DNA of 53,727 bases from Alistipes sp. (GTDB taxonomy: Bacteria; Bacillota; Clostridia; Oscillospirales; Ruminococcaceae): positions 1-53,727 of the forward strand of contig JAMPAJ010000005.1 of the NCBI GenBank assembly GCA_023667265.1. Reading direction: 5' to 3'. A program made the translations under genes and the position numbers. Positions 1-53,727 of this stretch are shown here, in pieces. The notes under the pieces are model-generated. The model had not been told where the DNA came from. It searched no databases and saw only the letters and a program-made list of their open reading frames with translations. Positions within the stretch are counted from its first letter, which is position 1, and the number at the start of each line of letters is the position of its first letter.

Positions 1-2
1 TC

Positions 3-74
3 ATTTTAGTTTCTGGAAAACTTCTATATGAGTATCTACCTAATGCAGTTCCTTTTTTGCGTTGCTTCACATAA
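3..74 (+). CDS. possible 3' end of an unknown gene (partial)
   Basis: One plus-strand frame stays open from the window edge to a TAA at 72-74, and a strong hairpin with T-rich flanks begins 11 bases later. That is what the tail of a plus-strand gene convergent with the xylanase would look like. Only about 23 residues are visible and I do not recognise them. The opposite strand is also open here, so this could be chance. Confidence 0.2.
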   Translation: MLVSGKLLYEYLPNAVPFLRCFT

Positions 75-84
75 TCGGCTGAAA

Positions 85-118
85 ATAAGAAAACGCCCAT
101 TTCTGAGCGTTTTCTTAT
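85..118. terminator. bidirectional intrinsic terminator
   Basis: A perfect 12-bp stem (core AAGAAAACGC / GCGTTTTCTT) encloses a 10-base loop at 97-106. Both strands run into T-rich sequence after the stem. It lies 31 bases beyond the xylanase stop on the minus strand and can serve convergent genes. Confidence 0.8.
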
Positions 119-149
119 ATTCTATGGGATTGTTGGGAATTGGAAGTTA

Positions 150-3011
150 TCAGTTGACCTTAGTGTAAACCTGACCGCCGTTCATCTGCTGGTTCTTTAC
201 AGCGAACATCTCGGAAACAGTTACTATCTGCCAGCCCTGAGCCTTGAGATAGGGGCAAAGCTCCTCCATAGCCGAAGCTGTGGTATCATATGTCTCGTGA
301 GCGAGAACGATCGCACCGTTAAGTGAGCCATTGCTCATAGCAGACTTGATAGTATTTACTATCTGATCCTTAGACGCACCGTTCCAGTCCTGAGTGTCAA
401 TAGCGCAGGTGATGAGCGGAACGTCGCTGAGTGTGCTCTGAACTGTTGAATTACAGCCCAGATACGGCAGTCTCAGGAGCTTTGAAGGCTCTGCACCGAT
501 TATGCCTTTAAGCTTTGTGGCACACTGATCGTACTCATTACGGATCTCAGCTGCAGATTTTGTGGTCAGATCGGGATGAGACTTGGTGTGATTTGCGATC
601 TCCATGCCATTTGAGTAAGCATACTTGACCTCATTTTCTCCATTCGTATCTCTTATCCAGTCGCCCACATAGAAGAATGTGGCATGGAATCCGCTGTCGC
701 TGAGAGCGTCAACAATCCTTGTTCCTGTTTCGGGAGATGCGCCGTCGTCGAAGGAAATGGCAACCATAGGCTTAGTCGGGTCGATCCAGGAGATGTCTAC
801 TCCGCCGCTTACAACAGGCGCTGCGGTAGAAACATCGCTGACAAATCCGCCGCCTGTTACAACAGTGGACTTTGTGCCCTCGGCAGCAGTCTGAACTTCA
901 TCAACGTAGAAATCAGCAAGACTGTCAGGCATTTCGATGTACATAAGAAGGTCTGCTGCACCCTCGGGAATTGTGAATGAAGTTTTTTCCAGCTTTGTCC
1001 ACTCGCCGCTGTTTGCAGTTACAGCCGCGATCTGGTCGTAGTTATCCTCGCCGTCAAGAGTATACTGGAGCGTCATCTGAACAGTTTCTGCCGCACCGCT
1101 TTTCTGAAGAACTGCCGCAGAGAAGCTGTATGCGTTTCCGGGAACAAATGTCTTTGTGTCCAGCTCAATAGCCGCACCATTCCAGTTGTCTGTACGTCCG
1201 CTTATTGAAAGTGATTTTCCGGAATAATAGTTGTCGGAATTGAGAGCGATCGAAGCGTCGCCTCTGCCTGTCCAGCCCTCTGTGGACGTGTCAAAGGAAT
1301 TTGAGAAATATTTACCCTCGGAAGGATTCTGAACCGGATTATCAGTTACAGTCGTATTGCCGCCGCTCCAGCTGTCCGAATAGCTTTCCGGCAGAGATTT
1401 GATAACGCCTGCGTCGTATTTCTGGATAGCCAGGGAATCCATAGCCGTGATTCCGCCGCCTGCCTCATAAACATCGGCATTTTTCATACCCTGCTCTGTA
1501 AGCTTATACTTATCGCTGTTTCCGATATACTGGAGAATCAGTGTAGCGTCTGCAATATCAACACTGCCGTCGCAGTTTGCATCGCCCCATGCGATATTCT
1601 CTGTAACGGGAGCTTTTGCAGTTGTAGGCGGCTGAGTTGTAACAACAGTTGGAGGTGCAGTCGTTACGGGAGGTGTAACGCTTCCTGAACCTACAGTGCC
1701 GCTGCCTGTGACAACATCAGACTTTGTGCCCACAACAGCGCCTCTTGCCTCATCAATACAGAAATCAGTCAGGCTGTCGGGCGCTTCAACATAGAGAATA
1801 AGATTTGACGCACCAGAAGGAATAGTAAACGATGTATTCTCCAGCTTTGTCCAAACGCCGCTCGTTACGTCGGCAGAAGCTACCTCTTTATAGTTATCCT
1901 CACCGTCAAGGCTGTACTGGAGAGTCAGCTTCATGTTTGTGCTCTCTCCGCTTTCCTGGAGGACTGCTGTGCTGAAGCTGTAGGTATTTCCGGGAACGAA
2001 AGCGTCTGAATCCAGGCTTATCGCTGCGCCGTGCCAGTTATCTGTACGTCCGGTCACTGCCAGAGACTTGCTGCCTGCGTAGTAATTCTTGCTGTCAAGG
2101 GCGATTTCTGCATCACCTCTGCCCGACCAGCTGTCTGTACCCGACTCAAAAGGACAGTAGAAATAGTTGCCATTTGCGTCAGGTTCAACAGCAGGAGTAT
2201 CAGGTGTGTCGCCTCCAACGCCAATATTCGGATCACGATTATCAGGATCGGTGTAAACATCCAGCTTTTTTACATCTGCAACGCCGCTGCTCTGCCAGCC
2301 CTCAGCATTCAGTGCAACCTCATAAAGATTACCGATACCCCAGCCTTCGTCTGCCCACGCTTTGAAGTGGTCGGAAACAGTAATATGTCCGGAGGTTCTC
2401 TTCTGCTGGCGAACGCTGAAATACTGCTTAAACGTCTCACTTCCGCCGTTTATTGTCGGACCGGTGTGATCCATCTGGAAGATCTTGTACTGCGCACCGT
2501 CGATAGTAACCATCTTGCCGTCAGCATCCGGACACCAGTCTACCCAGTCCTCAATAATATAGTACTCAACGAGCGGTACGTTGCCGGCGTTCTTGTTCTG
2601 GAACCAGCCGTATACGCAAAGACGTGAGTTACCGCTTGCGCTGCCGGTCTGACGATAGTCGGCTTCATAGTCCAGACCGATATACGGATAATCGGTAGCC
2701 TTCTTCTGGGAGCCGAAGTCCAAGCCGCGACGAGCGAGAAAATTTCCGCTGCTGACGCTTGCATTCCACTCCGCCGTGAAAGAAGCGCCCTCGCCAAGTG
2801 TCATAGAGCCGCTGCCGCCAGTGGTGTCGATCCATACCTCGTAGCTGTAACCGTCGCAATTGCCCTTATGCTGAGTCGTACCGTTACCGACGCTAAGCTT
2901 GTCTCCAACATTTGCAGCAGAAGAAGAAAGCTGCACTTGTGGAAGCATAGTTAAGCACATAAGTCCGCCTAACATTCCTGTGACTATTTTTTTGAAAAAG
3001 CCATTTTTCAT
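150..3011 (-). CDS. bifunctional cellulosomal xylanase / acetylxylan esterase (GH11-CBM22-dockerin-CBM22-CE4)
   Basis: Secreted enzyme expected to cut the xylan backbone (GH11) and remove acetyl groups (CE4) as part of a cellulosome. Counting from an upstream in-frame codon three residues before the chosen ATG: signal peptide about 4-36; GH11 about 40-258 with nucleophile E152 (PLVEYY) and acid/base E240 (AEGWQSSG); CBM22-like module 284-430; Thr/Pro linker; dockerin 478-546 (GDANCDGSVDIADAT); second CBM22-like module 568-715; polysaccharide deacetylase 750-945 with FDDG (D758-D759), metal histidines H811 and H815 and an LAHE motif. I chose the ATG at 3011 because the GTGAGGA ribosome site leaves no room before the upstream codon but is about 9 bases from this one. 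The module order matches known R. flavefaciens bifunctional xylanases. Confidence 0.95.
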   Translation of the reverse strand: MKNGFFKKIVTGMLGGLMCLTMLPQVQLSSSAANVGDKLSVGNGTTQHKGNCDGYSYEVWIDTTGGSGSMTLGEGASFTAEWNASVSSGNFLARRGLDFGSQKKATDYPYIGLDYEADYRQTGSASGNSRLCVYGWFQNKNAGNVPLVEYYIIEDWVDWCPDADGKMVTIDGAQYKIFQMDHTGPTINGGSETFKQYFSVRQQKRTSGHITVSDHFKAWADEGWGIGNLYEVALNAEGWQSSGVADVKKLDVYTDPDNRDPNIGVGGDTPDTPAVEPDANGNYFYCPFESGTDSWSGRGDAEIALDSKNYYAGSKSLAVTGRTDNWHGAAISLDSDAFVPGNTYSFSTAVLQESGESTNMKLTLQYSLDGEDNYKEVASADVTSGVWTKLENTSFTIPSGASNLILYVEAPDSLTDFCIDEARGAVVGTKSDVVTGSGTVGSGSVTPPVTTAPPTVVTTQPPTTAKAPVTENIAWGDANCDGSVDIADATLILQYIGNSDKYKLTEQGMKNADVYEAGGGITAMDSLAIQKYDAGVIKSLPESYSDSWSGGNTTVTDNPVQNPSEGKYFSNSFDTSTEGWTGRGDASIALNSDNYYSGKSLSISGRTDNWNGAAIELDTKTFVPGNAYSFSAAVLQKSGAAETVQMTLQYTLDGEDNYDQIAAVTANSGEWTKLEKTSFTIPEGAADLLMYIEMPDSLADFYVDEVQTAAEGTKSTVVTGGGFVSDVSTAAPVVSGGVDISWIDPTKPMVAISFDDGASPETGTRIVDALSDSGFHATFFYVGDWIRDTNGENEVKYAYSNGMEIANHTKSHPDLTTKSAAEIRNEYDQCATKLKGIIGAEPSKLLRLPYLGCNSTVQSTLSDVPLITCAIDTQDWNGASKDQIVNTIKSAMSNGSLNGAIVLAHETYDTTASAMEELCPYLKAQGWQIVTVSEMFAVKNQQMNGGQVYTKVN

Positions 3012-3154
3012 GTGTATCATTCCTCACTTTCATAAAAACTTTACAGACAAAACCGCACATACACACAACAAAATTTATGCGGTCTCGCCCTGAATTTCTG
3101 CATCGAAACGAGGTCCATACCTCTATCCCTCCCGAGCAGTTTTTCCATAATCTT

Positions 3155-3183
3155 ATTTTACAATATTCCAATAAATATTACAA
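3155..3183 (-). promoter_or_regulatory. promoter of the GH11/CE4 gene
   Basis: On the minus strand TTGTAA (3183-3178) is followed after 17 bases by TAAAAT (3160-3155), giving a leader of about 140 nt. The -35 is imperfect, which fits a promoter needing an activator. Confidence 0.55.
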
Positions 3184-3184
3184 G

Positions 3185-3226
3185 TCATTTTTTGCTAATT
3201 ATTTTCAATTTGTTCATTTTTTGCTA
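3185..3226 (-). repeat. two 13-nt direct repeats beside the xylanase -35
   Basis: TAGCAAAAAATGA occurs twice on the minus strand (3197-3185 and 3226-3214), 29 bases apart, the nearer copy ending next to the -35 box. The spacing is close to three helical turns, suggesting a pair of activator sites. The rest of the 3021-3295 gap is AT-rich and otherwise featureless. Confidence 0.5.
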
Positions 3227-3286
3227 TATTGAACCTATTCATATTTTTTTAACACAAAAATATCAGCAGTAGGTTTTTATTTGTTA

Positions 3287-3324
3287 AAAAATAATCGGCA
3301 TCAGGAACGCTCCCAATGCCGAAA
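3287..3324 (-). terminator. terminator of the zinc-ribbon gene
   Basis: Minus-strand hairpin with arms CGGCAT (3321-3316) and ATGCCG (3301-3296), possibly with inner pairing of GGGA and TTCC, followed by ATTATTTTTT. It begins just after the stop at 3333. Confidence 0.75.
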
Positions 3325-3332
3325 TTCAAAAA

Positions 3333-3752
3333 TTATTGCTTAGCTCCGCACTTGTCGCAGAAATGCGATTCCGCAGGGATATTTTCTCCGCAAGCCTTAC
3401 AGGTCACAGTTGCCGATGTCGGAGTGACCGGGGCTTCCGGCTGAGCAGATGCAGGCTCCGGCTGCTTATCAAGCTCTTCAAGCTCCTTCCGGAGAATTTC
3501 AAGCTTCTCCTCCTTCGCCTTTATATCAGAAAATTCCTGCTTAAACTTTTCATTCTCCGGGTCGGCAGCATAAAGAGCTTTTCCCACATTAAGCATAATA
3601 GTGTTGATCTCTGATGTCAACTGGTCGGTTTCTCTTTTGATTCGTCCGCGATCGCTCAATTTGTTGTAGCCCTCTTTACCGGACGAAATCCCTTTATCAA
3701 TGGAACTGCCAAGTTTTCCGGCAAATCCCATCATAGCGTCTTTAAATCCCAT
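3333..3752 (-). CDS. small coiled-coil protein with C-terminal zinc ribbon
   Basis: About 139 residues, no signal peptide. The N-terminus is Gly/Ala/Met-rich (GFKDAMMGFAGKLGS). A predicted helical, Lys/Glu-rich middle of about 70 residues probably forms a coiled coil. A Pro/Ala linker leads to a C-terminal zinc ribbon (CKACG then CDKCG). The ATG at 3752 is preceded by AGGAGG nine bases upstream; the frame extends further upstream without a ribosome site. Such zinc-ribbon proteins are common in Clostridia but have no assigned biochemical role, so I give none. It appears to be transcribed alone. Confidence 0.8.
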   Translation of the reverse strand: MGFKDAMMGFAGKLGSSIDKGISSGKEGYNKLSDRGRIKRETDQLTSEINTIMLNVGKALYAADPENEKFKQEFSDIKAKEEKLEILRKELEELDKQPEPASAQPEAPVTPTSATVTCKACGENIPAESHFCDKCGAKQ

Positions 3753-3875
3753 TGGATAATACCTCCTATAATTAATAATACAATTATAACATATAAACTG
3801 CAAAATTGCAACCTATGCGGAAATAAATTTAAAACTAAATTATATTTAACGCGAACCTGCCTATAGCATATGACC

Positions 3876-3896
3876 CCAAAAATTGCAGAACCTGCA
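3876..3896 (-). terminator. probable terminator after pdp
   Basis: A short minus-strand hairpin TGCAG-GTT-CTGCA is followed by AATTTTT, just beyond the pdp stop at 3903. The stem is only 5 bp, so it may be weak. Confidence 0.45.
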
Positions 3897-3902
3897 TCAA
3901 AA

Positions 3903-5183
3903 TTATGTCAGAACCGAGCCTGTAAGCGTCCGCAGAGACAGGGCATTACAGGCTCTGACCGCAGCCTCGGAAAAGTCGCTTACTACGTTTGAATAGAGTG
4001 TCATAAGCGGTGCGTCCATGGAGATCTTGTCCCCGACCTTAAACTCCAGAACAATTCCGGCAGAGTAGTCGATCTCCTCGTTCTTTATCTGCCTTCCTGC
4101 GCCGAGAAGAAGCGCCGCCATGCCGATCTCCTCCGCATTCACCGCAGCTATCTCCACATCTCGCGAAGCATATATAACATGGCTGTACTTTGCCTTGGGA
4201 AGTCGTTCCACATCATCGCAGACATTGTCGTCGCCGCCGTGCAGCCTTATCGTCTCTTTAAGAACCGCCAGTGCTTTTCCAGATACCACGGCATTTTCCG
4301 CCGCCTTCCGACATTCCTCAAAGCTTCCCTTTCCGGCAAGCTCCAGCATATGCGCCGTCAGATCCATGCAGACATCGTAAATCTCTCCCCTGCTCCTGCC
4401 CTGAAGAAGCTCCACAGCCTCCTTGACCTCAAGCGCATTTCCAATAGCATATCCAAGGGGCTTATCCATATCCGTAACAACAGCCCGGCATTTCTTTCCG
4501 GCTGCTCGGGCGACCTTTTCCATAAGCCTTCCCAGCTTTTCCGCGTCCTCCCGCGTTTTCATAAAAGCTCCCGATCCGCACTTTACGTCCAGGACAATGC
4601 AGTCGGCATTGAGAGCAAGCTTTTTGCTCATGATGCTGGCACAAATAAGCGGAATACTGTCGACAGTCCCGGTAACGCTTCTCAGGCTGTACATCTTCTT
4701 GTCCGCCGGACAAAGGCAGCCGCTCTGGGAAATGATAGAAAATCCGGTTTTATTGACAATGTCCGAAAACTCTGTAAGATCAAGCTCAGTGCGGTAGCCT
4801 CTGATACTCTCCAGCTTGTCTATCGTACCACCGGTATGTCCAAGACCGCGTCCGGACATTTTTGGCACGGCAACTCCGCAGGCAGCAGCGGCAGGTCCGA
4901 CAATAAGGCTTGTTTTATCGCCAACTCCGCCTGTACTGTGCTTGTCAACCGTGATCGCATTTACAGTTGAAAGGTCGAGAATATCTCCGCTGTCGCGCAT
5001 GGCAAGAGTCAGAGCGACCGTCTCCTCCTCCGTCAGCCCGTTCACGCATACAGCCATAAACCATGCAGACATCTGATAATCGGGGATATTCCCGGAGGTA
5101 TATCCGTTTACCAGAAAGCTGATCTCCTCTGGTGTGAGCTGTACTTTATGTTTTGTTTTGTTGATTATGTCAATAGCTGTCAC
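3903..5183 (-). CDS. pdp: pyrimidine-nucleoside phosphorylase / thymidine phosphorylase
   Basis: Phosphorolysis of uridine and thymidine to base plus (deoxy)ribose 1-phosphate in nucleoside salvage, in the cytoplasm. The protein has 426 residues, normal for the family. It shows the glycosyltransferase signature SGRGLGHTGGTIDKLES at about 110-126, a DKHSTGGVGDKTS phosphate-binding segment at 80-92, and a C-terminal PYNP-type domain. The start codon is GTG, with AAGGAGG nine bases upstream. It has its own promoter and no salvage-gene neighbours. The sequence does not separate the broad pyrimidine enzyme from a thymidine-specific one. Confidence 0.93.
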   Translation of the reverse strand: MTAIDIINKTKHKVQLTPEEISFLVNGYTSGNIPDYQMSAWFMAVCVNGLTEEETVALTLAMRDSGDILDLSTVNAITVDKHSTGGVGDKTSLIVGPAAAACGVAVPKMSGRGLGHTGGTIDKLESIRGYRTELDLTEFSDIVNKTGFSIISQSGCLCPADKKMYSLRSVTGTVDSIPLICASIMSKKLALNADCIVLDVKCGSGAFMKTREDAEKLGRLMEKVARAAGKKCRAVVTDMDKPLGYAIGNALEVKEAVELLQGRSRGEIYDVCMDLTAHMLELAGKGSFEECRKAAENAVVSGKALAVLKETIRLHGGDDNVCDDVERLPKAKYSHVIYASRDVEIAAVNAEEIGMAALLLGAGRQIKNEEIDYSAGIVLEFKVGDKISMDAPLMTLYSNVVSDFSEAAVRACNALSLRTLTGSVLT

Positions 5184-5205
5184 AATAATCCACCTCCTTA
5201 CTGTT

Positions 5206-5234
5206 ATTTTAACATATTTTTATGAACTTTTCAA
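5206..5234 (-). promoter_or_regulatory. promoter of pdp
   Basis: Minus strand TTGAAA (5234-5229), 17-base spacer, TAAAAT (5211-5206), about 25 bases before the ribosome site of the GTG-start gene. Confidence 0.65.
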
Positions 5235-5249
5235 GTGTTTTCAGGAAAT

Positions 5250-5507
5250 TCATATAAAATAATTTATAATCACCGCAGCGGCAACAAATGGCACGCCAAG
5301 AACAGCGCTTCCGCAGACATTGAAAAGATTCAGCGAAAGCTGAACTCCTATCCTTTCACCGAACATATTCAGCACCATAAGTGCAGCAAGTCCGGAAAAA
5401 GCGCCGAAAATTACAGAAAGCAGCTTCCTCCGCCGCCCTGCATAATAGATCAGCACCGCGATCACAACTGCCGCGCAGCTAATATAAAACAGCATTTCTC
5501 CGTTCAT
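5250..5507 (-). CDS. bofA: BofA-like membrane protein (pro-sigmaK processing inhibitor family)
   Basis: About 85 residues, essentially all membrane-embedded: a segment near residues 5-20, RRRK on the inner face, then two more hydrophobic stretches ending in the family's conserved tail (NLFNVCGSAVLGVPFVAAAVI). In Bacillus, BofA holds the SpoIVFB protease inactive so that pro-sigmaK is not processed early. The ATG at 5507 follows GGAGG and lies one base after the stop of the preceding 47-residue gene, so the two are probably translationally coupled. It is the last gene of a four-gene operon. Family call is good; a true sporulation role here is inference. Confidence 0.75.
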   Translation of the reverse strand: MNGEMLFYISCAAVVIAVLIYYAGRRRKLLSVIFGAFSGLAALMVLNMFGERIGVQLSLNLFNVCGSAVLGVPFVAAAVIINYFI

Positions 5508-5508
5508 T

Positions 5509-5652
5509 TTATCCTCCGATAATATAGGCAAGGGCGAGAATAAGCCTCTTATCGCCGTTATCCCTGAGCAGCAAAAGCAGCAGTCCGCCGATAAGCAGCA
5601 TATCCCTGTCCAGCCCCGACAGCGGATTCAAACCGTAATTATCCCTGTTCAC
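5509..5652 (-). CDS. 47-residue membrane microprotein, GTG start
   Basis: A GTG at 5652 preceded by GAGGAG at five bases opens a 47-codon frame to TAA at 5511-5509. The product begins MNRDNYGLNPLSGLDRDML, has one strongly hydrophobic segment (IGGLLLLLL), a charged turn (RDNGDK) and a second short hydrophobic tail ending in two glycines. It fits exactly between its neighbours: 16 bases after the upstream stop and one base before the BofA start. This tight packing and its own ribosome site are the case for a real gene. I do not recognise a family; the layout suggests a small membrane partner of the neighbouring proteins. Confidence 0.65.
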   Translation of the reverse strand: MNRDNYGLNPLSGLDRDMLLIGGLLLLLLRDNGDKRLILALAYIIGG

Positions 5653-5668
5653 CGGCACTCCTCACCAC

Positions 5669-6037
5669 CTAAAACATTTCCCCAAGCATTCCGGATTCTC
5701 TTGCCATGTCGAAAACAGCCATAAGCCGAAGCAGCTTCACGGCTTTGTCCACACGCTGACGTCTTTTCTCGCTAAGATGAGGCTTCAACGCAAGCAGCAG
5801 CCCTGTGTTTTCGTCGCTTTCGTTAAGCTTCCCCATAAGGCTGGTCAGCTTCATCATCGTCTCTATATCGGGCATATCCCCGAAAGCTTCCGTTTCCGGG
5901 GATTCATCGGGAGCTTCCTCCTGCTCTTCAATACCGTCGGTATCGCCCTTGCTGAGCATTTCCGCAAGCTCCCGTATCTGCCGCATACTTTCCTCGTCCG
6001 ATAAAAGCTCCGTCAGCTTATTCATCCTGTCATCCAA
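5669..6037 (-). CDS. acidic helical protein of unknown function, TTG start
   Basis: 122 residues, no signal or membrane segment. An N-terminal helical region (RMNKLTELLSDEE) is followed by a very acidic linker and a helical C-terminal half with SEKRRQRVDKAVKLLRLM, ending in LGEMF. TTG at 6037 is the likely start because AGGTGAT is five bases before it; the next ATG (6025) has no properly spaced site. The ribosome site overlaps the stop of the preceding gene, so translation is probably coupled. I recognise no named family; similar short acidic proteins occur beside BofA-type genes in Clostridia as hypotheticals. Confidence 0.7.
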   Translation of the reverse strand: MDDRMNKLTELLSDEESMRQIRELAEMLSKGDTDGIEEQEEAPDESPETEAFGDMPDIETMMKLTSLMGKLNESDENTGLLLALKPHLSEKRRQRVDKAVKLLRLMAVFDMARESGMLGEMF

Positions 6038-6045
6038 GGTATCAC

Positions 6046-6297
6046 CTATTTTCCTCCGCCAAGTTTTTCATAAAGCGCCTTCGCCTGGGGCGTTGTCATC
6101 AATTTTTCAATCAGTTTCGGATTTTTCATTGCCATTTTCAGTTTTTCGCTCTGACTGCGATCCATTGAGGAAAGCGCACTGTCGAACTTTCCATCCTCCA
6201 GTTCTTTTTTAAGCTGCTCCGGCGGAACACCGATTTTTTTGCTGACAGTTTCAAGAAGTCCTCCCACAAGCTTGGGATCAAAATTATTTTTGTTCAT
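6046..6297 (-). CDS. small helical protein, first gene of the bofA operon
   Basis: 83 residues, cytoplasmic, all-helix prediction: NNFDPKLVGGLLETVSKKIG, then a PEQLKKELEDG segment, then a PKLIEKLMTTPQAKALYEKL repeat-like helix and a GGGK end. The ATG at 6297 has AGGAGG seven bases upstream; the frame continues upstream without support. It leads an operon with the acidic protein, the 47-residue microprotein and BofA. No function can be read from the sequence. The paired helices look like a protein-interaction module. Confidence 0.75.
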   Translation of the reverse strand: MNKNNFDPKLVGGLLETVSKKIGVPPEQLKKELEDGKFDSALSSMDRSQSEKLKMAMKNPKLIEKLMTTPQAKALYEKLGGGK

Positions 6298-6311
6298 AAA
6301 GCTTCCTCCTG

Positions 6312-6340
6312 TTGACAATTTATTTTAATTATGTTATAAT
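6312..6340 (+). promoter_or_regulatory. consensus promoter of the phosphodiesterase gene
   Basis: TTGACA (6312-6317), 17-base spacer, TATAAT (6335-6340): a perfect housekeeping promoter pointing to the gene at 6387. It occupies the divergent gap with the small-gene operon. Confidence 0.85.
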
Positions 6341-6341
6341 G

Positions 6342-6357
6342 TGTTCATTAGTGAACA
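6342..6357. promoter_or_regulatory. candidate operator at the transcription start
   Basis: The inverted repeat TGTTCA-TTAG-TGAACA starts one base after the -10 box, covering the expected start point. A repressor bound here would block a promoter that is otherwise perfect. No regulator gene is adjacent. Confidence 0.4.
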
Positions 6358-6386
6358 TCTGAATAAATAAAAGAAAGGTTGATTTT

Positions 6387-6872
6387 ATGCGTATTATAGT
6401 TATTTCTGATACACACGGCAGCTTCCGTGCCTTGGAATCGGTTTTCAAGCGAACCTCCGATGCGGATATGTTTATCCACCTGGGCGACGGCGAAAAGGAC
6501 CTCGACCGCTTTATTATGCAAAATCCTGAATACGCCTCCAGGATCGTACACGTTGCCGGAAACTGCGATTACGGCAGCTTTAGTCCGGAATTTACGGAGA
6601 TTACAGTCGCGCATGGTCACAGGATACTCGCCTCCCACGGGCATATTTTCGGCGTAAAGAGCGGACTTGAAAGGATCAAGGCTGCCGCAAGGATAAAGGG
6701 CTGCGACATCGTACTCTATGGTCACACTCACGTGAGATACGAGAAATTCGAGGACGGTCTGTATATCCTGAATCCCGGCAGCGCAGGCGCTCCGCACGAC
6801 GGAAAACCGCCGTCTTTCGGAACTATCAGCATTGAAGAATCAGGCATACTGCTTAATACCACCGATATATGA
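6387..6872 (+). CDS. YfcE/MJ0936-type metallophosphoesterase
   Basis: Cytoplasmic phosphodiesterase of the calcineurin-like fold, using two metal ions. All family motifs are present in order: DTHG at residues 8-11, GDGEKD at about 34-39, GNCD at about 58-61, a histidine in the SHGH segment, and GHTH about two thirds along. The length of 161 residues is typical of the family. It is transcribed alone from the promoter at 6312-6340, divergently from the small-gene operon. Physiological substrates of this family are largely unsettled, so none is assigned. Confidence 0.88.
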   Translation: MRIIVISDTHGSFRALESVFKRTSDADMFIHLGDGEKDLDRFIMQNPEYASRIVHVAGNCDYGSFSPEFTEITVAHGHRILASHGHIFGVKSGLERIKAAARIKGCDIVLYGHTHVRYEKFEDGLYILNPGSAGAPHDGKPPSFGTISIEESGILLNTTDI

Positions 6873-6924
6873 GTCCTCTTATTAAATATATGCCGGCATC
6901 CGGCGGAATGTGAAAGGAATAATT

Positions 6925-7539
6925 ATGAAAACGTGTAAAGATGCATATATCGAAATGTCAGAGAACTACAGAATAATGAAGCTTTGCAAAAAAACATATA
7001 ACATAATTGCTATATTCTATGCAGCCTTTAGTATCATTTATGCCTTCGAATCTATAGGATCACTTCTCTTTCCCGAAGTATTGCTGTTTCCGGTTCTGAC
7101 AGACGGCGTTATTTTTAAGATTCTGATCATAATTTTCGGCTACGGATCATGCTACAAGCATAAAAATATATTCTCGCTGTGCACCATTATAGTATCAATT
7201 TGCAGCATTATCATGGCAGCAAGCGACAGCGGGGTAATTTGTATATCAAACTCCAGCGGAATAATTTGCATAGCAAATTCCCCTTACCTCTATATTCCCC
7301 TGCTTGTTTTATGTATATTCGCCGCTGTCGCTACAATATTCACGAATATGAAATATGCTTATCTGGAAGAGCAGCCTGGGTTTCCCCAGTTCAGCAAGCG
7401 TTTTGAGGAACAGAAATTCGACTATGCCCAGTCAAATATCAAAAACGAATTTCAGCAGAGCTACGAAAAGCGCATAAAAACCTCCACCGACAAAATGGAG
7501 GAGCTTGATACAGCTCCTCCGGTCAGCAATGCTCCTTGA
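6925..7539 (+). CDS. four-helix membrane protein of unknown function
   Basis: 204 residues from the ATG at 6925, which has AAAGGA nine bases upstream. A basic cytoplasmic N-terminus precedes predicted membrane segments near residues 27-50, 62-76, 84-100 and 120-140, then a charged C-terminal tail of about 60 residues with KFDYAQSNIKNEF and EKRIKTSTDKMEE. The loop before the last helix holds a near-duplicate (GVICISNSS then GIICIANSP) mirrored in the DNA, evidence of a short tandem duplication. I do not recognise the family. It follows the phosphodiesterase after 52 bases and may share its transcript. Confidence 0.7.
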   Translation: MKTCKDAYIEMSENYRIMKLCKKTYNIIAIFYAAFSIIYAFESIGSLLFPEVLLFPVLTDGVIFKILIIIFGYGSCYKHKNIFSLCTIIVSICSIIMAASDSGVICISNSSGIICIANSPYLYIPLLVLCIFAAVATIFTNMKYAYLEEQPGFPQFSKRFEEQKFDYAQSNIKNEFQQSYEKRIKTSTDKMEELDTAPPVSNAP

Positions 7540-7590
7540 TATGGGAAAATGGATGAGATACAGATGATTATTATACTTTTTTCGGTATAT

Positions 7591-7656
7591 GGCGGATTAA
7601 CTGCCGCCGAATTTCGCAGCTCGCGGCGTTCATTCTTCGCCGCTGATTAATCAGCG
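7591..7656. terminator. hairpin cluster between convergent genes
   Basis: Three palindromes in a row: GGCGG / CCGCC (7591-7595, 7604-7608), GCGGCG / CGCCGC (7623-7628, 7638-7643), and the perfect 16-bp palindrome CGCTGATTAATCAGCG (7641-7656). They separate convergent genes. None has a good T-run, so Rho-independent termination is uncertain. Confidence 0.45.
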
Positions 7657-7669
7657 AACCTGTGAGCGG

Positions 7670-7888
7670 TCACGTGGATTGCCAGCGGAGGCTCTCCGCT
7701 GCCGTAATGATATTTTTCACGTACTGCTTCATCTCTTTACCCGAACCGACTGCGTGAGCTCCGCTGACAATCTCCCATTTCTGCCGATCAGAAAGAGATG
7801 AAAATTTCCGCATGGCATCAGGCTCTGACGCAAGCGCCATAGAAAGTCCAACAGGCATATCAAAACCGCTTTTACAAAAGTTATCCAT
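7670..7888 (-). CDS. small conserved hypothetical protein
   Basis: 72 residues, soluble, starting MDNFCKSGFDMPVGL. It contains MALASEPDAMRKFSSLSDRQKWEIVSGA in two pieces and a KEMKQYVKNI tail, a pattern I associate with short Lachnospiraceae/Ruminococcaceae proteins and with the C-terminal helical part of YdeI/OmdA-like proteins. That link is weak and no function is given. The ATG at 7888 has GGAGG nine bases upstream, and this site lies inside the 3' arm of the queF terminator, so expression may depend on read-through and hairpin opening. Confidence 0.65.
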   Translation of the reverse strand: MDNFCKSGFDMPVGLSMALASEPDAMRKFSSLSDRQKWEIVSGAHAVGSGKEMKQYVKNIITAAESLRWQST

Positions 7889-7890
7889 AA

Positions 7891-7934
7891 TAAAAAACCT
7901 CCGTGCACCTGCTTTTTCAAAGCTTGGCACGGAG
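7891..7934 (-). terminator. terminator of the queuosine operon, overlapping the next ribosome site
   Basis: Minus-strand stem CTCCGTGC (7934-7927) / GCACGGAG (7906-7899) is followed by a run of T at 7897-7891, about 29 bases after the queF stop. The 3' arm includes the GGAGG used by the ATG at 7888. Confidence 0.85.
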
Positions 7935-7962
7935 TTATTTTTTGCTTTTTTTCGTGAAATAT

Positions 7963-8460
7963 TCAGCGATTATTTATATGCTCCGGGTATAGATCGTGGT
8001 GAGTAAGTCTGTCCCAGGCGATCTCCTCCCACTTTGTCCCGGGCATTCCGTAGTTGCAGTACGGGTCAATGGAAATTCCGCCTCTCGGAAGGAATTTTCC
8101 CCACACCTCGATATATTTCGGATTCATAAGCTTTATCAGGTCGTTCATTATAATATTGACGCAGTCCTCGTGAAAATCGCCGTGATTCCGGAAGCTGAAA
8201 AGATACAGCTTCAGCGACTTGCTCTCCACCATTTTCTCCGACGGCACATATGAAATATATATCGCCGCAAAATCCGGCTGACCTGTGATCGGACAAAGGC
8301 TCGTGAACTCCGGGCAGTTGAACTTAACGAAATAATCCCTGTCCGGATGCTTGTTCGGAAAGGTTTCCAGCACTTCCGGAGCATAATCCGATGAATATTT
8401 TGTATTCTGATTTCCCAGCAGCGTAATATCGCCGTGCTCAGCTTCTGTTCTTCCTGTCAT
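7963..8460 (-). CDS. queF: NADPH-dependent 7-cyano-7-deazaguanine (preQ0) reductase
   Basis: Reduces the nitrile preQ0 to the amine preQ1, the last free-base step before insertion into tRNA. About 165 residues, the short single-domain (YkvM) type. The active-site cysteine is in the [15 protein letters not shown] segment, the NADPH-site motif [20 protein letters not shown] is present, and the C-terminus carries [12 protein letters not shown]. The second ATG (8460) is preferred because AGGAG is seven bases before it; an ATG at 8466 overlaps the queC stop. Last gene of queD-queE-folE-queC-queF. Confidence 0.95.
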
Positions 8461-8462
8461 TT

Positions 8463-9149
8463 TCATTCTCCTCTCATAAGCGGGTCAACAAGACCGTTCG
8501 CCTCAAATGCCGCTATTCTGTCACGGCAGGTTCCGCATACTCCGCAGGGCTTGTCATTTCCCTCATAGCAGCTCCAGGTCAGCTCATAGGGAACATTCAG
8601 CTCCGTTCCAAGGCGGACTATATCAGCCTTAGTACGGCTGACAAAGGGCGCTTCAATTTTAAGCTGCTCGCCGCTTCCGATATAGACCGCGTCGTTCATA
8701 GCATTGTTAAATCCGCTGCTGCAATCGGGATAGGCATTTCCGGCAGCGTCGTCGCTGTGAGCTCCATAGTAGATCACCTGGCAATCGTTGGACAGGGCTA
8801 TGCTTGCCGCCGAGGAAATGAAAAGTCCGTTTCTGAACGGAACATAGGTAGAAACCGGCTTTCCGCCCGTCTCTGAAAGCTGCTCCGCGTATGTAGTCTG
8901 AGGGATATCCTTTTCTGACTTCGACAGCAGCGAACAGTCAGAATCCGCAAAAATCGGAGTAAGGTCAAGGGTTTTCCATATCACGCCGTAATGTCGGGCT
9001 ATCTGTTCAGCCGCACGTATCTCCTTATCGTGCTTCTGACCGTAAAAAATTGAAAGAGCGATAACATTTTCCGCTCCGTATCTGCTGACGGCGATGGCGA
9101 GACAGGTCGTACTGTCAAGTCCGCCGCTGAAAAGAACAAGCGCTTTCAT
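8463..9149 (-). CDS. queC: 7-cyano-7-deazaguanine synthase
   Basis: ATP-dependent conversion of 7-carboxy-7-deazaguanine to preQ0 with ammonia. 228 residues. The N-terminal PP-loop SGGLDSTT (about 8-15) binds ATP, and a zinc site near the C-terminus is formed by four cysteines in [16 protein letters not shown]. An AGGAGG-type site precedes the ATG at 9149 by a few bases. The end of the gene (MRGE-stop) doubles as the ribosome site of queF. Central member of a single preQ1 operon. Confidence 0.95.
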
Positions 9150-9157
9150 TTTTCCTC

Positions 9158-9718
9158 CTAATCCACCAGCTTTTGCAGGTCTCTGTTATTTTTGAATACT
9201 CCGGTGTATGTTCTTGTTTCCGTTCTCGACGAGGGATTCCGGATTCCCCGGGCAGTCATGCAGCTGTGAGATCCTGTTATTTTCACCGCCACGTCAGGAG
9301 AACCGGAAGCCTCTGAGATTATCTCCGCAATATCCCGTCCGAGCCGTTCCTGAAGCTGCAGCCGCTTTGCCGCCATATCGCATATTCTGGCTATCTTGCT
9401 GAGTCCCAGCACTCTGCCGTGTGGAATGTACGCCACATTCACCGTCATATCGTACATCAGGGCAAGATGATGCTCGCAGTAGCTGAACACCGTTATATCC
9501 CTCATGACCACAGCCTCCTGCGCCCCCGTCTCCTCCGCAGAGAAGGTCTTGCCGAACATTTCTGCTATCTCGTGATTTGTATACGCCGTGCCCTCAAGTA
9601 CCTCTTCAAGCATACCTGCAACACGGCGCGGAGTCTCGATAAGCCCCTCGCGATCCGGGTCTTCTCCGATCGCTTCCAAAAGTCCGCGGATATGATATTC
9701 GATTTTTTCTCTGTCCAT
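9158..9718 (-). CDS. folE: GTP cyclohydrolase I
   Basis: Converts GTP to 7,8-dihydroneopterin triphosphate, shared first step of folate and queuosine synthesis. About 186 residues. Hallmarks: SYCEHHLALM with zinc-site Cys and His, RVLGLSKIARICD, QERLGRDIAEII and the SHSCMTARGIRN zinc cysteine region. ATG at 9718 lies one base after the queE stop, and GAGGTG overlaps the end of queE, so the genes are coupled. Its place between queE and queC suggests that this copy is dedicated to preQ1, so flux is set by the preQ1 riboswitch; whether a separate folate copy exists cannot be seen here. Confidence 0.95.
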   Translation of the reverse strand: MDREKIEYHIRGLLEAIGEDPDREGLIETPRRVAGMLEEVLEGTAYTNHEIAEMFGKTFSAEETGAQEAVVMRDITVFSYCEHHLALMYDMTVNVAYIPHGRVLGLSKIARICDMAAKRLQLQERLGRDIAEIISEASGSPDVAVKITGSHSCMTARGIRNPSSRTETRTYTGVFKNNRDLQKLVD

Positions 9719-9719
9719 G

Positions 9720-10394
9720 CTACACACCTCTTTTCTCCGGATCCCAGATAAACTTGTGAAGCTGCAATTGCAGCCGAACGTCGTTAAGCCTGTTTTCCAC
9801 CATAAAATCGACTATTTCAGCAGGTTCGACGCTTCCGAAAACCGGACTGAAATAAACGCTGCATTTTTTTCTGAGATCATATTTTTCTATAATTTCCGCC
9901 GCTTTTTTCAGGTCGTCTCTGCTTCCGGCAACAAATTTTACGGTGTCATTTCCGGTCAGATATTCATAGTTATCCGTCAGCATATGCTGCTCCATACCGC
10001 TGCCGGGAAGCTTGTAATCAAGAGTAAAGCCAGGGCGGAATTTTCTGCCGCACAGCCCGGCTATAGGCATACTTCCGTTTGTTTCGATCTCCACACGGCA
10101 GCCGGACTCCATAAGAAGCTCAATGAGCCTGTACAGCCCGCTCTGCAAAAGAGGCTCGCCGCCTGTCAGGGTCACATTTTTTACTCCGGAGGAGCTAACA
10201 TATCCGGCAATTTCCTCGGCGGACATCATCTCAGCCGGACAGCTTTCAGTGTTCGCCCAGCGTGTGTCGCAGTATGTACAGCTGAGATTACACTTGCGGA
10301 AGCGGATAAATACCGCAAGCTCCCCTGCACGTCTGCCCTCTCCGTTTATGCTGACGAATTTCTCCGCCACGGGATATTTTATTTCATCAGTCAT
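9720..10394 (-). CDS. queE: 7-carboxy-7-deazaguanine synthase (radical SAM)
   Basis: Radical-SAM ring contraction of 6-carboxytetrahydropterin to 7-carboxy-7-deazaguanine. About 224 residues. The 4Fe-4S cluster motif is CNLSCTYC followed by DTRW, the GGEP motif appears as TLTGGEPLLQ, and SINGEG near the N-terminus is typical of QueE. The ATG at 10394, preceded by GAGGTGG, overlaps the last codons of queD by eight bases. An upstream in-frame extension of seven residues lacks a site. Confidence 0.94.
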   Translation of the reverse strand: MTDEIKYPVAEKFVSINGEGRRAGELAVFIRFRKCNLSCTYCDTRWANTESCPAEMMSAEEIAGYVSSSGVKNVTLTGGEPLLQSGLYRLIELLMESGCRVEIETNGSMPIAGLCGRKFRPGFTLDYKLPGSGMEQHMLTDNYEYLTGNDTVKFVAGSRDDLKKAAEIIEKYDLRKKCSVYFSPVFGSVEPAEIVDFMVENRLNDVRLQLQLHKFIWDPEKRGV

Positions 10395-10815
10395 TATCCA
10401 CCTCATATACCGCACAGTTATCCGGCGTTTCGTAAACTGTGACGCTCTTCACAGACAGTCCTTTTTCCGAAAGCAGACCGTAAAAATGTCTCGCAAAATT
10501 CTCGGCGGTCGGGCGGAAGGGAACTTCAATAAGACGGAATCCCTCGTCGTTAAGGGCAATCAGCGTCGACTCCTTCAGACTGCCAGACTCGTAGATCAGG
10601 GCATGGTCGAAGCTGTCAGCAAGGCTGCGGAGAATTTTCTTCAGGTCTCCGAAATCAATAAGCATTCCGCGTTTTTCCCCTGTCTGCTCCGTCTCGCTGC
10701 CGGAAACGGAGACCTCAACAGTCCAGCGATGACCGTGGATATTGGCGCATTTTCCGACATAGCCGTGAAGAAAATGTGCGCTGTCGAAGGAAGCGGAGGT
10801 TTTAAGGTAATACAT
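10387..10815 (-). CDS. queD: 6-carboxy-5,6,7,8-tetrahydropterin synthase
   Basis: Converts dihydroneopterin triphosphate to 6-carboxytetrahydropterin. 142 residues. The zinc ligands are H14 (SAHF) and the pair H27/H29 (NIHGH), with catalytic C23 (GKCANIHGH) and a FDHALI segment near the middle. First gene of the operon; the ATG at 10815 follows CAGGAG at about seven bases, directly after the leader terminator. Confidence 0.95.
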   Translation of the reverse strand: MYYLKTSASFDSAHFLHGYVGKCANIHGHRWTVEVSVSGSETEQTGEKRGMLIDFGDLKKILRSLADSFDHALIYESGSLKESTLIALNDEGFRLIEVPFRPTAENFARHFYGLLSEKGLSVKSVTVYETPDNCAVYEVDND

Positions 10816-10838
10816 AATACATCTCCTGATAATATATC

Positions 10839-10866
10839 TAAAAAATGCACCTGCGGAACAGATGCA
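10839..10866 (-). terminator. regulatory terminator in the queD leader
   Basis: Minus-strand stem TGCATCTG (10866-10859) / CAGGTGCA (10853-10846), 8 bp with one G-T pair, followed by six T. It lies between the preQ1 aptamer and the queD ribosome site, so it is the likely expression platform for transcription attenuation. Confidence 0.85.
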
Positions 10867-10881
10867 AAAGGCTATACTCGG

Positions 10882-10926
10882 CTCTATTGCAAAATGTTCA
10901 AAGGATGCTGACAGTTTGCAATAGAG
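10882..10926 (-). repeat. long hairpin inside the queD leader
   Basis: Perfect 12-bp inverted repeat CTCTATTGCAAA / TTTGCAATAGAG around a 21-base loop, with further partial pairing outward (TATACT / AGTATA). It lies between aptamer and terminator. It may be part of the switching region or a small inserted palindrome. Confidence 0.6.
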
Positions 10927-10950
10927 GCAAGTATATATTCAGTCATATCT

Positions 10951-10997
10951 GCCCTTAGTTTTGTTTAGCGACAGGATGGTGCAAACGAACTGTCGGT
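10951..10997 (-). promoter_or_regulatory. preQ1-I riboswitch aptamer
   Basis: Minus-strand leader starting a few bases after the predicted transcription start. Stem CGACAG / CTGTCG encloses a loop TTCGTTTGCACCATC, followed by the A-rich tail CTAAACAAAACTAAGG. A short stem, a loop beginning TTC and containing ACC, and a tail ending AACAAAAC-AAGG match the class I preQ1 pseudoknot, where the loop CC pairs with the tail GG. The downstream genes make preQ1, which supports feedback control. The match is by pattern memory, not a covariance search. Confidence 0.85.
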
Positions 10998-11009
10998 TTT
11001 TCTTTCTTT

Positions 11010-11038
11010 ATTATAACAGCTTTTTTCCTGTCTGTCAA
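11010..11038 (-). promoter_or_regulatory. promoter of the queuosine operon
   Basis: Minus strand TTGACA (11038-11033), 17-base spacer, TATAAT (11015-11010). A perfect consensus that puts the transcript start near 11003, immediately before the aptamer. Confidence 0.9.
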
Positions 11039-11123
11039 GGCACGATTCATTCCACAAATTATTACAAGTCGTAAAATTAGGGTAAAAAGTCAGATTTTTT
11101 GGGTATTAAAAACGGGAAATACA

Positions 11124-11132
11124 TGGTATAAT
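11124..11132 (+). promoter_or_regulatory. extended -10 promoter of the CAP-dockerin gene
   Basis: TGGTATAAT: a perfect -10 hexamer at 11127-11132 with the TGn extension and no clear -35. It gives a leader of about 130 nt before the ATG at 11271. Confidence 0.55.
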
Positions 11133-11270
11133 CTAATCATGGAAAGAGAACAAAGCAAAGATAAAGCTTAGGAACAAGGCTATATCAAAGGCTTTCCGGA
11201 GTTCTCACAGAGCAAAAGTTGAACTATACCAAATGTATAAAGACATTGAAATTTTTCAGAGGTGTGTATT

Positions 11271-12062
11271 ATGATGACTACTACAATTAAGAGCATGATG
11301 AAGAAAGCTACAGCTATCGTTTCCGCAGCAGTTATGACAGGCGCAATGATGATCTCCGCAGCAGGCAGCACGTTTGCAGCAAGCGAAGGCGTTGACGCAG
11401 CTGAGATACGAGAGAAGGTCAACCAGATAGGTATTCTTGTAAATGAAGCACGCGCAGAAGAGGGTCTGCCTCCCATGTACATCGTCCCCTATCTCAACGA
11501 GCTTTCCGAGATAAGAGCCGAAGAGATCTCCGTAGATTTCAGCCACGTAAGCCGCGGAAAGAGATTCTCCTCGATCATCGACACTGACATCGTTGACTAC
11601 TATATTACAGCCGAGAATATCGCAGCCGGCAACAGCACTGCCGAAGAGACAATGGAACAGTGGAAGGATTCCCCGAATCACTGGGCAGCTATCATGAACC
11701 CGAAGCTGACTCACATGGGCGTCGGCGTTTACTATGACGCTGATTCAGACTACGGCTGGTACTGGCAGCAGCTCTTCGTAATGACAGATCAGACGTTTGA
11801 CGACCAGTATCTTCCTGCTGAAGCAGAGATCGTTCCTCAGGCTGTGGGCGACCTTACGGGCGACGGTATTATTGATACGTATGATTATCTGACACTTACA
11901 AACTACCTCCGCAAGAAGAACAGCGGTCTCCCGGCTTACCTGAATGAAGCCCAGCTTGAAACGGCAGACGTTTTCAGAGACGGTATAATCTCTGAGGCTG
12001 ACGCAAAGGTTATGATGAGATACCTGCTCGGCGAGTACAAGGCTCTCCCGTTCGTATTCTAA
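11271..12062 (+). CDS. secreted CAP/SCP-domain protein with C-terminal dockerin
   Basis: About 263 residues. Signal peptide about 1-36 ending near STFAAS; CAP domain about 50-180 with VNEARAEEGLPP, SHVSRG, the TAENIAAG motif, MEQWKDSPNHWAAIMNP and THMGVGVYYD, all family hallmarks; then a divergent dockerin about 190-258 (GDLTGDGIIDTYDYLTLTNYL and a second loop VFRDGIISEADAKVMM). CAP proteins have varied extracellular roles, so a specific activity cannot be assigned. The dockerin implies display on a scaffold. Start 11271 is chosen for GAGGTG seven to eight bases upstream. Transcribed alone. Confidence 0.88.
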   Translation: MMTTTIKSMMKKATAIVSAAVMTGAMMISAAGSTFAASEGVDAAEIREKVNQIGILVNEARAEEGLPPMYIVPYLNELSEIRAEEISVDFSHVSRGKRFSSIIDTDIVDYYITAENIAAGNSTAEETMEQWKDSPNHWAAIMNPKLTHMGVGVYYDADSDYGWYWQQLFVMTDQTFDDQYLPAEAEIVPQAVGDLTGDGIIDTYDYLTLTNYLRKKNSGLPAYLNEAQLETADVFRDGIISEADAKVMMRYLLGEYKALPFVF

Positions 12063-12096
12063 TTTATCACGACATCTCCTTCCGGATATACACACA

Positions 12097-12130
12097 CAGG
12101 AACTCCGCTCGATCATGGGCGGAGTTCCTG
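12097..12130. terminator. strong hairpin after the CAP-dockerin gene
   Basis: Perfect 12-bp stem CAGGAACTCCGC / GCGGAGTTCCTG with a 10-base loop, 35 bases after the stop. There is no T-run on either side, so it may stabilise the 3' end rather than terminate on its own. Confidence 0.5.
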
Positions 12131-12149
12131 CTGTATAATGAAAAGCTGC

Positions 12150-12188
12150 CAATAACAAGAAGCTGCCGCAATGTCATATTGCAGCAGC
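12150..12188 (-). terminator. terminator of the glycogen operon
   Basis: Minus-strand stem GCTGCTGCAAT / ATTGCGGCAGC (one T-G mismatch) with a 5-base loop, followed by TTCTTGTTATT, directly after the glgA stop at 12197. Confidence 0.7.
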
Positions 12189-12196
12189 CTTAATTC

Positions 12197-13615
12197 TTAT
12201 TCCGTCAGTAATTCCTGAAAGGTTTTAACATACTCGTCAGCTGACCCCGACCAGCTGTAATCGCAGCTCATAGCACGCTTGACCAATTCCGACCAGCGCG
12301 GCTTATTGTCGTAGTCACGCTTTGCCCGCCGGACTGCATCGAGCATATCGTCTGCGTTAATGGTGCAGAATGTAAATCCGTTTCCATTGACTCCTCCGTT
12401 GTCGCGGACGGTATCCTTTAATCCGCCTGTTTCCCGGACGATCGGCGCAGTGCCGTATCTCATGGCTATCATCTGCGCAAGTCCGCACGGCTCGCTGAAC
12501 GACGGCATAAGAAACATATCTGCTCCGGCATATATCTTCCGTGAAAGCTCCGGAAGAAATCCGACTGTGACTGACACCTTTCCAGGATAACGCCGTCCCA
12601 TTTCGATGAAAAATTCCTCGTAGATACGTTCTCCGCTGCCAAGAACGGCAAATTTGACTCCGCTCTTCACTATTTCCTCGAAAACACAGCGGATGAGGTC
12701 TATACCCTTGTGACGAACAAATCTTGTGACGATTCCGATTATCGGCTCATCTCCCGGATCAAGGTCAAGCTCTCGTATCAGCTCAGCCTTGCAGTCCGCT
12801 TTGCCCGAAATATCGTCCTTTGAATAATGACTGTATATGAGAGCGTCCTTTGACGGGTCGAACATATCCATGTCGATGCCGTTGAGGATTCCGATCAGCT
12901 TATCCTCCTTAGTCCGCAGTATCCTGTCAAGACCTGCGCCATACCAAGGCTCAAGAAGCTCTCCGGCATAAGTCGGAGAAACCGTGATTATCTTATCCGC
13001 TGACTCCAGAGCGCCTTTCAGCATATTTATATAGCCGTCATACTCCAGGATCCCGGCGTTATAAGAGGGAATACCCATCAGCTCGTCGAGCACCTCTCTG
13101 CCGTACTTGCCCTGGTACTCGATGTTATGTATGGTAAATGCGGTTTTTATCCTGCTGTAGCCCTGCTGATACTTGTAATAAAGCCGGTAATAAACCGGGA
13201 TAAGAGCCGTCTGCCAGTCATTACAGCTTATAATATCCGGCTGAAAATCAATATATTTCAGCATTTCCAGAACAGCTCTGTCAAAAAAGACAAACCGCTC
13301 GCAGTCATCATAAAAGCCGTACAGACCGTCTCTGTCGAAATAATATTCGTTGTCGATGAAATAATAGGAAACGCCGTCTCTCTCCGCAAAGAAAATACCG
13401 CAGTACTGCTTCCGCCATGAAACGTCAACAGTGATGTTTGTTATAAGCTGCATATCCCCGCGAAGCTCTTTTGAAACAGCGCGGTACAGCGGAATGACCA
13501 CGGCACAATCATGTCCCTTGGCGTTTATTGCCTTTGGAAGCGAGCCCATTACGTCGGCAAGACCGCCGGAGGCTGCATAGGGAACAGCCTCGCTGGCAGC
13601 AAAAAGAATATTCAT
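12197..13615 (-). CDS. glgA: glycogen synthase (ADP-glucose type, GT5)
   Basis: Extends alpha-1,4-glucan chains from ADP-glucose. 472 residues, normal for bacterial GlgA. The N-terminal donor-site loop reads YAASGGLADVMGSLPKAI (family KTGGLADV with Lys-Thr replaced by Ala-Ser, seen in some Firmicutes). The GT-B C-terminal half has TRFVRHKGIDLI and the PSFSEPCGLAQM motif with the conserved acidic residue. Last gene of glgB-glgC-glgD-glgA, 32 bases after glgD. A GGAGG-like site lies rather far upstream of the ATG, so translation may be modest. Confidence 0.95.
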   Translation of the reverse strand: MNILFAASEAVPYAASGGLADVMGSLPKAINAKGHDCAVVIPLYRAVSKELRGDMQLITNITVDVSWRKQYCGIFFAERDGVSYYFIDNEYYFDRDGLYGFYDDCERFVFFDRAVLEMLKYIDFQPDIISCNDWQTALIPVYYRLYYKYQQGYSRIKTAFTIHNIEYQGKYGREVLDELMGIPSYNAGILEYDGYINMLKGALESADKIITVSPTYAGELLEPWYGAGLDRILRTKEDKLIGILNGIDMDMFDPSKDALIYSHYSKDDISGKADCKAELIRELDLDPGDEPIIGIVTRFVRHKGIDLIRCVFEEIVKSGVKFAVLGSGERIYEEFFIEMGRRYPGKVSVTVGFLPELSRKIYAGADMFLMPSFSEPCGLAQMIAMRYGTAPIVRETGGLKDTVRDNGGVNGNGFTFCTINADDMLDAVRRAKRDYDNKPRWSELVKRAMSCDYSWSGSADEYVKTFQELLTE

Positions 13616-13647
13616 TTTATCACTTGCCCTCCGAATCCGGCAACCGG

Positions 13648-14772
13648 TTATATTTTGCCGTTTTTATTGATATATACGGGATAGGTTGCCGAGCCAGTCA
13701 GCACCTTGCTGTCGCTTATCTCAACGCACTTATCAGTGATAACAGATGTTATGCTGCAATCGTTTCCGATGACCGTACCCTGCATGATAACGGAATCCTT
13801 GACTACAGTATCCTTGCCGATCTTTACGCCTCTGAAAAGAACGGAGTTCTCAACCGTACCCTCGATAACGCATCCGTCTGCGATAAGGGAGTTCTTGATG
13901 TTTGACTCCAGACCGTATCTTGCCGGGCCGTTGTCTCCGACCTTAGTGAAAACAGGCATATTGTTCTTGAAAAGACCTGTTCTCTTATCAGCGTCAAGAA
14001 GCATCATGTTAGCGGCAAAATAGCTGTCCATTCCGTCAATACGTACAAAGAAATCCTTGTGCTCGTAGCCCATGATCCTGTACTCGCTGTTTCTGTTCTG
14101 GAGGATCTCTCTTGTAAAGCTGCAAACGTTTCTGCTTGCTGCGTCGAAAACGATCTTCTTGAGAACGTCCTTGCTGATTATGAGCATCTCGAGCCAGTGA
14201 TTGCACTCGCCGGAAACTCTGGGATTTACAAGCACGCTTCTGACAGTGTTGTCATCATTAAATTCGAGAATAGTTGTGCTGGGATTCTTCTCTCCGTCAT
14301 ATGCGCCCTTGCCGTAAACAAGTGTAATATCAGCCTCTGTGTCGATATGCTGGCGAAGAACAGGGTTGAAGTCGATAGTCGTCACAACGTCACAGTTCGC
14401 CAGTATAACGTGCTGCGCCTTAGAGTGCTCGACAAAGCTCCATATATTGCTCAGTGCGTCGAGTCTGCCCTGGTAGATGCCGCCTGTCTGGCTGTAGGGA
14501 GGGAGAAGGTGAAGTCCGCCCTTTTTACGTGCAAGATCCCAGTCTCTTCCCGAACCGAGGTGATCCAGCAGCGAACCGTAGTTGGACTTTGTGATAACGC
14601 CCACCTCGGAAACGCCTGAATTCACGAAATTTGAAAGCGGGAAATCTATCAGCCTGTAGCGTCCGCCAAAGGGAATAGATCCCATTGTTCTCTGCTTCGT
14701 AAGCTCGCTGACATATGAATCGTGCATACTTGCGAAAATCAGTCCCAAAACATTATAATTAACACTGCTCAT
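13648..14772 (-). CDS. glgD: GlgD subunit of glucose-1-phosphate adenylyltransferase
   Basis: 374 residues. Nucleotidyltransferase fold plus C-terminal left-handed beta-helix repeats (SLIADGCVIEGTVENSVLFRGVKIG). The N-terminal GxGxRL-type catalytic loop of GlgC is degenerate here (ASMHDSYVSELTKQRTMGSIPFGGRYRLIDF in pieces), as expected for the regulatory GlgD partner in Firmicutes, which boosts GlgC activity. The ATG at 14772 has GGAGG a few bases upstream and starts 14 bases after glgC. Confidence 0.93.
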   Translation of the reverse strand: MSSVNYNVLGLIFASMHDSYVSELTKQRTMGSIPFGGRYRLIDFPLSNFVNSGVSEVGVITKSNYGSLLDHLGSGRDWDLARKKGGLHLLPPYSQTGGIYQGRLDALSNIWSFVEHSKAQHVILANCDVVTTIDFNPVLRQHIDTEADITLVYGKGAYDGEKNPSTTILEFNDDNTVRSVLVNPRVSGECNHWLEMLIISKDVLKKIVFDAASRNVCSFTREILQNRNSEYRIMGYEHKDFFVRIDGMDSYFAANMMLLDADKRTGLFKNNMPVFTKVGDNGPARYGLESNIKNSLIADGCVIEGTVENSVLFRGVKIGKDTVVKDSVIMQGTVIGNDCSITSVITDKCVEISDSKVLTGSATYPVYINKNGKI

Positions 14773-14786
14773 TGTTCTACCTCCGC

Positions 14787-16013
14787 TCAGATATTTTCGC
14801 CGACTATATCTTTCGGCTCAACGGACTTGCCGCTTGAAACTGTAACATTATGTCCGACAACTGAAATTCCCCAGTCGTCTCTGTTGTCAACCTGTTCAGG
14901 ACTTTTTCCGATATGTGCGCCGCCCTCGATAACGCAGTCGCTTCCTACTATCGCGTATTCAACCACAGCGCCAGCCTTGATGACAGTTCCGGGCATGATG
15001 ATACTGTAATTGACAGTTGCGCCCTCCTCAACGGTAACGCCTGCGAAAAGTACAGAGAAATCAACAGAGCCGTCAACATTGCTGCCCTCGGCGATCATGG
15101 AATTTTCGACCTTTGCGTTGTCTCCGATATACTGCGGCGGCATATAGCTGCTTCTGGAGTAGATCTTCCAGCTCTTGTCGTAGAGATCAAGGGGAACGCT
15201 CGGGCTGAGCAGATCCATATTTGCCTCCCACAGAGAATCCAGTGTTCCTACGTCCTTCCAGTAGCCCTCAAACTCGTAAGCAAAAAGTCTCTGCTTGTCG
15301 CGGAGCATGGAGGTAATGATATCCTTGCCGAAATCCTTTGACCAGGGCTCGCCCTTTTCACGCTTTGCATTGGCGTCATTCTCATTCTCGATGAGATACT
15401 TTTCAAGCTTATCCCAGCTGAAAACATAAATACCCATAGAAGCAAGAGTTGACTTAGGCTCCTTCGGCTTCTCGACGAAATCAGTTACCTGGTTCTTGTC
15501 GTCGCAGATCATTATTCCGAAACGTGAAGCCTCGGCAAGGGGAACGTCGATAACGGAAATAGTGCAGTCTGCGTTGTTTGCAACGTGGAAATCCACCATT
15601 TTTGAATAGTCCATTTTATAGATGTGGTCGCCGCCCAGGACAACAACATAATCCGGGTCATAGCGTCTGATAAAGTTCATATTCTGATATATGGCGTTGG
15701 CAGTGCCCTCATACCACGAAGCGCCAGCCTGCGACTCATAAGGAGGCAGAACGTGAACTCCGCCGTTCATCTTATCAAGATCCCATGGCTGACCGTTGCC
15801 GATATACTCGTTGAGCACCAGCGGCTGATACTGAGTAAGTACGCCTACGGTGTCGATGCCGGAATTGGTGCAGTTTGAGAGGGGGAAGTCGATAAGGCGG
15901 TATTTTCCGCCGTAGGGAACAGCAGGCTTTGCGACATTCTTAGTAAGAGCATACAATCTGCTTCCCTGTCCTCCGGCAAGGAGCATTGCCACAACCTTTT
16001 TCTTTGTGTACAT
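14787..16013 (-). CDS. glgC: glucose-1-phosphate adenylyltransferase, catalytic subunit
   Basis: Makes ADP-glucose from ATP and glucose 1-phosphate, the committed step of glycogen synthesis. 408 residues with the catalytic loop [14 protein letters not shown] (about 11-24), [18 protein letters not shown], the [13 protein letters not shown] motif around the metal-binding Asp, and FVEKPKEP; the C-terminus forms a beta-helix. Expected to act as a GlgC-GlgD complex. AGGAGG lies right before the ATG, and a 166-bp palindromic element ends five bases before that site. Confidence 0.96.
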
Positions 16014-16031
16014 AGATATTCCTCCTGATAA

Positions 16032-16197
16032 TATAGGGCATCTCTAAAAACCCCTTTTGGCAAAAATCAGCTATGTACATCGTTTGCTGCATCAAACCCT
16101 CTTGGAGTGCGACAGAACTCCTTCGAGAGCTTTCCTTGCAACCGATGCACCTATCTGATTTTTGCTTAATCAAATAGGTTTTTAGAGATGCCCTATA
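16032..16197. mobile_element. MITE-like palindromic element between glgB and glgC
   Basis: A 166-bp element with perfect 21-bp terminal inverted repeats (16032-16052 and 16177-16197; core GGGCATCTCTAAAAACC) flanked by TA. Inside are further matched arms (GCAAAAATCAG / CTGATTTTTGC) and a central GGAGT / ACTCC hairpin, so the whole element folds on itself. It encodes no transposase. These are the marks of a miniature inverted-repeat transposable element. Confidence 0.8.
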
Positions 16198-16214
16198 GTA
16201 AAATATAAGTTATT

Positions 16215-18224
16215 TTATTTATCCTCGGCAGGAGAAGTCTTTTTCGGACGACCTCTCCTCTTCGCCGGGGTTATTGCCTTTTTTTCGGTTTTCGGAGCTT
16301 CGCTTCCAGATCTCTCAGCCTTTTTCTTCTCAGCCGGAACCTTCAGATACATTACGGAGAGTGGTGCAAGGGTCATGGAAATACTGTTATCGAAGCCATG
16401 CATAGGCTCTTTTTCAGATTTATAAGACTTTGCGGAAACGCCTGTTCCGCCGAACTCTGCAGCGTCTGTATTCAAAGCTACCTTATATGTGCCCTTTCTC
16501 GGCACGCCGATACGGTAATCATCGCGCTGCACGGGAACAAAGTTGCACACGGCAATGATCTCGTTTCCGCTGTCGTCAATACGTCTGAAAGCGATGACGC
16601 TCTGCTTGTAGTCGTCATTAGAGATCCAGCTGAAACCATTCCAGGAATCATCGTTCTCCCAAAGCGGAGAATTTTCCAGATAGAATTTATTCAGCTTCTC
16701 GGTAAATTTGCTGACACGTCTGTTGTATTCGTTGTCCTTTGTGAGCTCCCAGTCGAGCTGAGACTTGAAATTCCACTCGTTATACTGGGCAAATTCCTGC
16801 CCCATAAACAGCAGCTTCTTTCCGGGATGCGCCATCATATAGGCAAGGAAAGCGCGGTATGAGGAGAATTTATTTTCGCCCTCTCCCGGCATTTTATTTA
16901 TCATGGAGCACTTTCCGTAAACCACCTCATCATGGGAGATAGGCAGGATATAGTTCTCCGAAAAAGCGTAGAAGAATGAGAATGTAAGCTTGTCGTGGTT
17001 GAATGAGCGGTAAATCGGATCAAGAGACATATAGCTGAGCATATCGTTCATCCAGCCCATGTTCCACTTGAAATTGAAGCCCAGTCCTCCGATATCCGTA
17101 GGCTTTGTGACCATAGGCCATGCCGTGGATTCCTCCGCGATCATAAGGGCATCGGGGTGTTTCGCAAAAATAGCCTCGTTAAGCCGTTTCAGAAACTCGA
17201 CGGCTTCGAGATTTTCGTTTCCGCCGTTGATGTTAGCAGTCCACTCGCCGTCGCGTCTGTCATAGTCCAGATAGAGCATGGAAGCTACGGCGTCAACACG
17301 CAGACCGTCTACGTGCATCTCGGTGAACCAATAGTTGGCGCTCGAGATCAGGAAGGAGCAGACCTCCGCCTTACCGTAGTCAAAAACGTGAGTTCCCCAG
17401 GCTTTGTGCTCTTTTTTACGCACGTCGGTATATTCATAGCAGCAGGTGCCGTCAAATTCGTAAAGACCCGGAGCGTCCTTCGGGAAATGAGCAGGAACCC
17501 AGTCGAGGATAACTGCTATTCCGGCTTCATGGAACATATCTACCATTCTGCGGAAGTCGTCGGGAGTACCGTAACGGGAGGTCGGCGCAAAATAGCCAGT
17601 CACCTGATAGCCCCACGAGCCGTCAAAAGGAAATTCCGTAAGTGGCATAAATTCAACGTGGGTATAGGACATTTTTTTCAGATAAGGAATAATATCCCGC
17701 GCGAAATTGATATACGAGGTAAAGACCTCCTCCTCGCCGGTATTTTTCCACGAGTTCAGATGCACCTCGTACACGTTCATAGGGCTTTTATAGACATTAT
17801 TAGACTTCTTCTGCTCATACCAGGCAGCGTCATTCCATTCGTAGCTGCTTTCGTAGATCTTGGATGCCGTACCCGGACGCGTTTCAAAATGAGTTGCATA
17901 GGGATCGGATTTCAGCAGCGTTCTGCCGTCCTTTGTCTCTATGCTGTATTTATAGATGTCAAATCGTTCAAGCTTTGATATTTCGGCTTCCCAAACGCCG
18001 TCGGATATGAGCTTCATAGGATTTTTCGTTCTGTCCCAGCGGTTGAAATCGCCTACGACCGAAATGCTCACGGCATTAGGAGCCCACACTCTGAAGGTAT
18101 AAACTGTGCCGCGTCCCTTTTTCCTGGAATGAGCGCCGAAGAACCTCCATGCCTCGTAATTTTTTCCCTGGTAGAAGAGGTAAAGCGGAAAATCATTGGG
18201 ATTATTTTTTTTGTTAACTGACAT
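16215..18224 (-). CDS. glgB: 1,4-alpha-glucan branching enzyme with AT-hook-like tail
   Basis: Introduces alpha-1,6 branches in glycogen. 669 residues: CBM48 about 20-120, then a GH13 barrel with DWVPAHFP (about 241-248), catalytic nucleophile D311 (GLRVDAVASM), acid/base E364 (MIAEEST) and the PISHDE transition-state Asp, then a beta C-terminal domain. The last about 35 residues are unusual: highly basic and ending with AKRRGRPKKTSPAEDK, containing the RGRP core of an AT-hook. First gene of the operon, own promoter and a good AGGAGG. Confidence 0.95.
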   Translation of the reverse strand: MSVNKKNNPNDFPLYLFYQGKNYEAWRFFGAHSRKKGRGTVYTFRVWAPNAVSISVVGDFNRWDRTKNPMKLISDGVWEAEISKLERFDIYKYSIETKDGRTLLKSDPYATHFETRPGTASKIYESSYEWNDAAWYEQKKSNNVYKSPMNVYEVHLNSWKNTGEEEVFTSYINFARDIIPYLKKMSYTHVEFMPLTEFPFDGSWGYQVTGYFAPTSRYGTPDDFRRMVDMFHEAGIAVILDWVPAHFPKDAPGLYEFDGTCCYEYTDVRKKEHKAWGTHVFDYGKAEVCSFLISSANYWFTEMHVDGLRVDAVASMLYLDYDRRDGEWTANINGGNENLEAVEFLKRLNEAIFAKHPDALMIAEESTAWPMVTKPTDIGGLGFNFKWNMGWMNDMLSYMSLDPIYRSFNHDKLTFSFFYAFSENYILPISHDEVVYGKCSMINKMPGEGENKFSSYRAFLAYMMAHPGKKLLFMGQEFAQYNEWNFKSQLDWELTKDNEYNRRVSKFTEKLNKFYLENSPLWENDDSWNGFSWISNDDYKQSVIAFRRIDDSGNEIIAVCNFVPVQRDDYRIGVPRKGTYKVALNTDAAEFGGTGVSAKSYKSEKEPMHGFDNSISMTLAPLSVMYLKVPAEKKKAERSGSEAPKTEKKAITPAKRRGRPKKTSPAEDK

Positions 18225-18300
18225 AAATTATCCTCCTTTGCTTCGGTAATATATGCCGTATATCAAAATCATATGTCGATTTACAGTATTACCTATATAT

Positions 18301-18329
18301 ATTTTACCAGAAACGCCATAATTTATCAA
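18301..18329 (-). promoter_or_regulatory. promoter of the glycogen operon
   Basis: Minus strand TTGATA (18329-18324), 17-base spacer, TAAAAT (18306-18301), about 75 bases before the glgB ATG. Confidence 0.65.
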
Positions 18330-18340
18330 GCATTTTTGCA

Positions 18341-18398
18341 AAGTTGCACAAAAATTCGGACATTAGTATAAATATAACTTGTATTTTATGTGCAACTT
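18341..18398. repeat. inverted repeat upstream of the glgB promoter
   Basis: AAGTTGCACA (18341-18350) and TGTGCAACTT (18389-18398), 10-bp perfect arms 38 bases apart, extending further with one mismatch. The near arm lies about 12 bases upstream of the -35, suitable for a looping or paired regulator. The rest of the 18225-18455 gap is AT-rich, with a small TATCGG-CATA-CCGATA palindrome (18417-18432) near the spoIIE stop. Confidence 0.45.
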
Positions 18399-18455
18399 GC
18401 ATACTTTACTACTTCATATCGGCATACCGATAATTAATTGATATAACAGCACAGC

Positions 18456-20483
18456 TTATCCCCGGCTGCTCTCTGTGACCTGTATTCCCACCACTGTTAC
18501 GTCGTCGCGGACGCCGCCGTGACTGAATACTCCAGCCTTTTCTGCAATGGCATCGACGATCTCCCGGAGACTCAGCTGCTTCATCAGAAGCTCCTTGACA
18601 TACGGTACGGCGCTGTCGCTTATTCCGTCGGAAAACATTATAACTATATCCCCGGCTTCCAGTTTCTGCTCCGCCCTGAACAGCTCTCCGCGGCTGTTTA
18701 TGCCTATCGGAAAAGTAGCCGCGGCAAGCTTCATAACATCGCCGCCGCTTCGTATCACAGCGGCGGCAGCTCCGGATTTTATAAAATCAGCCACTCCCGT
18801 GTCAGGGTCAAAGCACATAGCGTCGAACGTGGCGAAGGACTCCTCACCGAGCTTGTTCACCATGACGGAATTGACCAGTCGTATGGCACGGCGCGGCTCA
18901 ACGCCTCCGCAGACAAACCGGCGGAAAAGACTGACGATCATCTTCGATTCAAGAGCGGCGCTTTTTCCGCTGCCCATTCCGTCGGAGATGACTGCATATT
19001 CAATTCCTGTTCCGTCGGAAAAGCACGCAAAGCTGTCTCCGCTCACCTCCGAACCGTCGGCGCATGACGAGGCGCTGCAAATACTCAGCTCATACCTCGG
19101 CTTCTCATACATTCCGACGATCAGCTCCCTGGATGTCCTTACTGCCGCCGAGGGAATAAGACCGGAGCTGCCGCTTTCGTCGGCTATAATTCCGTACAGC
19201 CTGTCGGTGATCTTCGGAGCTGATCTTCGCTCAAACGCAGCCTCCACAATAAGCCTGCCCGCGCTATTATAGGAAGCCGTTACTCTCTTCGCAGTCATTC
19301 CGCATAACTCAAGCTTTTCGCCTATTTTACGGCTCAGTTCGGGGGAATATACAAGACCTTCTGATGGCATACAGTCTCTTACAAGCTCCTCTGTAAGCCG
19401 CATCATTTCGTAAAATCCGCTGATGCTCTCGCCGCGTCCGGGATTCAGAGCCGCTCTTTCTCCCGATTTCTTCCGTCTGCTCATAAAATGGGCGTTTATC
19501 CGCTCAAGATCGCACCGCACGCCGCATATAACGTCGGCAAGTCTGCCGCTTTCCGCCAGGCATATCCTGCGGTAATCCTCGGTCTCGGCATACCCGGTAA
19601 GTATCGTTTTCCGCGAAAAGCAGGGCGCTGAAATGACGAATATCCCGGCGGCGCACAGAATATTTGCCAGCAGAGCCGAAAGCCCCTGAGCGCCTGAGAA
19701 AACGGCAGTAAACGCAGAAAATCCCGAAAAAACGGCTGCCGACGCGAAAACGCTCCTTTTGCCGAAATATGCTGACGCGACTCCTGCCGCTGCAAAAATA
19801 ACGCATATCTCTGCATCGCCCGATGAAGCGAGGACGATTCCTGTGCCTCCGAGGGCTGCACAGAGAGCCGCAGCTGCTCCGCCGTAGAAAAAGGCTGCGA
19901 AAAGAGTCAGTGCAGCTGTAAATATAATACCGGGATCCAGTGTGAAAATATGTACTGTTGAAAGCAGAGACGAGGCTGCAATGCAGCTCAGCGCTCCGTA
20001 TGCGCCGTTTATTCCGCGCAAGTCCAGAACTCCTTTTCTGCGCCATATCGTCAGCAGCTTTGCAGCGGAAAAAGCCGCCGCACCGGAGATGACCGCATAA
20101 ACAACGTAGTATATCAGCCTTTCCGGCAGCTCGCCGATAAGCCAGGATACCGCAGTTCCCGAGGACATAACGGCTGCGGCTGATATAATTCCGCAATTTT
20201 TCGGCTGAGATGATGATTCAGAAAAAAGCTTTGCAATGACGATCACTGCAAGCGCCGCAAGCTTGACTATCCGCCTGCCCACATTTCCTCCTGCCACAGC
20301 GCGGAAAAGCGCTCCGGCAAAGAATCCTGCGGAAAACGGAAGCTCGGCTGCTCCGCAGAATGAAATATCGGCAAAAACATTGCCGCCTGTTTTGCCGCAC
20401 AGGATCGCCCCGGCAAGGAAGGATAAAAAAAATCCCAGAATAGCCGCCAATGTCTTGTTTTTTCTTAATACTTTTAACATCAT
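18456..20483 (-). CDS. spoIIE: stage II sporulation protein E-like membrane phosphatase
   Basis: PP2C-type serine phosphatase; in Bacillus, SpoIIE dephosphorylates SpoIIAA to activate sigmaF in the forespore. About 675 residues: around ten predicted membrane helices in the first 300, a linker with LAESGRLADVICGVRCDLERIN, and a C-terminal PP2C domain with SGDSFACF, AVISDGMGSGKSA, IKSGAAAAVI and IVMFSDGISD, then VRDDVTVVGIQ. All metal-binding aspartates appear present. I chose the ATG at 20483, where GGTGGGTG precedes; an upstream in-frame extension lacks support. Length is shorter than Bacillus SpoIIE (about 820). No spoIIA genes are nearby. Confidence 0.88.
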   Translation of the reverse strand: MMLKVLRKNKTLAAILGFFLSFLAGAILCGKTGGNVFADISFCGAAELPFSAGFFAGALFRAVAGGNVGRRIVKLAALAVIVIAKLFSESSSQPKNCGIISAAAVMSSGTAVSWLIGELPERLIYYVVYAVISGAAAFSAAKLLTIWRRKGVLDLRGINGAYGALSCIAASSLLSTVHIFTLDPGIIFTAALTLFAAFFYGGAAAALCAALGGTGIVLASSGDAEICVIFAAAGVASAYFGKRSVFASAAVFSGFSAFTAVFSGAQGLSALLANILCAAGIFVISAPCFSRKTILTGYAETEDYRRICLAESGRLADVICGVRCDLERINAHFMSRRKKSGERAALNPGRGESISGFYEMMRLTEELVRDCMPSEGLVYSPELSRKIGEKLELCGMTAKRVTASYNSAGRLIVEAAFERRSAPKITDRLYGIIADESGSSGLIPSAAVRTSRELIVGMYEKPRYELSICSASSCADGSEVSGDSFACFSDGTGIEYAVISDGMGSGKSAALESKMIVSLFRRFVCGGVEPRRAIRLVNSVMVNKLGEESFATFDAMCFDPDTGVADFIKSGAAAAVIRSGGDVMKLAAATFPIGINSRGELFRAEQKLEAGDIVIMFSDGISDSAVPYVKELLMKQLSLREIVDAIAEKAGVFSHGGVRDDVTVVGIQVTESSRG

Positions 20484-20518
20484 ATTCACCCACCGAAACA
20501 GATTACCACATGGCAAAA

Positions 20519-20527
20519 ACAATTATA
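20519..20527 (-). promoter_or_regulatory. possible spoIIE promoter (-10)
   Basis: TGATATAAT on the minus strand: a TATAAT at 20527-20522 with TGn extension, 39 bases before the spoIIE start. No convincing -35. A sporulation-type promoter cannot be distinguished. Confidence 0.35.
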
Positions 20528-20593
20528 TCACATAATAATTGCGAAAAATGTCGGATTTTACGCAGCAGGATGTAAATTTGAGGTATAATATTA

Positions 20594-20657
20594 GGGTGTG
20601 GTGACACTACCGCTCAACGCCCGTCTTACAAGCATTTCGGATAGTGTCACCACACCC
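20594..20657. repeat. 64-bp palindromic unit between divergent promoters
   Basis: Perfect 16-bp arms GGGTGTGGTGACACTA (20594-20609) and TAGTGTCACCACACCC (20642-20657) around a 32-base centre. It lies between the spoIIE and flotillin promoters. No T-run follows either arm. It may be a small mobile palindrome or an insulator-like hairpin. Confidence 0.65.
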
Positions 20658-20673
20658 CAATGCGATAAAATTG

Positions 20674-20702
20674 TTGACAATTGTCATAAAATGATGTATA
20701 AT
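20674..20702 (+). promoter_or_regulatory. consensus promoter of the flotillin gene
   Basis: TTGACA (20674-20679), 17-base spacer, TATAAT (20697-20702), pointing to the ATG at 20760. Confidence 0.9.
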
Positions 20703-20704
20703 GT

Positions 20705-20736
20705 AATTGTGTAGTATTTCCAAATACCACACAATT
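20705..20736. promoter_or_regulatory. palindromic operator or 5' hairpin of the flotillin gene
   Basis: Arms AATTGTGTAGTATTT and AAATACCACACAATT pair with one mismatch around CC. It starts two bases after the -10 box, so it covers the transcription start and would also be a 5' stem-loop in the mRNA. Confidence 0.5.
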
Positions 20737-20759
20737 TTATGATATGGAGGATCACAAAA

Positions 20760-22241
20760 ATGCCCGGCAACATTCCCGTTATCCCCGTGCTGATAATTGC
20801 AGCCATTGCGCTCATCGTGCTTATCTTCGTACTGGGATACATCAAGGCTCCGCCCGATACAGCCTACATAATTTCGGGTCTGCGGCGTAAGATCATCATC
20901 GGTAAGGCAAGCATACGCATCCCGTTTTTCGAGCGTGTGGATAAGCTGAAGCTCCAGCTCATCGCCGTAGACGTTAAAACGTCCAGCGCAGTTCCTACCG
21001 CCGACTACATAAACATCAACGTTGACGCAAACGTAAATGTAAAGGTCAGCAGCGATCCCGTTCTTATCCAGCTTGGCGCGGAAAACTTTCTGAACAAGGA
21101 CACTCTCTATGTTGCGAAGGTGGCAAGAGAAGTTCTGGAAGGAAATATGCGTGAGATTGTGGGACAGATGACTCTCGAATCAATGGTAAACGACCGTAAG
21201 GCTTTCGCCGAAAAGGTGCAGGAAAATGCCGCTCCCGACCTGAACAGGATGGGACTTGAGATCGTTTCGTTCAACGTCCAGAATTTCACCGACGACCAGA
21301 ATCTTATCGAGAATCTCGGTATCGACAATACGACGAAAATTCAGAAAAAAGCCGCCATTGCACGTGCAGAATCCGAAAAGGAGATCGAGATCGCAAAGGC
21401 GCAGGCTAAAAAAGAGGCAAACGATGCAAAGGTCCTTGCGGAAACTGAGATCGCACAGAAGAACAATCAGCTTGCCATACGTCAGGCTGAGCTGAAAAAA
21501 GAAGCTGATACGCAGCTTGCGATCGCTGATGCAGCTTATGAGATCCAGAAGGAAGAGCAGCGCCGGACTATCGAGGTCACCAAGTACAACGCAGATATTG
21601 CGGCATCTGAGAAGGACGTTGAGCTGAAAAGCCGAGAGGCTGCGGTAATGGAGCAGTCCCTTGACGCTGAGATAAAGAAAAAAGCCGAGGCTGAACGCTA
21701 TAAGGCTCAACAGTATGCAGACGCGAAGCTTTATCAGCAGAAAAAGGATGCCGAAGCCGACCGTTTCCAGCGCGAGCAGGAGGCTGAGGCGAAAAAGGCT
21801 GAAGCTGAGGCGCAGAAGTATGCGAAAATGCAGGAGGCTGAGGGTATTGCCGCAGTCGGACAGGCGGAGGCTGATGCTATCCGTGCCAAGGGTCTGGCTG
21901 AGGCTGAGGGTATCAGCGCAAAGGCTGAGGCTATGAAAAAATACGGCGAGGCTGCTATCCTGGAGATGTACTTCAATGCGCTGCCGGAGGTTGTTAAAAA
22001 CGCCGCTGCGCCTCTTGGAAACGTTGACCGCATCACAATGTACGGCGACGGAAATTCCAGCAAAATGGTCGGAGATATTATCGGCTCGACTGTAAAGATC
22101 ACCGACGGACTTTCAGAAGCGACGGGCGTTGACATACGCTCGCTCCTGGCTGGCTATTTAGGCGGAAAAATGTCCGGAGCAGATAAGACTGTACAGAGCA
22201 ATGAAGCTGATTACACGGAAAATGATTTTACAGAAGAATAA
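20760..22241 (+). CDS. flotillin-like SPFH membrane scaffold protein
   Basis: 493 residues from the ATG at 20760 (GGAGG upstream). An N-terminal membrane anchor (about 5-27, VLIIAAIALIVLIFVLGYI) is followed by PPDTAYIISG, a conserved flotillin start, an SPFH/PHB domain to about residue 190, and a long Ala/Glu/Lys heptad-rich coiled coil (about 195-410), then a conserved C-terminus with ILEMYFNALPEVVKN and APLGNVDRI. Flotillins (YuaG/FloT) organise membrane microdomains. No NfeD partner is adjacent. The consensus promoter suggests strong expression unless repressed at the palindrome. Confidence 0.93.
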   Translation: MPGNIPVIPVLIIAAIALIVLIFVLGYIKAPPDTAYIISGLRRKIIIGKASIRIPFFERVDKLKLQLIAVDVKTSSAVPTADYININVDANVNVKVSSDPVLIQLGAENFLNKDTLYVAKVAREVLEGNMREIVGQMTLESMVNDRKAFAEKVQENAAPDLNRMGLEIVSFNVQNFTDDQNLIENLGIDNTTKIQKKAAIARAESEKEIEIAKAQAKKEANDAKVLAETEIAQKNNQLAIRQAELKKEADTQLAIADAAYEIQKEEQRRTIEVTKYNADIAASEKDVELKSREAAVMEQSLDAEIKKKAEAERYKAQQYADAKLYQQKKDAEADRFQREQEAEAKKAEAEAQKYAKMQEAEGIAAVGQAEADAIRAKGLAEAEGISAKAEAMKKYGEAAILEMYFNALPEVVKNAAAPLGNVDRITMYGDGNSSKMVGDIIGSTVKITDGLSEATGVDIRSLLAGYLGGKMSGADKTVQSNEADYTENDFTEE

Positions 22242-22274
22242 GAGCTTGTTTTGATCTATTGTAACTAAATCGGG

Positions 22275-22312
22275 AGCCCGGAGGAAAATGATCTCTCCGG
22301 GCTTCTTGTATT
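22275..22312 (+). terminator. terminator of the flotillin gene
   Basis: AGCCCGGAG (22275-22283) / CTCCGGGCT (22295-22303), 9-bp GC-rich stem, followed by TCTTGTATT, 33 bases after the stop. Confidence 0.8.
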
Positions 22313-22374
22313 ATCCGCATAAACCTCTCCTTGTCCGCATAAGATTTATGGACAAAACAAATTGAGGTGATAGC

Positions 22375-24981
22375 ATGGGTCTTACGGAAAAGGAAGCCGC
22401 CGCTCGTCTGAAAAAAGAGGGACTTAATGTCCCGGAGGAAAAGAAAAGATCCGGAGTTATGAAAATTTTTATGGGGCAGTTCAAGGACGTTATGGTCATG
22501 ATACTCCTTGCGGCTACGGTCATATCTGCCGCTCTTGGTGAAGTCACTGACGCGGTCACGATAATCCTAATCGTCCTGCTCAATGCCATTCTCGGCTTTA
22601 TCCAGGAATACCGCACGGAGCACACGCTTGAAGCCCTACGCTCTATGACAGCTCCTACGGCTAAGTGCTACCGTGACGGCAGACTTAAAGAGATCGAGGC
22701 AGCTTATCTCGTTACTGACGATATTGTAGAGCTTGAGGCTGGCGACCGCATTCCGGCAGACTGCGTTATCCTCAGCTCTGCAGGCTTTTTTGCAGATGAG
22801 GCGATACTGACCGGTGAGTCCGAGCCTGCACCGAAATCAGTCGGAGATACGGAGGATACGGACAACAGCATCAACAAGAAAAATGTGATCTACAGCGGTA
22901 CTTCGGCGGTAAAGGGAAGCTGCCGGGGAAGAGTCATCGCTACCGGGAAAAATACGCAAATGGGCAAAATTTCCCAGCTTATAGCCGATATTGACAGCGA
23001 ACCCACGCCTCTGCAAAAACGACTTGCGGAGCTTGGAAAAATTGTTGCGGTAATATGTCTTCTGGTCTGTGCGGCTGTTTTCCTTGCAGGTGTTCTCCGG
23101 GGCGAAAAGGTTTTCGATATGCTTATGACAGGCATCACCATAGCAATAGCCGCGATCCCGGAGGGACTTCCGGCGACCGTAACTATCGCCCTCGCGTTAG
23201 CGGTAAGCCGGATGATGAAGCAGCGTGCGCTGGTCAACAAGCTTCACAGTGTTGAAACTCTCGGCTGCGCTTCGGTAATATGTACTGATAAAACCGGAAC
23301 AGTTACCGAAAACAAAATGACCGTCACTCAGCTTTCAACTGCCGATTCGGATTATTTTTTCAGCGGCTCGGGCTATAAAATAAGCGGAAGTATCTCAAAG
23401 GGCGACGAAAATACACGACCTAATCCGGGCACGGAAAAGGCTCTGACAGAAGCGCTGAAATGCGGCGTGATATGCTCAACTGCGGAAATTTTCTCCGATG
23501 AAAAGCCCTCTGGCAGACGGCGCGGAAGTCTCGATTCCGGCGGCGAATGGTCTGTGACAGGCGACCCCACGGAGATCGCGCTCCTTGTTGCCGCCGCAAA
23601 AGCAGGGATATTCAAGTCCCGGCTTGCGGAATCCTGCCGTAAAACCGCCGAACAGCCTTTCGACAGCGAGACAAGGTTTATGGCTGTTTTCTGCCGTGAG
23701 GGAGTTGAAAACCGTCTGTATATCAAGGGCGCAGAGGAAGCCGTACTGCCGCGCTGCTCCCGGTACATATCTGAAAACGGCGAGATCCTGCCTATGACAG
23801 CTTCTGTTCGCCGACGAATTTCTCAAAAGGCTATCGAAATGTCTGACAAGGCGCTGAGAGTTCTCGCTCTCGCCTGCACAACGTCGGAAAGCTTTGACCC
23901 GAACAGCGGAAATCTGATTTTTTCGGGACTTGCAGGAATGCTCGATCCTCCACGTGAGGAGGCAAAAACAGCAATAAAAAAATGCGCCTCCGCCTCAGTC
24001 AAAACGGTGATGATAACCGGAGATCACAAAAATACCGCCGTCGCCGTCGCAAAAAAAGCCGGTCTGCTTAAACGAGGCAAAGCAATGACCGGAAAGGAGC
24101 TTGACCGCCTCAGCGACAGCGAGCTTGACCGCTGTATCGGCGAATACACGGTGTTTGCGCGTGTAGAGCCGGCTCATAAGCTTCGTATCGTGCGGAGTTT
24201 CAAACGCCGGGGAGAGATCGTGACTATGACCGGAGACGGCGTAAACGACGCGCCTGCCATAAAAGAGGCCGATGTAGGCGTAGCTATGGGCGTGACCGGA
24301 ACCGATGTTACAAAGCAGGCGGCGGACGTTATCCTAACTGACGATAATTTTGCCACCCTCGTTACTGCCGTTGAGCAGGGACGATGTGTTTACTCCAATA
24401 TCCGCAAATTTGTCCGCTATCTTCTCTCCTGCAACATCGGCGAGGTGCTGGTGATGTTTCTGGGAATTATTCTTGGAATGCCGGTAGTGCTTCTTCCGGT
24501 TCAGATACTTCTCGTGAATCTGGTGACTGACGGACTTCCTGCCATTGCGCTGGGACTCGAACCGCCGGAATCCGACCTGATGAGCCGTCCGCCAAGACGT
24601 TCTAACGAGGGATTCTTTGCAGGCGGTCTGATGTGGAAAATCGTGATCCACGGCATTCTTATCGGCTTCTGCACCCTTGCGTCCTTTACCTCGGTAATGC
24701 GCTGCGGGGGCTCTCTTGAAGCCTGCCGTACAGCGGCTCTCATAACTCTTGTGGTGTCACAGCTTATTCACGTTTTCCAGTGCAAATCGGAAAGACGCTC
24801 TGTTTTCCGCATAGGCATTTTCAATAACATGAAGCTTGTATGGGCTGTTCTGTTTTCAGCGTCGGTTCTTGCAGCTGCCGTTATGATACCACAGCTTACT
24901 GCGGTTTTCGAGACAGTTCCGCTGACTATGAAACAGCTTCTGACGGCATTGGGATTCAGTGCGGCTACGGCGTTATTTTGA
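22375..24981 (+). CDS. P-type calcium-transporting ATPase (P2 type)
   Basis: Membrane pump energised by ATP. 868 residues, typical of bacterial P2A/P2B pumps. Actuator motif LTGESEP (T146-S149), phosphorylated D305 in CTDKTGTVTEN, ion-site IPEGLPATV helix, ATP-domain and the hinge TGDGVNDAP (D621, D625); ten predicted helices with a C-terminal group from about 690. PEGLP and NLVTDGLPA point to Ca2+ rather than heavy metals; the CPx motif is absent. RBS GAGGTGATAG before the ATG. The gap before it has a direct repeat TCCGCATAA (about 22314 and 22333) but no obvious promoter. Confidence 0.92.
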   Translation: MGLTEKEAAARLKKEGLNVPEEKKRSGVMKIFMGQFKDVMVMILLAATVISAALGEVTDAVTIILIVLLNAILGFIQEYRTEHTLEALRSMTAPTAKCYRDGRLKEIEAAYLVTDDIVELEAGDRIPADCVILSSAGFFADEAILTGESEPAPKSVGDTEDTDNSINKKNVIYSGTSAVKGSCRGRVIATGKNTQMGKISQLIADIDSEPTPLQKRLAELGKIVAVICLLVCAAVFLAGVLRGEKVFDMLMTGITIAIAAIPEGLPATVTIALALAVSRMMKQRALVNKLHSVETLGCASVICTDKTGTVTENKMTVTQLSTADSDYFFSGSGYKISGSISKGDENTRPNPGTEKALTEALKCGVICSTAEIFSDEKPSGRRRGSLDSGGEWSVTGDPTEIALLVAAAKAGIFKSRLAESCRKTAEQPFDSETRFMAVFCREGVENRLYIKGAEEAVLPRCSRYISENGEILPMTASVRRRISQKAIEMSDKALRVLALACTTSESFDPNSGNLIFSGLAGMLDPPREEAKTAIKKCASASVKTVMITGDHKNTAVAVAKKAGLLKRGKAMTGKELDRLSDSELDRCIGEYTVFARVEPAHKLRIVRSFKRRGEIVTMTGDGVNDAPAIKEADVGVAMGVTGTDVTKQAADVILTDDNFATLVTAVEQGRCVYSNIRKFVRYLLSCNIGEVLVMFLGIILGMPVVLLPVQILLVNLVTDGLPAIALGLEPPESDLMSRPPRRSNEGFFAGGLMWKIVIHGILIGFCTLASFTSVMRCGGSLEACRTAALITLVVSQLIHVFQCKSERRSVFRIGIFNNMKLVWAVLFSASVLAAAVMIPQLTAVFETVPLTMKQLLTALGFSAATALF

Positions 24982-25424
24982 TACAGCGCATCAAAAATAG
25001 GGTTTCAAAAGGGACGGTTGTCCCTTTTGCGAAGTCCAGAGGCAGAGCCTTTGGCGAGGCATGGAGCAGCGCTCCATATCGACGGAACGTCGATGTTATA
25101 CTTTAGGCGCCCTGCAAGGGGTGAATGTCAAAACAGTCCAGTGGACTGTTTTGACAGAGGGGACGCTCTGCAAGAGAGAGCGTCCCCTTAAACTTTCACA
25201 GCAGATTGAAAAAAGGCAGAAAAAATCCTCCCCTTTTATCAGGGAGGAAAATCTCTTCTTGTGAAAAAATAAAAACCGGGAATTTATAAGGGAGCGCCTG
25301 AAGGCATCATCGACGTTCCGTCGATACGGGACTCTGTCCCGTACCCTGCCAAAGGCGCTGCCTCTGGACTCTGCAAAAGGGTCATTGACCCTTTTGAAAC
25401 CCTATTTTGTCGGCTGCGCCGACC
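24975..25424. repeat. hairpin array: inverted duplication of a multi-hairpin module
   Basis: This gene-free stretch holds a chain of about 13 hairpins. The outer parts are inverted copies of one 120-bp module (24993-25115 and 25281-25409), each with CAAAAGGG / CCCTTTTG, AGAGGC / GCCTTT, a variable 7-bp stem and the constant ATCGACG-GAA-CGTCGAT. The variable stem is ATGGAGC-AGC-GCTCCAT in one copy and ACGGGAC-AGA-GTCCCGT in the other: three of seven pairs changed with pairing kept. The centre carries TGTCAAAACAGTCC / GGACTGTTTTGACA (25126-25156), AGGGGACGCTCT / AGAGCGTCCCCT (25158-25188) and TCCTCCC / GGGAGGA (25226-25248). Any of these could end the flanking ATPase and pheT transcripts. Confidence 0.85.
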
Positions 25425-25434
25425 TTGGTTCTAT

Positions 25435-27891
25435 TTACGCTCTCAGCTCCGCTCCGATAGCTGCAAGAGCCTTCAATGCCTTCTTCATTGCACCGTCAGC
25501 CTGCTCGTCAGTAAGCGTACCCTCGTGTGAACGCATGGAAATAGAATATGAAACGGACTTCTTGCCGTCCTCTATCTGTTTGCCCTTATATACGTCGAAG
25601 AGCGTTACCTTTTCAAGTATCTTGCCGACTCCGCTGCGGATAGCCTTTTCCAGATCTGCAACCGGCACTTCGTCGTCAACAATAAGGCTCAGGTCTCTTG
25701 TCGTAGCCGGGAATTTAGGAAGCGGACTGTAGGTTATCTTATCCAGCGCTGCCGCCATAAGCTCAGGGATATTCAGCTTAGCCGCATAGGTCTTAACGCC
25801 CAGCTCGTAGTTATCCTGTACCTCCGGGTGGATCTCGCCCATAATTCCAAGGTGTGCGCCGTCCTTGAGGATAACTGCGCTTCTGCCCGGATGGAACGCG
25901 TATTTTTCGTCAAACACATCGCAGTCAGCCGCACGTACAAATTCTACTCCGTCGACCTTTATCTCGGCAAATATCTGCTCGACCATGCCCTTGAGCACGT
26001 AGAAATCAGCGTCGCCGCCGTACATTCCGATAGTAAGTCTCTGGGGCTCGTCGGGAAGCGAATACTTGTACATATGCTTCTTTTCGCCGCTGCTTGCAAG
26101 GGTATCGCCGTTGATGTAGGGCTTCTCCTCAGACGCCGGGATATACTCCTTGGCGATCTCAAACAGACAGGCTTTTTCATTTCTGTTGTTATAGTTGAAA
26201 GACAGAACGTCCAGCATTGACGGCAGAGTCGAGGTCCTCATCACGCTCGTGTCCTCGCCGAGAGGATTTACAATGCGGACAACGTTACGCAGTCTGCTGT
26301 CCTGGGGAAGTCTTATCTTATCGAAATATCTTGGTGAAACGAAGGAATATGTTGCGATCTCATATCCGCCGAGTGCCGATGCCGCATTTCTCAGGGTGCG
26401 GACAAACTTCTGCTCCTCTGTAAACTCAGCCTTTGCCACACCGCGGAAATCAGTTGTGGGGATGTTATTGTAGCCGTAAATTCTGGCAACCTCCTCCGCA
26501 ATGTCGGCAGGACGCTCAATGTCGATACGGAACGAGGGTGAAATGACCTTTCCGTCCTCAACGACAAAGCCGAGACGGTTCAGATAGCCGACCATGTCAG
26601 CCTCGGGAATATTTGTTCCAAGGAAGCTGTTTATCCACTCCGGGTCAAAATCAACAACAACAGGAGTCTTATCCGTATAGTCGCAGTCGATAACAGTGTT
26701 CAGCACCTCGCCTGCACCAAGAAGCTCTACAAGCTCAAATGCACGTTTGAGGCAGGTCATGGAGATAAGTCTGTCCACGCCCTTTTCATAGCGTGAGGAA
26801 GCGTCGGATTTCAGTCTCAATGCCTTTGATGTGCGGCGAACCTGCGTCGGCTCGAAATATGCGGACTCAAAAACGACTGTCGTCGTATCATCCATGATGC
26901 CGCTGTACTCGCCGCCCATAATTCCGGCAACAGCAACAGGCTTCTTCTCATCGGCAATAACCAGCATATTGTCGTCAAGTTCGCGCTCCACGCCGTCGAG
27001 AGTCATTATTTTCTCGCCCTTTACGGCATTGCGGACGTTGATGTGCGCGCCTTCAACATATCTCAGGTCGAAAGCGTGCATAGGCTGACCATATTCAAGC
27101 ATAACATAGTTTGTGATGTCAACAAAATTATTTATCGGACGGACGCCGCTTGCACGGAGTCTCTCACGCATCCATCTCGGAGACGGTCCTATCTTAACGT
27201 TTTTAACGATACCTGCACAGTATCTCTGGCATTTTTCCGTATTGTGGATATCCACCTTCAGCATAGAATCAATGTCGCCGTCAACGCCCTTGAACTCCGG
27301 AGCTTTCACATTCAGTGGAAGTCCGTAGGCAGCGGCTGTCTCTCTTGCAAGACCAACTACGCTGAGGCAGTCAGGGCGGTTTGAAGTGATCTCGAACTCA
27401 ACAGATGTATCGTCGAGACCGATCGCGGAGCAGATATCCTGTCCTATTTCGCAGTCCTCCTGCATGATAAAAATTCCGTCCTCGATAGCGTAGGGGAAAT
27501 CGCGCTTGTCAAGTCCCAGCTCTCCCAGCGAGCAGAGCATACCGTTCGACGCAACGCCGCGGAGCTTGCCTTTCTTTATCTTGATCCCGCCGGGAAGGGT
27601 CGAGCCGTCGAGAGCAACAGGGATAATATCGCCTGCGTTTACATTTGATGCGCCTGTCACGATCTGAACAGGCTCTTCCTTGCCCACCTCTACCTGGCAG
27701 ACCACAAGATGATCGGAATTTTCGTGAGGCACAACTGAAAGGATCTTTCCCACAACAACGTTGGATATCTCCTTACCCTCGACCTCATAACATTCAACCT
27801 TCTGTCCCGCCATTGTAAGCGCATGGCAGTATTCTTTTATGGGCATATCGGCTTTTACGTAGTCGCCCAGCCATTTCATAGATAGATTCAT
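25435..27891 (-). CDS. pheT: phenylalanyl-tRNA synthetase beta subunit
   Basis: Beta chain of the alpha2-beta2 enzyme that charges tRNA-Phe; it carries editing and tRNA binding. 818 residues: N-terminal EMAP-like tRNA-binding domain about 40-150, B3/B4 editing domain (NRPDCLSVVGLARE and EVEIT-type segments) about 160-370, B5 domain about 400-470, catalytic-like core, and a C-terminal FDX-ACB domain (KFPATTRDLSLIV, SYSISMRSHEGTLTDEQ). Twenty bases after pheS in the same T-box transcript. Its stop lies 11 bases from the hairpin array. Confidence 0.97.
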   Translation of the reverse strand: MNLSMKWLGDYVKADMPIKEYCHALTMAGQKVECYEVEGKEISNVVVGKILSVVPHENSDHLVVCQVEVGKEEPVQIVTGASNVNAGDIIPVALDGSTLPGGIKIKKGKLRGVASNGMLCSLGELGLDKRDFPYAIEDGIFIMQEDCEIGQDICSAIGLDDTSVEFEITSNRPDCLSVVGLARETAAAYGLPLNVKAPEFKGVDGDIDSMLKVDIHNTEKCQRYCAGIVKNVKIGPSPRWMRERLRASGVRPINNFVDITNYVMLEYGQPMHAFDLRYVEGAHINVRNAVKGEKIMTLDGVERELDDNMLVIADEKKPVAVAGIMGGEYSGIMDDTTTVVFESAYFEPTQVRRTSKALRLKSDASSRYEKGVDRLISMTCLKRAFELVELLGAGEVLNTVIDCDYTDKTPVVVDFDPEWINSFLGTNIPEADMVGYLNRLGFVVEDGKVISPSFRIDIERPADIAEEVARIYGYNNIPTTDFRGVAKAEFTEEQKFVRTLRNAASALGGYEIATYSFVSPRYFDKIRLPQDSRLRNVVRIVNPLGEDTSVMRTSTLPSMLDVLSFNYNNRNEKACLFEIAKEYIPASEEKPYINGDTLASSGEKKHMYKYSLPDEPQRLTIGMYGGDADFYVLKGMVEQIFAEIKVDGVEFVRAADCDVFDEKYAFHPGRSAVILKDGAHLGIMGEIHPEVQDNYELGVKTYAAKLNIPELMAAALDKITYSPLPKFPATTRDLSLIVDDEVPVADLEKAIRSGVGKILEKVTLFDVYKGKQIEDGKKSVSYSISMRSHEGTLTDEQADGAMKKALKALAAIGAELRA

Positions 27892-27911
27892 TTTATCTCT
27901 TCCTCCCTAAA

Positions 27912-28940
27912 TCAGAACTGCTCTAAGAATCTCACGTCGTTCTCATAGAGGAGACGGAGATCGTTGATGTCATAGCGTCCCATAACCATTCGCTCCAGAC
28001 CAAGTCCGAAAGCAAAACCGCTGTATACCGAGCTGTCGATGCCGCAGTTTTCAAGCACCTTCGGATGAACCATGCCTGCGCCGAGAAGCTCGATATAGCC
28101 CTCGTCCTTGCACATTGAACAGCCGCAGCCGCCGCAGTTGAAGCAGCTTATATCGACCTCGCAGGAAGGCTCCGTAAAGGGGAAGTGATGAGGACGGAAA
28201 CGAAGCTTGCAGTCATTGCCGTAAAGCTTCTTCATAAGCATTTCAAGAGTGCCTTTGAGGTCGCTCATGGTGATGCCCTTATCAACGACAAGTCCCTCTA
28301 TCTGGTGGAACAGAGGCGAATGTGTTGCGTCAACGGCGTCTGAACGGAAAACTCGTCCGGGAGAAATTATACGGATAGGCGGCTTCTGTGTCTCCATAAC
28401 GTGAACCTGTACGGAGGACGTCTGAGTGCGGAGGAGAACTGTTTCATCTGTTCCCTCGATGTAGAAGGTATCCTGAGTATCTCTTGCCGGATGATCCGGG
28501 GGAAGATTAAGCGCCTCGAAAACGTGATAATCGTCATCGACCTCGGGGCCGTCGGCAATGTCGAAGCCCATGCCCATGAAGATCTCGCGGATCTCGTTCT
28601 CCACCTTTGTGAGAGGGTGAAGCTTGCCCATGGGAGCAGTTTTTCCCGGAAGCGTGATGTCGATCGTCTCCGCCTTGAGCTGTGCAGCTCTTGCGTCAGC
28701 CTTGAGAGCTGTGATCTTGCCGCTGAGAGCCTCTTCTATCTCGCTGCGCACCTGATTTGCAAGCTGTCCGATAACCGGTCTCTCCTCCGGGGAAAGCTTG
28801 CCCATTTGCTTCAGAATTGCCGTAAGCTCGCCTTTTTTTCCGAGAAATCGTATTCTCAGATCGTCAAGCGCCTTGATGTCTGTGCAGGAATCAAGCTCCT
28901 GCATCGCCGTTTCTTTGATTTTTTCAAGCTGTTCTTTCAA
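27912..28940 (-). CDS. pheS: phenylalanyl-tRNA synthetase alpha subunit, TTG start
   Basis: Catalytic chain. About 342 residues with an N-terminal coiled coil (LEKIKETAMQELDSC) and the class II core: motif 2 region around RTQTSSVQ and ISPGRVFRSDAVDATHSP, FRPHHFPFTEPS, and motif 3 GFAFGLGLERMVMGRY. TTG at 28940 is preferred because AGGAG is eight bases upstream; a GTG at 28949 overlaps the ribosome site. An unusual feature is a CFNCGGCGCSMC cluster at about 255-266, as in many bacterial PheS. Confidence 0.96.
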   Translation of the reverse strand: MKEQLEKIKETAMQELDSCTDIKALDDLRIRFLGKKGELTAILKQMGKLSPEERPVIGQLANQVRSEIEEALSGKITALKADARAAQLKAETIDITLPGKTAPMGKLHPLTKVENEIREIFMGMGFDIADGPEVDDDYHVFEALNLPPDHPARDTQDTFYIEGTDETVLLRTQTSSVQVHVMETQKPPIRIISPGRVFRSDAVDATHSPLFHQIEGLVVDKGITMSDLKGTLEMLMKKLYGNDCKLRFRPHHFPFTEPSCEVDISCFNCGGCGCSMCKDEGYIELLGAGMVHPKVLENCGIDSSVYSGFAFGLGLERMVMGRYDINDLRLLYENDVRFLEQF

Positions 28941-28971
28941 AATTATCACTCCTAATTTTTTGTCAAATCAT

Positions 28972-28999
28972 AAAAAAAGCCTTATCCCGACAGGACAAG
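28972..28999 (-). terminator. T-box terminator before pheS
   Basis: Minus-strand stem CTTGTCC (28999-28993) / GGATAAG (28987-28981), then GC and seven T (28978-28972). It would form when uncharged tRNA-Phe is scarce. Confidence 0.85.
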
Positions 29000-29213
29000 A
29001 CCTACTTGCATAACCACCCGTTCGTAGGAGCCGACACTCCCCTGTCCTTAACGCAGACCTGCGTCCATGCCTACAGGACGAACCACCGTCTTTCAGCACA
29101 GCCTCTCGTGAGTGAACTTCGACCCGTATCCTCATAAGGCGCTTCCACCAAACGCACCTCTCTCTGTCTGAATATTCCGGACCTACTCTCTCAGTCATCA
29201 AGTTTTGCAGCAT
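28972..29213 (-). promoter_or_regulatory. T-box riboswitch, phenylalanine-specific
   Basis: About 240-nt leader of pheST. On the minus strand: stem I features (CTGAGAGAGTAG, AGAGAGAGGTGCG, TTGGTGGAAGCGCC), a specifier region CGAAG-TTC-ACTC where TTC is a phenylalanine codon, an intermediate hairpin region, a T-box-like GGGTGGTTATGC at 29019-29008, and the terminator. The UGGU element pairs with the ACCA end expected of tRNA-Phe. The T-box core departs somewhat from the usual AGGGTGGTACCGCG. Confidence 0.88.
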
Positions 29214-29219
29214 ACACCT

Positions 29220-29248
29220 ATTATACCAGCATCTGAAAAAAAAATCAA
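29220..29248 (-). promoter_or_regulatory. promoter of the pheST T-box leader
   Basis: Minus strand TTGATT (29248-29243), 17-base spacer, TATAAT (29225-29220), placing the start near 29213. Confidence 0.75.
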
Positions 29249-29277
29249 GGGTTTTTTTAAAATTTTCTTTCAAGGGA

Positions 29278-29306
29278 TTGAAATTTGACAAAAAATGTGG
29301 TATTAT
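29278..29306 (+). promoter_or_regulatory. promoter of the 29343 gene
   Basis: TTGAAA (29278-29283), 17-base spacer, TATTAT (29301-29306), divergent from the pheST promoter. Confidence 0.6.
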
Positions 29307-29342
29307 TTAAGTGTGAAGTAAATATTTTTTAAGGAGAATAAA

Positions 29343-29876
29343 ATGGATAGCTTTTACGAACAGCCCTTTATAAAAAAACAGCCTACAGGAAGCGAGAGAA
29401 TGAAAAACATGGCGTTACTCGTGGGAGGAATGCTCGTCACGCTGCTTCTTGCCGTCGGAGGAATACTCATGCTTGGAAAAGGCTTTATCACCTTTATCAT
29501 GCTTATTCTTGCAGCTGCGGCAGGATACGGCACGTTCTTCATGTTCCGCAATACGAAGGTAGAGTATGAATACACCTTTACCAACGGCGATCTGGACATC
29601 GACAAAATTATCGCACAGTCAAGCCGCAAGCCTATGATAAGCGTTCAGGTGAGCAAGTTCACTGATTTCGGCAAATACGGCGACGACACTCCGGAGGAAT
29701 CCTCAGATATGACCGTTGTCATGGCTACGGACAATATCGCATCTCACGAATATTACGCTGATTTTCCCCATGAGGACTACGGAAACACACGGCTTGTTTT
29801 CGCACCGGACGAGAAAATGCTGGACTGCATTAAAAATAGCCTGCATCCGGCTCTAAAAAATAAGATCAACGTCTGA
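29343..29876 (+). CDS. two-helix membrane protein with a soluble beta domain
   Basis: 177 residues. A cytoplasmic N-terminus (about 1-22), two membrane helices (about 23-43 and 47-67) with a short turn, then a soluble domain of about 110 residues with VEYEYTFTNGDLDIDKI, MISVQVSKFTDFG and TRLVFAPDEKMLDCIKNSLHP. This layout resembles clostridial DUF6106-type proteins; I recall the family only loosely and know no function. AAGGAG precedes the ATG. It lies 39 bases before nnr and may share its transcript. Confidence 0.75.
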   Translation: MDSFYEQPFIKKQPTGSERMKNMALLVGGMLVTLLLAVGGILMLGKGFITFIMLILAAAAGYGTFFMFRNTKVEYEYTFTNGDLDIDKIIAQSSRKPMISVQVSKFTDFGKYGDDTPEESSDMTVVMATDNIASHEYYADFPHEDYGNTRLVFAPDEKMLDCIKNSLHPALKNKINV

Positions 29877-29915
29877 TCTCACATCAATGATCTGACGGAA
29901 AAGGAGTGATACTGA

Positions 29916-31622
29916 ATGAAGATCGTAACGACCAAACAAATGGCAAAGGTGGAACAGCAAGCCGAAAAGCTCGGATATCCGCCGAGGACGCTGATGCAGA
30001 ATGCCGGAAAAAAGCTGGCGGAGCGCATAATGGAAATTACCGCCAGGGAGGGAAACTCCCCGGAAAATACAAGCGTTACCTTTCTTGCAGGCAGCGGAAA
30101 CAACGGCGGAGACTGCTTTGCGGCGGCGTATATCCTGGTCTACAGAGGCTATAGCGTTACTGTCGTAAATCTGGTAAACGAACCGTCTACCGATATTGCA
30201 AGGGAGTGCTTTGCGGCTCTTCCGGATAGGGTGAAGATAATTACGGGTTATCGCAGTGAAAATATCGAGGCCGCTATCGAGGCTGCCGAGCTGGATTACA
30301 TGACTATCCAGGACAGAGACGTTTCAAAGCTGAAGGGAAAAAAGGAGCTTTCCGCGGTGGAGAAAATTCTTCTCCGCGAAAAACAGCGTATGACCGAGGT
30401 TCGCAGCGCCATTATCTCTGCGGATATCCTCGTTGACGGAGTTTTCGGCACGGGCTTCCACGGACAGCTTGAAAAAGACCTTATGGCGATTTTTTCCATT
30501 GGAACAGGCGCTTATAAGATCGCAGTGGATATCCCGAGCGGCGGCGACGGCTCAAAGGGAACCGTCTCTCCCGGCTGCTTCAAGGCTGACGAGACTCTTT
30601 GCCTTGGCTGTCTGAAATTCGGTATGACTCAGTATCCGCTGAAAAAATTATGCGGAAACATCACTGTTGCTGACATAGGCATCCCAAAAGAAGCATACGA
30701 TGTAATAGGCAGTGAACACGGCTACTACCGGCTTGAGAGAAACAGCCTTGCAGGATTTCCGCCGAAAAGAGAGCGGGACGCTCACAAGGGAGTTTTCGGC
30801 ACAGTCCTTGTTATCTCCGGCAGTTCGTCAATGCGCGGCGCAGCGGCATTTGCGGCTCTCGGCGCGCTGAAAAGCGGCGCAGGTATCGTAAAGGTCGCCT
30901 CTGTGGAAAAGTGCATCGACACGATATCAGTTCTTGCTCCGGAGGCAACTTATATCGAAATGGAAGCCGACGACTATGGCTTCATGCTCTTCGACAGCAG
31001 CAAGGACGCGCTGAAAGACGCAATGGATAAGGCAGACGCGGTTGTTATCGGCTCGGGAATGGGCGTTACAAACGATACTATGGAGATCGTGCGGTTTGTT
31101 ATGGCAAATTCCCCTGTTCCCGTTGTCGCCGATGCGGACGCCGTTAACTGCATTGCCAGGGATATTGAGATACTGACAAACCGGAGATCCGACGTTATCA
31201 TTACTCCTCATCCCGGCGAAATGGCAAGACTGCTTAACTGCGATGCGGCAATGATAAACGAAAACCGCATTATGGTTGCAGAGAAGTACGCCGAAAAGTA
31301 CGGTATCACCGTAGTTTTAAAGGGCGCGGGAACTATAGTCTCCGACCGCCACAGCACTGCTGCAAACCACACCGGAAACGCAGGAATGAGCAAGGGCGGC
31401 AGCGGCGATATCCTTTCGGGAATCATAGGCTCGGCAGTTGCACAGGGATTTTCGCCCTACGACGCAGCCTGTGCCGGAGTTTATATGCACGGACTTGCCG
31501 GGGACGCTGCGGCTGAAAAGCTGGGTCAGGAGGCAATGCTTCCCAGAGATGTCATAGACTGTCTCTCCGATGCATTCAGGATACTTAAAGAAAAACAGAG
31601 CGAAAATAACTCTGAGTTGTAA
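29916..31622 (+). CDS. nnr: bifunctional NAD(P)H-hydrate epimerase / ADP-dependent dehydratase
   Basis: Repairs hydrated NAD(P)H. The N-terminal YjeF-type epimerase (about 1-225) shows RTLMQNAG, FLAGSGNNGGDCFAAA and DGVFGTGFHG; the C-terminal ribokinase-like dehydratase (about 265-560) shows GVFGTVLVISGSSSMRGAAA, VVIGSGMGV, ADADAVN, ITPHPGEMARLL and GNAGMSKGGSGDILSGI. At 568 residues it is longer than the usual 500-520. Much of the excess is a charged insert (about 115-165: DRDVSKLKGKKELSAVEK, ILLREKQRMTEVR) within the epimerase domain. AAGGAGTGAT precedes the ATG. Confidence 0.95.
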   Translation: MKIVTTKQMAKVEQQAEKLGYPPRTLMQNAGKKLAERIMEITAREGNSPENTSVTFLAGSGNNGGDCFAAAYILVYRGYSVTVVNLVNEPSTDIARECFAALPDRVKIITGYRSENIEAAIEAAELDYMTIQDRDVSKLKGKKELSAVEKILLREKQRMTEVRSAIISADILVDGVFGTGFHGQLEKDLMAIFSIGTGAYKIAVDIPSGGDGSKGTVSPGCFKADETLCLGCLKFGMTQYPLKKLCGNITVADIGIPKEAYDVIGSEHGYYRLERNSLAGFPPKRERDAHKGVFGTVLVISGSSSMRGAAAFAALGALKSGAGIVKVASVEKCIDTISVLAPEATYIEMEADDYGFMLFDSSKDALKDAMDKADAVVIGSGMGVTNDTMEIVRFVMANSPVPVVADADAVNCIARDIEILTNRRSDVIITPHPGEMARLLNCDAAMINENRIMVAEKYAEKYGITVVLKGAGTIVSDRHSTAANHTGNAGMSKGGSGDILSGIIGSAVAQGFSPYDAACAGVYMHGLAGDAAAEKLGQEAMLPRDVIDCLSDAFRILKEKQSENNSEL

Positions 31623-31656
31623 AATCAAGACTAATAAAAAACGGATGTTAAAAGTC

Positions 31657-31819
31657 AGAACTTGTTATCATAGGATCTGTGCGTGGATTTTTGAGCATAA
31701 TTCTGTCGAGTGCAAGGCGAAAAAGTGAAAGCATACTGTCGTATGGTTAACTTTTTCAACGCAGCAATCGGAATAATTTGCCAAAAAGACGCGTGCAATA
31801 TCCTATGATAACAAGTTCT
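31657..31819. mobile_element. MITE-like palindromic element after nnr
   Basis: A 163-bp element with perfect 20-bp terminal inverted repeats AGAACTTGTTATCATAGGAT (31657-31676, complement 31800-31819). The interior is also self-complementary at roughly three bases in four, including an AAAAAGT / AACTTTTT hairpin. It encodes no protein and is unrelated in sequence to the elements at 16032 and 45371. Confidence 0.75.
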
Positions 31820-31846
31820 TATACTTAAACACAAGAGGTGCTTATT

Positions 31847-32446
31847 ATGAAAAAACTTTTATCATCCGTTTTGGTATTTGTTATGATCTTTTGCCTGGCA
31901 AGCTGCTCTCTGCCGGTGAAAGCTCCCGGCTCAAAGGGAAAAAGGGACAACAGCCTTAACAGTCAGTTTACATCGCAAATGACCGTATGTCTTGAAAAGC
32001 TTGTCGCCGAGGGCACAGTCTCACGGTTCGGCGACGGTCTTTGGGAGGCGGAATTTGAATCCCCCGGCACTCTCAGCGGAGTCAAGCTCTCCTTCGCCGA
32101 CGGAAATGTCACCGCAAGCTATAAGGGTCTCAGCTTCTCTGTTCCAAGGTCGGCTATCCCTGTAAAGGCTATGCTTGTAAATCTCATGGACGCCGTGGAT
32201 TCGGCTGCACGCGAAGCTCAGCTTACCGGTACGGAAAAGGACGGCGTTTTCGAGATAACCGGCGAGCTTGAGGGCGGCGGCTATACTCTCTCCGTTGATT
32301 CCGACGGAAATATTTGCAGCTTTGAAATGCCCAATAATCTGCTGAAAATGACGTTCACTGAGGTGAAAGCCTCCGCAGCACCGAAAACCGAGACCACTCT
32401 TCCAGCCGAGGAGACTACGGAAGAGGTCACCGAGGGTGAGGCTTAG
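31847..32446 (+). CDS. lipoprotein of unknown function
   Basis: 199 residues from the ATG at 31847 (GAGGTG upstream). Lipoprotein signal with lipobox LASC (Cys about 21), then a domain of about 150 residues with regular beta segments (LWEAEFESPGTLSGVKLSF, VTASYKGLSFSVPRSAIP, DGVFEITGELEGGGYTLSV) and a Thr/Glu-rich tail (TTLPAEETTEEVTEGEA). Membrane-anchored outside the cell. The fold is probably beta-rich and lipid- or protein-binding; I do not recognise the family. Its last four bases overlap the convergent metalloprotease-like gene. Confidence 0.8.
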   Translation: MKKLLSSVLVFVMIFCLASCSLPVKAPGSKGKRDNSLNSQFTSQMTVCLEKLVAEGTVSRFGDGLWEAEFESPGTLSGVKLSFADGNVTASYKGLSFSVPRSAIPVKAMLVNLMDAVDSAAREAQLTGTEKDGVFEITGELEGGGYTLSVDSDGNICSFEMPNNLLKMTFTEVKASAAPKTETTLPAEETTEEVTEGEA

Positions 32447-33561
32447 GCTGGAAAGTAATAATCCAGCAGCAGATCAACTATTCTCGTGTAGCTCCTGATG
32501 CCGTCCTCCACGCCGTTTATCTTCATGCTTGTGTCAGCGGCAGCATCCGAAACTGCGTCTACTGTCTCCGTTGGAATGATCTCCTTTTCGGCATTTTCCT
32601 CCCAGTAATTATCGGGGAGAAACCTGAACCAGTCGTTCTGAACCTCCGCAGAAATAGCGTCTGTCATTTCATAGGCAGAAACGATCTCGTTTTCGTATAT
32701 CTGATTATGGACATATTCAAGCGCGCTGATATATCCGCTGTACTGCATCTGCGGATCATCGCTTCCGGTGGTGGCTATAAAGGATATGAAATTGCACTCG
32801 TCCTCCTGCATGAAGCCTTTCAGATGTGAGTACTCATGGCAGATGACCTCCGGCTTTATCTCGTTGATCATATCGCTGTTATAGGTAGCTTCCATCGAAA
32901 ACGGAAAATACATACCCGATGTACTTGTCTGGCTCATAAAAAAGGAGAACATGATCGGCTTCGGGCGCGGATAGTAGCCTCTGAGCTGGGGATACTTCTC
33001 AGACGCCCTTTCCATAGCCTTTTTACACTCCTGCTCCACCTCTATGTCCAGGGCAAAACGATTTTTCTCGTCTCTCGGTACTTCCAGGGCAAGGATATTG
33101 CACTTTTCTATCAGCATGGCGTAAAGCTGTTTAAGCTGCTCATTGTCGTGCTCCGAGGCTGTAAAAAAGCGTTCGGAAAAACGCGTGCAGCCATAAAGCG
33201 AAAAGCAGTTCAGAGCCTCAGTGCTGAATATGAACGTAAGTATCCAAAGGGCTGCCGTGAGCGATACCGCCGCTGTCTGTCTGCGCCGCTTTTTGGCGAA
33301 AATCAGCATCAGCAGCACTACAGGTATGCCTATCAGCACAATAAGTATAAACGCTATTATCATAAGCTCGCCCAGAGAAACCGGAAGAAAACTGCTAATA
33401 AAGGCGTAGGGCGTTGAGATTACCGGGAAAATATAGTCGGCGTAAAAATCGGCAGCCGGCCTGAAAAGCCTGCATATAAGAACCAATATCGCCGAAGCTG
33501 CCAATATTATCAAAGGGATAAGATAACGCTTTCTTATCCCCTTTTTTTCTGCACCTCTCAT
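32443..33561 (-). CDS. membrane protein with HExxH motif (DUF3810-like metalloprotease)
   Basis: 372 residues. Basic N-terminus, then predicted helices about 13-32, 65-90 and 98-115, followed by an extracytoplasmic domain with CHEYSHLKGFMQEDECNFI: HEYSH matches the zinc-protease HExxH motif, and a downstream Glu (EDE) could be the third ligand. The segment MSQTSTSGMYFPFSMEATYN and this motif fit the DUF3810 family, predicted membrane metallopeptidases. Last gene of the 12-kb operon, four bases after the BIG2-dockerin gene. Substrate unknown; a role in trimming neighbouring surface proteins is inference. Confidence 0.82.
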   Translation of the reverse strand: MRGAEKKGIRKRYLIPLIILAASAILVLICRLFRPAADFYADYIFPVISTPYAFISSFLPVSLGELMIIAFILIVLIGIPVVLLMLIFAKKRRRQTAAVSLTAALWILTFIFSTEALNCFSLYGCTRFSERFFTASEHDNEQLKQLYAMLIEKCNILALEVPRDEKNRFALDIEVEQECKKAMERASEKYPQLRGYYPRPKPIMFSFFMSQTSTSGMYFPFSMEATYNSDMINEIKPEVICHEYSHLKGFMQEDECNFISFIATTGSDDPQMQYSGYISALEYVHNQIYENEIVSAYEMTDAISAEVQNDWFRFLPDNYWEENAEKEIIPTETVDAVSDAAADTSMKINGVEDGIRSYTRIVDLLLDYYFPA

Positions 33562-33565
33562 CGTC

Positions 33566-35074
33566 TTAACCCAAGTCGGCAGGATCTGCCGGAAGTGCGT
33601 TTATGATCTTTGCATCGAACATCTGGATCACAAGCGAGTCCAGCGCTGTTACGCCCGGGCTGCCGTCAACATCGGCATTAAGCTGTCCCTGCTCGGAAAG
33701 TACGTATTTATCGCCGTTTCCAATGCTTTGAAGGATAAATGTCGCATCTGCTATATCAACTGTACCGTCGCAGTTTGCGTCTCCGTAAAACCGGCTTGGA
33801 ACAACGCTGAACCGCATATAGCTGAGTCCTGTATCCGACTCGGCAATAACGGCTGCCGTACCTGTTCCGACAGCTGTGATCCTGCCGCTGCCGTCGATAG
33901 TTAGGACGCTCTCGTCAGTGGAGAAAAATTCAACATTTCCGCTCAGTCCCGTTGAAAACTCCAGTTCCCGCCCTACGCCCTTTATCTCGGTAGTCTGTAT
34001 ATTTCCGGTATTTTCAACCTTGACCGAGGCGGTATATTCAACGCCGTCCACCTTAGCCGTAACGATACATTCGCCGTCACCGACAGCTATGACCGAGCCT
34101 CTTCTTGTTGCGATCGCTATAGAACTGTCGGAGCTGCTCCAGCTGACTTCGGCTTCGTCGGGAATACCGCTTATGCTGATTTTTCGCGAGGGCGTCGCGG
34201 CGTCCAGGCAGATCTCGCCCATATCCGTATTCGTCTGAGGATTCCCGGTATAAGTCGAAACGACTTCAAAATAGCCTGTCGTGCCATTGGACTCAATATA
34301 AATGCGGCAGCTTCCTGCTCCGACAGCTGTTATAAGTCCAGCGGCTGAAACCGTGGCAACCGTCTCGTCAGTACTGCTGAGAGTGACCGGAATATCCGGA
34401 GTAATGCCTGTTATCTGCTGAGTTGTTATCTTATCGCTCAGCTCAACCTTTCCGAGAAACTGCGGCGCTTTTTCCGTCGGCTTCTCCGCTTCCTCATATT
34501 CAGAAGTGACATTGATGATATAGTTAGTATTTCCATACTGCGCTGTGATAACGCAGCTGCCCCTGCCAACAGCTGTTATAACGCCGCTCCCGTCAACTGC
34601 TGCAACATCCGGATCGGAGCTTGTCCAGACCGCATCACCTGCTGTGATGCCGGTAAGCTTTACCTCCGCACTTTTCTGCTGATTTGTCAGCGTCACGCTG
34701 CCGACGCTGACAGTGTTTACCTCGACCTTTGATTCATTGAGGACTGTCACGTCAAAGCGTATCAGCTCATCCGGCAGAACGGCGTAAACAGCCGTACTTC
34801 CCTTTCCCGTTGCAGTTACATTGGCAGAGAGATCGCTGGTAGGAGTCACCGTAGCTATGGATTCATCTTCGCTGTACCAGGTTATCTTCACCGCCCCGGT
34901 AAAGGTTATGGGCACTGAATCGCCAATATAATTCAGTGTTATGGCGTTGCCCCGGAACTGATCCTCCGCATGGACTGCGCCCGTTGTATTTTCAAAATTC
35001 CGGCAGTCAACGGCAGCGCATGAAGCAATCACACACACAGCCGCCGCAGCTGCGATCATTTTCCTGTAATTCAT
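33566..35074 (-). CDS. BIG2-repeat surface protein with C-terminal dockerin
   Basis: 502 residues. Signal sequence with a cysteine (VIASCAAVDC), so lipid attachment is possible; then about five Ig-like BIG2 repeats of 75-80 residues, each with a ‘WSSSD-S-A-V…GxITAVGxGSCxI’ pattern; then a dockerin at 433-500 ([19 protein letters not shown], second loop ADVDGSPGVTALDSL) close to that of the GH11 and GH9 enzymes. No catalytic domain. Such proteins usually act in adhesion or as spacers. Here the dockerin suggests that it is held by, or holds up, the cellulosome. Good GGAGG before the ATG. Confidence 0.9.
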   Translation of the reverse strand: MNYRKMIAAAAAVCVIASCAAVDCRNFENTTGAVHAEDQFRGNAITLNYIGDSVPITFTGAVKITWYSEDESIATVTPTSDLSANVTATGKGSTAVYAVLPDELIRFDVTVLNESKVEVNTVSVGSVTLTNQQKSAEVKLTGITAGDAVWTSSDPDVAAVDGSGVITAVGRGSCVITAQYGNTNYIINVTSEYEEAEKPTEKAPQFLGKVELSDKITTQQITGITPDIPVTLSSTDETVATVSAAGLITAVGAGSCRIYIESNGTTGYFEVVSTYTGNPQTNTDMGEICLDAATPSRKISISGIPDEAEVSWSSSDSSIAIATRRGSVIAVGDGECIVTAKVDGVEYTASVKVENTGNIQTTEIKGVGRELEFSTGLSGNVEFFSTDESVLTIDGSGRITAVGTGTAAVIAESDTGLSYMRFSVVPSRFYGDANCDGTVDIADATFILQSIGNGDKYVLSEQGQLNADVDGSPGVTALDSLVIQMFDAKIINALPADPADLG

Positions 35075-35097
35075 TTTTTCCTCCGTTTTAAAGAGCT

Positions 35098-37962
35098 TCA
35101 GAACAAGTTCTCAACATTTTCAATTATATCGCCGCAGGACGAAACCGCTTCCTTTGAGCCGAAAACACATCGGCTTCCGATGCTTTCAAGAACGTCCGCA
35201 GCCTTCAGCAGATCAGCCCGGCTGAGTTCCAGCATACGGCGGCGTACAGCGCGTCTGTCCTCGTGAGTGATGCCCCTGAAATATGAGGCGTCAGCCGCAG
35301 CTCCATATGCACTGTCGGACATCAGCGGCTCGCTGCTTGCTATGGTACTGATTATATACGAGCCTATGTCCGGCTCTCCTCCGCAGTATTCGCGGATAAA
35401 ATCAGCGGCAGCGGCAAATGTGCCGAATGTTTCCGCCGGAGACGGGTCACGGTAGGAGTAGAACGCCGTTTCGCCCATGTTGTTTGTACCGCAGCCTGTG
35501 CCGTATGCGCCGCCCTTGACGCGCACCTCATTCCAGAGGTATTCGTATGTCAGAACCGATGACAGAACTCCGAATACCGCCTTGTCAGTGTTATGCGACG
35601 AAATAGCCGCTCCGGTGTACGCAATTCCGGCAGGCACGATAACTCCCGACGACAGCGAATCTGCATGGCCAACAGTCATTTTCTCCGCAGCAGCAGCCGT
35701 ACCCTCCGGGAGAAGCGACGCTAAAAGCTCAAGTCCGCACGTCTCAGCCGAGGTTATGCTTGCAGTAAGACGGCTGCGGCAGAAAATACGCTCTGCAAGT
35801 TCCGGCATGGACGCTGTCAACTCTTTCAGCTGTTCCTCCGAAAGTCCTGCTGCGCTGTGGAGCTGCTTGTAGCCCTCGAAACCGATGAATCTCTCCAGCA
35901 GAGCCGACTCCGCAGAAAGCACGCTTCTTGCATGCCGCATGGCAAAGCTGTGTCCCTCGGCTGTTATCTCCTGCTTTTCGTCCTCGTCGTCCTGCTTCAG
36001 CAGTTCGGAGATCATCCTTGTGTCATCGTATACAGTCCGGGTGAGAATTTCAGCCATAAGTTCCTGTGCCGCCGTAAAATTGCGGCGGAGGAATTTTGTA
36101 CGGAGAGCAAAATACACTCTGCACTCCTCCGGCTTATCCGGCGTGCCATAGGGCAGAAGCTCTGTGCTTATGCCGCCGAAAATGCCCATGATCTTCTTTT
36201 GCAGTTCAGCTCCTGTGCTGTTACGTGTAGGCAGCTCCGAAATAAGTCTTTCTATGAGAATGAGGGTATCGAGCTCCTCCGGCATCAGATCGGCAACGGA
36301 AAAATAGAGATCGACAGTCATTATTTCATGGTCACGGGCAGGATGACGCAGGACCCGGAAACCATTCTCCTCCGATACGGACGTCCTGAACTCTATTGGT
36401 TCAGGGCTTACCTCGGAGAGAGGCAGCTTCGGCAGAGTGTCGATCGCCTCCTTTGTATCAGGAGCAGCCTGCCACTCTGCAAGATTTTTATTAAGCTTCG
36501 CAAGCGCAGCCCTGCCACTTTCGTCCAGAGCGGTAAATTCAGCCGTAATGCGCGCTTTTTCGGCAGCCGTCTGTTCAGCTCCGAGTGTCCGCGATGGCAG
36601 CATAAGAAGAACTGCGCGTCCCTCCTCATCAAGAAGCCAGTCCGAAAGAAGCTCTTCAAAATAGCCGGAAGCTATGCTTTCTCTCAGCTCGTCGAACACA
36701 TTTCCGCACTGAATATACTCCAAAGGATCGCCGCCGTGAAGCCATGAAAGCATTCCGTTCATGCACCTGGTGAGTCCCTTTGGCTCTTCCGACTGACGGA
36801 ATCTGAATTCGCAGCGATTTATCGTCGCCTCCAGGATGTCGCTGCCGATTCCGCCGGAAACAAGAGCCTCCGCGGTCTTTTTTACTGCCGCAAGAATATC
36901 GTCAGCCTTATCCTCGTCGGTGTTGTAGACATTCAGCATGGCAAAGGGCTGCATAATTTCGTCAACTATCTTCGCGTCCACGTCAAGGCACAGCCCGGTA
37001 TTCAGTATCTCACGCTTGAACTGCGAATCATTGGAACCGACAAGCGCCTCAGTCAGCACAGCATAGCCGAAAACGCGCTTTCTGTCCTTCCAGTCAGCTA
37101 CTATCTTGCCGATGGCAAGGTGGGTATGCTCCGCCTCATCTTCCTCCTCGGTTATCTCATATGACTCACGGCGGAGACATGACGCAGCAGGCGTCTGCCA
37201 GGGGATCTCCGGAAGCTTTTCAGCCCTGCCGAAGTCAGCTAAATATCCGTCAATAAGCTCCAGAACAGCGTTCAGATCTACGCCGCCGTCCAGGTAAAAA
37301 TAGGAATTGCCGGGGTGATAGAAGCGTCTGTGTGCCTCGAGGAACTGCTCGTATGTCAGATCAGGTATCGACGCCGGAAGTCCTCCGTAAACAAAGCGAT
37401 AGCTGCTCTCCGGGAAAAGCATTTTCATCATATGGCTGTCGATCTGCTCCTCAACCGATGACATACAGCCCTTCATTTCATTGAAAACAACGCCCTTATA
37501 CATCGGCTCGCCCTCTCCGTTCCACTCGGTATGGTGACCCTCCTGGTAAAAAATGTTGGGCTGGGTATATATTGCAGGCTTGAAAACAGCGTCGAGATAA
37601 ACGCTCGTCAGGTTCATAAAATCCGCAGAATTACGGCTTGAGATCGGGAACATTGTCTTATCCGGAAAGGTCATGGCATTCAGAAAAGTGTTCATAGAAC
37701 CTTTCAGAAGGTACAGGAAAGGCTCTTTTACCGTGTAACGCTCCGAGCCGCCCAAAACCGAATGCTCCAGGATATGGAAAACGCCTGTGTCGTCCTCGGG
37801 AACAGTCTTGAATGAGACTGAAAACAGCTTGTTCTCGTCGCCGTTATTCAGCCAGGCAAGCCTTGCGCCTGTTTTTTCATGGCTCATTTCCACAAATTCG
37901 CCGTCCTCAGCCTGACGGATATTTGTCACACGGAAGCCGTGGATAAGGTCATTTTTATTCAT
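35098..37962 (-). CDS. M16C-family zinc metallopeptidase (presequence-protease-like)
   Basis: 954 residues, the full M16C length. Inverted zinc motif HILEH at 63-67 with a downstream ligand in VVFNEMKG, then the M16C-associated middle domain and an inactive C-terminal M16 half (GVIVPAGIAYTGAAI, VRVKGGAYGTGCG with the conserved Arg/Tyr-type region). No signal peptide, so it is expected in the cytoplasm, where such enzymes degrade peptides. It begins 9 bases after the dockerin gene, with AAGGAGG in the gap, so it is firmly inside the surface-protein operon, an unusual context. Confidence 0.93.
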   Translation of the reverse strand: MNKNDLIHGFRVTNIRQAEDGEFVEMSHEKTGARLAWLNNGDENKLFSVSFKTVPEDDTGVFHILEHSVLGGSERYTVKEPFLYLLKGSMNTFLNAMTFPDKTMFPISSRNSADFMNLTSVYLDAVFKPAIYTQPNIFYQEGHHTEWNGEGEPMYKGVVFNEMKGCMSSVEEQIDSHMMKMLFPESSYRFVYGGLPASIPDLTYEQFLEAHRRFYHPGNSYFYLDGGVDLNAVLELIDGYLADFGRAEKLPEIPWQTPAASCLRRESYEITEEEDEAEHTHLAIGKIVADWKDRKRVFGYAVLTEALVGSNDSQFKREILNTGLCLDVDAKIVDEIMQPFAMLNVYNTDEDKADDILAAVKKTAEALVSGGIGSDILEATINRCEFRFRQSEEPKGLTRCMNGMLSWLHGGDPLEYIQCGNVFDELRESIASGYFEELLSDWLLDEEGRAVLLMLPSRTLGAEQTAAEKARITAEFTALDESGRAALAKLNKNLAEWQAAPDTKEAIDTLPKLPLSEVSPEPIEFRTSVSEENGFRVLRHPARDHEIMTVDLYFSVADLMPEELDTLILIERLISELPTRNSTGAELQKKIMGIFGGISTELLPYGTPDKPEECRVYFALRTKFLRRNFTAAQELMAEILTRTVYDDTRMISELLKQDDEDEKQEITAEGHSFAMRHARSVLSAESALLERFIGFEGYKQLHSAAGLSEEQLKELTASMPELAERIFCRSRLTASITSAETCGLELLASLLPEGTAAAAEKMTVGHADSLSSGVIVPAGIAYTGAAISSHNTDKAVFGVLSSVLTYEYLWNEVRVKGGAYGTGCGTNNMGETAFYSYRDPSPAETFGTFAAAADFIREYCGGEPDIGSYIISTIASSEPLMSDSAYGAAADASYFRGITHEDRRAVRRRMLELSRADLLKAADVLESIGSRCVFGSKEAVSSCGDIIENVENLF

Positions 37963-37971
37963 ATGTCCTCC

Positions 37972-38745
37972 TTAATCCTCCGGAAAAACCGCAGCCTCAG
38001 CCAGTATTCCGGAAGTATCGCGGCCTGTGGAAACGGCGGAATAGTAAACCAGTATCTTTGCTGCATCAGATGCGTCTATCTTTCCGTCATAACGCGCATT
38101 TGCGGCAACCCTCTGCCTGCTTGTAAATGTATATCCCTTTCCTGTAGAAAGGTTTGAGTATTCACGGAGTACAAGTGCGGCGTCGGAAGCGTCTATCCTT
38201 CCGTTGCCGTCAACGTCGCCCATTCTCACATAATTCAGATGTACATCCACCGTCGTTCCCGTTTCCGTTGAAAAACCAATGTCCCAGTCATTTTCAGATT
38301 CTTCTCCGTCGATGTTGAAAACATAGGAAAGCTCCTTGAAGCTGTCGGGAGCTTCGTTGAGGTCGGGAACTGTAAAATCTGCGGTATAGGGCTTTGAACT
38401 TACGTCATAGATTCCCCCGGTAAGCTCAACGGATATATGATAATTCCTGTAATCATCGTCGGTATTGTCGTGACCCTCGATGTCAAAGAAATACGTTCCG
38501 CCGGAAACTATTCTGACGTAATACGGCTCGTCTGTGACCTCCGGAGAATCGAATGTGATGTCAATGGCGGCAGAAATATTTTCCGGAACAGTAACGGCGA
38601 TTCTTCCGTTTACGTCAAGTCTATGAAAATCCTCGTAAACGAGGCCTTCTTCATTCAGCGCCTGACCCTCCGCAGATGCCGGGATCGCTCCGAGAGATGC
38701 CGCGCCAAGACAAAGCGCCGCAGCAATTGAAATTATCTTTTTCAT
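37972..38745 (-). CDS. secreted dockerin protein, distinct dockerin type
   Basis: 257 residues. Signal peptide about 1-24 (ending IPASAEG), a domain of about 145 residues with ISAAIDITFDSPEVTDEPYY, GGTYFFDIEGHDN and YHISVELTGGIYDV, probably a beta sandwich, then a dockerin at 175-245 (GDVDGNGRIDASDAALVLREYS; second loop ANARYDGKIDASDAAKILVYYS). This dockerin differs clearly from those of the enzymes and probably binds another cohesin. The ATG is two bases after the DHHW stop and GGAGG lies within that gene's end, so the two are translationally coupled. No known catalytic family. Confidence 0.85.
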   Translation of the reverse strand: MKKIISIAAALCLGAASLGAIPASAEGQALNEEGLVYEDFHRLDVNGRIAVTVPENISAAIDITFDSPEVTDEPYYVRIVSGGTYFFDIEGHDNTDDDYRNYHISVELTGGIYDVSSKPYTADFTVPDLNEAPDSFKELSYVFNIDGEESENDWDIGFSTETGTTVDVHLNYVRMGDVDGNGRIDASDAALVLREYSNLSTGKGYTFTSRQRVAANARYDGKIDASDAAKILVYYSAVSTGRDTSGILAEAAVFPED

Positions 38746-38747
38746 TT

Positions 38748-40154
38748 TTATTCCTCCATATTCTCAAATATTTCTATTTCAAACGCCCTGCCGCCGGTAT
38801 TTTCGACGACGAGCTTAATATCGCCGTTTATTTTCTCTGCTGGTATGTACAGGGAAAATCCAAGAGAGCTGCTTTCGCCCTCGCAGCCGAGAAGTCTGTC
38901 CTCGAAGCAGTTAAAGGCTTCGTAGGCTTTGCCGCCGATCACCGCATATATACGATGATCTCCGCCATACGCAGCGGCCTCATCAGGGATAACGCCGAAA
39001 AGGTGGGTGAAGCTTTTGTAGGCGCGTGTGTAAAGCTCTGCCGGCTTGCCGCATTTTTCTGCCGTGATATCCGATATATCCGCCTCCGGAGCAGCCACAA
39101 CAGGCGCATATTTCTGAAGCCTGTCAAGATTACGCTCAACTATCTCCACAATGACCGTGTTTCCCTCGCCAACTCCGCTCAGGTCATATGCCTCGGAGCG
39201 TGAAAACTCCGCAGTATTGAAGCATTCCGCCATATACGGCAGGATAGCCTCTCCATAGGAATCACGGTACATAATCAGGTCGCCGCTGCCGCTTTCGCAG
39301 TATGTGGTGATATTAAGATCGTCCAGAGCCTGAAAACGGCTGGTATACTGGTATGTAAAAGCGTAGTCATTGTGAAGCTGGGCGTCCTTTGCATCTTCCG
39401 CAGGATAGAGCATCGCCGCAAGATCGCCGAGCCTGTCGTTTTTTATGTACCAATCCCCAGAAACAGGACAGCTTTCACGCCCCAGCTTCGCCATAATAAA
39501 GCTGTGACCTGCATATGCGCCGAAATTGTTCCAGTGGGTATCGGTCTTATGATACAGCGGAGTTGCGGAATTGAGACCAAGGAGAGCTTCTTTCATGTCA
39601 ATATAGAAATCATCCCCCGAAAGAGCCGCCGCAAGCGCCTGATAGTTCCCGGCGTTCTCCGACGGGATATAGTTAAATGGCATATATTCCGGATAAAGCG
39701 AATTTTTGTTGGGCGCGGAAAAGAACACGAACTCCGCCCCTGCATCTTCGCAGCATTTCTCCATAAGCCGCAGATTATGGGCTATATTGCCTATCGCCAT
39801 GGTGTCAAGACAGTTGATATGCAGAAAATCGTCGGCAGTCTCGCCGTAGAACAGCCAGCCGTCCTTTCCAACGATAACATCGCTGTTGGAGGATGTGCCA
39901 AAAACTGCAGATCTCAGCCGTCCGTCGGCGTTTACAAGCTGCTGACGAAAAGCGAAATGCTCCGAAAACCATGTCTCGAACTCCGAAAAAAAGCTAAAAT
40001 TCAGCTTTCCGTCCTCAGTCTTTACCGAGGGCAGCTCTCCAAGCTCACGTTTTTCCTTTGAACCGTCGCTTTTCATAAACGGTGTAAGAACAGCCGGTGC
40101 AAGGCATATACCAAGGAAGGCTGCGGTGTATATTCTATAGAAGATCTTTTTCAT
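38748..40154 (-). CDS. DHHW/AlgJ-like protein, O-acetylation partner
   Basis: 468 residues with an N-terminal membrane anchor (about 7-27). SGNH-like extracytoplasmic domain: VIVGKDGWLFYGETADDF (about 93-110), FFSAPNKNSLYPEYMP, the KTDTHWNNFGAY motif with D205 and H207, and a late YRDSYGEAILPYMAE that may hold the catalytic Ser. AlgJ/AlgX-type proteins complete transfer of acetyl groups to exported polysaccharide together with an AlgI-type MBOAT. The MBOAT gene is 15 bases upstream, the classical pair. Good AAGGAGG before the ATG. Confidence 0.9.
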   Translation of the reverse strand: MKKIFYRIYTAAFLGICLAPAVLTPFMKSDGSKEKRELGELPSVKTEDGKLNFSFFSEFETWFSEHFAFRQQLVNADGRLRSAVFGTSSNSDVIVGKDGWLFYGETADDFLHINCLDTMAIGNIAHNLRLMEKCCEDAGAEFVFFSAPNKNSLYPEYMPFNYIPSENAGNYQALAAALSGDDFYIDMKEALLGLNSATPLYHKTDTHWNNFGAYAGHSFIMAKLGRESCPVSGDWYIKNDRLGDLAAMLYPAEDAKDAQLHNDYAFTYQYTSRFQALDDLNITTYCESGSGDLIMYRDSYGEAILPYMAECFNTAEFSRSEAYDLSGVGEGNTVIVEIVERNLDRLQKYAPVVAAPEADISDITAEKCGKPAELYTRAYKSFTHLFGVIPDEAAAYGGDHRIYAVIGGKAYEAFNCFEDRLLGCEGESSSLGFSLYIPAEKINGDIKLVVENTGGRAFEIEIFENMEE

Positions 40155-40169
40155 TTTCGCTGCCTCCTT

Positions 40170-41573
40170 CTAAAATCTAAAGTAGATAAACGGGTTGTAG
40201 GACGCGGAGGAAAGAGTCAGCACGCACAGCAGCAGCAATACCAGAGATATGCCGTAGGTACACGCCTCATATACCGAATATGCCTTTTCGGACGCCGCCC
40301 TTGTCCGGAGCTTCTCTGTTACGGGCATTGAAAATACAGCCGCAAGCGCCAGCATCACCAGGAACATGGGCGAAAGCAGGCTGAAAAATACCGCCGTCTG
40401 CTCGCTGTCTCCGGAGGGTATGAACATATGTCCAATGAACCGGCAGGCATCTCCAAGGGTATCTGCCCGGAAGAAAACAAATGCAAGCGTCGTCACCAGA
40501 AGCGCGTAAATATGGCGGAATGGTCTCAGCCATTTTCCGGTGTTGATTATTTTGTATGACTCCAGCATCATGAATCCGCCGTTGAGAAGTCCCCAGACTA
40601 TGAAATTCAGACTTGCTCCGTGCCATAGTCCTGTGCAGAAAAAAACAGCAAGCTTATTGAATGCCGTCCGCACTTTTCCCTTGCGGTTTCCGCCGAGAGG
40701 GATATACAGGTACTCCTTGAACCAGGTCGATACCGAAATATGCCACCTGCGCCAGAACTCCTGCATACTCTGGGAAACATAAGGGTAATTGAAGTTCTCG
40801 CGGAAATCGAAGCCGAACATTTTTCCGAGACCGATAGCCATGTCGCTGTAGCCGCTGAAATCGAAGTATATCTGGAAAAGATAAGAAATCGCGCCAAGCC
40901 AGGCGAGAGGCACTGAAAGCTCCGCCGTATCCATGGCATATATACTGTCTGCCGCAAAAGCCATGGTATTGGCGATAAACAGCTTTTTTGACAGACCAAG
41001 GATAAACCGTCTCACGCCCTCCGCCGTCTTTTGCGGAGTTGATACGCGGTGGTCGATCTGATCAGCAAAGTCGTAATACTTGACGATCGGACCTGCCACA
41101 AGCTGCGGAAAAAACGTTATGTACAGAGCAAGCCGGAACAGACTTTTCTGGATATATTTCGGCTCTTTGTAAGCGTCTATGACGTAGGACATTGCCTGGA
41201 AGGTATAGAAGGAAATGCCTATGGGAAGAGCGATCTTCGGCACTGTCACGCTTAAAAAAGGAAGCCTGTTTATCATTTCCGCACCAAAGCCCGCATACTT
41301 GAACACGCCCAGCATCAGAAGATTCAGGGCAACTGCGGCGGCAAGAGCAGCTTTTCTGTACTTGTTTTCGTGCTTCATAGCCCTGCCGAACAGGTAGTTC
41401 ATAACGATCGAAACGATCATCAGAACGACTGCCTTCGGTTCGCCGTAGGTATAGAACGCAAGGCTGAAAATAAGCAGAACAGCGTTTTTTGCCGTTATAT
41501 TTGGAATCAGGCGGTATAGAATATATACCGCCGTCAGAAAAATAAACAGGAATACAGGACTGCTGAATACCAT
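40170..41573 (-). CDS. MBOAT-family O-acyltransferase (AlgI/DltB-like)
   Basis: Multi-pass membrane protein that passes acyl groups across the membrane for polysaccharide O-acylation. 467 residues, ten or more helices. Family marks: LPIGISFYTFQAMSYVID (about 117-133), FPQLVAGPIVKY, the FDFSGYSDMAIGLGKMFG segment, QEFWRRWHISVSTWFKEYLYIPLGG around H278 and the conserved histidine H318 in TGLWHGASLNF. No D-alanine (dlt) genes nearby, so acetyl transfer with the next-gene DHHW protein is more likely than teichoic acid alanylation. GGAG before the ATG overlaps the upstream stop region. Confidence 0.93.
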   Translation of the reverse strand: MVFSSPVFLFIFLTAVYILYRLIPNITAKNAVLLIFSLAFYTYGEPKAVVLMIVSIVMNYLFGRAMKHENKYRKAALAAAVALNLLMLGVFKYAGFGAEMINRLPFLSVTVPKIALPIGISFYTFQAMSYVIDAYKEPKYIQKSLFRLALYITFFPQLVAGPIVKYYDFADQIDHRVSTPQKTAEGVRRFILGLSKKLFIANTMAFAADSIYAMDTAELSVPLAWLGAISYLFQIYFDFSGYSDMAIGLGKMFGFDFRENFNYPYVSQSMQEFWRRWHISVSTWFKEYLYIPLGGNRKGKVRTAFNKLAVFFCTGLWHGASLNFIVWGLLNGGFMMLESYKIINTGKWLRPFRHIYALLVTTLAFVFFRADTLGDACRFIGHMFIPSGDSEQTAVFFSLLSPMFLVMLALAAVFSMPVTEKLRTRAASEKAYSVYEACTYGISLVLLLLCVLTLSSASYNPFIYFRF

Positions 41574-41582
41574 GACGTCTCC

Positions 41583-42323
41583 TTATACCGGCATATAGAT
41601 GTCAATGGAAACTACGGTATCGCCGTCATATTCAAAGCTGAGGGAATTGCTTCCGCTGTAGTAGTAGACAAATCTCTCGAATTTCGTCTCGCCTGTGCCG
41701 TAAACGGACTCGACGTCGCCGCGTGAGCTGCCTACGGATATTCCGCTGGAAAGAGGGTATCCGCCGTTTTCAATAGTTACGTCATAGATGCGGTCGCCGT
41801 CTCCGGCGATGTAGCAGAAAACAGTCATTCCGTCATAATAGCAGACTCTCTGATCCGCGCCGTTGGAAAGGCAGCCCTGGACTACCTCGGAGCTCTGAGG
41901 CTCTCCGTAAACTGAGGTGAAATCAGAAAAATTTCTGTCAAGCACGCTGTAGTCCATAGGCACTCCTCCTGCGTCCGGCTGATCAGGCTCGGGCGAGGGC
42001 TCGTTATATGGCTGGTCAGGCTCATCTGACGGTTCGTCGTCAGGCTCATCGGAAGGCTCGTCAACTTCGTCAGCTTCTGTGACTGCCTCCGTCACAGGCT
42101 CTGTAGACTCGGTCGCTTTCTCGGTGGGCTTCTCTGTTTTGTCAGCCGTTGCAGCCTCTGTGGTCACTGTCTCCGTGGTCTCCTCGCCGGCAGAGGTCGT
42201 CACTCCGGGAAGCTCCGGAAGCTCGGGCTTTTCTGTGTCAGCCTCCTCCTTGCCGCAGGAAAATGCCGCAGCAGTGATAACAGCCATTGCCGCCAGGATA
42301 GCCGCCGTTTTCTTCATCTTCAT
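41583..42323 (-). CDS. lipoprotein with Glu/Asp/Pro-rich spacer
   Basis: 246 residues. Lipobox AAFSC (Cys about 23), a long low-complexity stalk (about 30-125) rich in Thr/Glu then DEPSDEP-type repeats, and a C-terminal domain of about 110 residues (MDYSVLDRNFSDFTSVYGEP, GMTVFCYIAGDG, GISVGSSRGDVESVYG, FVYYYSGSNSLSFEY). The stalk would hold that domain away from the membrane through the wall. The C-terminal domain resembles small SmpA/BLIP-like folds in pattern only. Member of the 12-kb operon; AAGGAG eight bases before the ATG. Confidence 0.82.
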   Translation of the reverse strand: MKMKKTAAILAAMAVITAAAFSCGKEEADTEKPELPELPGVTTSAGEETTETVTTEAATADKTEKPTEKATESTEPVTEAVTEADEVDEPSDEPDDEPSDEPDQPYNEPSPEPDQPDAGGVPMDYSVLDRNFSDFTSVYGEPQSSEVVQGCLSNGADQRVCYYDGMTVFCYIAGDGDRIYDVTIENGGYPLSSGISVGSSRGDVESVYGTGETKFERFVYYYSGSNSLSFEYDGDTVVSIDIYMPV

Positions 42324-42347
42324 TTTAGTATCTCCTTTTTTGTCTCT

Positions 42348-44309
42348 TTATTCCGAATAGAACTTTGCGTTTACGTACTGGTAGATCGTGTAGTTCGCAT
42401 TTTGCAGGGTCGTAAAGCTTACGCCGTTATATCCGTTGCAGGTGTCGTAATTCAGCCATTTTCCGTCAACATAGACCTGATTCCAGTAATGATCGCCTGA
42501 GCCTCTTCCCGTACCGTAGACAATACGTGTAGTATAGCCTGCCTGCTGGAAGAGGAGATCTGTTACAGCCGCAAAATAATAGCATACAACAGCCGGCTTA
42601 TCCAGGGCATAATTTGCAAAGTAAGACCATCCTATGGACTCGATCTGAGCAAGAGTTTTTGTGCTCTCTATAAATTTGTAATAGTTGTGCGACACAACAT
42701 AATTGTAGATAGCGCCTGCTGTTTTTCCGGTAGAGGCAAGGATAGTGTTTGCTCTCTTCTGAACAGCGGAGAACGCTATCGCATGACCGTCTGCCGCAAG
42801 GTTATAGTCGCCCACGATTGTATTTGTCATCATCTTGCCGTCAGAGGGATTGAAATAATACTTTTTACCGCTGATAGTGATCCAGCCGGTCTGCATTTCG
42901 CCGTCTGCCGCAAAGTAATACTTGCTGCTGTCGATAGTTACCCAGCCCGTCTGCATAACGCCGGAATTCGGCTCAAAGTAATATTTTTTCTTGTCTATAA
43001 CAAGCTTTCCTGTCGTCATTACGCCTGTTTTCACATCAAAGTAATACTTCTTGCCGTCAACTTCTGTGATGCCGAAGGACATTGCTCCCGTTGTCTTATC
43101 GAAGTAATATTTCTTGCCGTCGATAGTCTGCCAGCCGGTCTTCATTTTTCCGTCGGCGGCAAAGCAGTAGTTTTTTCCGTCGATGGTTACGTTTCCGGAA
43201 GCCATTGCTCCTGAACCGGGCACAAAATAGTAACGGCTGCCCTGATAGTCCGTAAAGCCCTCAGCCATTACGCCGTCATCCAGGAAAAGAACTGTATATG
43301 CGTTATCTCCGCCGGCAAACCCGGTAAAGCCTGTTTTTGCCGTAAAGGTGGATTCGTCGAAGTAATAGCGGCTGCCGTTTATCGTCTGCCAGCCAGTACA
43401 GAGAATACCGTTCTCATCGGCATAATAGAAACTGCCGTCAAATTCGGCAAAGCCTGTCACCATAGCTCCGTTTTCACTGAAAAGCCGCGTACCTCCGCCG
43501 TATTCCGTGACGCCTGCGGCATATGTGCCGTCGGTATAGTAAAGCCTTACGCTGCCGTCGATGTCTATAAGTCCGGTATTGAGCCGTCCGGTGCTTTCAT
43601 CCAGCATATAGGGAATGCCGTTTATTTCGGTAATTCCGGTTTTAAGTCCCTCCTGCGGATCAACGTAGTAGCCGTCGCCGTCAACTGTGATAAATCCGGT
43701 CTGTATGAGACCGGTATCAGGGTCGTAATAATATGTTCCGCCGCTCACATACGTCCATCCGGTCAGCTCCGCACCTGTTTCATCAAAGAAATAAGGCATA
43801 CCGTCTACAGAATATTCGCCCTCGGCAAGAACGCCATCCTCCTTGATGTAGTAAATGCTGCCGTCATACCCGGTAAAGCCCTGTCCCTGTACGGTATCGC
43901 CCTTTTCGCCGAAGAGAACAAGCGCTCCCTCGTCAGTTCTTACAGCTCCTGCCGCCTTTCCCTCGTCGGGATCAAGATAATACTCCTTGCCGCAGTATGT
44001 CATCCATCCGTATACGGGCTCGCCTGTTTCGTGATCGTAGTATCTTCTCTTTCCGCCGACAGTTCTCCAGCCCGTTTTCAGCACGCCGTTGCTTGAAAAA
44101 AGATACGGCACGCCGTCGATAGTCTGTTCGCCTGTGAGGGCTCTTCTTGTCTCGTCAAAATAATAGATCCTGCCGTCGTCATCGGTGTACCAATCGCCGA
44201 CAACTCCCCAGATGTCGCCCTCCGCAGCAAATGAAGCAGCCGGAACAGCAGCCGCAAGTGTGAGCACAGCCGCAGCTGCGCAGATTATCGCCTTTCTGTT
44301 GTTCTTCAT
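42348..44309 (-). CDS. cell-wall-binding-repeat protein with transglutaminase-like domain
   Basis: 653 residues. Signal peptide about 1-28; then about 20 choline/glucan-binding-type repeats (about 35-500) of the GWQTIDGKKYYFD kind; then a C-terminal transglutaminase-like domain (about 522-653) with the triad C576 (PAVVCYYFAA), H607 (GDHYWNQVYVDGKW) and D622 (LNYDTCNG). The repeats bind wall polymers or glucans in other Firmicutes. The triad suggests a protease or cross-linking activity; which one cannot be told. First gene of the long operon, right after its promoter, with AAGGAGG before the ATG. Confidence 0.9.
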   Translation of the reverse strand: MKNNRKAIICAAAAVLTLAAAVPAASFAAEGDIWGVVGDWYTDDDGRIYYFDETRRALTGEQTIDGVPYLFSSNGVLKTGWRTVGGKRRYYDHETGEPVYGWMTYCGKEYYLDPDEGKAAGAVRTDEGALVLFGEKGDTVQGQGFTGYDGSIYYIKEDGVLAEGEYSVDGMPYFFDETGAELTGWTYVSGGTYYYDPDTGLIQTGFITVDGDGYYVDPQEGLKTGITEINGIPYMLDESTGRLNTGLIDIDGSVRLYYTDGTYAAGVTEYGGGTRLFSENGAMVTGFAEFDGSFYYADENGILCTGWQTINGSRYYFDESTFTAKTGFTGFAGGDNAYTVLFLDDGVMAEGFTDYQGSRYYFVPGSGAMASGNVTIDGKNYCFAADGKMKTGWQTIDGKKYYFDKTTGAMSFGITEVDGKKYYFDVKTGVMTTGKLVIDKKKYYFEPNSGVMQTGWVTIDSSKYYFAADGEMQTGWITISGKKYYFNPSDGKMMTNTIVGDYNLAADGHAIAFSAVQKRANTILASTGKTAGAIYNYVVSHNYYKFIESTKTLAQIESIGWSYFANYALDKPAVVCYYFAAVTDLLFQQAGYTTRIVYGTGRGSGDHYWNQVYVDGKWLNYDTCNGYNGVSFTTLQNANYTIYQYVNAKFYSE

Positions 44310-44408
44310 AAGTCCTCCTTTTAAACAGCGCCGCCTGCCTAAAGCGACACTATATTTATATGTTCAATAATTATTTCTTATCTCTGACAGACAAAAGTCT
44401 GCATAGTA

Positions 44409-44437
44409 ATTATACATCATATCTTAAAATAAGTCAA
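44409..44437 (-). promoter_or_regulatory. promoter of the 12-kb surface operon
   Basis: Minus strand TTGACT (44437-44432), 17-base spacer, TATAAT (44414-44409), about 100 bases before the first gene. A small CAGAC / GTCTG hairpin follows. No other good promoter was seen inside the eight genes. Confidence 0.8.
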
Positions 44438-44481
44438 TAGCACATTTTGTAAGAAAACTGTTCAGCGTCTCAAACGCGCTG

Positions 44482-45234
44482 TCATTCCTCCTGCGCTCTT
44501 ATCTCCGTAAATCTGAACCGCTGTTTGTACTCTTTCGGCGTTACGCCCGTGTATTTTCTGAACATCTTGATAAAATAGCTCTGCGAACTGAAACAGAACA
44601 GATTGCTTATTTCAAGATCGCTGTAGTCCGAATACCGCAGCAGACCCGTCGCCTCCTCGATCTTCTTCCGGTTCACATATTCGCTGAAGGAAATTTTCAT
44701 TTCCTTTTTGAAGAGCCGCGACAGATACGACGGATTTATCGACAGATATCCGGCGCAATCCTCAATTCTGATCCTGCTGTGAAGATGCTCGCTTATATAT
44801 TCAACAGCACGGACGACACGCTTTGAGATAACTCTTCCGCTCTGTAAACGGCGCATTTTTTCTGTGTAGTCCTCAACCATTTTCCAGTGTGTTTCCCGGA
44901 CAGCCTCTATGCTTTCGCATTCGTCAGCCCGCATAATATACACGTCGCTGAGGCTGTAGGCGTCCTCCGTGGTCATTCCGCCGCCTATGCAGACTCTTGC
45001 TATAAGGGCGGCTGATACGGTAAAATGATACTTCATGTTCTGCAGCGGATCCTTGCTTAGCGTTCCGCAGCCCTCGCAGAAAAGCGGCTCGGCATATCTG
45101 CGGACAGACTCGATATTTCCGGCGGAAATGCTCTCATAAAACGCCATTTCACGGTCGAATGAGGCATATTCAAAATTCTCCTCACGATGTGAAAAAAAGT
45201 GCGATAAAATATCATGCTCGCCTTTGTAATTCAT
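44482..45234 (-). CDS. AraC-family transcriptional regulator
   Basis: About 250 residues from the ATG at 45234 (GGAGGAG eight bases upstream; the frame runs further up without support). The N-terminal about 150 residues form an unrecognised helical domain with possible metal or redox cysteines (FCEGCGTLSK). The C-terminus holds the two helix-turn-helix motifs of AraC (IEDCAGYLSINPSYLSRLFKKEM and ISNLFCFSSQSYFIKMFRKYTGVTPKEYK, given in parts as seen). It ends 45 bases before the operon promoter, on the same strand, and could control it or the nearby GH9-GH16 gene. Confidence 0.88.
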   Translation of the reverse strand: MNYKGEHDILSHFFSHREENFEYASFDREMAFYESISAGNIESVRRYAEPLFCEGCGTLSKDPLQNMKYHFTVSAALIARVCIGGGMTTEDAYSLSDVYIMRADECESIEAVRETHWKMVEDYTEKMRRLQSGRVISKRVVRAVEYISEHLHSRIRIEDCAGYLSINPSYLSRLFKKEMKISFSEYVNRKKIEEATGLLRYSDYSDLEISNLFCFSSQSYFIKMFRKYTGVTPKEYKQRFRFTEIRAQEE

Positions 45235-45304
45235 ATTCTCATCTCCTCCGCAGCTATACACAATAGATTCTATCATAAAAATAATAAAATGTCAACTGCA
45301 TCTT

Positions 45305-45343
45305 GAAAAACAAAAAGCTCCTTCGTTTTACCGGAGGAGCTTT
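45305..45343 (-). terminator. terminator of the GH9-GH16 gene
   Basis: Minus-strand stem AAAGCTCCT (45343-45335) / AGGAGCTTT (45322-45314) followed by TTGTTTTT. The 233-bp element at 45371 lies between it and the gene. Confidence 0.8.
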
Positions 45344-45370
45344 CGGAAGGGATGAATGTTGATGTTTTAT

Positions 45371-45603
45371 TTAAGGCAATACCGCACAAAGATTGTGCGG
45401 CAGATGCGCAGTCGAATTTTTCGTCAGATTGCATAAAAACGACGCAGGCATACTGGTCTGTCGGTCAGCCCCTCTGTCACTTCGTGACACCTCCCCAGCG
45501 GGGAGATCACGTATGTCAAGGAGTTTTTGTGTAAGATGACGGAAAATTCGCAAGCAGATGGCGTGCAAAGTCGTCAGACGTGCTTTGTGCGGTGTTGCCT
45601 TAA
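45371..45603. mobile_element. MITE-like element touching the GH9-GH16 stop codon
   Basis: 233 bp with 21-bp terminal inverted repeats (45371-45391 and 45583-45603, one mismatch; ends TTAAGGCAA). It carries a CCGCACAA-AGA-TTGTGCGG hairpin and the GTCACTTCGTGAC motif familiar from short Firmicute repeats. It encodes no protein. It sits between the gene's last codons and its terminator; the TAA stop at 45602-45600 is part of its end. Confidence 0.8.
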
Positions 45604-48600
45604 AAGCCAGCCTTGTCATATGTTACCCACTGATAGTGAGCGGTAAGGGGTGTGCTGCCGTTAAAGGGCTTCAGCCACTCGTCAACTGTGATTCCAGGCC
45701 ATGTATTCATCATTATTCTGCCGGGAGTCGAGGGAATACTTTCATAAGCCGTATAAACCGCTTCGCCGTCAATATACCACGTAATATGGTCAGCCTGCCA
45801 GTCGAAGCCATAGCTGTGAAAGCCCTCGGAGGCATCAAAGCCCAGATCATACATTACCTCATGATTTCCAACGCCGTTGGTGTAGTAGTTAAGCTGTACC
45901 TTCGCGGTGTCCTTGCCAAGTATCTCAATGTCGATCTCGTCCCAGGGATTGTCCTCGGAAGGACCCGTGTATGTAAAGAATGACGAAACGACTCCATCGT
46001 TCTTTATTGCCTGCATCGACGTTTCGTAATAGCCGTAACCGTAGTGATCTGCCGTTCTGTATTCCGCACCGCTGTAATTGTATTTTCCGCTGTCATCCTT
46101 GTCAATAGTAAGACTCAGCATACCGTTATCCAGCGATGTATTCTTTGCATACCATCCGCAGTCAAAACAGCTGCCGTTTGTCCAGCCGTCAGAAGCGAAA
46201 AAGAGCGTCGACTCTCCGTCTCTGAAATCCTCAACAGCCGTTGCACCTGCACGGAAAGGTGTACCGTAATCGGTTATCCCGTTTGAAGGCTTTGTCGTCT
46301 CCGCTTTAGTTACCGGAACATCAGTCAGAGCCGCTGCGGTCGTTACAACAGGCTGTGCAGACGCCGTAACCTCCGGCTCTGTATTCTCCTTATATGATTC
46401 CGGCAGCCTATCAATAACCTTCGCATCATATTTCTGCACAGAAAGAGAGTCCATTGCCGTGATTCCGCTGCCGTTTTCATAAACATCCGCGTTGAGCATA
46501 CCCTCGCTGCTGAGAGTGTACTTATCACTGTTGCCGATGTACTGGAGGATCAGCGTAGCGTCGGCAATATCTACCGTGCCGTCGCAGTTTGCATCGCCCC
46601 AGAGTCTTTCACTTACAGGCGGCTCAACGACCTCCTCAGAGTCTCCGGTAAGCGCCATAAGATATGTGAAAGGAGAGTTCCAATATATCGTGACCTCGTT
46701 TACGGAATAAGCAGCGTCGTCGTCAAGCCAGCACTTTGCAGGAGGATTATCCTGGAGATAAGCCTTGGCAATAGAATCCTCAAGCCCCGAATTTACTCCG
46801 CCGACTACCATAGCCGGAACTGTTTTGCCAAGATACTGTGACGGACGGTGATGAGGATGCTCGGCTGCAACAGTTCCGTAGCCCGTTACAAAGCTGCAGC
46901 CAAGAGGATTTACACCGAGAATATAGTGGAGCTGGTCGCGCGCCGCCTCCATATATTCCGGATCGCCGGTAAGCCCTGAAGCGTAAGCCATGATTATGCC
47001 CGCGTTGGCAATAGTCATATTGCTGCCCCAGTTGAATTTGTTTATTGCAACACCATAGGGTGAAGCATCGGAAATGCTCTTCATTGAGGAAGCCTGCTTC
47101 ATTATCACAGATGCAGCGTTCTTGTATATATCCGACTCCTTGTCGATACCGTCCATGGAAACAATAGCGATATTGCCGTAGTCGCCGACCGTTGACCAGT
47201 CGATTCCCGATCTTACCGTTACGCCGTCCATGTATGAAGAGTCTCCTGTTGCACGGTACATCTGTGCAGATGCCCAGTACAGCTCATCAGCAGTTATTCT
47301 GTCCTCGTAAGCTCCGGTGGAAATATCAGCCGGATTTGCCGTATAGAGCTCGTCAGGATTTTCCTTTGCCCAGGCATAAGCCTTTTTCGCAGCTTCAAGG
47401 CAGGCGTCTGCAAACGTCTGGTCTACATCGCTGTAAATTTCATATGCAAGAGCCATTGACGCTGCAAAATCCGCTGTTGCCGTTGTGCTCGGAGGCATGA
47501 GGATAAGCTCGTTTTTCTCCGACTGCGGCATAATTGTGCCGGGAAAGGTCGCGCAGGTGACCTTATGATAAACAGCGCCGTCCGCTCTCTGCATTTTCAG
47601 CAGCCATTCAAGCTCGTAGCGCACCTCGTCCAGAATATCCGGCGTACCGTTGCCGCTTTCGGGTATACCTATGCTGTCGCCGAACATTCCGGGATTTCTG
47701 TCATAGGCGTAGAGCAGATCTGCAACAGCCTTTGCCGCTGCAACAGGATATCTGCCGTAATCTCCGGCGTCGTGCCAGCCGCCTGTTACATCGACCTTTT
47801 CAGATATATGATAAACTGTAGCCATGGTATTGTGACAGGCAGGGTGACCAAAAGTATCGTCAACGACCTCTGTTCCGCAGCGCTGGAGATAAAGCATCCT
47901 TACAGCCTCGTCATTCAGCTTGTCATACACATCGTTGCCGATAGTAAATGTATAGGAATCGTCCATGCCGTCAGCCTTGATATAGTAAGTTCCGGGAGCT
48001 GTGACCTCCGAAAAATCGCCGACACAGTCGTTTTCGTCAGCGGCGGAATAGGAGATCGGCGCAGAGGTCTGACCTGTATAAACGACCTGATCTGTTGCCG
48101 CATCTACAACGCTGAAGGAAAGCGCGTCAGTATTTCTGAATACAGCGGTCTTTACAGCGTCTGTTCTATATCCCACCTGGTTAGTCATTATATCAGCCTC
48201 GTAGGGCTTGGATTCAGAGTAATCCACGTTGCTGTCGTCGATAAGCTCGAGCGTTACGTTATCAAGATAGATCGTATGCTCGCCCACAGGTCCGCCGTCC
48301 TCTTTTTCCTGAATACCGCAGTTCCAGCACATTTTTGAAGCGAAATCAGTCTCGTCCTCCATGGTGAACTCATAGTCGATGACCTGCGGCTCAGTTGTAA
48401 CGTGAACGCCTTTCCAGGTATAGGCGGAGTAGTCGTCCTTGTTCTTCTGTATCATAGACTCAACAAAACGCGGAACAGTTGAAGATATCTCATAGCTGAA
48501 ACGGTACACGCCGCCCTTATACAGCCGGACAATGTCGTAATTTGGCTGAACGGCGTAGTTCACTCTTCCCTGGTCGGTAATATGGATGGCAAGCTTTCCG

Positions 48601-48797
48601 TTCTCCACGGAAAGAGCTGCCGCGCCGCCGCTCTCCTTGTAAATAGCCCAGCCGCTTGTGCCTGTGTCGAATGTCGGATTGCTCACGATGTTCTTTGCCG
48701 CGAATACTGTGCCGATATTTGCGGCAGGAACGACCGCCGTCATCATCGTGCAGGCGGCGATCCCGGCAAGGATACGCTTTAAACCCTTTTTCTTCAT
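45600..48797 (-). CDS. bifunctional cellulosomal beta-glucanase (CBM4-Ig-GH9-dockerin-GH16)
   Basis: Secreted enzyme expected to cut cellulose (GH9) and mixed-linkage or beta-1,3 glucans (GH16). Counting from three residues before the chosen ATG: signal peptide to about 37; CBM4-like module 38-190; CelD_N-type Ig domain 200-290; GH9 294-720 with DAGDY (D346, D349), H650-H653 region (EHPHHRPS) and acid E704 (NEVTIYW); dockerin 737-804 ([15 protein letters not shown]); Thr/Ala linker; GH16 848-1068 with WDEIDIE (E957, D959, E961). ATG at 48797 is preferred for GAGGTG seven to eight bases before it. A weak hairpin GCATATTC / GAATATGC (48846-48871) lies in the leader. Confidence 0.95.
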
Positions 48798-48934
48798 GAT
48801 AAACACCTCTCATTTTTTCTATCTTTATTTTTACTTCGTTTTGCAGCATATTCACAGTGCAAAGAATATGCCGATTTCAACATATTTATTGTAACACGTC
48901 AGAAACTTTCTGTATATTATTTTACTGACAAAAA

Positions 48935-48949
48935 TAGCAAAATAATGAC
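48935..48949 (+). promoter_or_regulatory. possible copy of the xylanase-promoter repeat
   Basis: TAGCAAAATAATGAC on the plus strand resembles TAGCAAAAAATGA found twice before the GH11/CE4 gene, with one extra base and reversed orientation relative to the GH9-GH16 gene. It lies about 140 bases upstream of that gene. Confidence 0.25.
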
Positions 48950-48972
48950 TAACACTTTACGGTTCAGAAATT

Positions 48973-50136
48973 CTACCCGTAAACTGCATATCCGGCAGCA
49001 GAGGACTCATTCACAAGCTCTACCTGCTTTTTCAGAACGTCCGGATCGTCTATCCATTCGTTCTCCCCGGATTCTCCTGCCCACTGATCCTTTTCTCCTG
49101 CCTTGTATCCGGCGAGCCCGATTATAAGCGAAATATCACTTTCCGAGCACAGCTTCTCCCAACGGCGCAGCGTCGGCTCAAAGGGACAGCTTTCGTTCAG
49201 AAAGCCGTAATATATCTGCGGAACGATATAGTCCGCATAGCCCTCCTCTCTGCACCACAGCTCTACGTCAGCATAAAGCCTGTCAGCGTCAGTTTCAATG
49301 TTTCCCTGGGGACTTATGCCGAATTTCAGCCGTCCGCCGTGATCTTTTACGGTGTCGTAAATTTTCTTCACCATGCGGTTCACGTTACTCCTCCGCCAGT
49401 CGAAAAGGTCGCTCTCGCCGCTGTTTTCAAACTCCTCGCTGTCAAATTCCGGCGAGGAGGTGGGATAAAAATAATCGTCAATGTGAATACCGTCGACCTG
49501 ATAGTTGTCGAGTATCTCGTCAACAGCGCAGCCAATAAGCTCTGTCACTTCTTCATAGGCAGGATCAAGATACCACCGTCCGTCTGCAAGCTTTACGTTT
49601 CTGCTGCCCTCCTCTACCCACTTTTTCACAATAAAATTATCGTCAAGCCTGCTCATCTGCTCCTCCGTCTGCAATCGCATAGGATTTATCCAGGCATGGA
49701 GAGATATTCCCATGGAATGGGCTGTTTCCGTCATTATCTCCAAAGGGTCGTAGTCGCCGTCGTAATATACTCCTCTCGGAAAAATTTCAGAATTGTAATA
49801 AGCGTCGCCGTTTGGGTGAACGTGAAAATATACCGTGTTTACGCCGTTTTCGCGCGCTTTTTCCAGCATCTCCCTTACGGCAGCACTAAATTCTTCCTCC
49901 GATTTCCGGTACATATAATTCTCAAAATCCATATACGGCAGCCAGATTCCATTCTGGTCAGTGTAATTCACCGGAATATAGCCGTTTTCGCCATCAGACG
50001 GAGCGATCGAGCCGTCCGGATATATGTATGGCGATACCGAAGAGGCCTCCGGCACGCCGCCGCTATCAGTCGGAGAACCGCAGGCTGTAAGCAGGCATAA
50101 ACAAATCATCCAAAGCCAAAGAATACCTTTTTTCAT
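48973..50136 (-). CDS. GHL10-type glycosidase-like lipoprotein (YngK/DUF187 family)
   Basis: 387 residues. Lipobox LTAC (Cys about 19), a Ser/Pro-rich spacer, and a TIM-barrel-like domain starting GIWLPYMDFENYMY, with GVNTVYFHVHPNGDAYYNSEIFPRG, SMGISLHAWINPMR, DNYQVDGIHIDDYFYPT (conserved acidic pair) and GISPQGNIETDADRLYADVELW. This matches the GHL10 (DUF187) family, distant relatives of glycosidases that in some members act on peptidoglycan or other glycans. Membrane-anchored outside the cell; substrate unknown. ATG after GGGGGTGG. Confidence 0.9.
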   Translation of the reverse strand: MKKGILWLWMICLCLLTACGSPTDSGGVPEASSVSPYIYPDGSIAPSDGENGYIPVNYTDQNGIWLPYMDFENYMYRKSEEEFSAAVREMLEKARENGVNTVYFHVHPNGDAYYNSEIFPRGVYYDGDYDPLEIMTETAHSMGISLHAWINPMRLQTEEQMSRLDDNFIVKKWVEEGSRNVKLADGRWYLDPAYEEVTELIGCAVDEILDNYQVDGIHIDDYFYPTSSPEFDSEEFENSGESDLFDWRRSNVNRMVKKIYDTVKDHGGRLKFGISPQGNIETDADRLYADVELWCREEGYADYIVPQIYYGFLNESCPFEPTLRRWEKLCSESDISLIIGLAGYKAGEKDQWAGESGENEWIDDPDVLKKQVELVNESSAAGYAVYG

Positions 50137-50180
50137 GTGTCCACCCCCGAAAAGATTTCAAAATGATTACAGTTTTTTGA

Positions 50181-50224
50181 CGAAAACTGCCGAAAACCGC
50201 CAATATACCGCGAAAAACCGCCAA
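50181..50224. repeat. helically phased CGAAAA-CCGCC repeats
   Basis: Three related units start at 50181 (CGAAAACTGC), 50191 (CGAAAACCGCC) and 50211 (CGAAAAACCGCC), spaced 10 and 20 bases, so on one face of the helix. They lie between the divergent GHL10 and PBP genes, about 20 bases upstream of the PBP -35. Confidence 0.45.
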
Positions 50225-50245
50225 AACAGCTTCTTTCCGCGTATA

Positions 50246-50274
50246 TTGACATCTGAATTTTTTTAATGTATAAT
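50246..50274 (+). promoter_or_regulatory. consensus promoter of the PBP-like gene
   Basis: TTGACA (50246-50251), 17-base spacer, TATAAT (50269-50274), then a GGAGG at about 50294. Confidence 0.88.
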
Positions 50275-50310
50275 TAATTATATACTTCTTTTTGGAGGTT
50301 TTATGCGCAT

Positions 50311-51804
50311 ATGAATACAATAAAAGGGGCGCTGTCCGCGGCGGCAGCGGCGATTTCCCTGCTGACAGCCGCTTCCTGTGCCACTATCGTGGAAAACACA
50401 AGCTCGGGCTATCCCCCCATTGTGAACAATGACGACTCCGCCGGCAGCAATACCGAGGCTGTCGCTACCGACGCTGCGGAAACGCCTGTAACTACTGCGG
50501 CTGAAACTACTGCGGCTCCGGAAACTACCACAACAACTCCTGTTCCCGACGTTATGAGAGGTAATCTCTACGATGCAGACGGCGATCTGCTGATGTTCAG
50601 CAGCATTGACGAAAACGGTGATGAAGTACGCATGACGAACGACTACAACAAAGTCGCATTTGCCAATATACTTAATGAAATGTCAGAAGGTCTCGACCTG
50701 ACGCTGGACAAGCAGCTCCGCACTCCCAACGCTACTCCGGTCGAGGGCGGCGATTTCGGACAGTCCGTTCAGCTGACATTTGATGCCGACACGCAGATAC
50801 GCATCTACGACTATATGGCTCAGCAGGGCATGAACGGCTGCGCTGTAGTTATGAGAAGCGACGGCTCTCTTATGGCACAGGTAAATTATCCCTCCTACGA
50901 CCCGGATATCTATTACGGTACGAACACTGAGGAGGATCTCGCCTGGGGTCCCTGCGGAAACAAGGCGTTCCAGAATTTTCCCCCGGGATCATGCTTCAAG
51001 ATAATGTCAGAGGTAATTTCTGACAAGCACGGCATCTACTCCCTCTACGACGAGGGCACATGGGAGTATGAGGGCACCTCTATCGTCAACTGGGATCACA
51101 AGAATACCTGGAATTATCCGCAGCAGCGAAGCCTCAACTCCGCTTTTGTAAATTCCAGCAACATCTTCTTCGCAAAGGCGTTCGATCAGATAGGCGCTGA
51201 CGACGTTCTTGCAGATCTTGACAATATTTTCCACTTTGTCTCGGATATCGAGTGCGACTTTGGAGTTATCGAGAACAATGTGGAAATATACTGCAACGAT
51301 GACCTGCGGCGTACGGCTTTCGGTCAGTCCTACGTGCTCACCTGCCCCATTTATCTGGCTGCCCTCGGGCGCGAGGCTGCATACGGCGACATGGTGCGCC
51401 CGTTTACCGTGAAGAATTATGTTGACACAAATAACTTCGGAAGCGTGATCTCCGCAGGCTCTCAGGCACACGATGTTATAGGCACTATCCCCCAGGAGTA
51501 CAGGCAGAATCTCCTTGACGGAATGTCCGGTGTAGGCTCCGGACTCGGCGTATATGTACCAAGCGGCTACAGCTTCTACGCCAAAACAGGCACGGCTGAG
51601 ACCTGGGACGGCGATTACCTCTACATCACCGGCATTGTCAAAAACGCCAGCGACGACGGCAATGGCACATATACCGACTACAACGACTACAATGGCTCAT
51701 ATATTATCGTAATGCAGCTGAGAAATCCCGAAAATTTCGGTTTCAGCTTTGCCAGCGATTCCGCAGCCCTTTACCAGGGACTGGTAAACTGCGTTGTAGG
51801 ATAA
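50311..51804 (+). CDS. penicillin-binding-protein-like transpeptidase lipoprotein
   Basis: 497 residues. Lipobox TAASC (Cys about 23), a Thr-rich stalk (about 40-75), a small domain with GNLYDADGDLLMFSSIDENG typical of FtsI/PbpA-type N-termini, and a transpeptidase domain with SCFK (S227-K230), SSN (S282-N284) and KTGT (K425-T428). The usual PBP dimerisation domain is very short. The active-site order fits a class B enzyme cross-linking peptidoglycan. The ATG is 12 bases from GGAGG; a closer ATG at 50303 opens only a three-codon frame that overlaps the true start. Confidence 0.9.
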   Translation: MNTIKGALSAAAAAISLLTAASCATIVENTSSGYPPIVNNDDSAGSNTEAVATDAAETPVTTAAETTAAPETTTTTPVPDVMRGNLYDADGDLLMFSSIDENGDEVRMTNDYNKVAFANILNEMSEGLDLTLDKQLRTPNATPVEGGDFGQSVQLTFDADTQIRIYDYMAQQGMNGCAVVMRSDGSLMAQVNYPSYDPDIYYGTNTEEDLAWGPCGNKAFQNFPPGSCFKIMSEVISDKHGIYSLYDEGTWEYEGTSIVNWDHKNTWNYPQQRSLNSAFVNSSNIFFAKAFDQIGADDVLADLDNIFHFVSDIECDFGVIENNVEIYCNDDLRRTAFGQSYVLTCPIYLAALGREAAYGDMVRPFTVKNYVDTNNFGSVISAGSQAHDVIGTIPQEYRQNLLDGMSGVGSGLGVYVPSGYSFYAKTGTAETWDGDYLYITGIVKNASDDGNGTYTDYNDYNGSYIIVMQLRNPENFGFSFASDSAALYQGLVNCVVG

Positions 51805-51887
51805 TTTCCTTGCAATTCCCTCTCTTAACATAATATAAACCATACACGCCCAACATAATAGAATAAAAATTTCTGGAGGTTACTGCA

Positions 51888-53105
51888 ATGATGAATATAG
51901 CTGTGGCACAGTCCGGCGGACCTACGTGCGCCATTAACGCTTCCCTGGTGGGAGTTTTCAAGGAGTCGCTCAAAGAACCGAAGATCGACGCTATTTTCGG
52001 CTCTGTCAACGGTATCGAGGGTATTATTCAGGATCATCTCATCGACCTGAAAACTCTTATTCTCACTAACGACGATATGGAGCTCCTTCGCCAGACTCCG
52101 TCAACTGTTCTCGGCTCGTGCAGATATAAGCTGCCGGACTGGCACGAGGACGACTCCGTATACAAAAAAATAACAGCCACTCTGAAACAGCGTCAGATAG
52201 GCGCATTCTTCTACATCGGAGGAAACGATTCGATGGACACCGTCAACAAGCTTGCCGGATATTTCAGGGAAATCGACCTTGACGTGAAGGTCATCGGCAT
52301 CCCGAAAACTATCGACAACGACCTCTGCATCACCGACCACACGCCGGGCTTCGGCTCGGCTGCAAAGTACGTTGCTGCATCTATGCGCGAAATTGTCCGT
52401 GACAGCTCGGTTTACAGTATTCCCTCCGTGACTATCGTCGAAATTATGGGACGTCACGCAGGCTGGCTCACTGCGTCAAGCTCCGTTCTCCACGGACTGG
52501 GCGAGACTGCTCCGCATCTGATCTACGTGCCGGAAAGAAAATTCTCCCTGGAGGATTTTTTCAAGGATGTGCGCCAGGAAATGGCAAAGCATAAGGCTGT
52601 AATTGTCGCGGTTTCCGAGGGTATCGAGGTTCCCGACGGCGTTCAGTCGGGCGTGGTGGATAACTTCGGTCACAAGTACCTCTCCGGCATCGGAAAATAC
52701 CTGGAAGAGGCTGTACGGAACGAGATCGGCTGCAAGGTGCGTTCAATTGAGCTGAATGTAATGCAGCGGTGCTCGTCGCATATCTGCTCCAAAACGGATA
52801 TTGACGAGTCGGAGGCTATCGGCGCAGAGGGCGTAAAGCGTGCGCTTGCAGGCGAAACCGGAAAGGTCATGGTTTTCCGCAGAGTTAACGATATGCCTTA
52901 CACCGTGGTCATCGAAACTGCCGTTGCAGCTGATATCGCAAATAACGAAAAATTCCTCCCGGATCGCTATATCAGCCACTTCGGAAACAATATGACCGAG
53001 GAGGCGCTGAAATACTTCCTGCCTCTTATCCAGGGCGAGCTGAATATCATAATGGAAAAGGGTCTGCCGAAGCATTTCACGATACAGGAGTCGCTTTTGA
53101 AATAA
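51888..53105 (+). CDS. pfp: 6-phosphofructokinase, pyrophosphate-dependent type
   Basis: Phosphorylates fructose 6-phosphate, reversibly when PPi is the donor. 405 residues, the long-chain group. The donor site is GGNDSMDT (111-118), where ATP enzymes have GGDGS and typical PPi enzymes GGDDS, and the catalytic loop is PKTIDND (139-145), the Lys being the PPi mark. EIMGRHAGWL is present. Asn in place of Asp at position 113 is a less usual variant. TGGAGG precedes the ATG. The PAP2 gene starts on the last base of its stop. Confidence 0.92.
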   Translation: MMNIAVAQSGGPTCAINASLVGVFKESLKEPKIDAIFGSVNGIEGIIQDHLIDLKTLILTNDDMELLRQTPSTVLGSCRYKLPDWHEDDSVYKKITATLKQRQIGAFFYIGGNDSMDTVNKLAGYFREIDLDVKVIGIPKTIDNDLCITDHTPGFGSAAKYVAASMREIVRDSSVYSIPSVTIVEIMGRHAGWLTASSSVLHGLGETAPHLIYVPERKFSLEDFFKDVRQEMAKHKAVIVAVSEGIEVPDGVQSGVVDNFGHKYLSGIGKYLEEAVRNEIGCKVRSIELNVMQRCSSHICSKTDIDESEAIGAEGVKRALAGETGKVMVFRRVNDMPYTVVIETAVAADIANNEKFLPDRYISHFGNNMTEEALKYFLPLIQGELNIIMEKGLPKHFTIQESLLK

Positions 53106-53644
53106 TGAGCTGGGAATTTAGCGTCCTCGACTTTATACGGGAGCATTTTTCAGGAGGTTTTTCCGATAAGATAATGGTTTTTATCACGCGCTGCGGCGAT
53201 AAAGGGTATATCTGGATCGCCGCAGCATTGATAATGTGCATGACTAAAAAATACCGGAAATGCGGAATTACGCTTATCATCGGGCTTTTAGCCGGGGTGC
53301 TCATCGGAAATCTGCTGCTGAAAAATATAGTCTGCCGTGACCGTCCCTGCTGGGTTCGGGAGCTCGACGAACTGCTTATTGCCGTGCCGAAGGACTATTC
53401 CTTTCCGTCAGGTCACACTCTGTCAAGCTTTTTGACCGCAACAGTCATTGTTTTCCGGAGCAAGCGGCTTGGAATTGCAGCATTTGCGGCTGCCGCACTT
53501 ATTGCCTTCTCCAGAATGTATCTTTACGTTCACTTTCCCACGGACATTATCGGCGGAGCTGTTATCGGCTCGGCTGTGGGAATTGCGGCTGTTCTTGTTA
53601 TGGAAAAGTATTTTTTCTGTAGTAAGATCGGAAGGAAAATATAA
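53105..53644 (+). CDS. PAP2-family membrane phosphatase
   Basis: 179 residues, about five membrane helices. The three phosphatase motifs are complete: KNIVCRDRP, PSGH and SRMYLYVHFPTD. Such enzymes remove phosphate from lipid substrates such as undecaprenyl diphosphate or phosphatidic acid. The ATG overlaps the PFK stop in TAATG, so translation is coupled. Why a lipid phosphatase follows PFK is unclear; if it is an undecaprenyl-diphosphate phosphatase, it would fit the cell-wall genes nearby. Confidence 0.9.
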   Translation: MSWEFSVLDFIREHFSGGFSDKIMVFITRCGDKGYIWIAAALIMCMTKKYRKCGITLIIGLLAGVLIGNLLLKNIVCRDRPCWVRELDELLIAVPKDYSFPSGHTLSSFLTATVIVFRSKRLGIAAFAAAALIAFSRMYLYVHFPTDIIGGAVIGSAVGIAAVLVMEKYFFCSKIGRKI

Positions 53645-53688
53645 AGGCAACATCCCCGAGAAGATCAATACACATATAGAAATTTTTA

Positions 53689-53726
53689 GCCATAGTATTT
53701 TGATTATAGATTCAAAATACTATGGC
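53689..53726. terminator. long hairpin at the window end
   Basis: 15-bp perfect stem GCCATAGTATTTTGA / TCAAAATACTATGGC around an 8-base loop, 45 bases after the PAP2 stop. The window ends one base later, so a T-run or a larger repeat cannot be judged. Confidence 0.5.
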
Positions 53727-53727
53727 G

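Follow-up and report, generated by a model that had tools for sequence, protein, structure and literature searches.

A conserved Ruminococcus gene run combining a likely PatA/PatB1-type envelope O-acetylation module with a ScaH-like dockerin protein

Several described systems pair an MBOAT protein with an SGNH partner. In the Bacillus cereus group, the PatA1/PatB1 pair participates in the O-acetylation of the secondary cell wall polysaccharide, with wall-bound proteins as possible clients according to the available part of PMC7759979. Related pairs are the AlgI/AlgJ/AlgX proteins of alginate acetylation, the Wss/Ccs proteins of cellulose acetylation and, in Gram-negative bacteria, PatA/PatB, which acts on peptidoglycan. 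The MBOAT fold and an SGNH partner are also common to DltB/DltD, involved in D-alanylation.

ScaE is a wall-anchored scaffoldin bound by the ScaH dockerin. The group-4 dockerins of R. flavefaciens bind ScaE, as stated in the available text of PMC5301203. In R. flavefaciens FD-1, predicted carbohydrate-active enzymes account for only about one third of the dockerin ORFs, and no role is known for many of the remainder (available sections of PMC3573020 and PMC2930009). The window analysed here covers positions 1 to 53,727 of contig JAMPAJ010000005.1 (assembly GCA_023667265.1), in which the operon region spans positions 32443..44437 (Table 1). The host is a fibre-degrading gut bacterium.

Table 1. 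Features of the operon region, in window coordinates.
Feature	Position	Strand	Basis	Place
AraC-type regulator	44482..45276	-	Pfam	just 5′ of the core
Lead promoter, TTGACT-N17-TATAAT	44409..44437	-	promoter scan	conserved 5′ of g1 in relatives
g1, secreted, choline-binding-type repeats and C-terminal transglutaminase-like domain	42348..44309	-	Pfam	core
g2, lipoprotein	41583..42323	-	Cys23, structure model	core
g3, MBOAT acyltransferase, C-terminal FIYFRF (Tyr464)	40170..41573	-	Pfam, motif	core
g4, membrane-anchored SGNH-type (AlgX/DHHW/PatB1-like) transferase	38748..40154	-	Pfam, structure-chain matches	core
g5, secreted beta-domain protein with C-terminal ScaH-like dockerin	37972..38745	-	Pfam Dockerin_1, structure matches	core in Ruminococcus
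g6, M16C (PreP-like) peptidase	35098..37962	-	Pfam M16C_assoc	linked neighbour, also without core
g7, Big_2 repeats and enzyme-type (group-1-like) dockerin	33566..35074	-	Pfam Big_2 and Dockerin_1	neighbour
g8, membrane DUF3810 protein ('HEYSH')	32443..33561	-	Pfam	neighbour, also without core

The ORF listing gives eight consecutive minus-strand ORFs, separated from g1 to g8 by 24, 9, 15, 2, 9, 23 and 4 bases. Together with a promoter scan, it confirmed the original prediction of eight minus-strand genes with gaps of 2 to 24 bases behind a single TTGACT-N17-TATAAT promoter, and the domain labels first given to these genes agree with Pfam. The lead promoter scores 11 of 12 matches. In the same scan, 30 promoter-like sites were found between positions 30000 and 46500, against 16.2 ± 4.0 in shuffles, and several sites scoring 9/12 fall inside the gene run, so that internal promoters may exist.

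Conservation was read in the best 80 of 142 relatives, all counts being taken from loci L044-L123; L031-L043 (13 genomes) recur among these and were not summed with them. The compared genomes are related to each other and many are incomplete MAGs. The ORFs of the core genes were called by homology anchoring with heuristically chosen start codons, and some g1-g2 gaps are therefore overestimated. The genes g1 to g5 are complete and in the same order in 69 of the 80 loci, including that of R. flavefaciens FD-1. All eight genes are present in only five (L045, L046, L047, L050 and L073, of which L046 and L047 are two contigs from one MAG), while L044 retains g2 to g8 on a contig that starts inside g2. 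Gene order is thus kept widely for g1-g5 but in few relatives for the run as a whole, so that the conserved core comprises g1-g5 and not all eight genes. Five relatives whose upstream sequences were viewed carry an identical TTGACT-N17-TATAAT 5′ of g1, and a site scoring at least 11/12 occurs within 350 bases upstream of g1 in 24 of 66 usable loci, compared with 0.3% of composition-only shuffles; because of this recurrence, the lead promoter stands above chance. A homologue of the AraC-type gene (at least 50% identity) was found in the flank of 11 of the 80 loci, in nine of which it precedes g1 and shares its strand, and this gene is a possible regulator of the core.

The g3 protein contains an MBOAT domain (PF03062, 1.1e-37) and its C-terminus, FIYFRF, fits FXYXXF, the acyl-shuttle motif of PatA-type acetyltransferases. 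The motif, with its Tyr, is present in 78/78 g3 orthologues and in 8/8 MBOATs called outside the genus, and is absent from 10/10 of the other pair in control loci. The LWHG sequence, read by eye as the catalytic His region, is kept in 76/78, the exceptions being L101, cut by the contig end, and L082, without the exact pattern. The g4 motifs D205-x-H207-W-N and R-D-S299 are kept in all 80 g4 proteins, and their Asp-x-His and Ser are presumably the catalytic residues, as in SGNH enzymes in general. In Pfam, g4 matches ALGX (1.9e-17) and DHHW (1.4e-9), and its closest solved chain is PatB1 (1.4e-9), with AlgJ also matched. Because FXYXXF on g3 is accompanied by SGNH-type residues on g4 and by PatB1 as closest structure, the most likely identity of g3-g4 is an O-acetylation module of the PatA/PatB1 type acting on the envelope, in which the transferred group would be acetyl and the acceptor a wall polysaccharide. 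The earlier proposal of an extracytoplasmic O-acetylation pair formed by the MBOAT and DHHW proteins is thus supported by the fused hexapeptide, the SGNH-type residues and the nearest structures, PatB1 and AlgJ.

The same chemistry could instead be directed at a secreted exopolysaccharide, a cellulose-like polymer, peptidoglycan or a surface protein glycan. Such an acceptor is unlikely but deserves serious attention, as MBOAT-SGNH pairs elsewhere acetylate alginate, cellulose and peptidoglycan (available part of PMC12148441), g4 also matches AlgX/DHHW and AlgJ, and no polysaccharide genes that would indicate the acceptor were noticed beside the core in the loci read. However, PatB1, the closest solved chain, is a wall-polysaccharide enzyme, and g1 contains wall-binding-type repeats, exchanged for SLH domains in one relative, which argues for the wall-linked acceptor.

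Pfam identified choline-binding repeats and Transglut_core in g1, and no dockerin. The Cys, His, Asp pattern of its C-terminal domain is found in 69 of 74 orthologues; the five exceptions are three ORFs that stop within the repeats, one with Ser after Asp and one different-looking protein. In g2, for which no Pfam family was found, a long acidic, Thr- and Pro-rich stalk leads to a C-terminal alpha-beta domain (about residues 123-246), the only part modelled with pLDDT >90, and Cys23 is invariant in 56 aligned sequences.

The original prediction had drawn all eight genes as one functional system, which is now highly improbable. The gaps of 4 to 23 bases joining g5 through g8, the five loci with the entire set and the position of g6, which starts at most 17 bases from the g5 end in 14 of the 16 loci holding it, speak in its favour. 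However, these 16 loci are the only ones of the 80 with g6, and M16C and DUF3810 homologues both occur in five genomes without a g4 orthologue (G006, G007, G010, G012 and G014), sharing one contig in four of them, although the M16C homologue of G012 is more distant (41%). In G008, the core and the M16C gene lie about 30 kb apart. The unit is hence g1-g5 only, and the best explanation for g6-g8 is that they are neighbours outside the function of the core, with which they are probably co-transcribed here.

In 74 of the 80 loci, g4 is followed by a member of one orthologous g5 family with a common N-domain, and in 72 of these 74 the distance is at most 60 bases, while the genes around the core vary from locus to locus. 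It is therefore very unlikely that g5 is a chance neighbour of g3-g4, unrelated to acetylation, even though dockerins are very common in this genome (82 matches) and in 3 of 10 control loci a dockerin protein lies a few genes from the other pair. The coupling of a dockerin protein to the DHHW partner, noticed in the window, is thus a stable partnership within the genus. At L118-L121, no g5 match was found despite the MBOAT-SGNH pair, and four of their genomes are rich in dockerins.

The g5 dockerin is closest to the ScaH dockerin 8ajy_B, far ahead of other dockerins. Its repeats show a mean mutual identity of 47% in the 61 proteins with two pattern stretches, a value computed for g5 proteins only, and the dockerin count among g5 proteins comes from Pfam on 48 of the 74. 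No convincing fold relative was found for the beta domain. The g7 dockerin is closest to group 1 (5m2o_B, 'Group I Dockerin', 1.1e-14; 5m2s_B, 1.3e-9). Because the g5 dockerin resembles the ScaE-binding one of ScaH and that of g7 is of the enzyme type, the two proteins probably dock at different cohesins, which contradicts the single role first assigned to both dockerins. In this strain, ScaE is the putative partner of g5. The Pfam Cohesin model has no match at E 0.001 in the ScaE homologue of this strain, whose identification therefore rests on similarity to ScaE structures. Among the genus genomes, a ScaE-like protein was found in 69 of the 75 that carry g4 and in all 50 that do not, and each of the six without a match at E 1e-8 has the core; the presence of ScaE-like proteins does not track the core.

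Elsewhere in the order, the MBOAT-SGNH pair is again accompanied by transglutaminase-like and lipoprotein genes, and no g5-like gene was found in the 10 of 15 outside-genus matches read. Genes in loci L153-L172 were called by the longest-ORF method, which overlooked g3 twice (L155, L162) and g4 once (L160), and neighbour counts are lower bounds. Because the pair and its neighbours recur where no g5-like gene was found, acetylation would need no link to the cellulosome, and the original idea of dockerin proteins anchoring or spacing the cellulosome on the acetylated polymer is conjecture. The transglutaminase-like, lipoprotein, MBOAT and SGNH set looks like an envelope module wider in the order.

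A PatA/PatB1-type module for the O-acetylation of an envelope polysaccharide, with a ScaE-docked g5 in Ruminococcus, is the favoured reading and a reasonably probable one. Its basis in the sequence is the gene order, the promoter, the motifs, the dockerin class and the fact that the older parts recur in genomes where g5 was not found. In this mechanism, g3 would load acetyl from acetyl-CoA onto its own C-terminal tyrosine (FIYFRF), from which it would pass to Ser299 of g4 and then, on the outer side of the membrane, onto a polysaccharide that is most likely wall-linked. The roles suggested for the remaining parts are putative: g1 would be held on the wall by its choline-binding-type repeats, for which choline, a glucan or a wall polymer are possible ligands, and would present the transglutaminase-like Cys-His-Asp domain, g2 may be an accessory lipoprotein tethered to the membrane, and the g5 dockerin would plug into the sortase-anchored ScaE cohesin, so that its beta-sandwich domain would be displayed at the wall next to the rest of the module. 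As for the purpose of a link between acetylation and the cellulosome, both could form one mechanism, in which g5, held by ScaE, is an extracytoplasmic adaptor that brings g3/g4 to the cellulosome anchor sites or reads acetylated glycan there, the pattern of wall acetyl setting the place and density of ScaE complexes and of g1; this extension is doubtful.

That g3-g4 would be a Dlt-like D-alanylation pair is extremely unlikely, since, although the closest solved chains to g3 are DltB (3.7e-21) and its sole NCBIfam match is LTA_dltB, far under the cut-off (144 of 375 bits), its hexapeptide is fused to the MBOAT, the arrangement of acetyl-CoA users, and not on a DltX-type protein (available part of PMC12148441), g4 is PatB1/AlgJ-like, and no carrier-protein gene was noticed on reading the core in the window and the loci. 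Membership of the Dlt systems is disfavoured by the position of the shuttle motif on g3 itself.

Under the favoured PatA/PatB1-type reading, g5 represents one of the dockerin families outside the carbohydrate-active enzymes, with a conserved genetic context tied to an envelope-modifying machine. The roles of ScaE-type non-enzyme dockerin proteins and the placement of ScaE on the wall, a long-standing question, thereby become directly testable.

Compared with known systems, the locus shares its MBOAT and SGNH pair with PatA1/PatB1 but holds it within a conserved run that adds a transglutaminase-like repeat protein, a lipoprotein and a dockerin protein. With Gram-negative PatA/PatB it shares the C-terminal MBOAT hexapeptide, FIYFRF here and FIYANF in Neisseria (available part of PMC12148441), whereas g4 matches AlgX, DHHW and PatB1 and not PatB in the searches made, the neighbours differ and the host is of Gram-positive type. 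The enzyme pair is of the same class as in alginate and cellulose acetylation (Pfam ALGX and DHHW, AlgJ match), but no gene for a polysaccharide synthase was noticed on reading the loci, and wall-type and dockerin partners are added. Dlt systems use the DltX microprotein, in contrast to the shuttle motif fused to the MBOAT in g3. The g5 dockerin aligns the locus with the group-4 dockerin proteins docked on ScaE in R. flavefaciens, for which the available text of PMC5301203 and PMC2930009 mentions no tie to an acetylation operon. The group 4b dockerin proteins of R. flavefaciens, in the same species group, likewise carry transglutaminase-like domains at the surface (available text of PMC2930009), but g1, with choline-binding-type repeats and no dockerin match, would be held by another route. 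No description of this gene set was found in the literature searched; the set is real and conserved, and most likely a variant of an acetylation machine already known.

The window is the whole of contig G000:C41, one of 45 that make up a 2.57-Mb genome; completeness is 96.3%, and dockerins give 82 matches at E 0.001. In it, eight minus-strand ORFs, g1 to g8, run from 44309 to 32443 with intergenic gaps of 24, 9, 15, 2, 9, 23 and 4 bases. ORFs, gaps and Pfam domains agree with the gene list of the original prediction, which was correct.

Features of the gene run and its upstream neighbours
Feature	Position	Strand	Content	Source
TTGACT-N17-TATAAT	44437-44409		ahead of g1	
g1		minus	choline-binding repeats 3.6e-68; Transglut_core 3.5e-8	Pfam
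g2		minus	no family	Pfam
g3		minus	MBOAT 1.1e-37	Pfam
g4		minus	ALGX 1.9e-17; DHHW 1.4e-9	Pfam
g5		minus	Dockerin_1 9.7e-7	Pfam
g6		minus	M16C_assoc + PreP_C	Pfam
g7		minus	Big_2 + Dockerin_1	Pfam
g8		minus	DUF3810 5.8e-90	Pfam
AraC-type regulator	44482-45276		just upstream of g1	
MITE-like repeat	45373-45601		229 bp, between AraC gene and glycosidase gene	
Glycosidase protein	45600-48806		CBM_4_9, CelD_N, GH9, mid-protein dockerin, terminal GH16	

A single eight-gene operon had also been proposed, and its first five genes (the core) proved conserved, but its tail did not. The g4 profile (A1) matched 75 of the 125 genomes searched in the genus, the window's own counted. A scan of GTDB species genomes, from which the best 80 of 142 relatives were kept as loci, included R. 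flavefaciens FD-1 (L077) and YRD2003 (L104) and Anaerotruncus sp. MC2020 (L108). The core was complete, in order and on one strand in 69 of these 80. Locus counts are not independent events, given the common descent of the genomes and the many incomplete MAGs among them. Five loci lack only upstream genes (L044, L058, L101, L107, L122) and two lack g5 alone (L068, L117), each at a contig end. Among the 80 loci, L118-L121, with g4 35-36% identical, showed no g5 match; the L119 contig starts inside g4, L120 is without a g2 match, and in L118-L120 a secreted protein follows g4; the two of these proteins that were scanned match no Pfam family. Where both genes are held, the gap is within 60 bases for g4-g5 in 72/74 loci, g3-g4 in 76/78, g2-g3 in 73/76 and g1-g2 in 56/73.

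The exact promoter-like site recurs 5′ of g1 in five relatives (L045, L046, L054, L060, L073), and a site of at least 11/12 lies in the 350 bases ahead of g1 in 24 of 66 usable loci versus 0.3% of shuffles, a rough contrast since shuffling preserves base composition only. Further promoters may lie inside the g1-g8 run. The M16C gene g6 is present in 16/80 loci and the complete set in 5/80. Five genomes that lack a g4 orthologue (G006, G007, G010, G012 and G014, the last only 66% complete) have homologues of both M16C and DUF3810, which share one contig in four of them, 1.6 to 8 kb apart, and lie on opposite strands in G010; in G008, about 30 kb separate core and M16C. Because these genes are found without the core and g6 is scarce, the operon is read as a core of five genes to which a separate chromosomal neighbourhood has been attached, both probably carried on one transcript in the window's strain.

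Upstream, the AraC-type gene has as its top NCBIfam match, below cut-off, a YSIRK-adjacent surface-antigen regulator. Its homologues (at least 50% identity) recur near the core in 11/80 loci in three arrangements; in nine of these loci they precede g1 and share its strand, so the gene is a candidate regulator of the core. The MITE-like repeat has inverted ends AAGGCAATACCGCACAAAG / CTTTGTGCGGTGTTGCCTT and at least 50 genome matches (40 of 92 candidates scored), with four copies, this one included, nearly complete at 90-100% identity. A homologue of the glycosidase protein also lies near the core in L063, L067 and L074.

The acetylation pair carries conserved motifs. The MBOAT g3 ends in FIYFRF, and its 78 orthologues in FIYFRF (74), FIYLNF (3) or FIYYRF (1). 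The D-x-H-W-N and R-D-S motifs of g4 (D205, H207 and S299 in the window protein) are kept in 80/80, and among solved chains it comes closest to B. cereus PatB1 (1.4e-9) and AlgJ (0.0015). Homology and motifs thus suggest that acetyl would pass from acetyl-CoA through Tyr464 of g3 and Ser299 of g4 to an envelope polysaccharide. The invariant Cys23 of g2 (56 sequences) indicates a lipoprotein, which may brace this machine, and g1 would sit on the wall, working via its Cys-His-Asp domain. As an internal control, the genus's other MBOAT-DHHW pair, its MBOAT 28-32% identical, was read in 10 loci (L163-L172), where housekeeping-type genes in a conserved series surround it. In 10/10 its MBOAT lacks the FXYXXF end, which suggests that its acyl-transfer route or its substrate is a different one. 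Genes like g1 or g2 were not found near this pair in any of the ten; three of the loci (L165, L167, L168) have a dockerin protein at a distance of a few genes.

From its dockerin class, g5 would be shown on the surface from the wall-anchored scaffoldin ScaE. A ScaE-like protein (E 1e-8) occurs in 69 of the 75 genus genomes with g4 and in 50/50 without, and the six lacking it (G061, G071, G088, G099, G104, G131) all hold the core; its presence does not track the core, which counts against the proposed reading. Cohesins occur in 24/24 genus genomes of the first set, core present or absent (Pfam). No convincing fold relative of the g5 beta domain was found. In 50/74 g5 proteins this domain has a DxNDNPDS-like motif that recalls cadherin calcium sites, degenerate in the window's own g5 (residues about 85-136, 37972-38745). 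The g5 orthologues of L038 (5-kb region 6549-8627), of L039 and of others like them have a long Thr-rich linker and extra domains C-terminal of the dockerin, a form seen in part of the genus. Two other proteins bear g5-like dockerins: an N-acetylmuramoyl-L-alanine amidase (Amidase_3; L132:476-1690, minus), a cell-wall hydrolase that apparently uses this type of dock too, and a GDSL lipase/acylhydrolase encoded in the same genome as g5 (L127:413-1753; dockerin 63% identical), conceivably a surface esterase opposing the acetylation module.

Among 293 genomes from the rest of the order, outside the genus, 15 have a g4-family protein (E 1e-30) and 0 have the g5 domain (E 1e-4). Ten of the 15 were read (L153-L162): a g2-like lipoprotein neighbours g4 in seven (L153, L155, L156, L157, L158, L161, L162) and a Transglut_core protein in six (L154, L155, L156, L158, L161, L162), with other genes intervening in L162. 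Eight MBOATs called there end FIY[FA][RQ]F, and BLAST found no g5-like ORF in the ten loci, part of whose ORFs were scanned for dockerins. Peptidase_M15/VanY-type proteins adjoin the acetylation genes in L153 (1991-3241) and L157 (10503-12500). What accompanies the transglutaminase-like domain differs between loci: a weak choline-binding repeat match with fn3 (L154), fn3 (L155), surface Ig-like domains (L162) and SLH domains (L158:10648-12264, minus), the last in a protein encoded beside the g2, MBOAT and SGNH genes of a genome from a different family within the order. According to PMC7759979, the secondary cell wall polysaccharide of B. anthracis holds proteins via their SLH domains and strains in which it is less acetylated lose some of them; measurements of binding as such speak for only a minor role of the acetyl group in it. 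The changing domains and this precedent favour a wall polysaccharide as the putative acceptor.

MBOAT-SGNH acetylation and ScaE-type dockerins are each already known separately; their union was not found among the literature matches listed, and the transglutaminase-lipoprotein-MBOAT-SGNH set was not described in the full texts searched, both drawn mostly from outside subscription journals and without supplements. Cellulosome with MBOAT, and likewise R. flavefaciens with alginate O-acetyltransferase, gave one full-text match, an SGNH review (PMC9487903). Neither the survey of FD-1 dockerins (PMC2930009) nor the FD-1 genome paper (PMC2721979) uses the words "acyltransferase" or "acetyltransferase" in its main text. 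According to PMC12148441, the FXYXXF-type hexapeptide of PatA (FIYANF in Neisseria) is auto-acetylated on tyrosine and able to give acetyl to PatB. The MBOAT g3 resembles PatA in bearing such a C-terminal hexapeptide itself, whereas in Dlt, by the same account, the motif sits on a separate protein, DltX.
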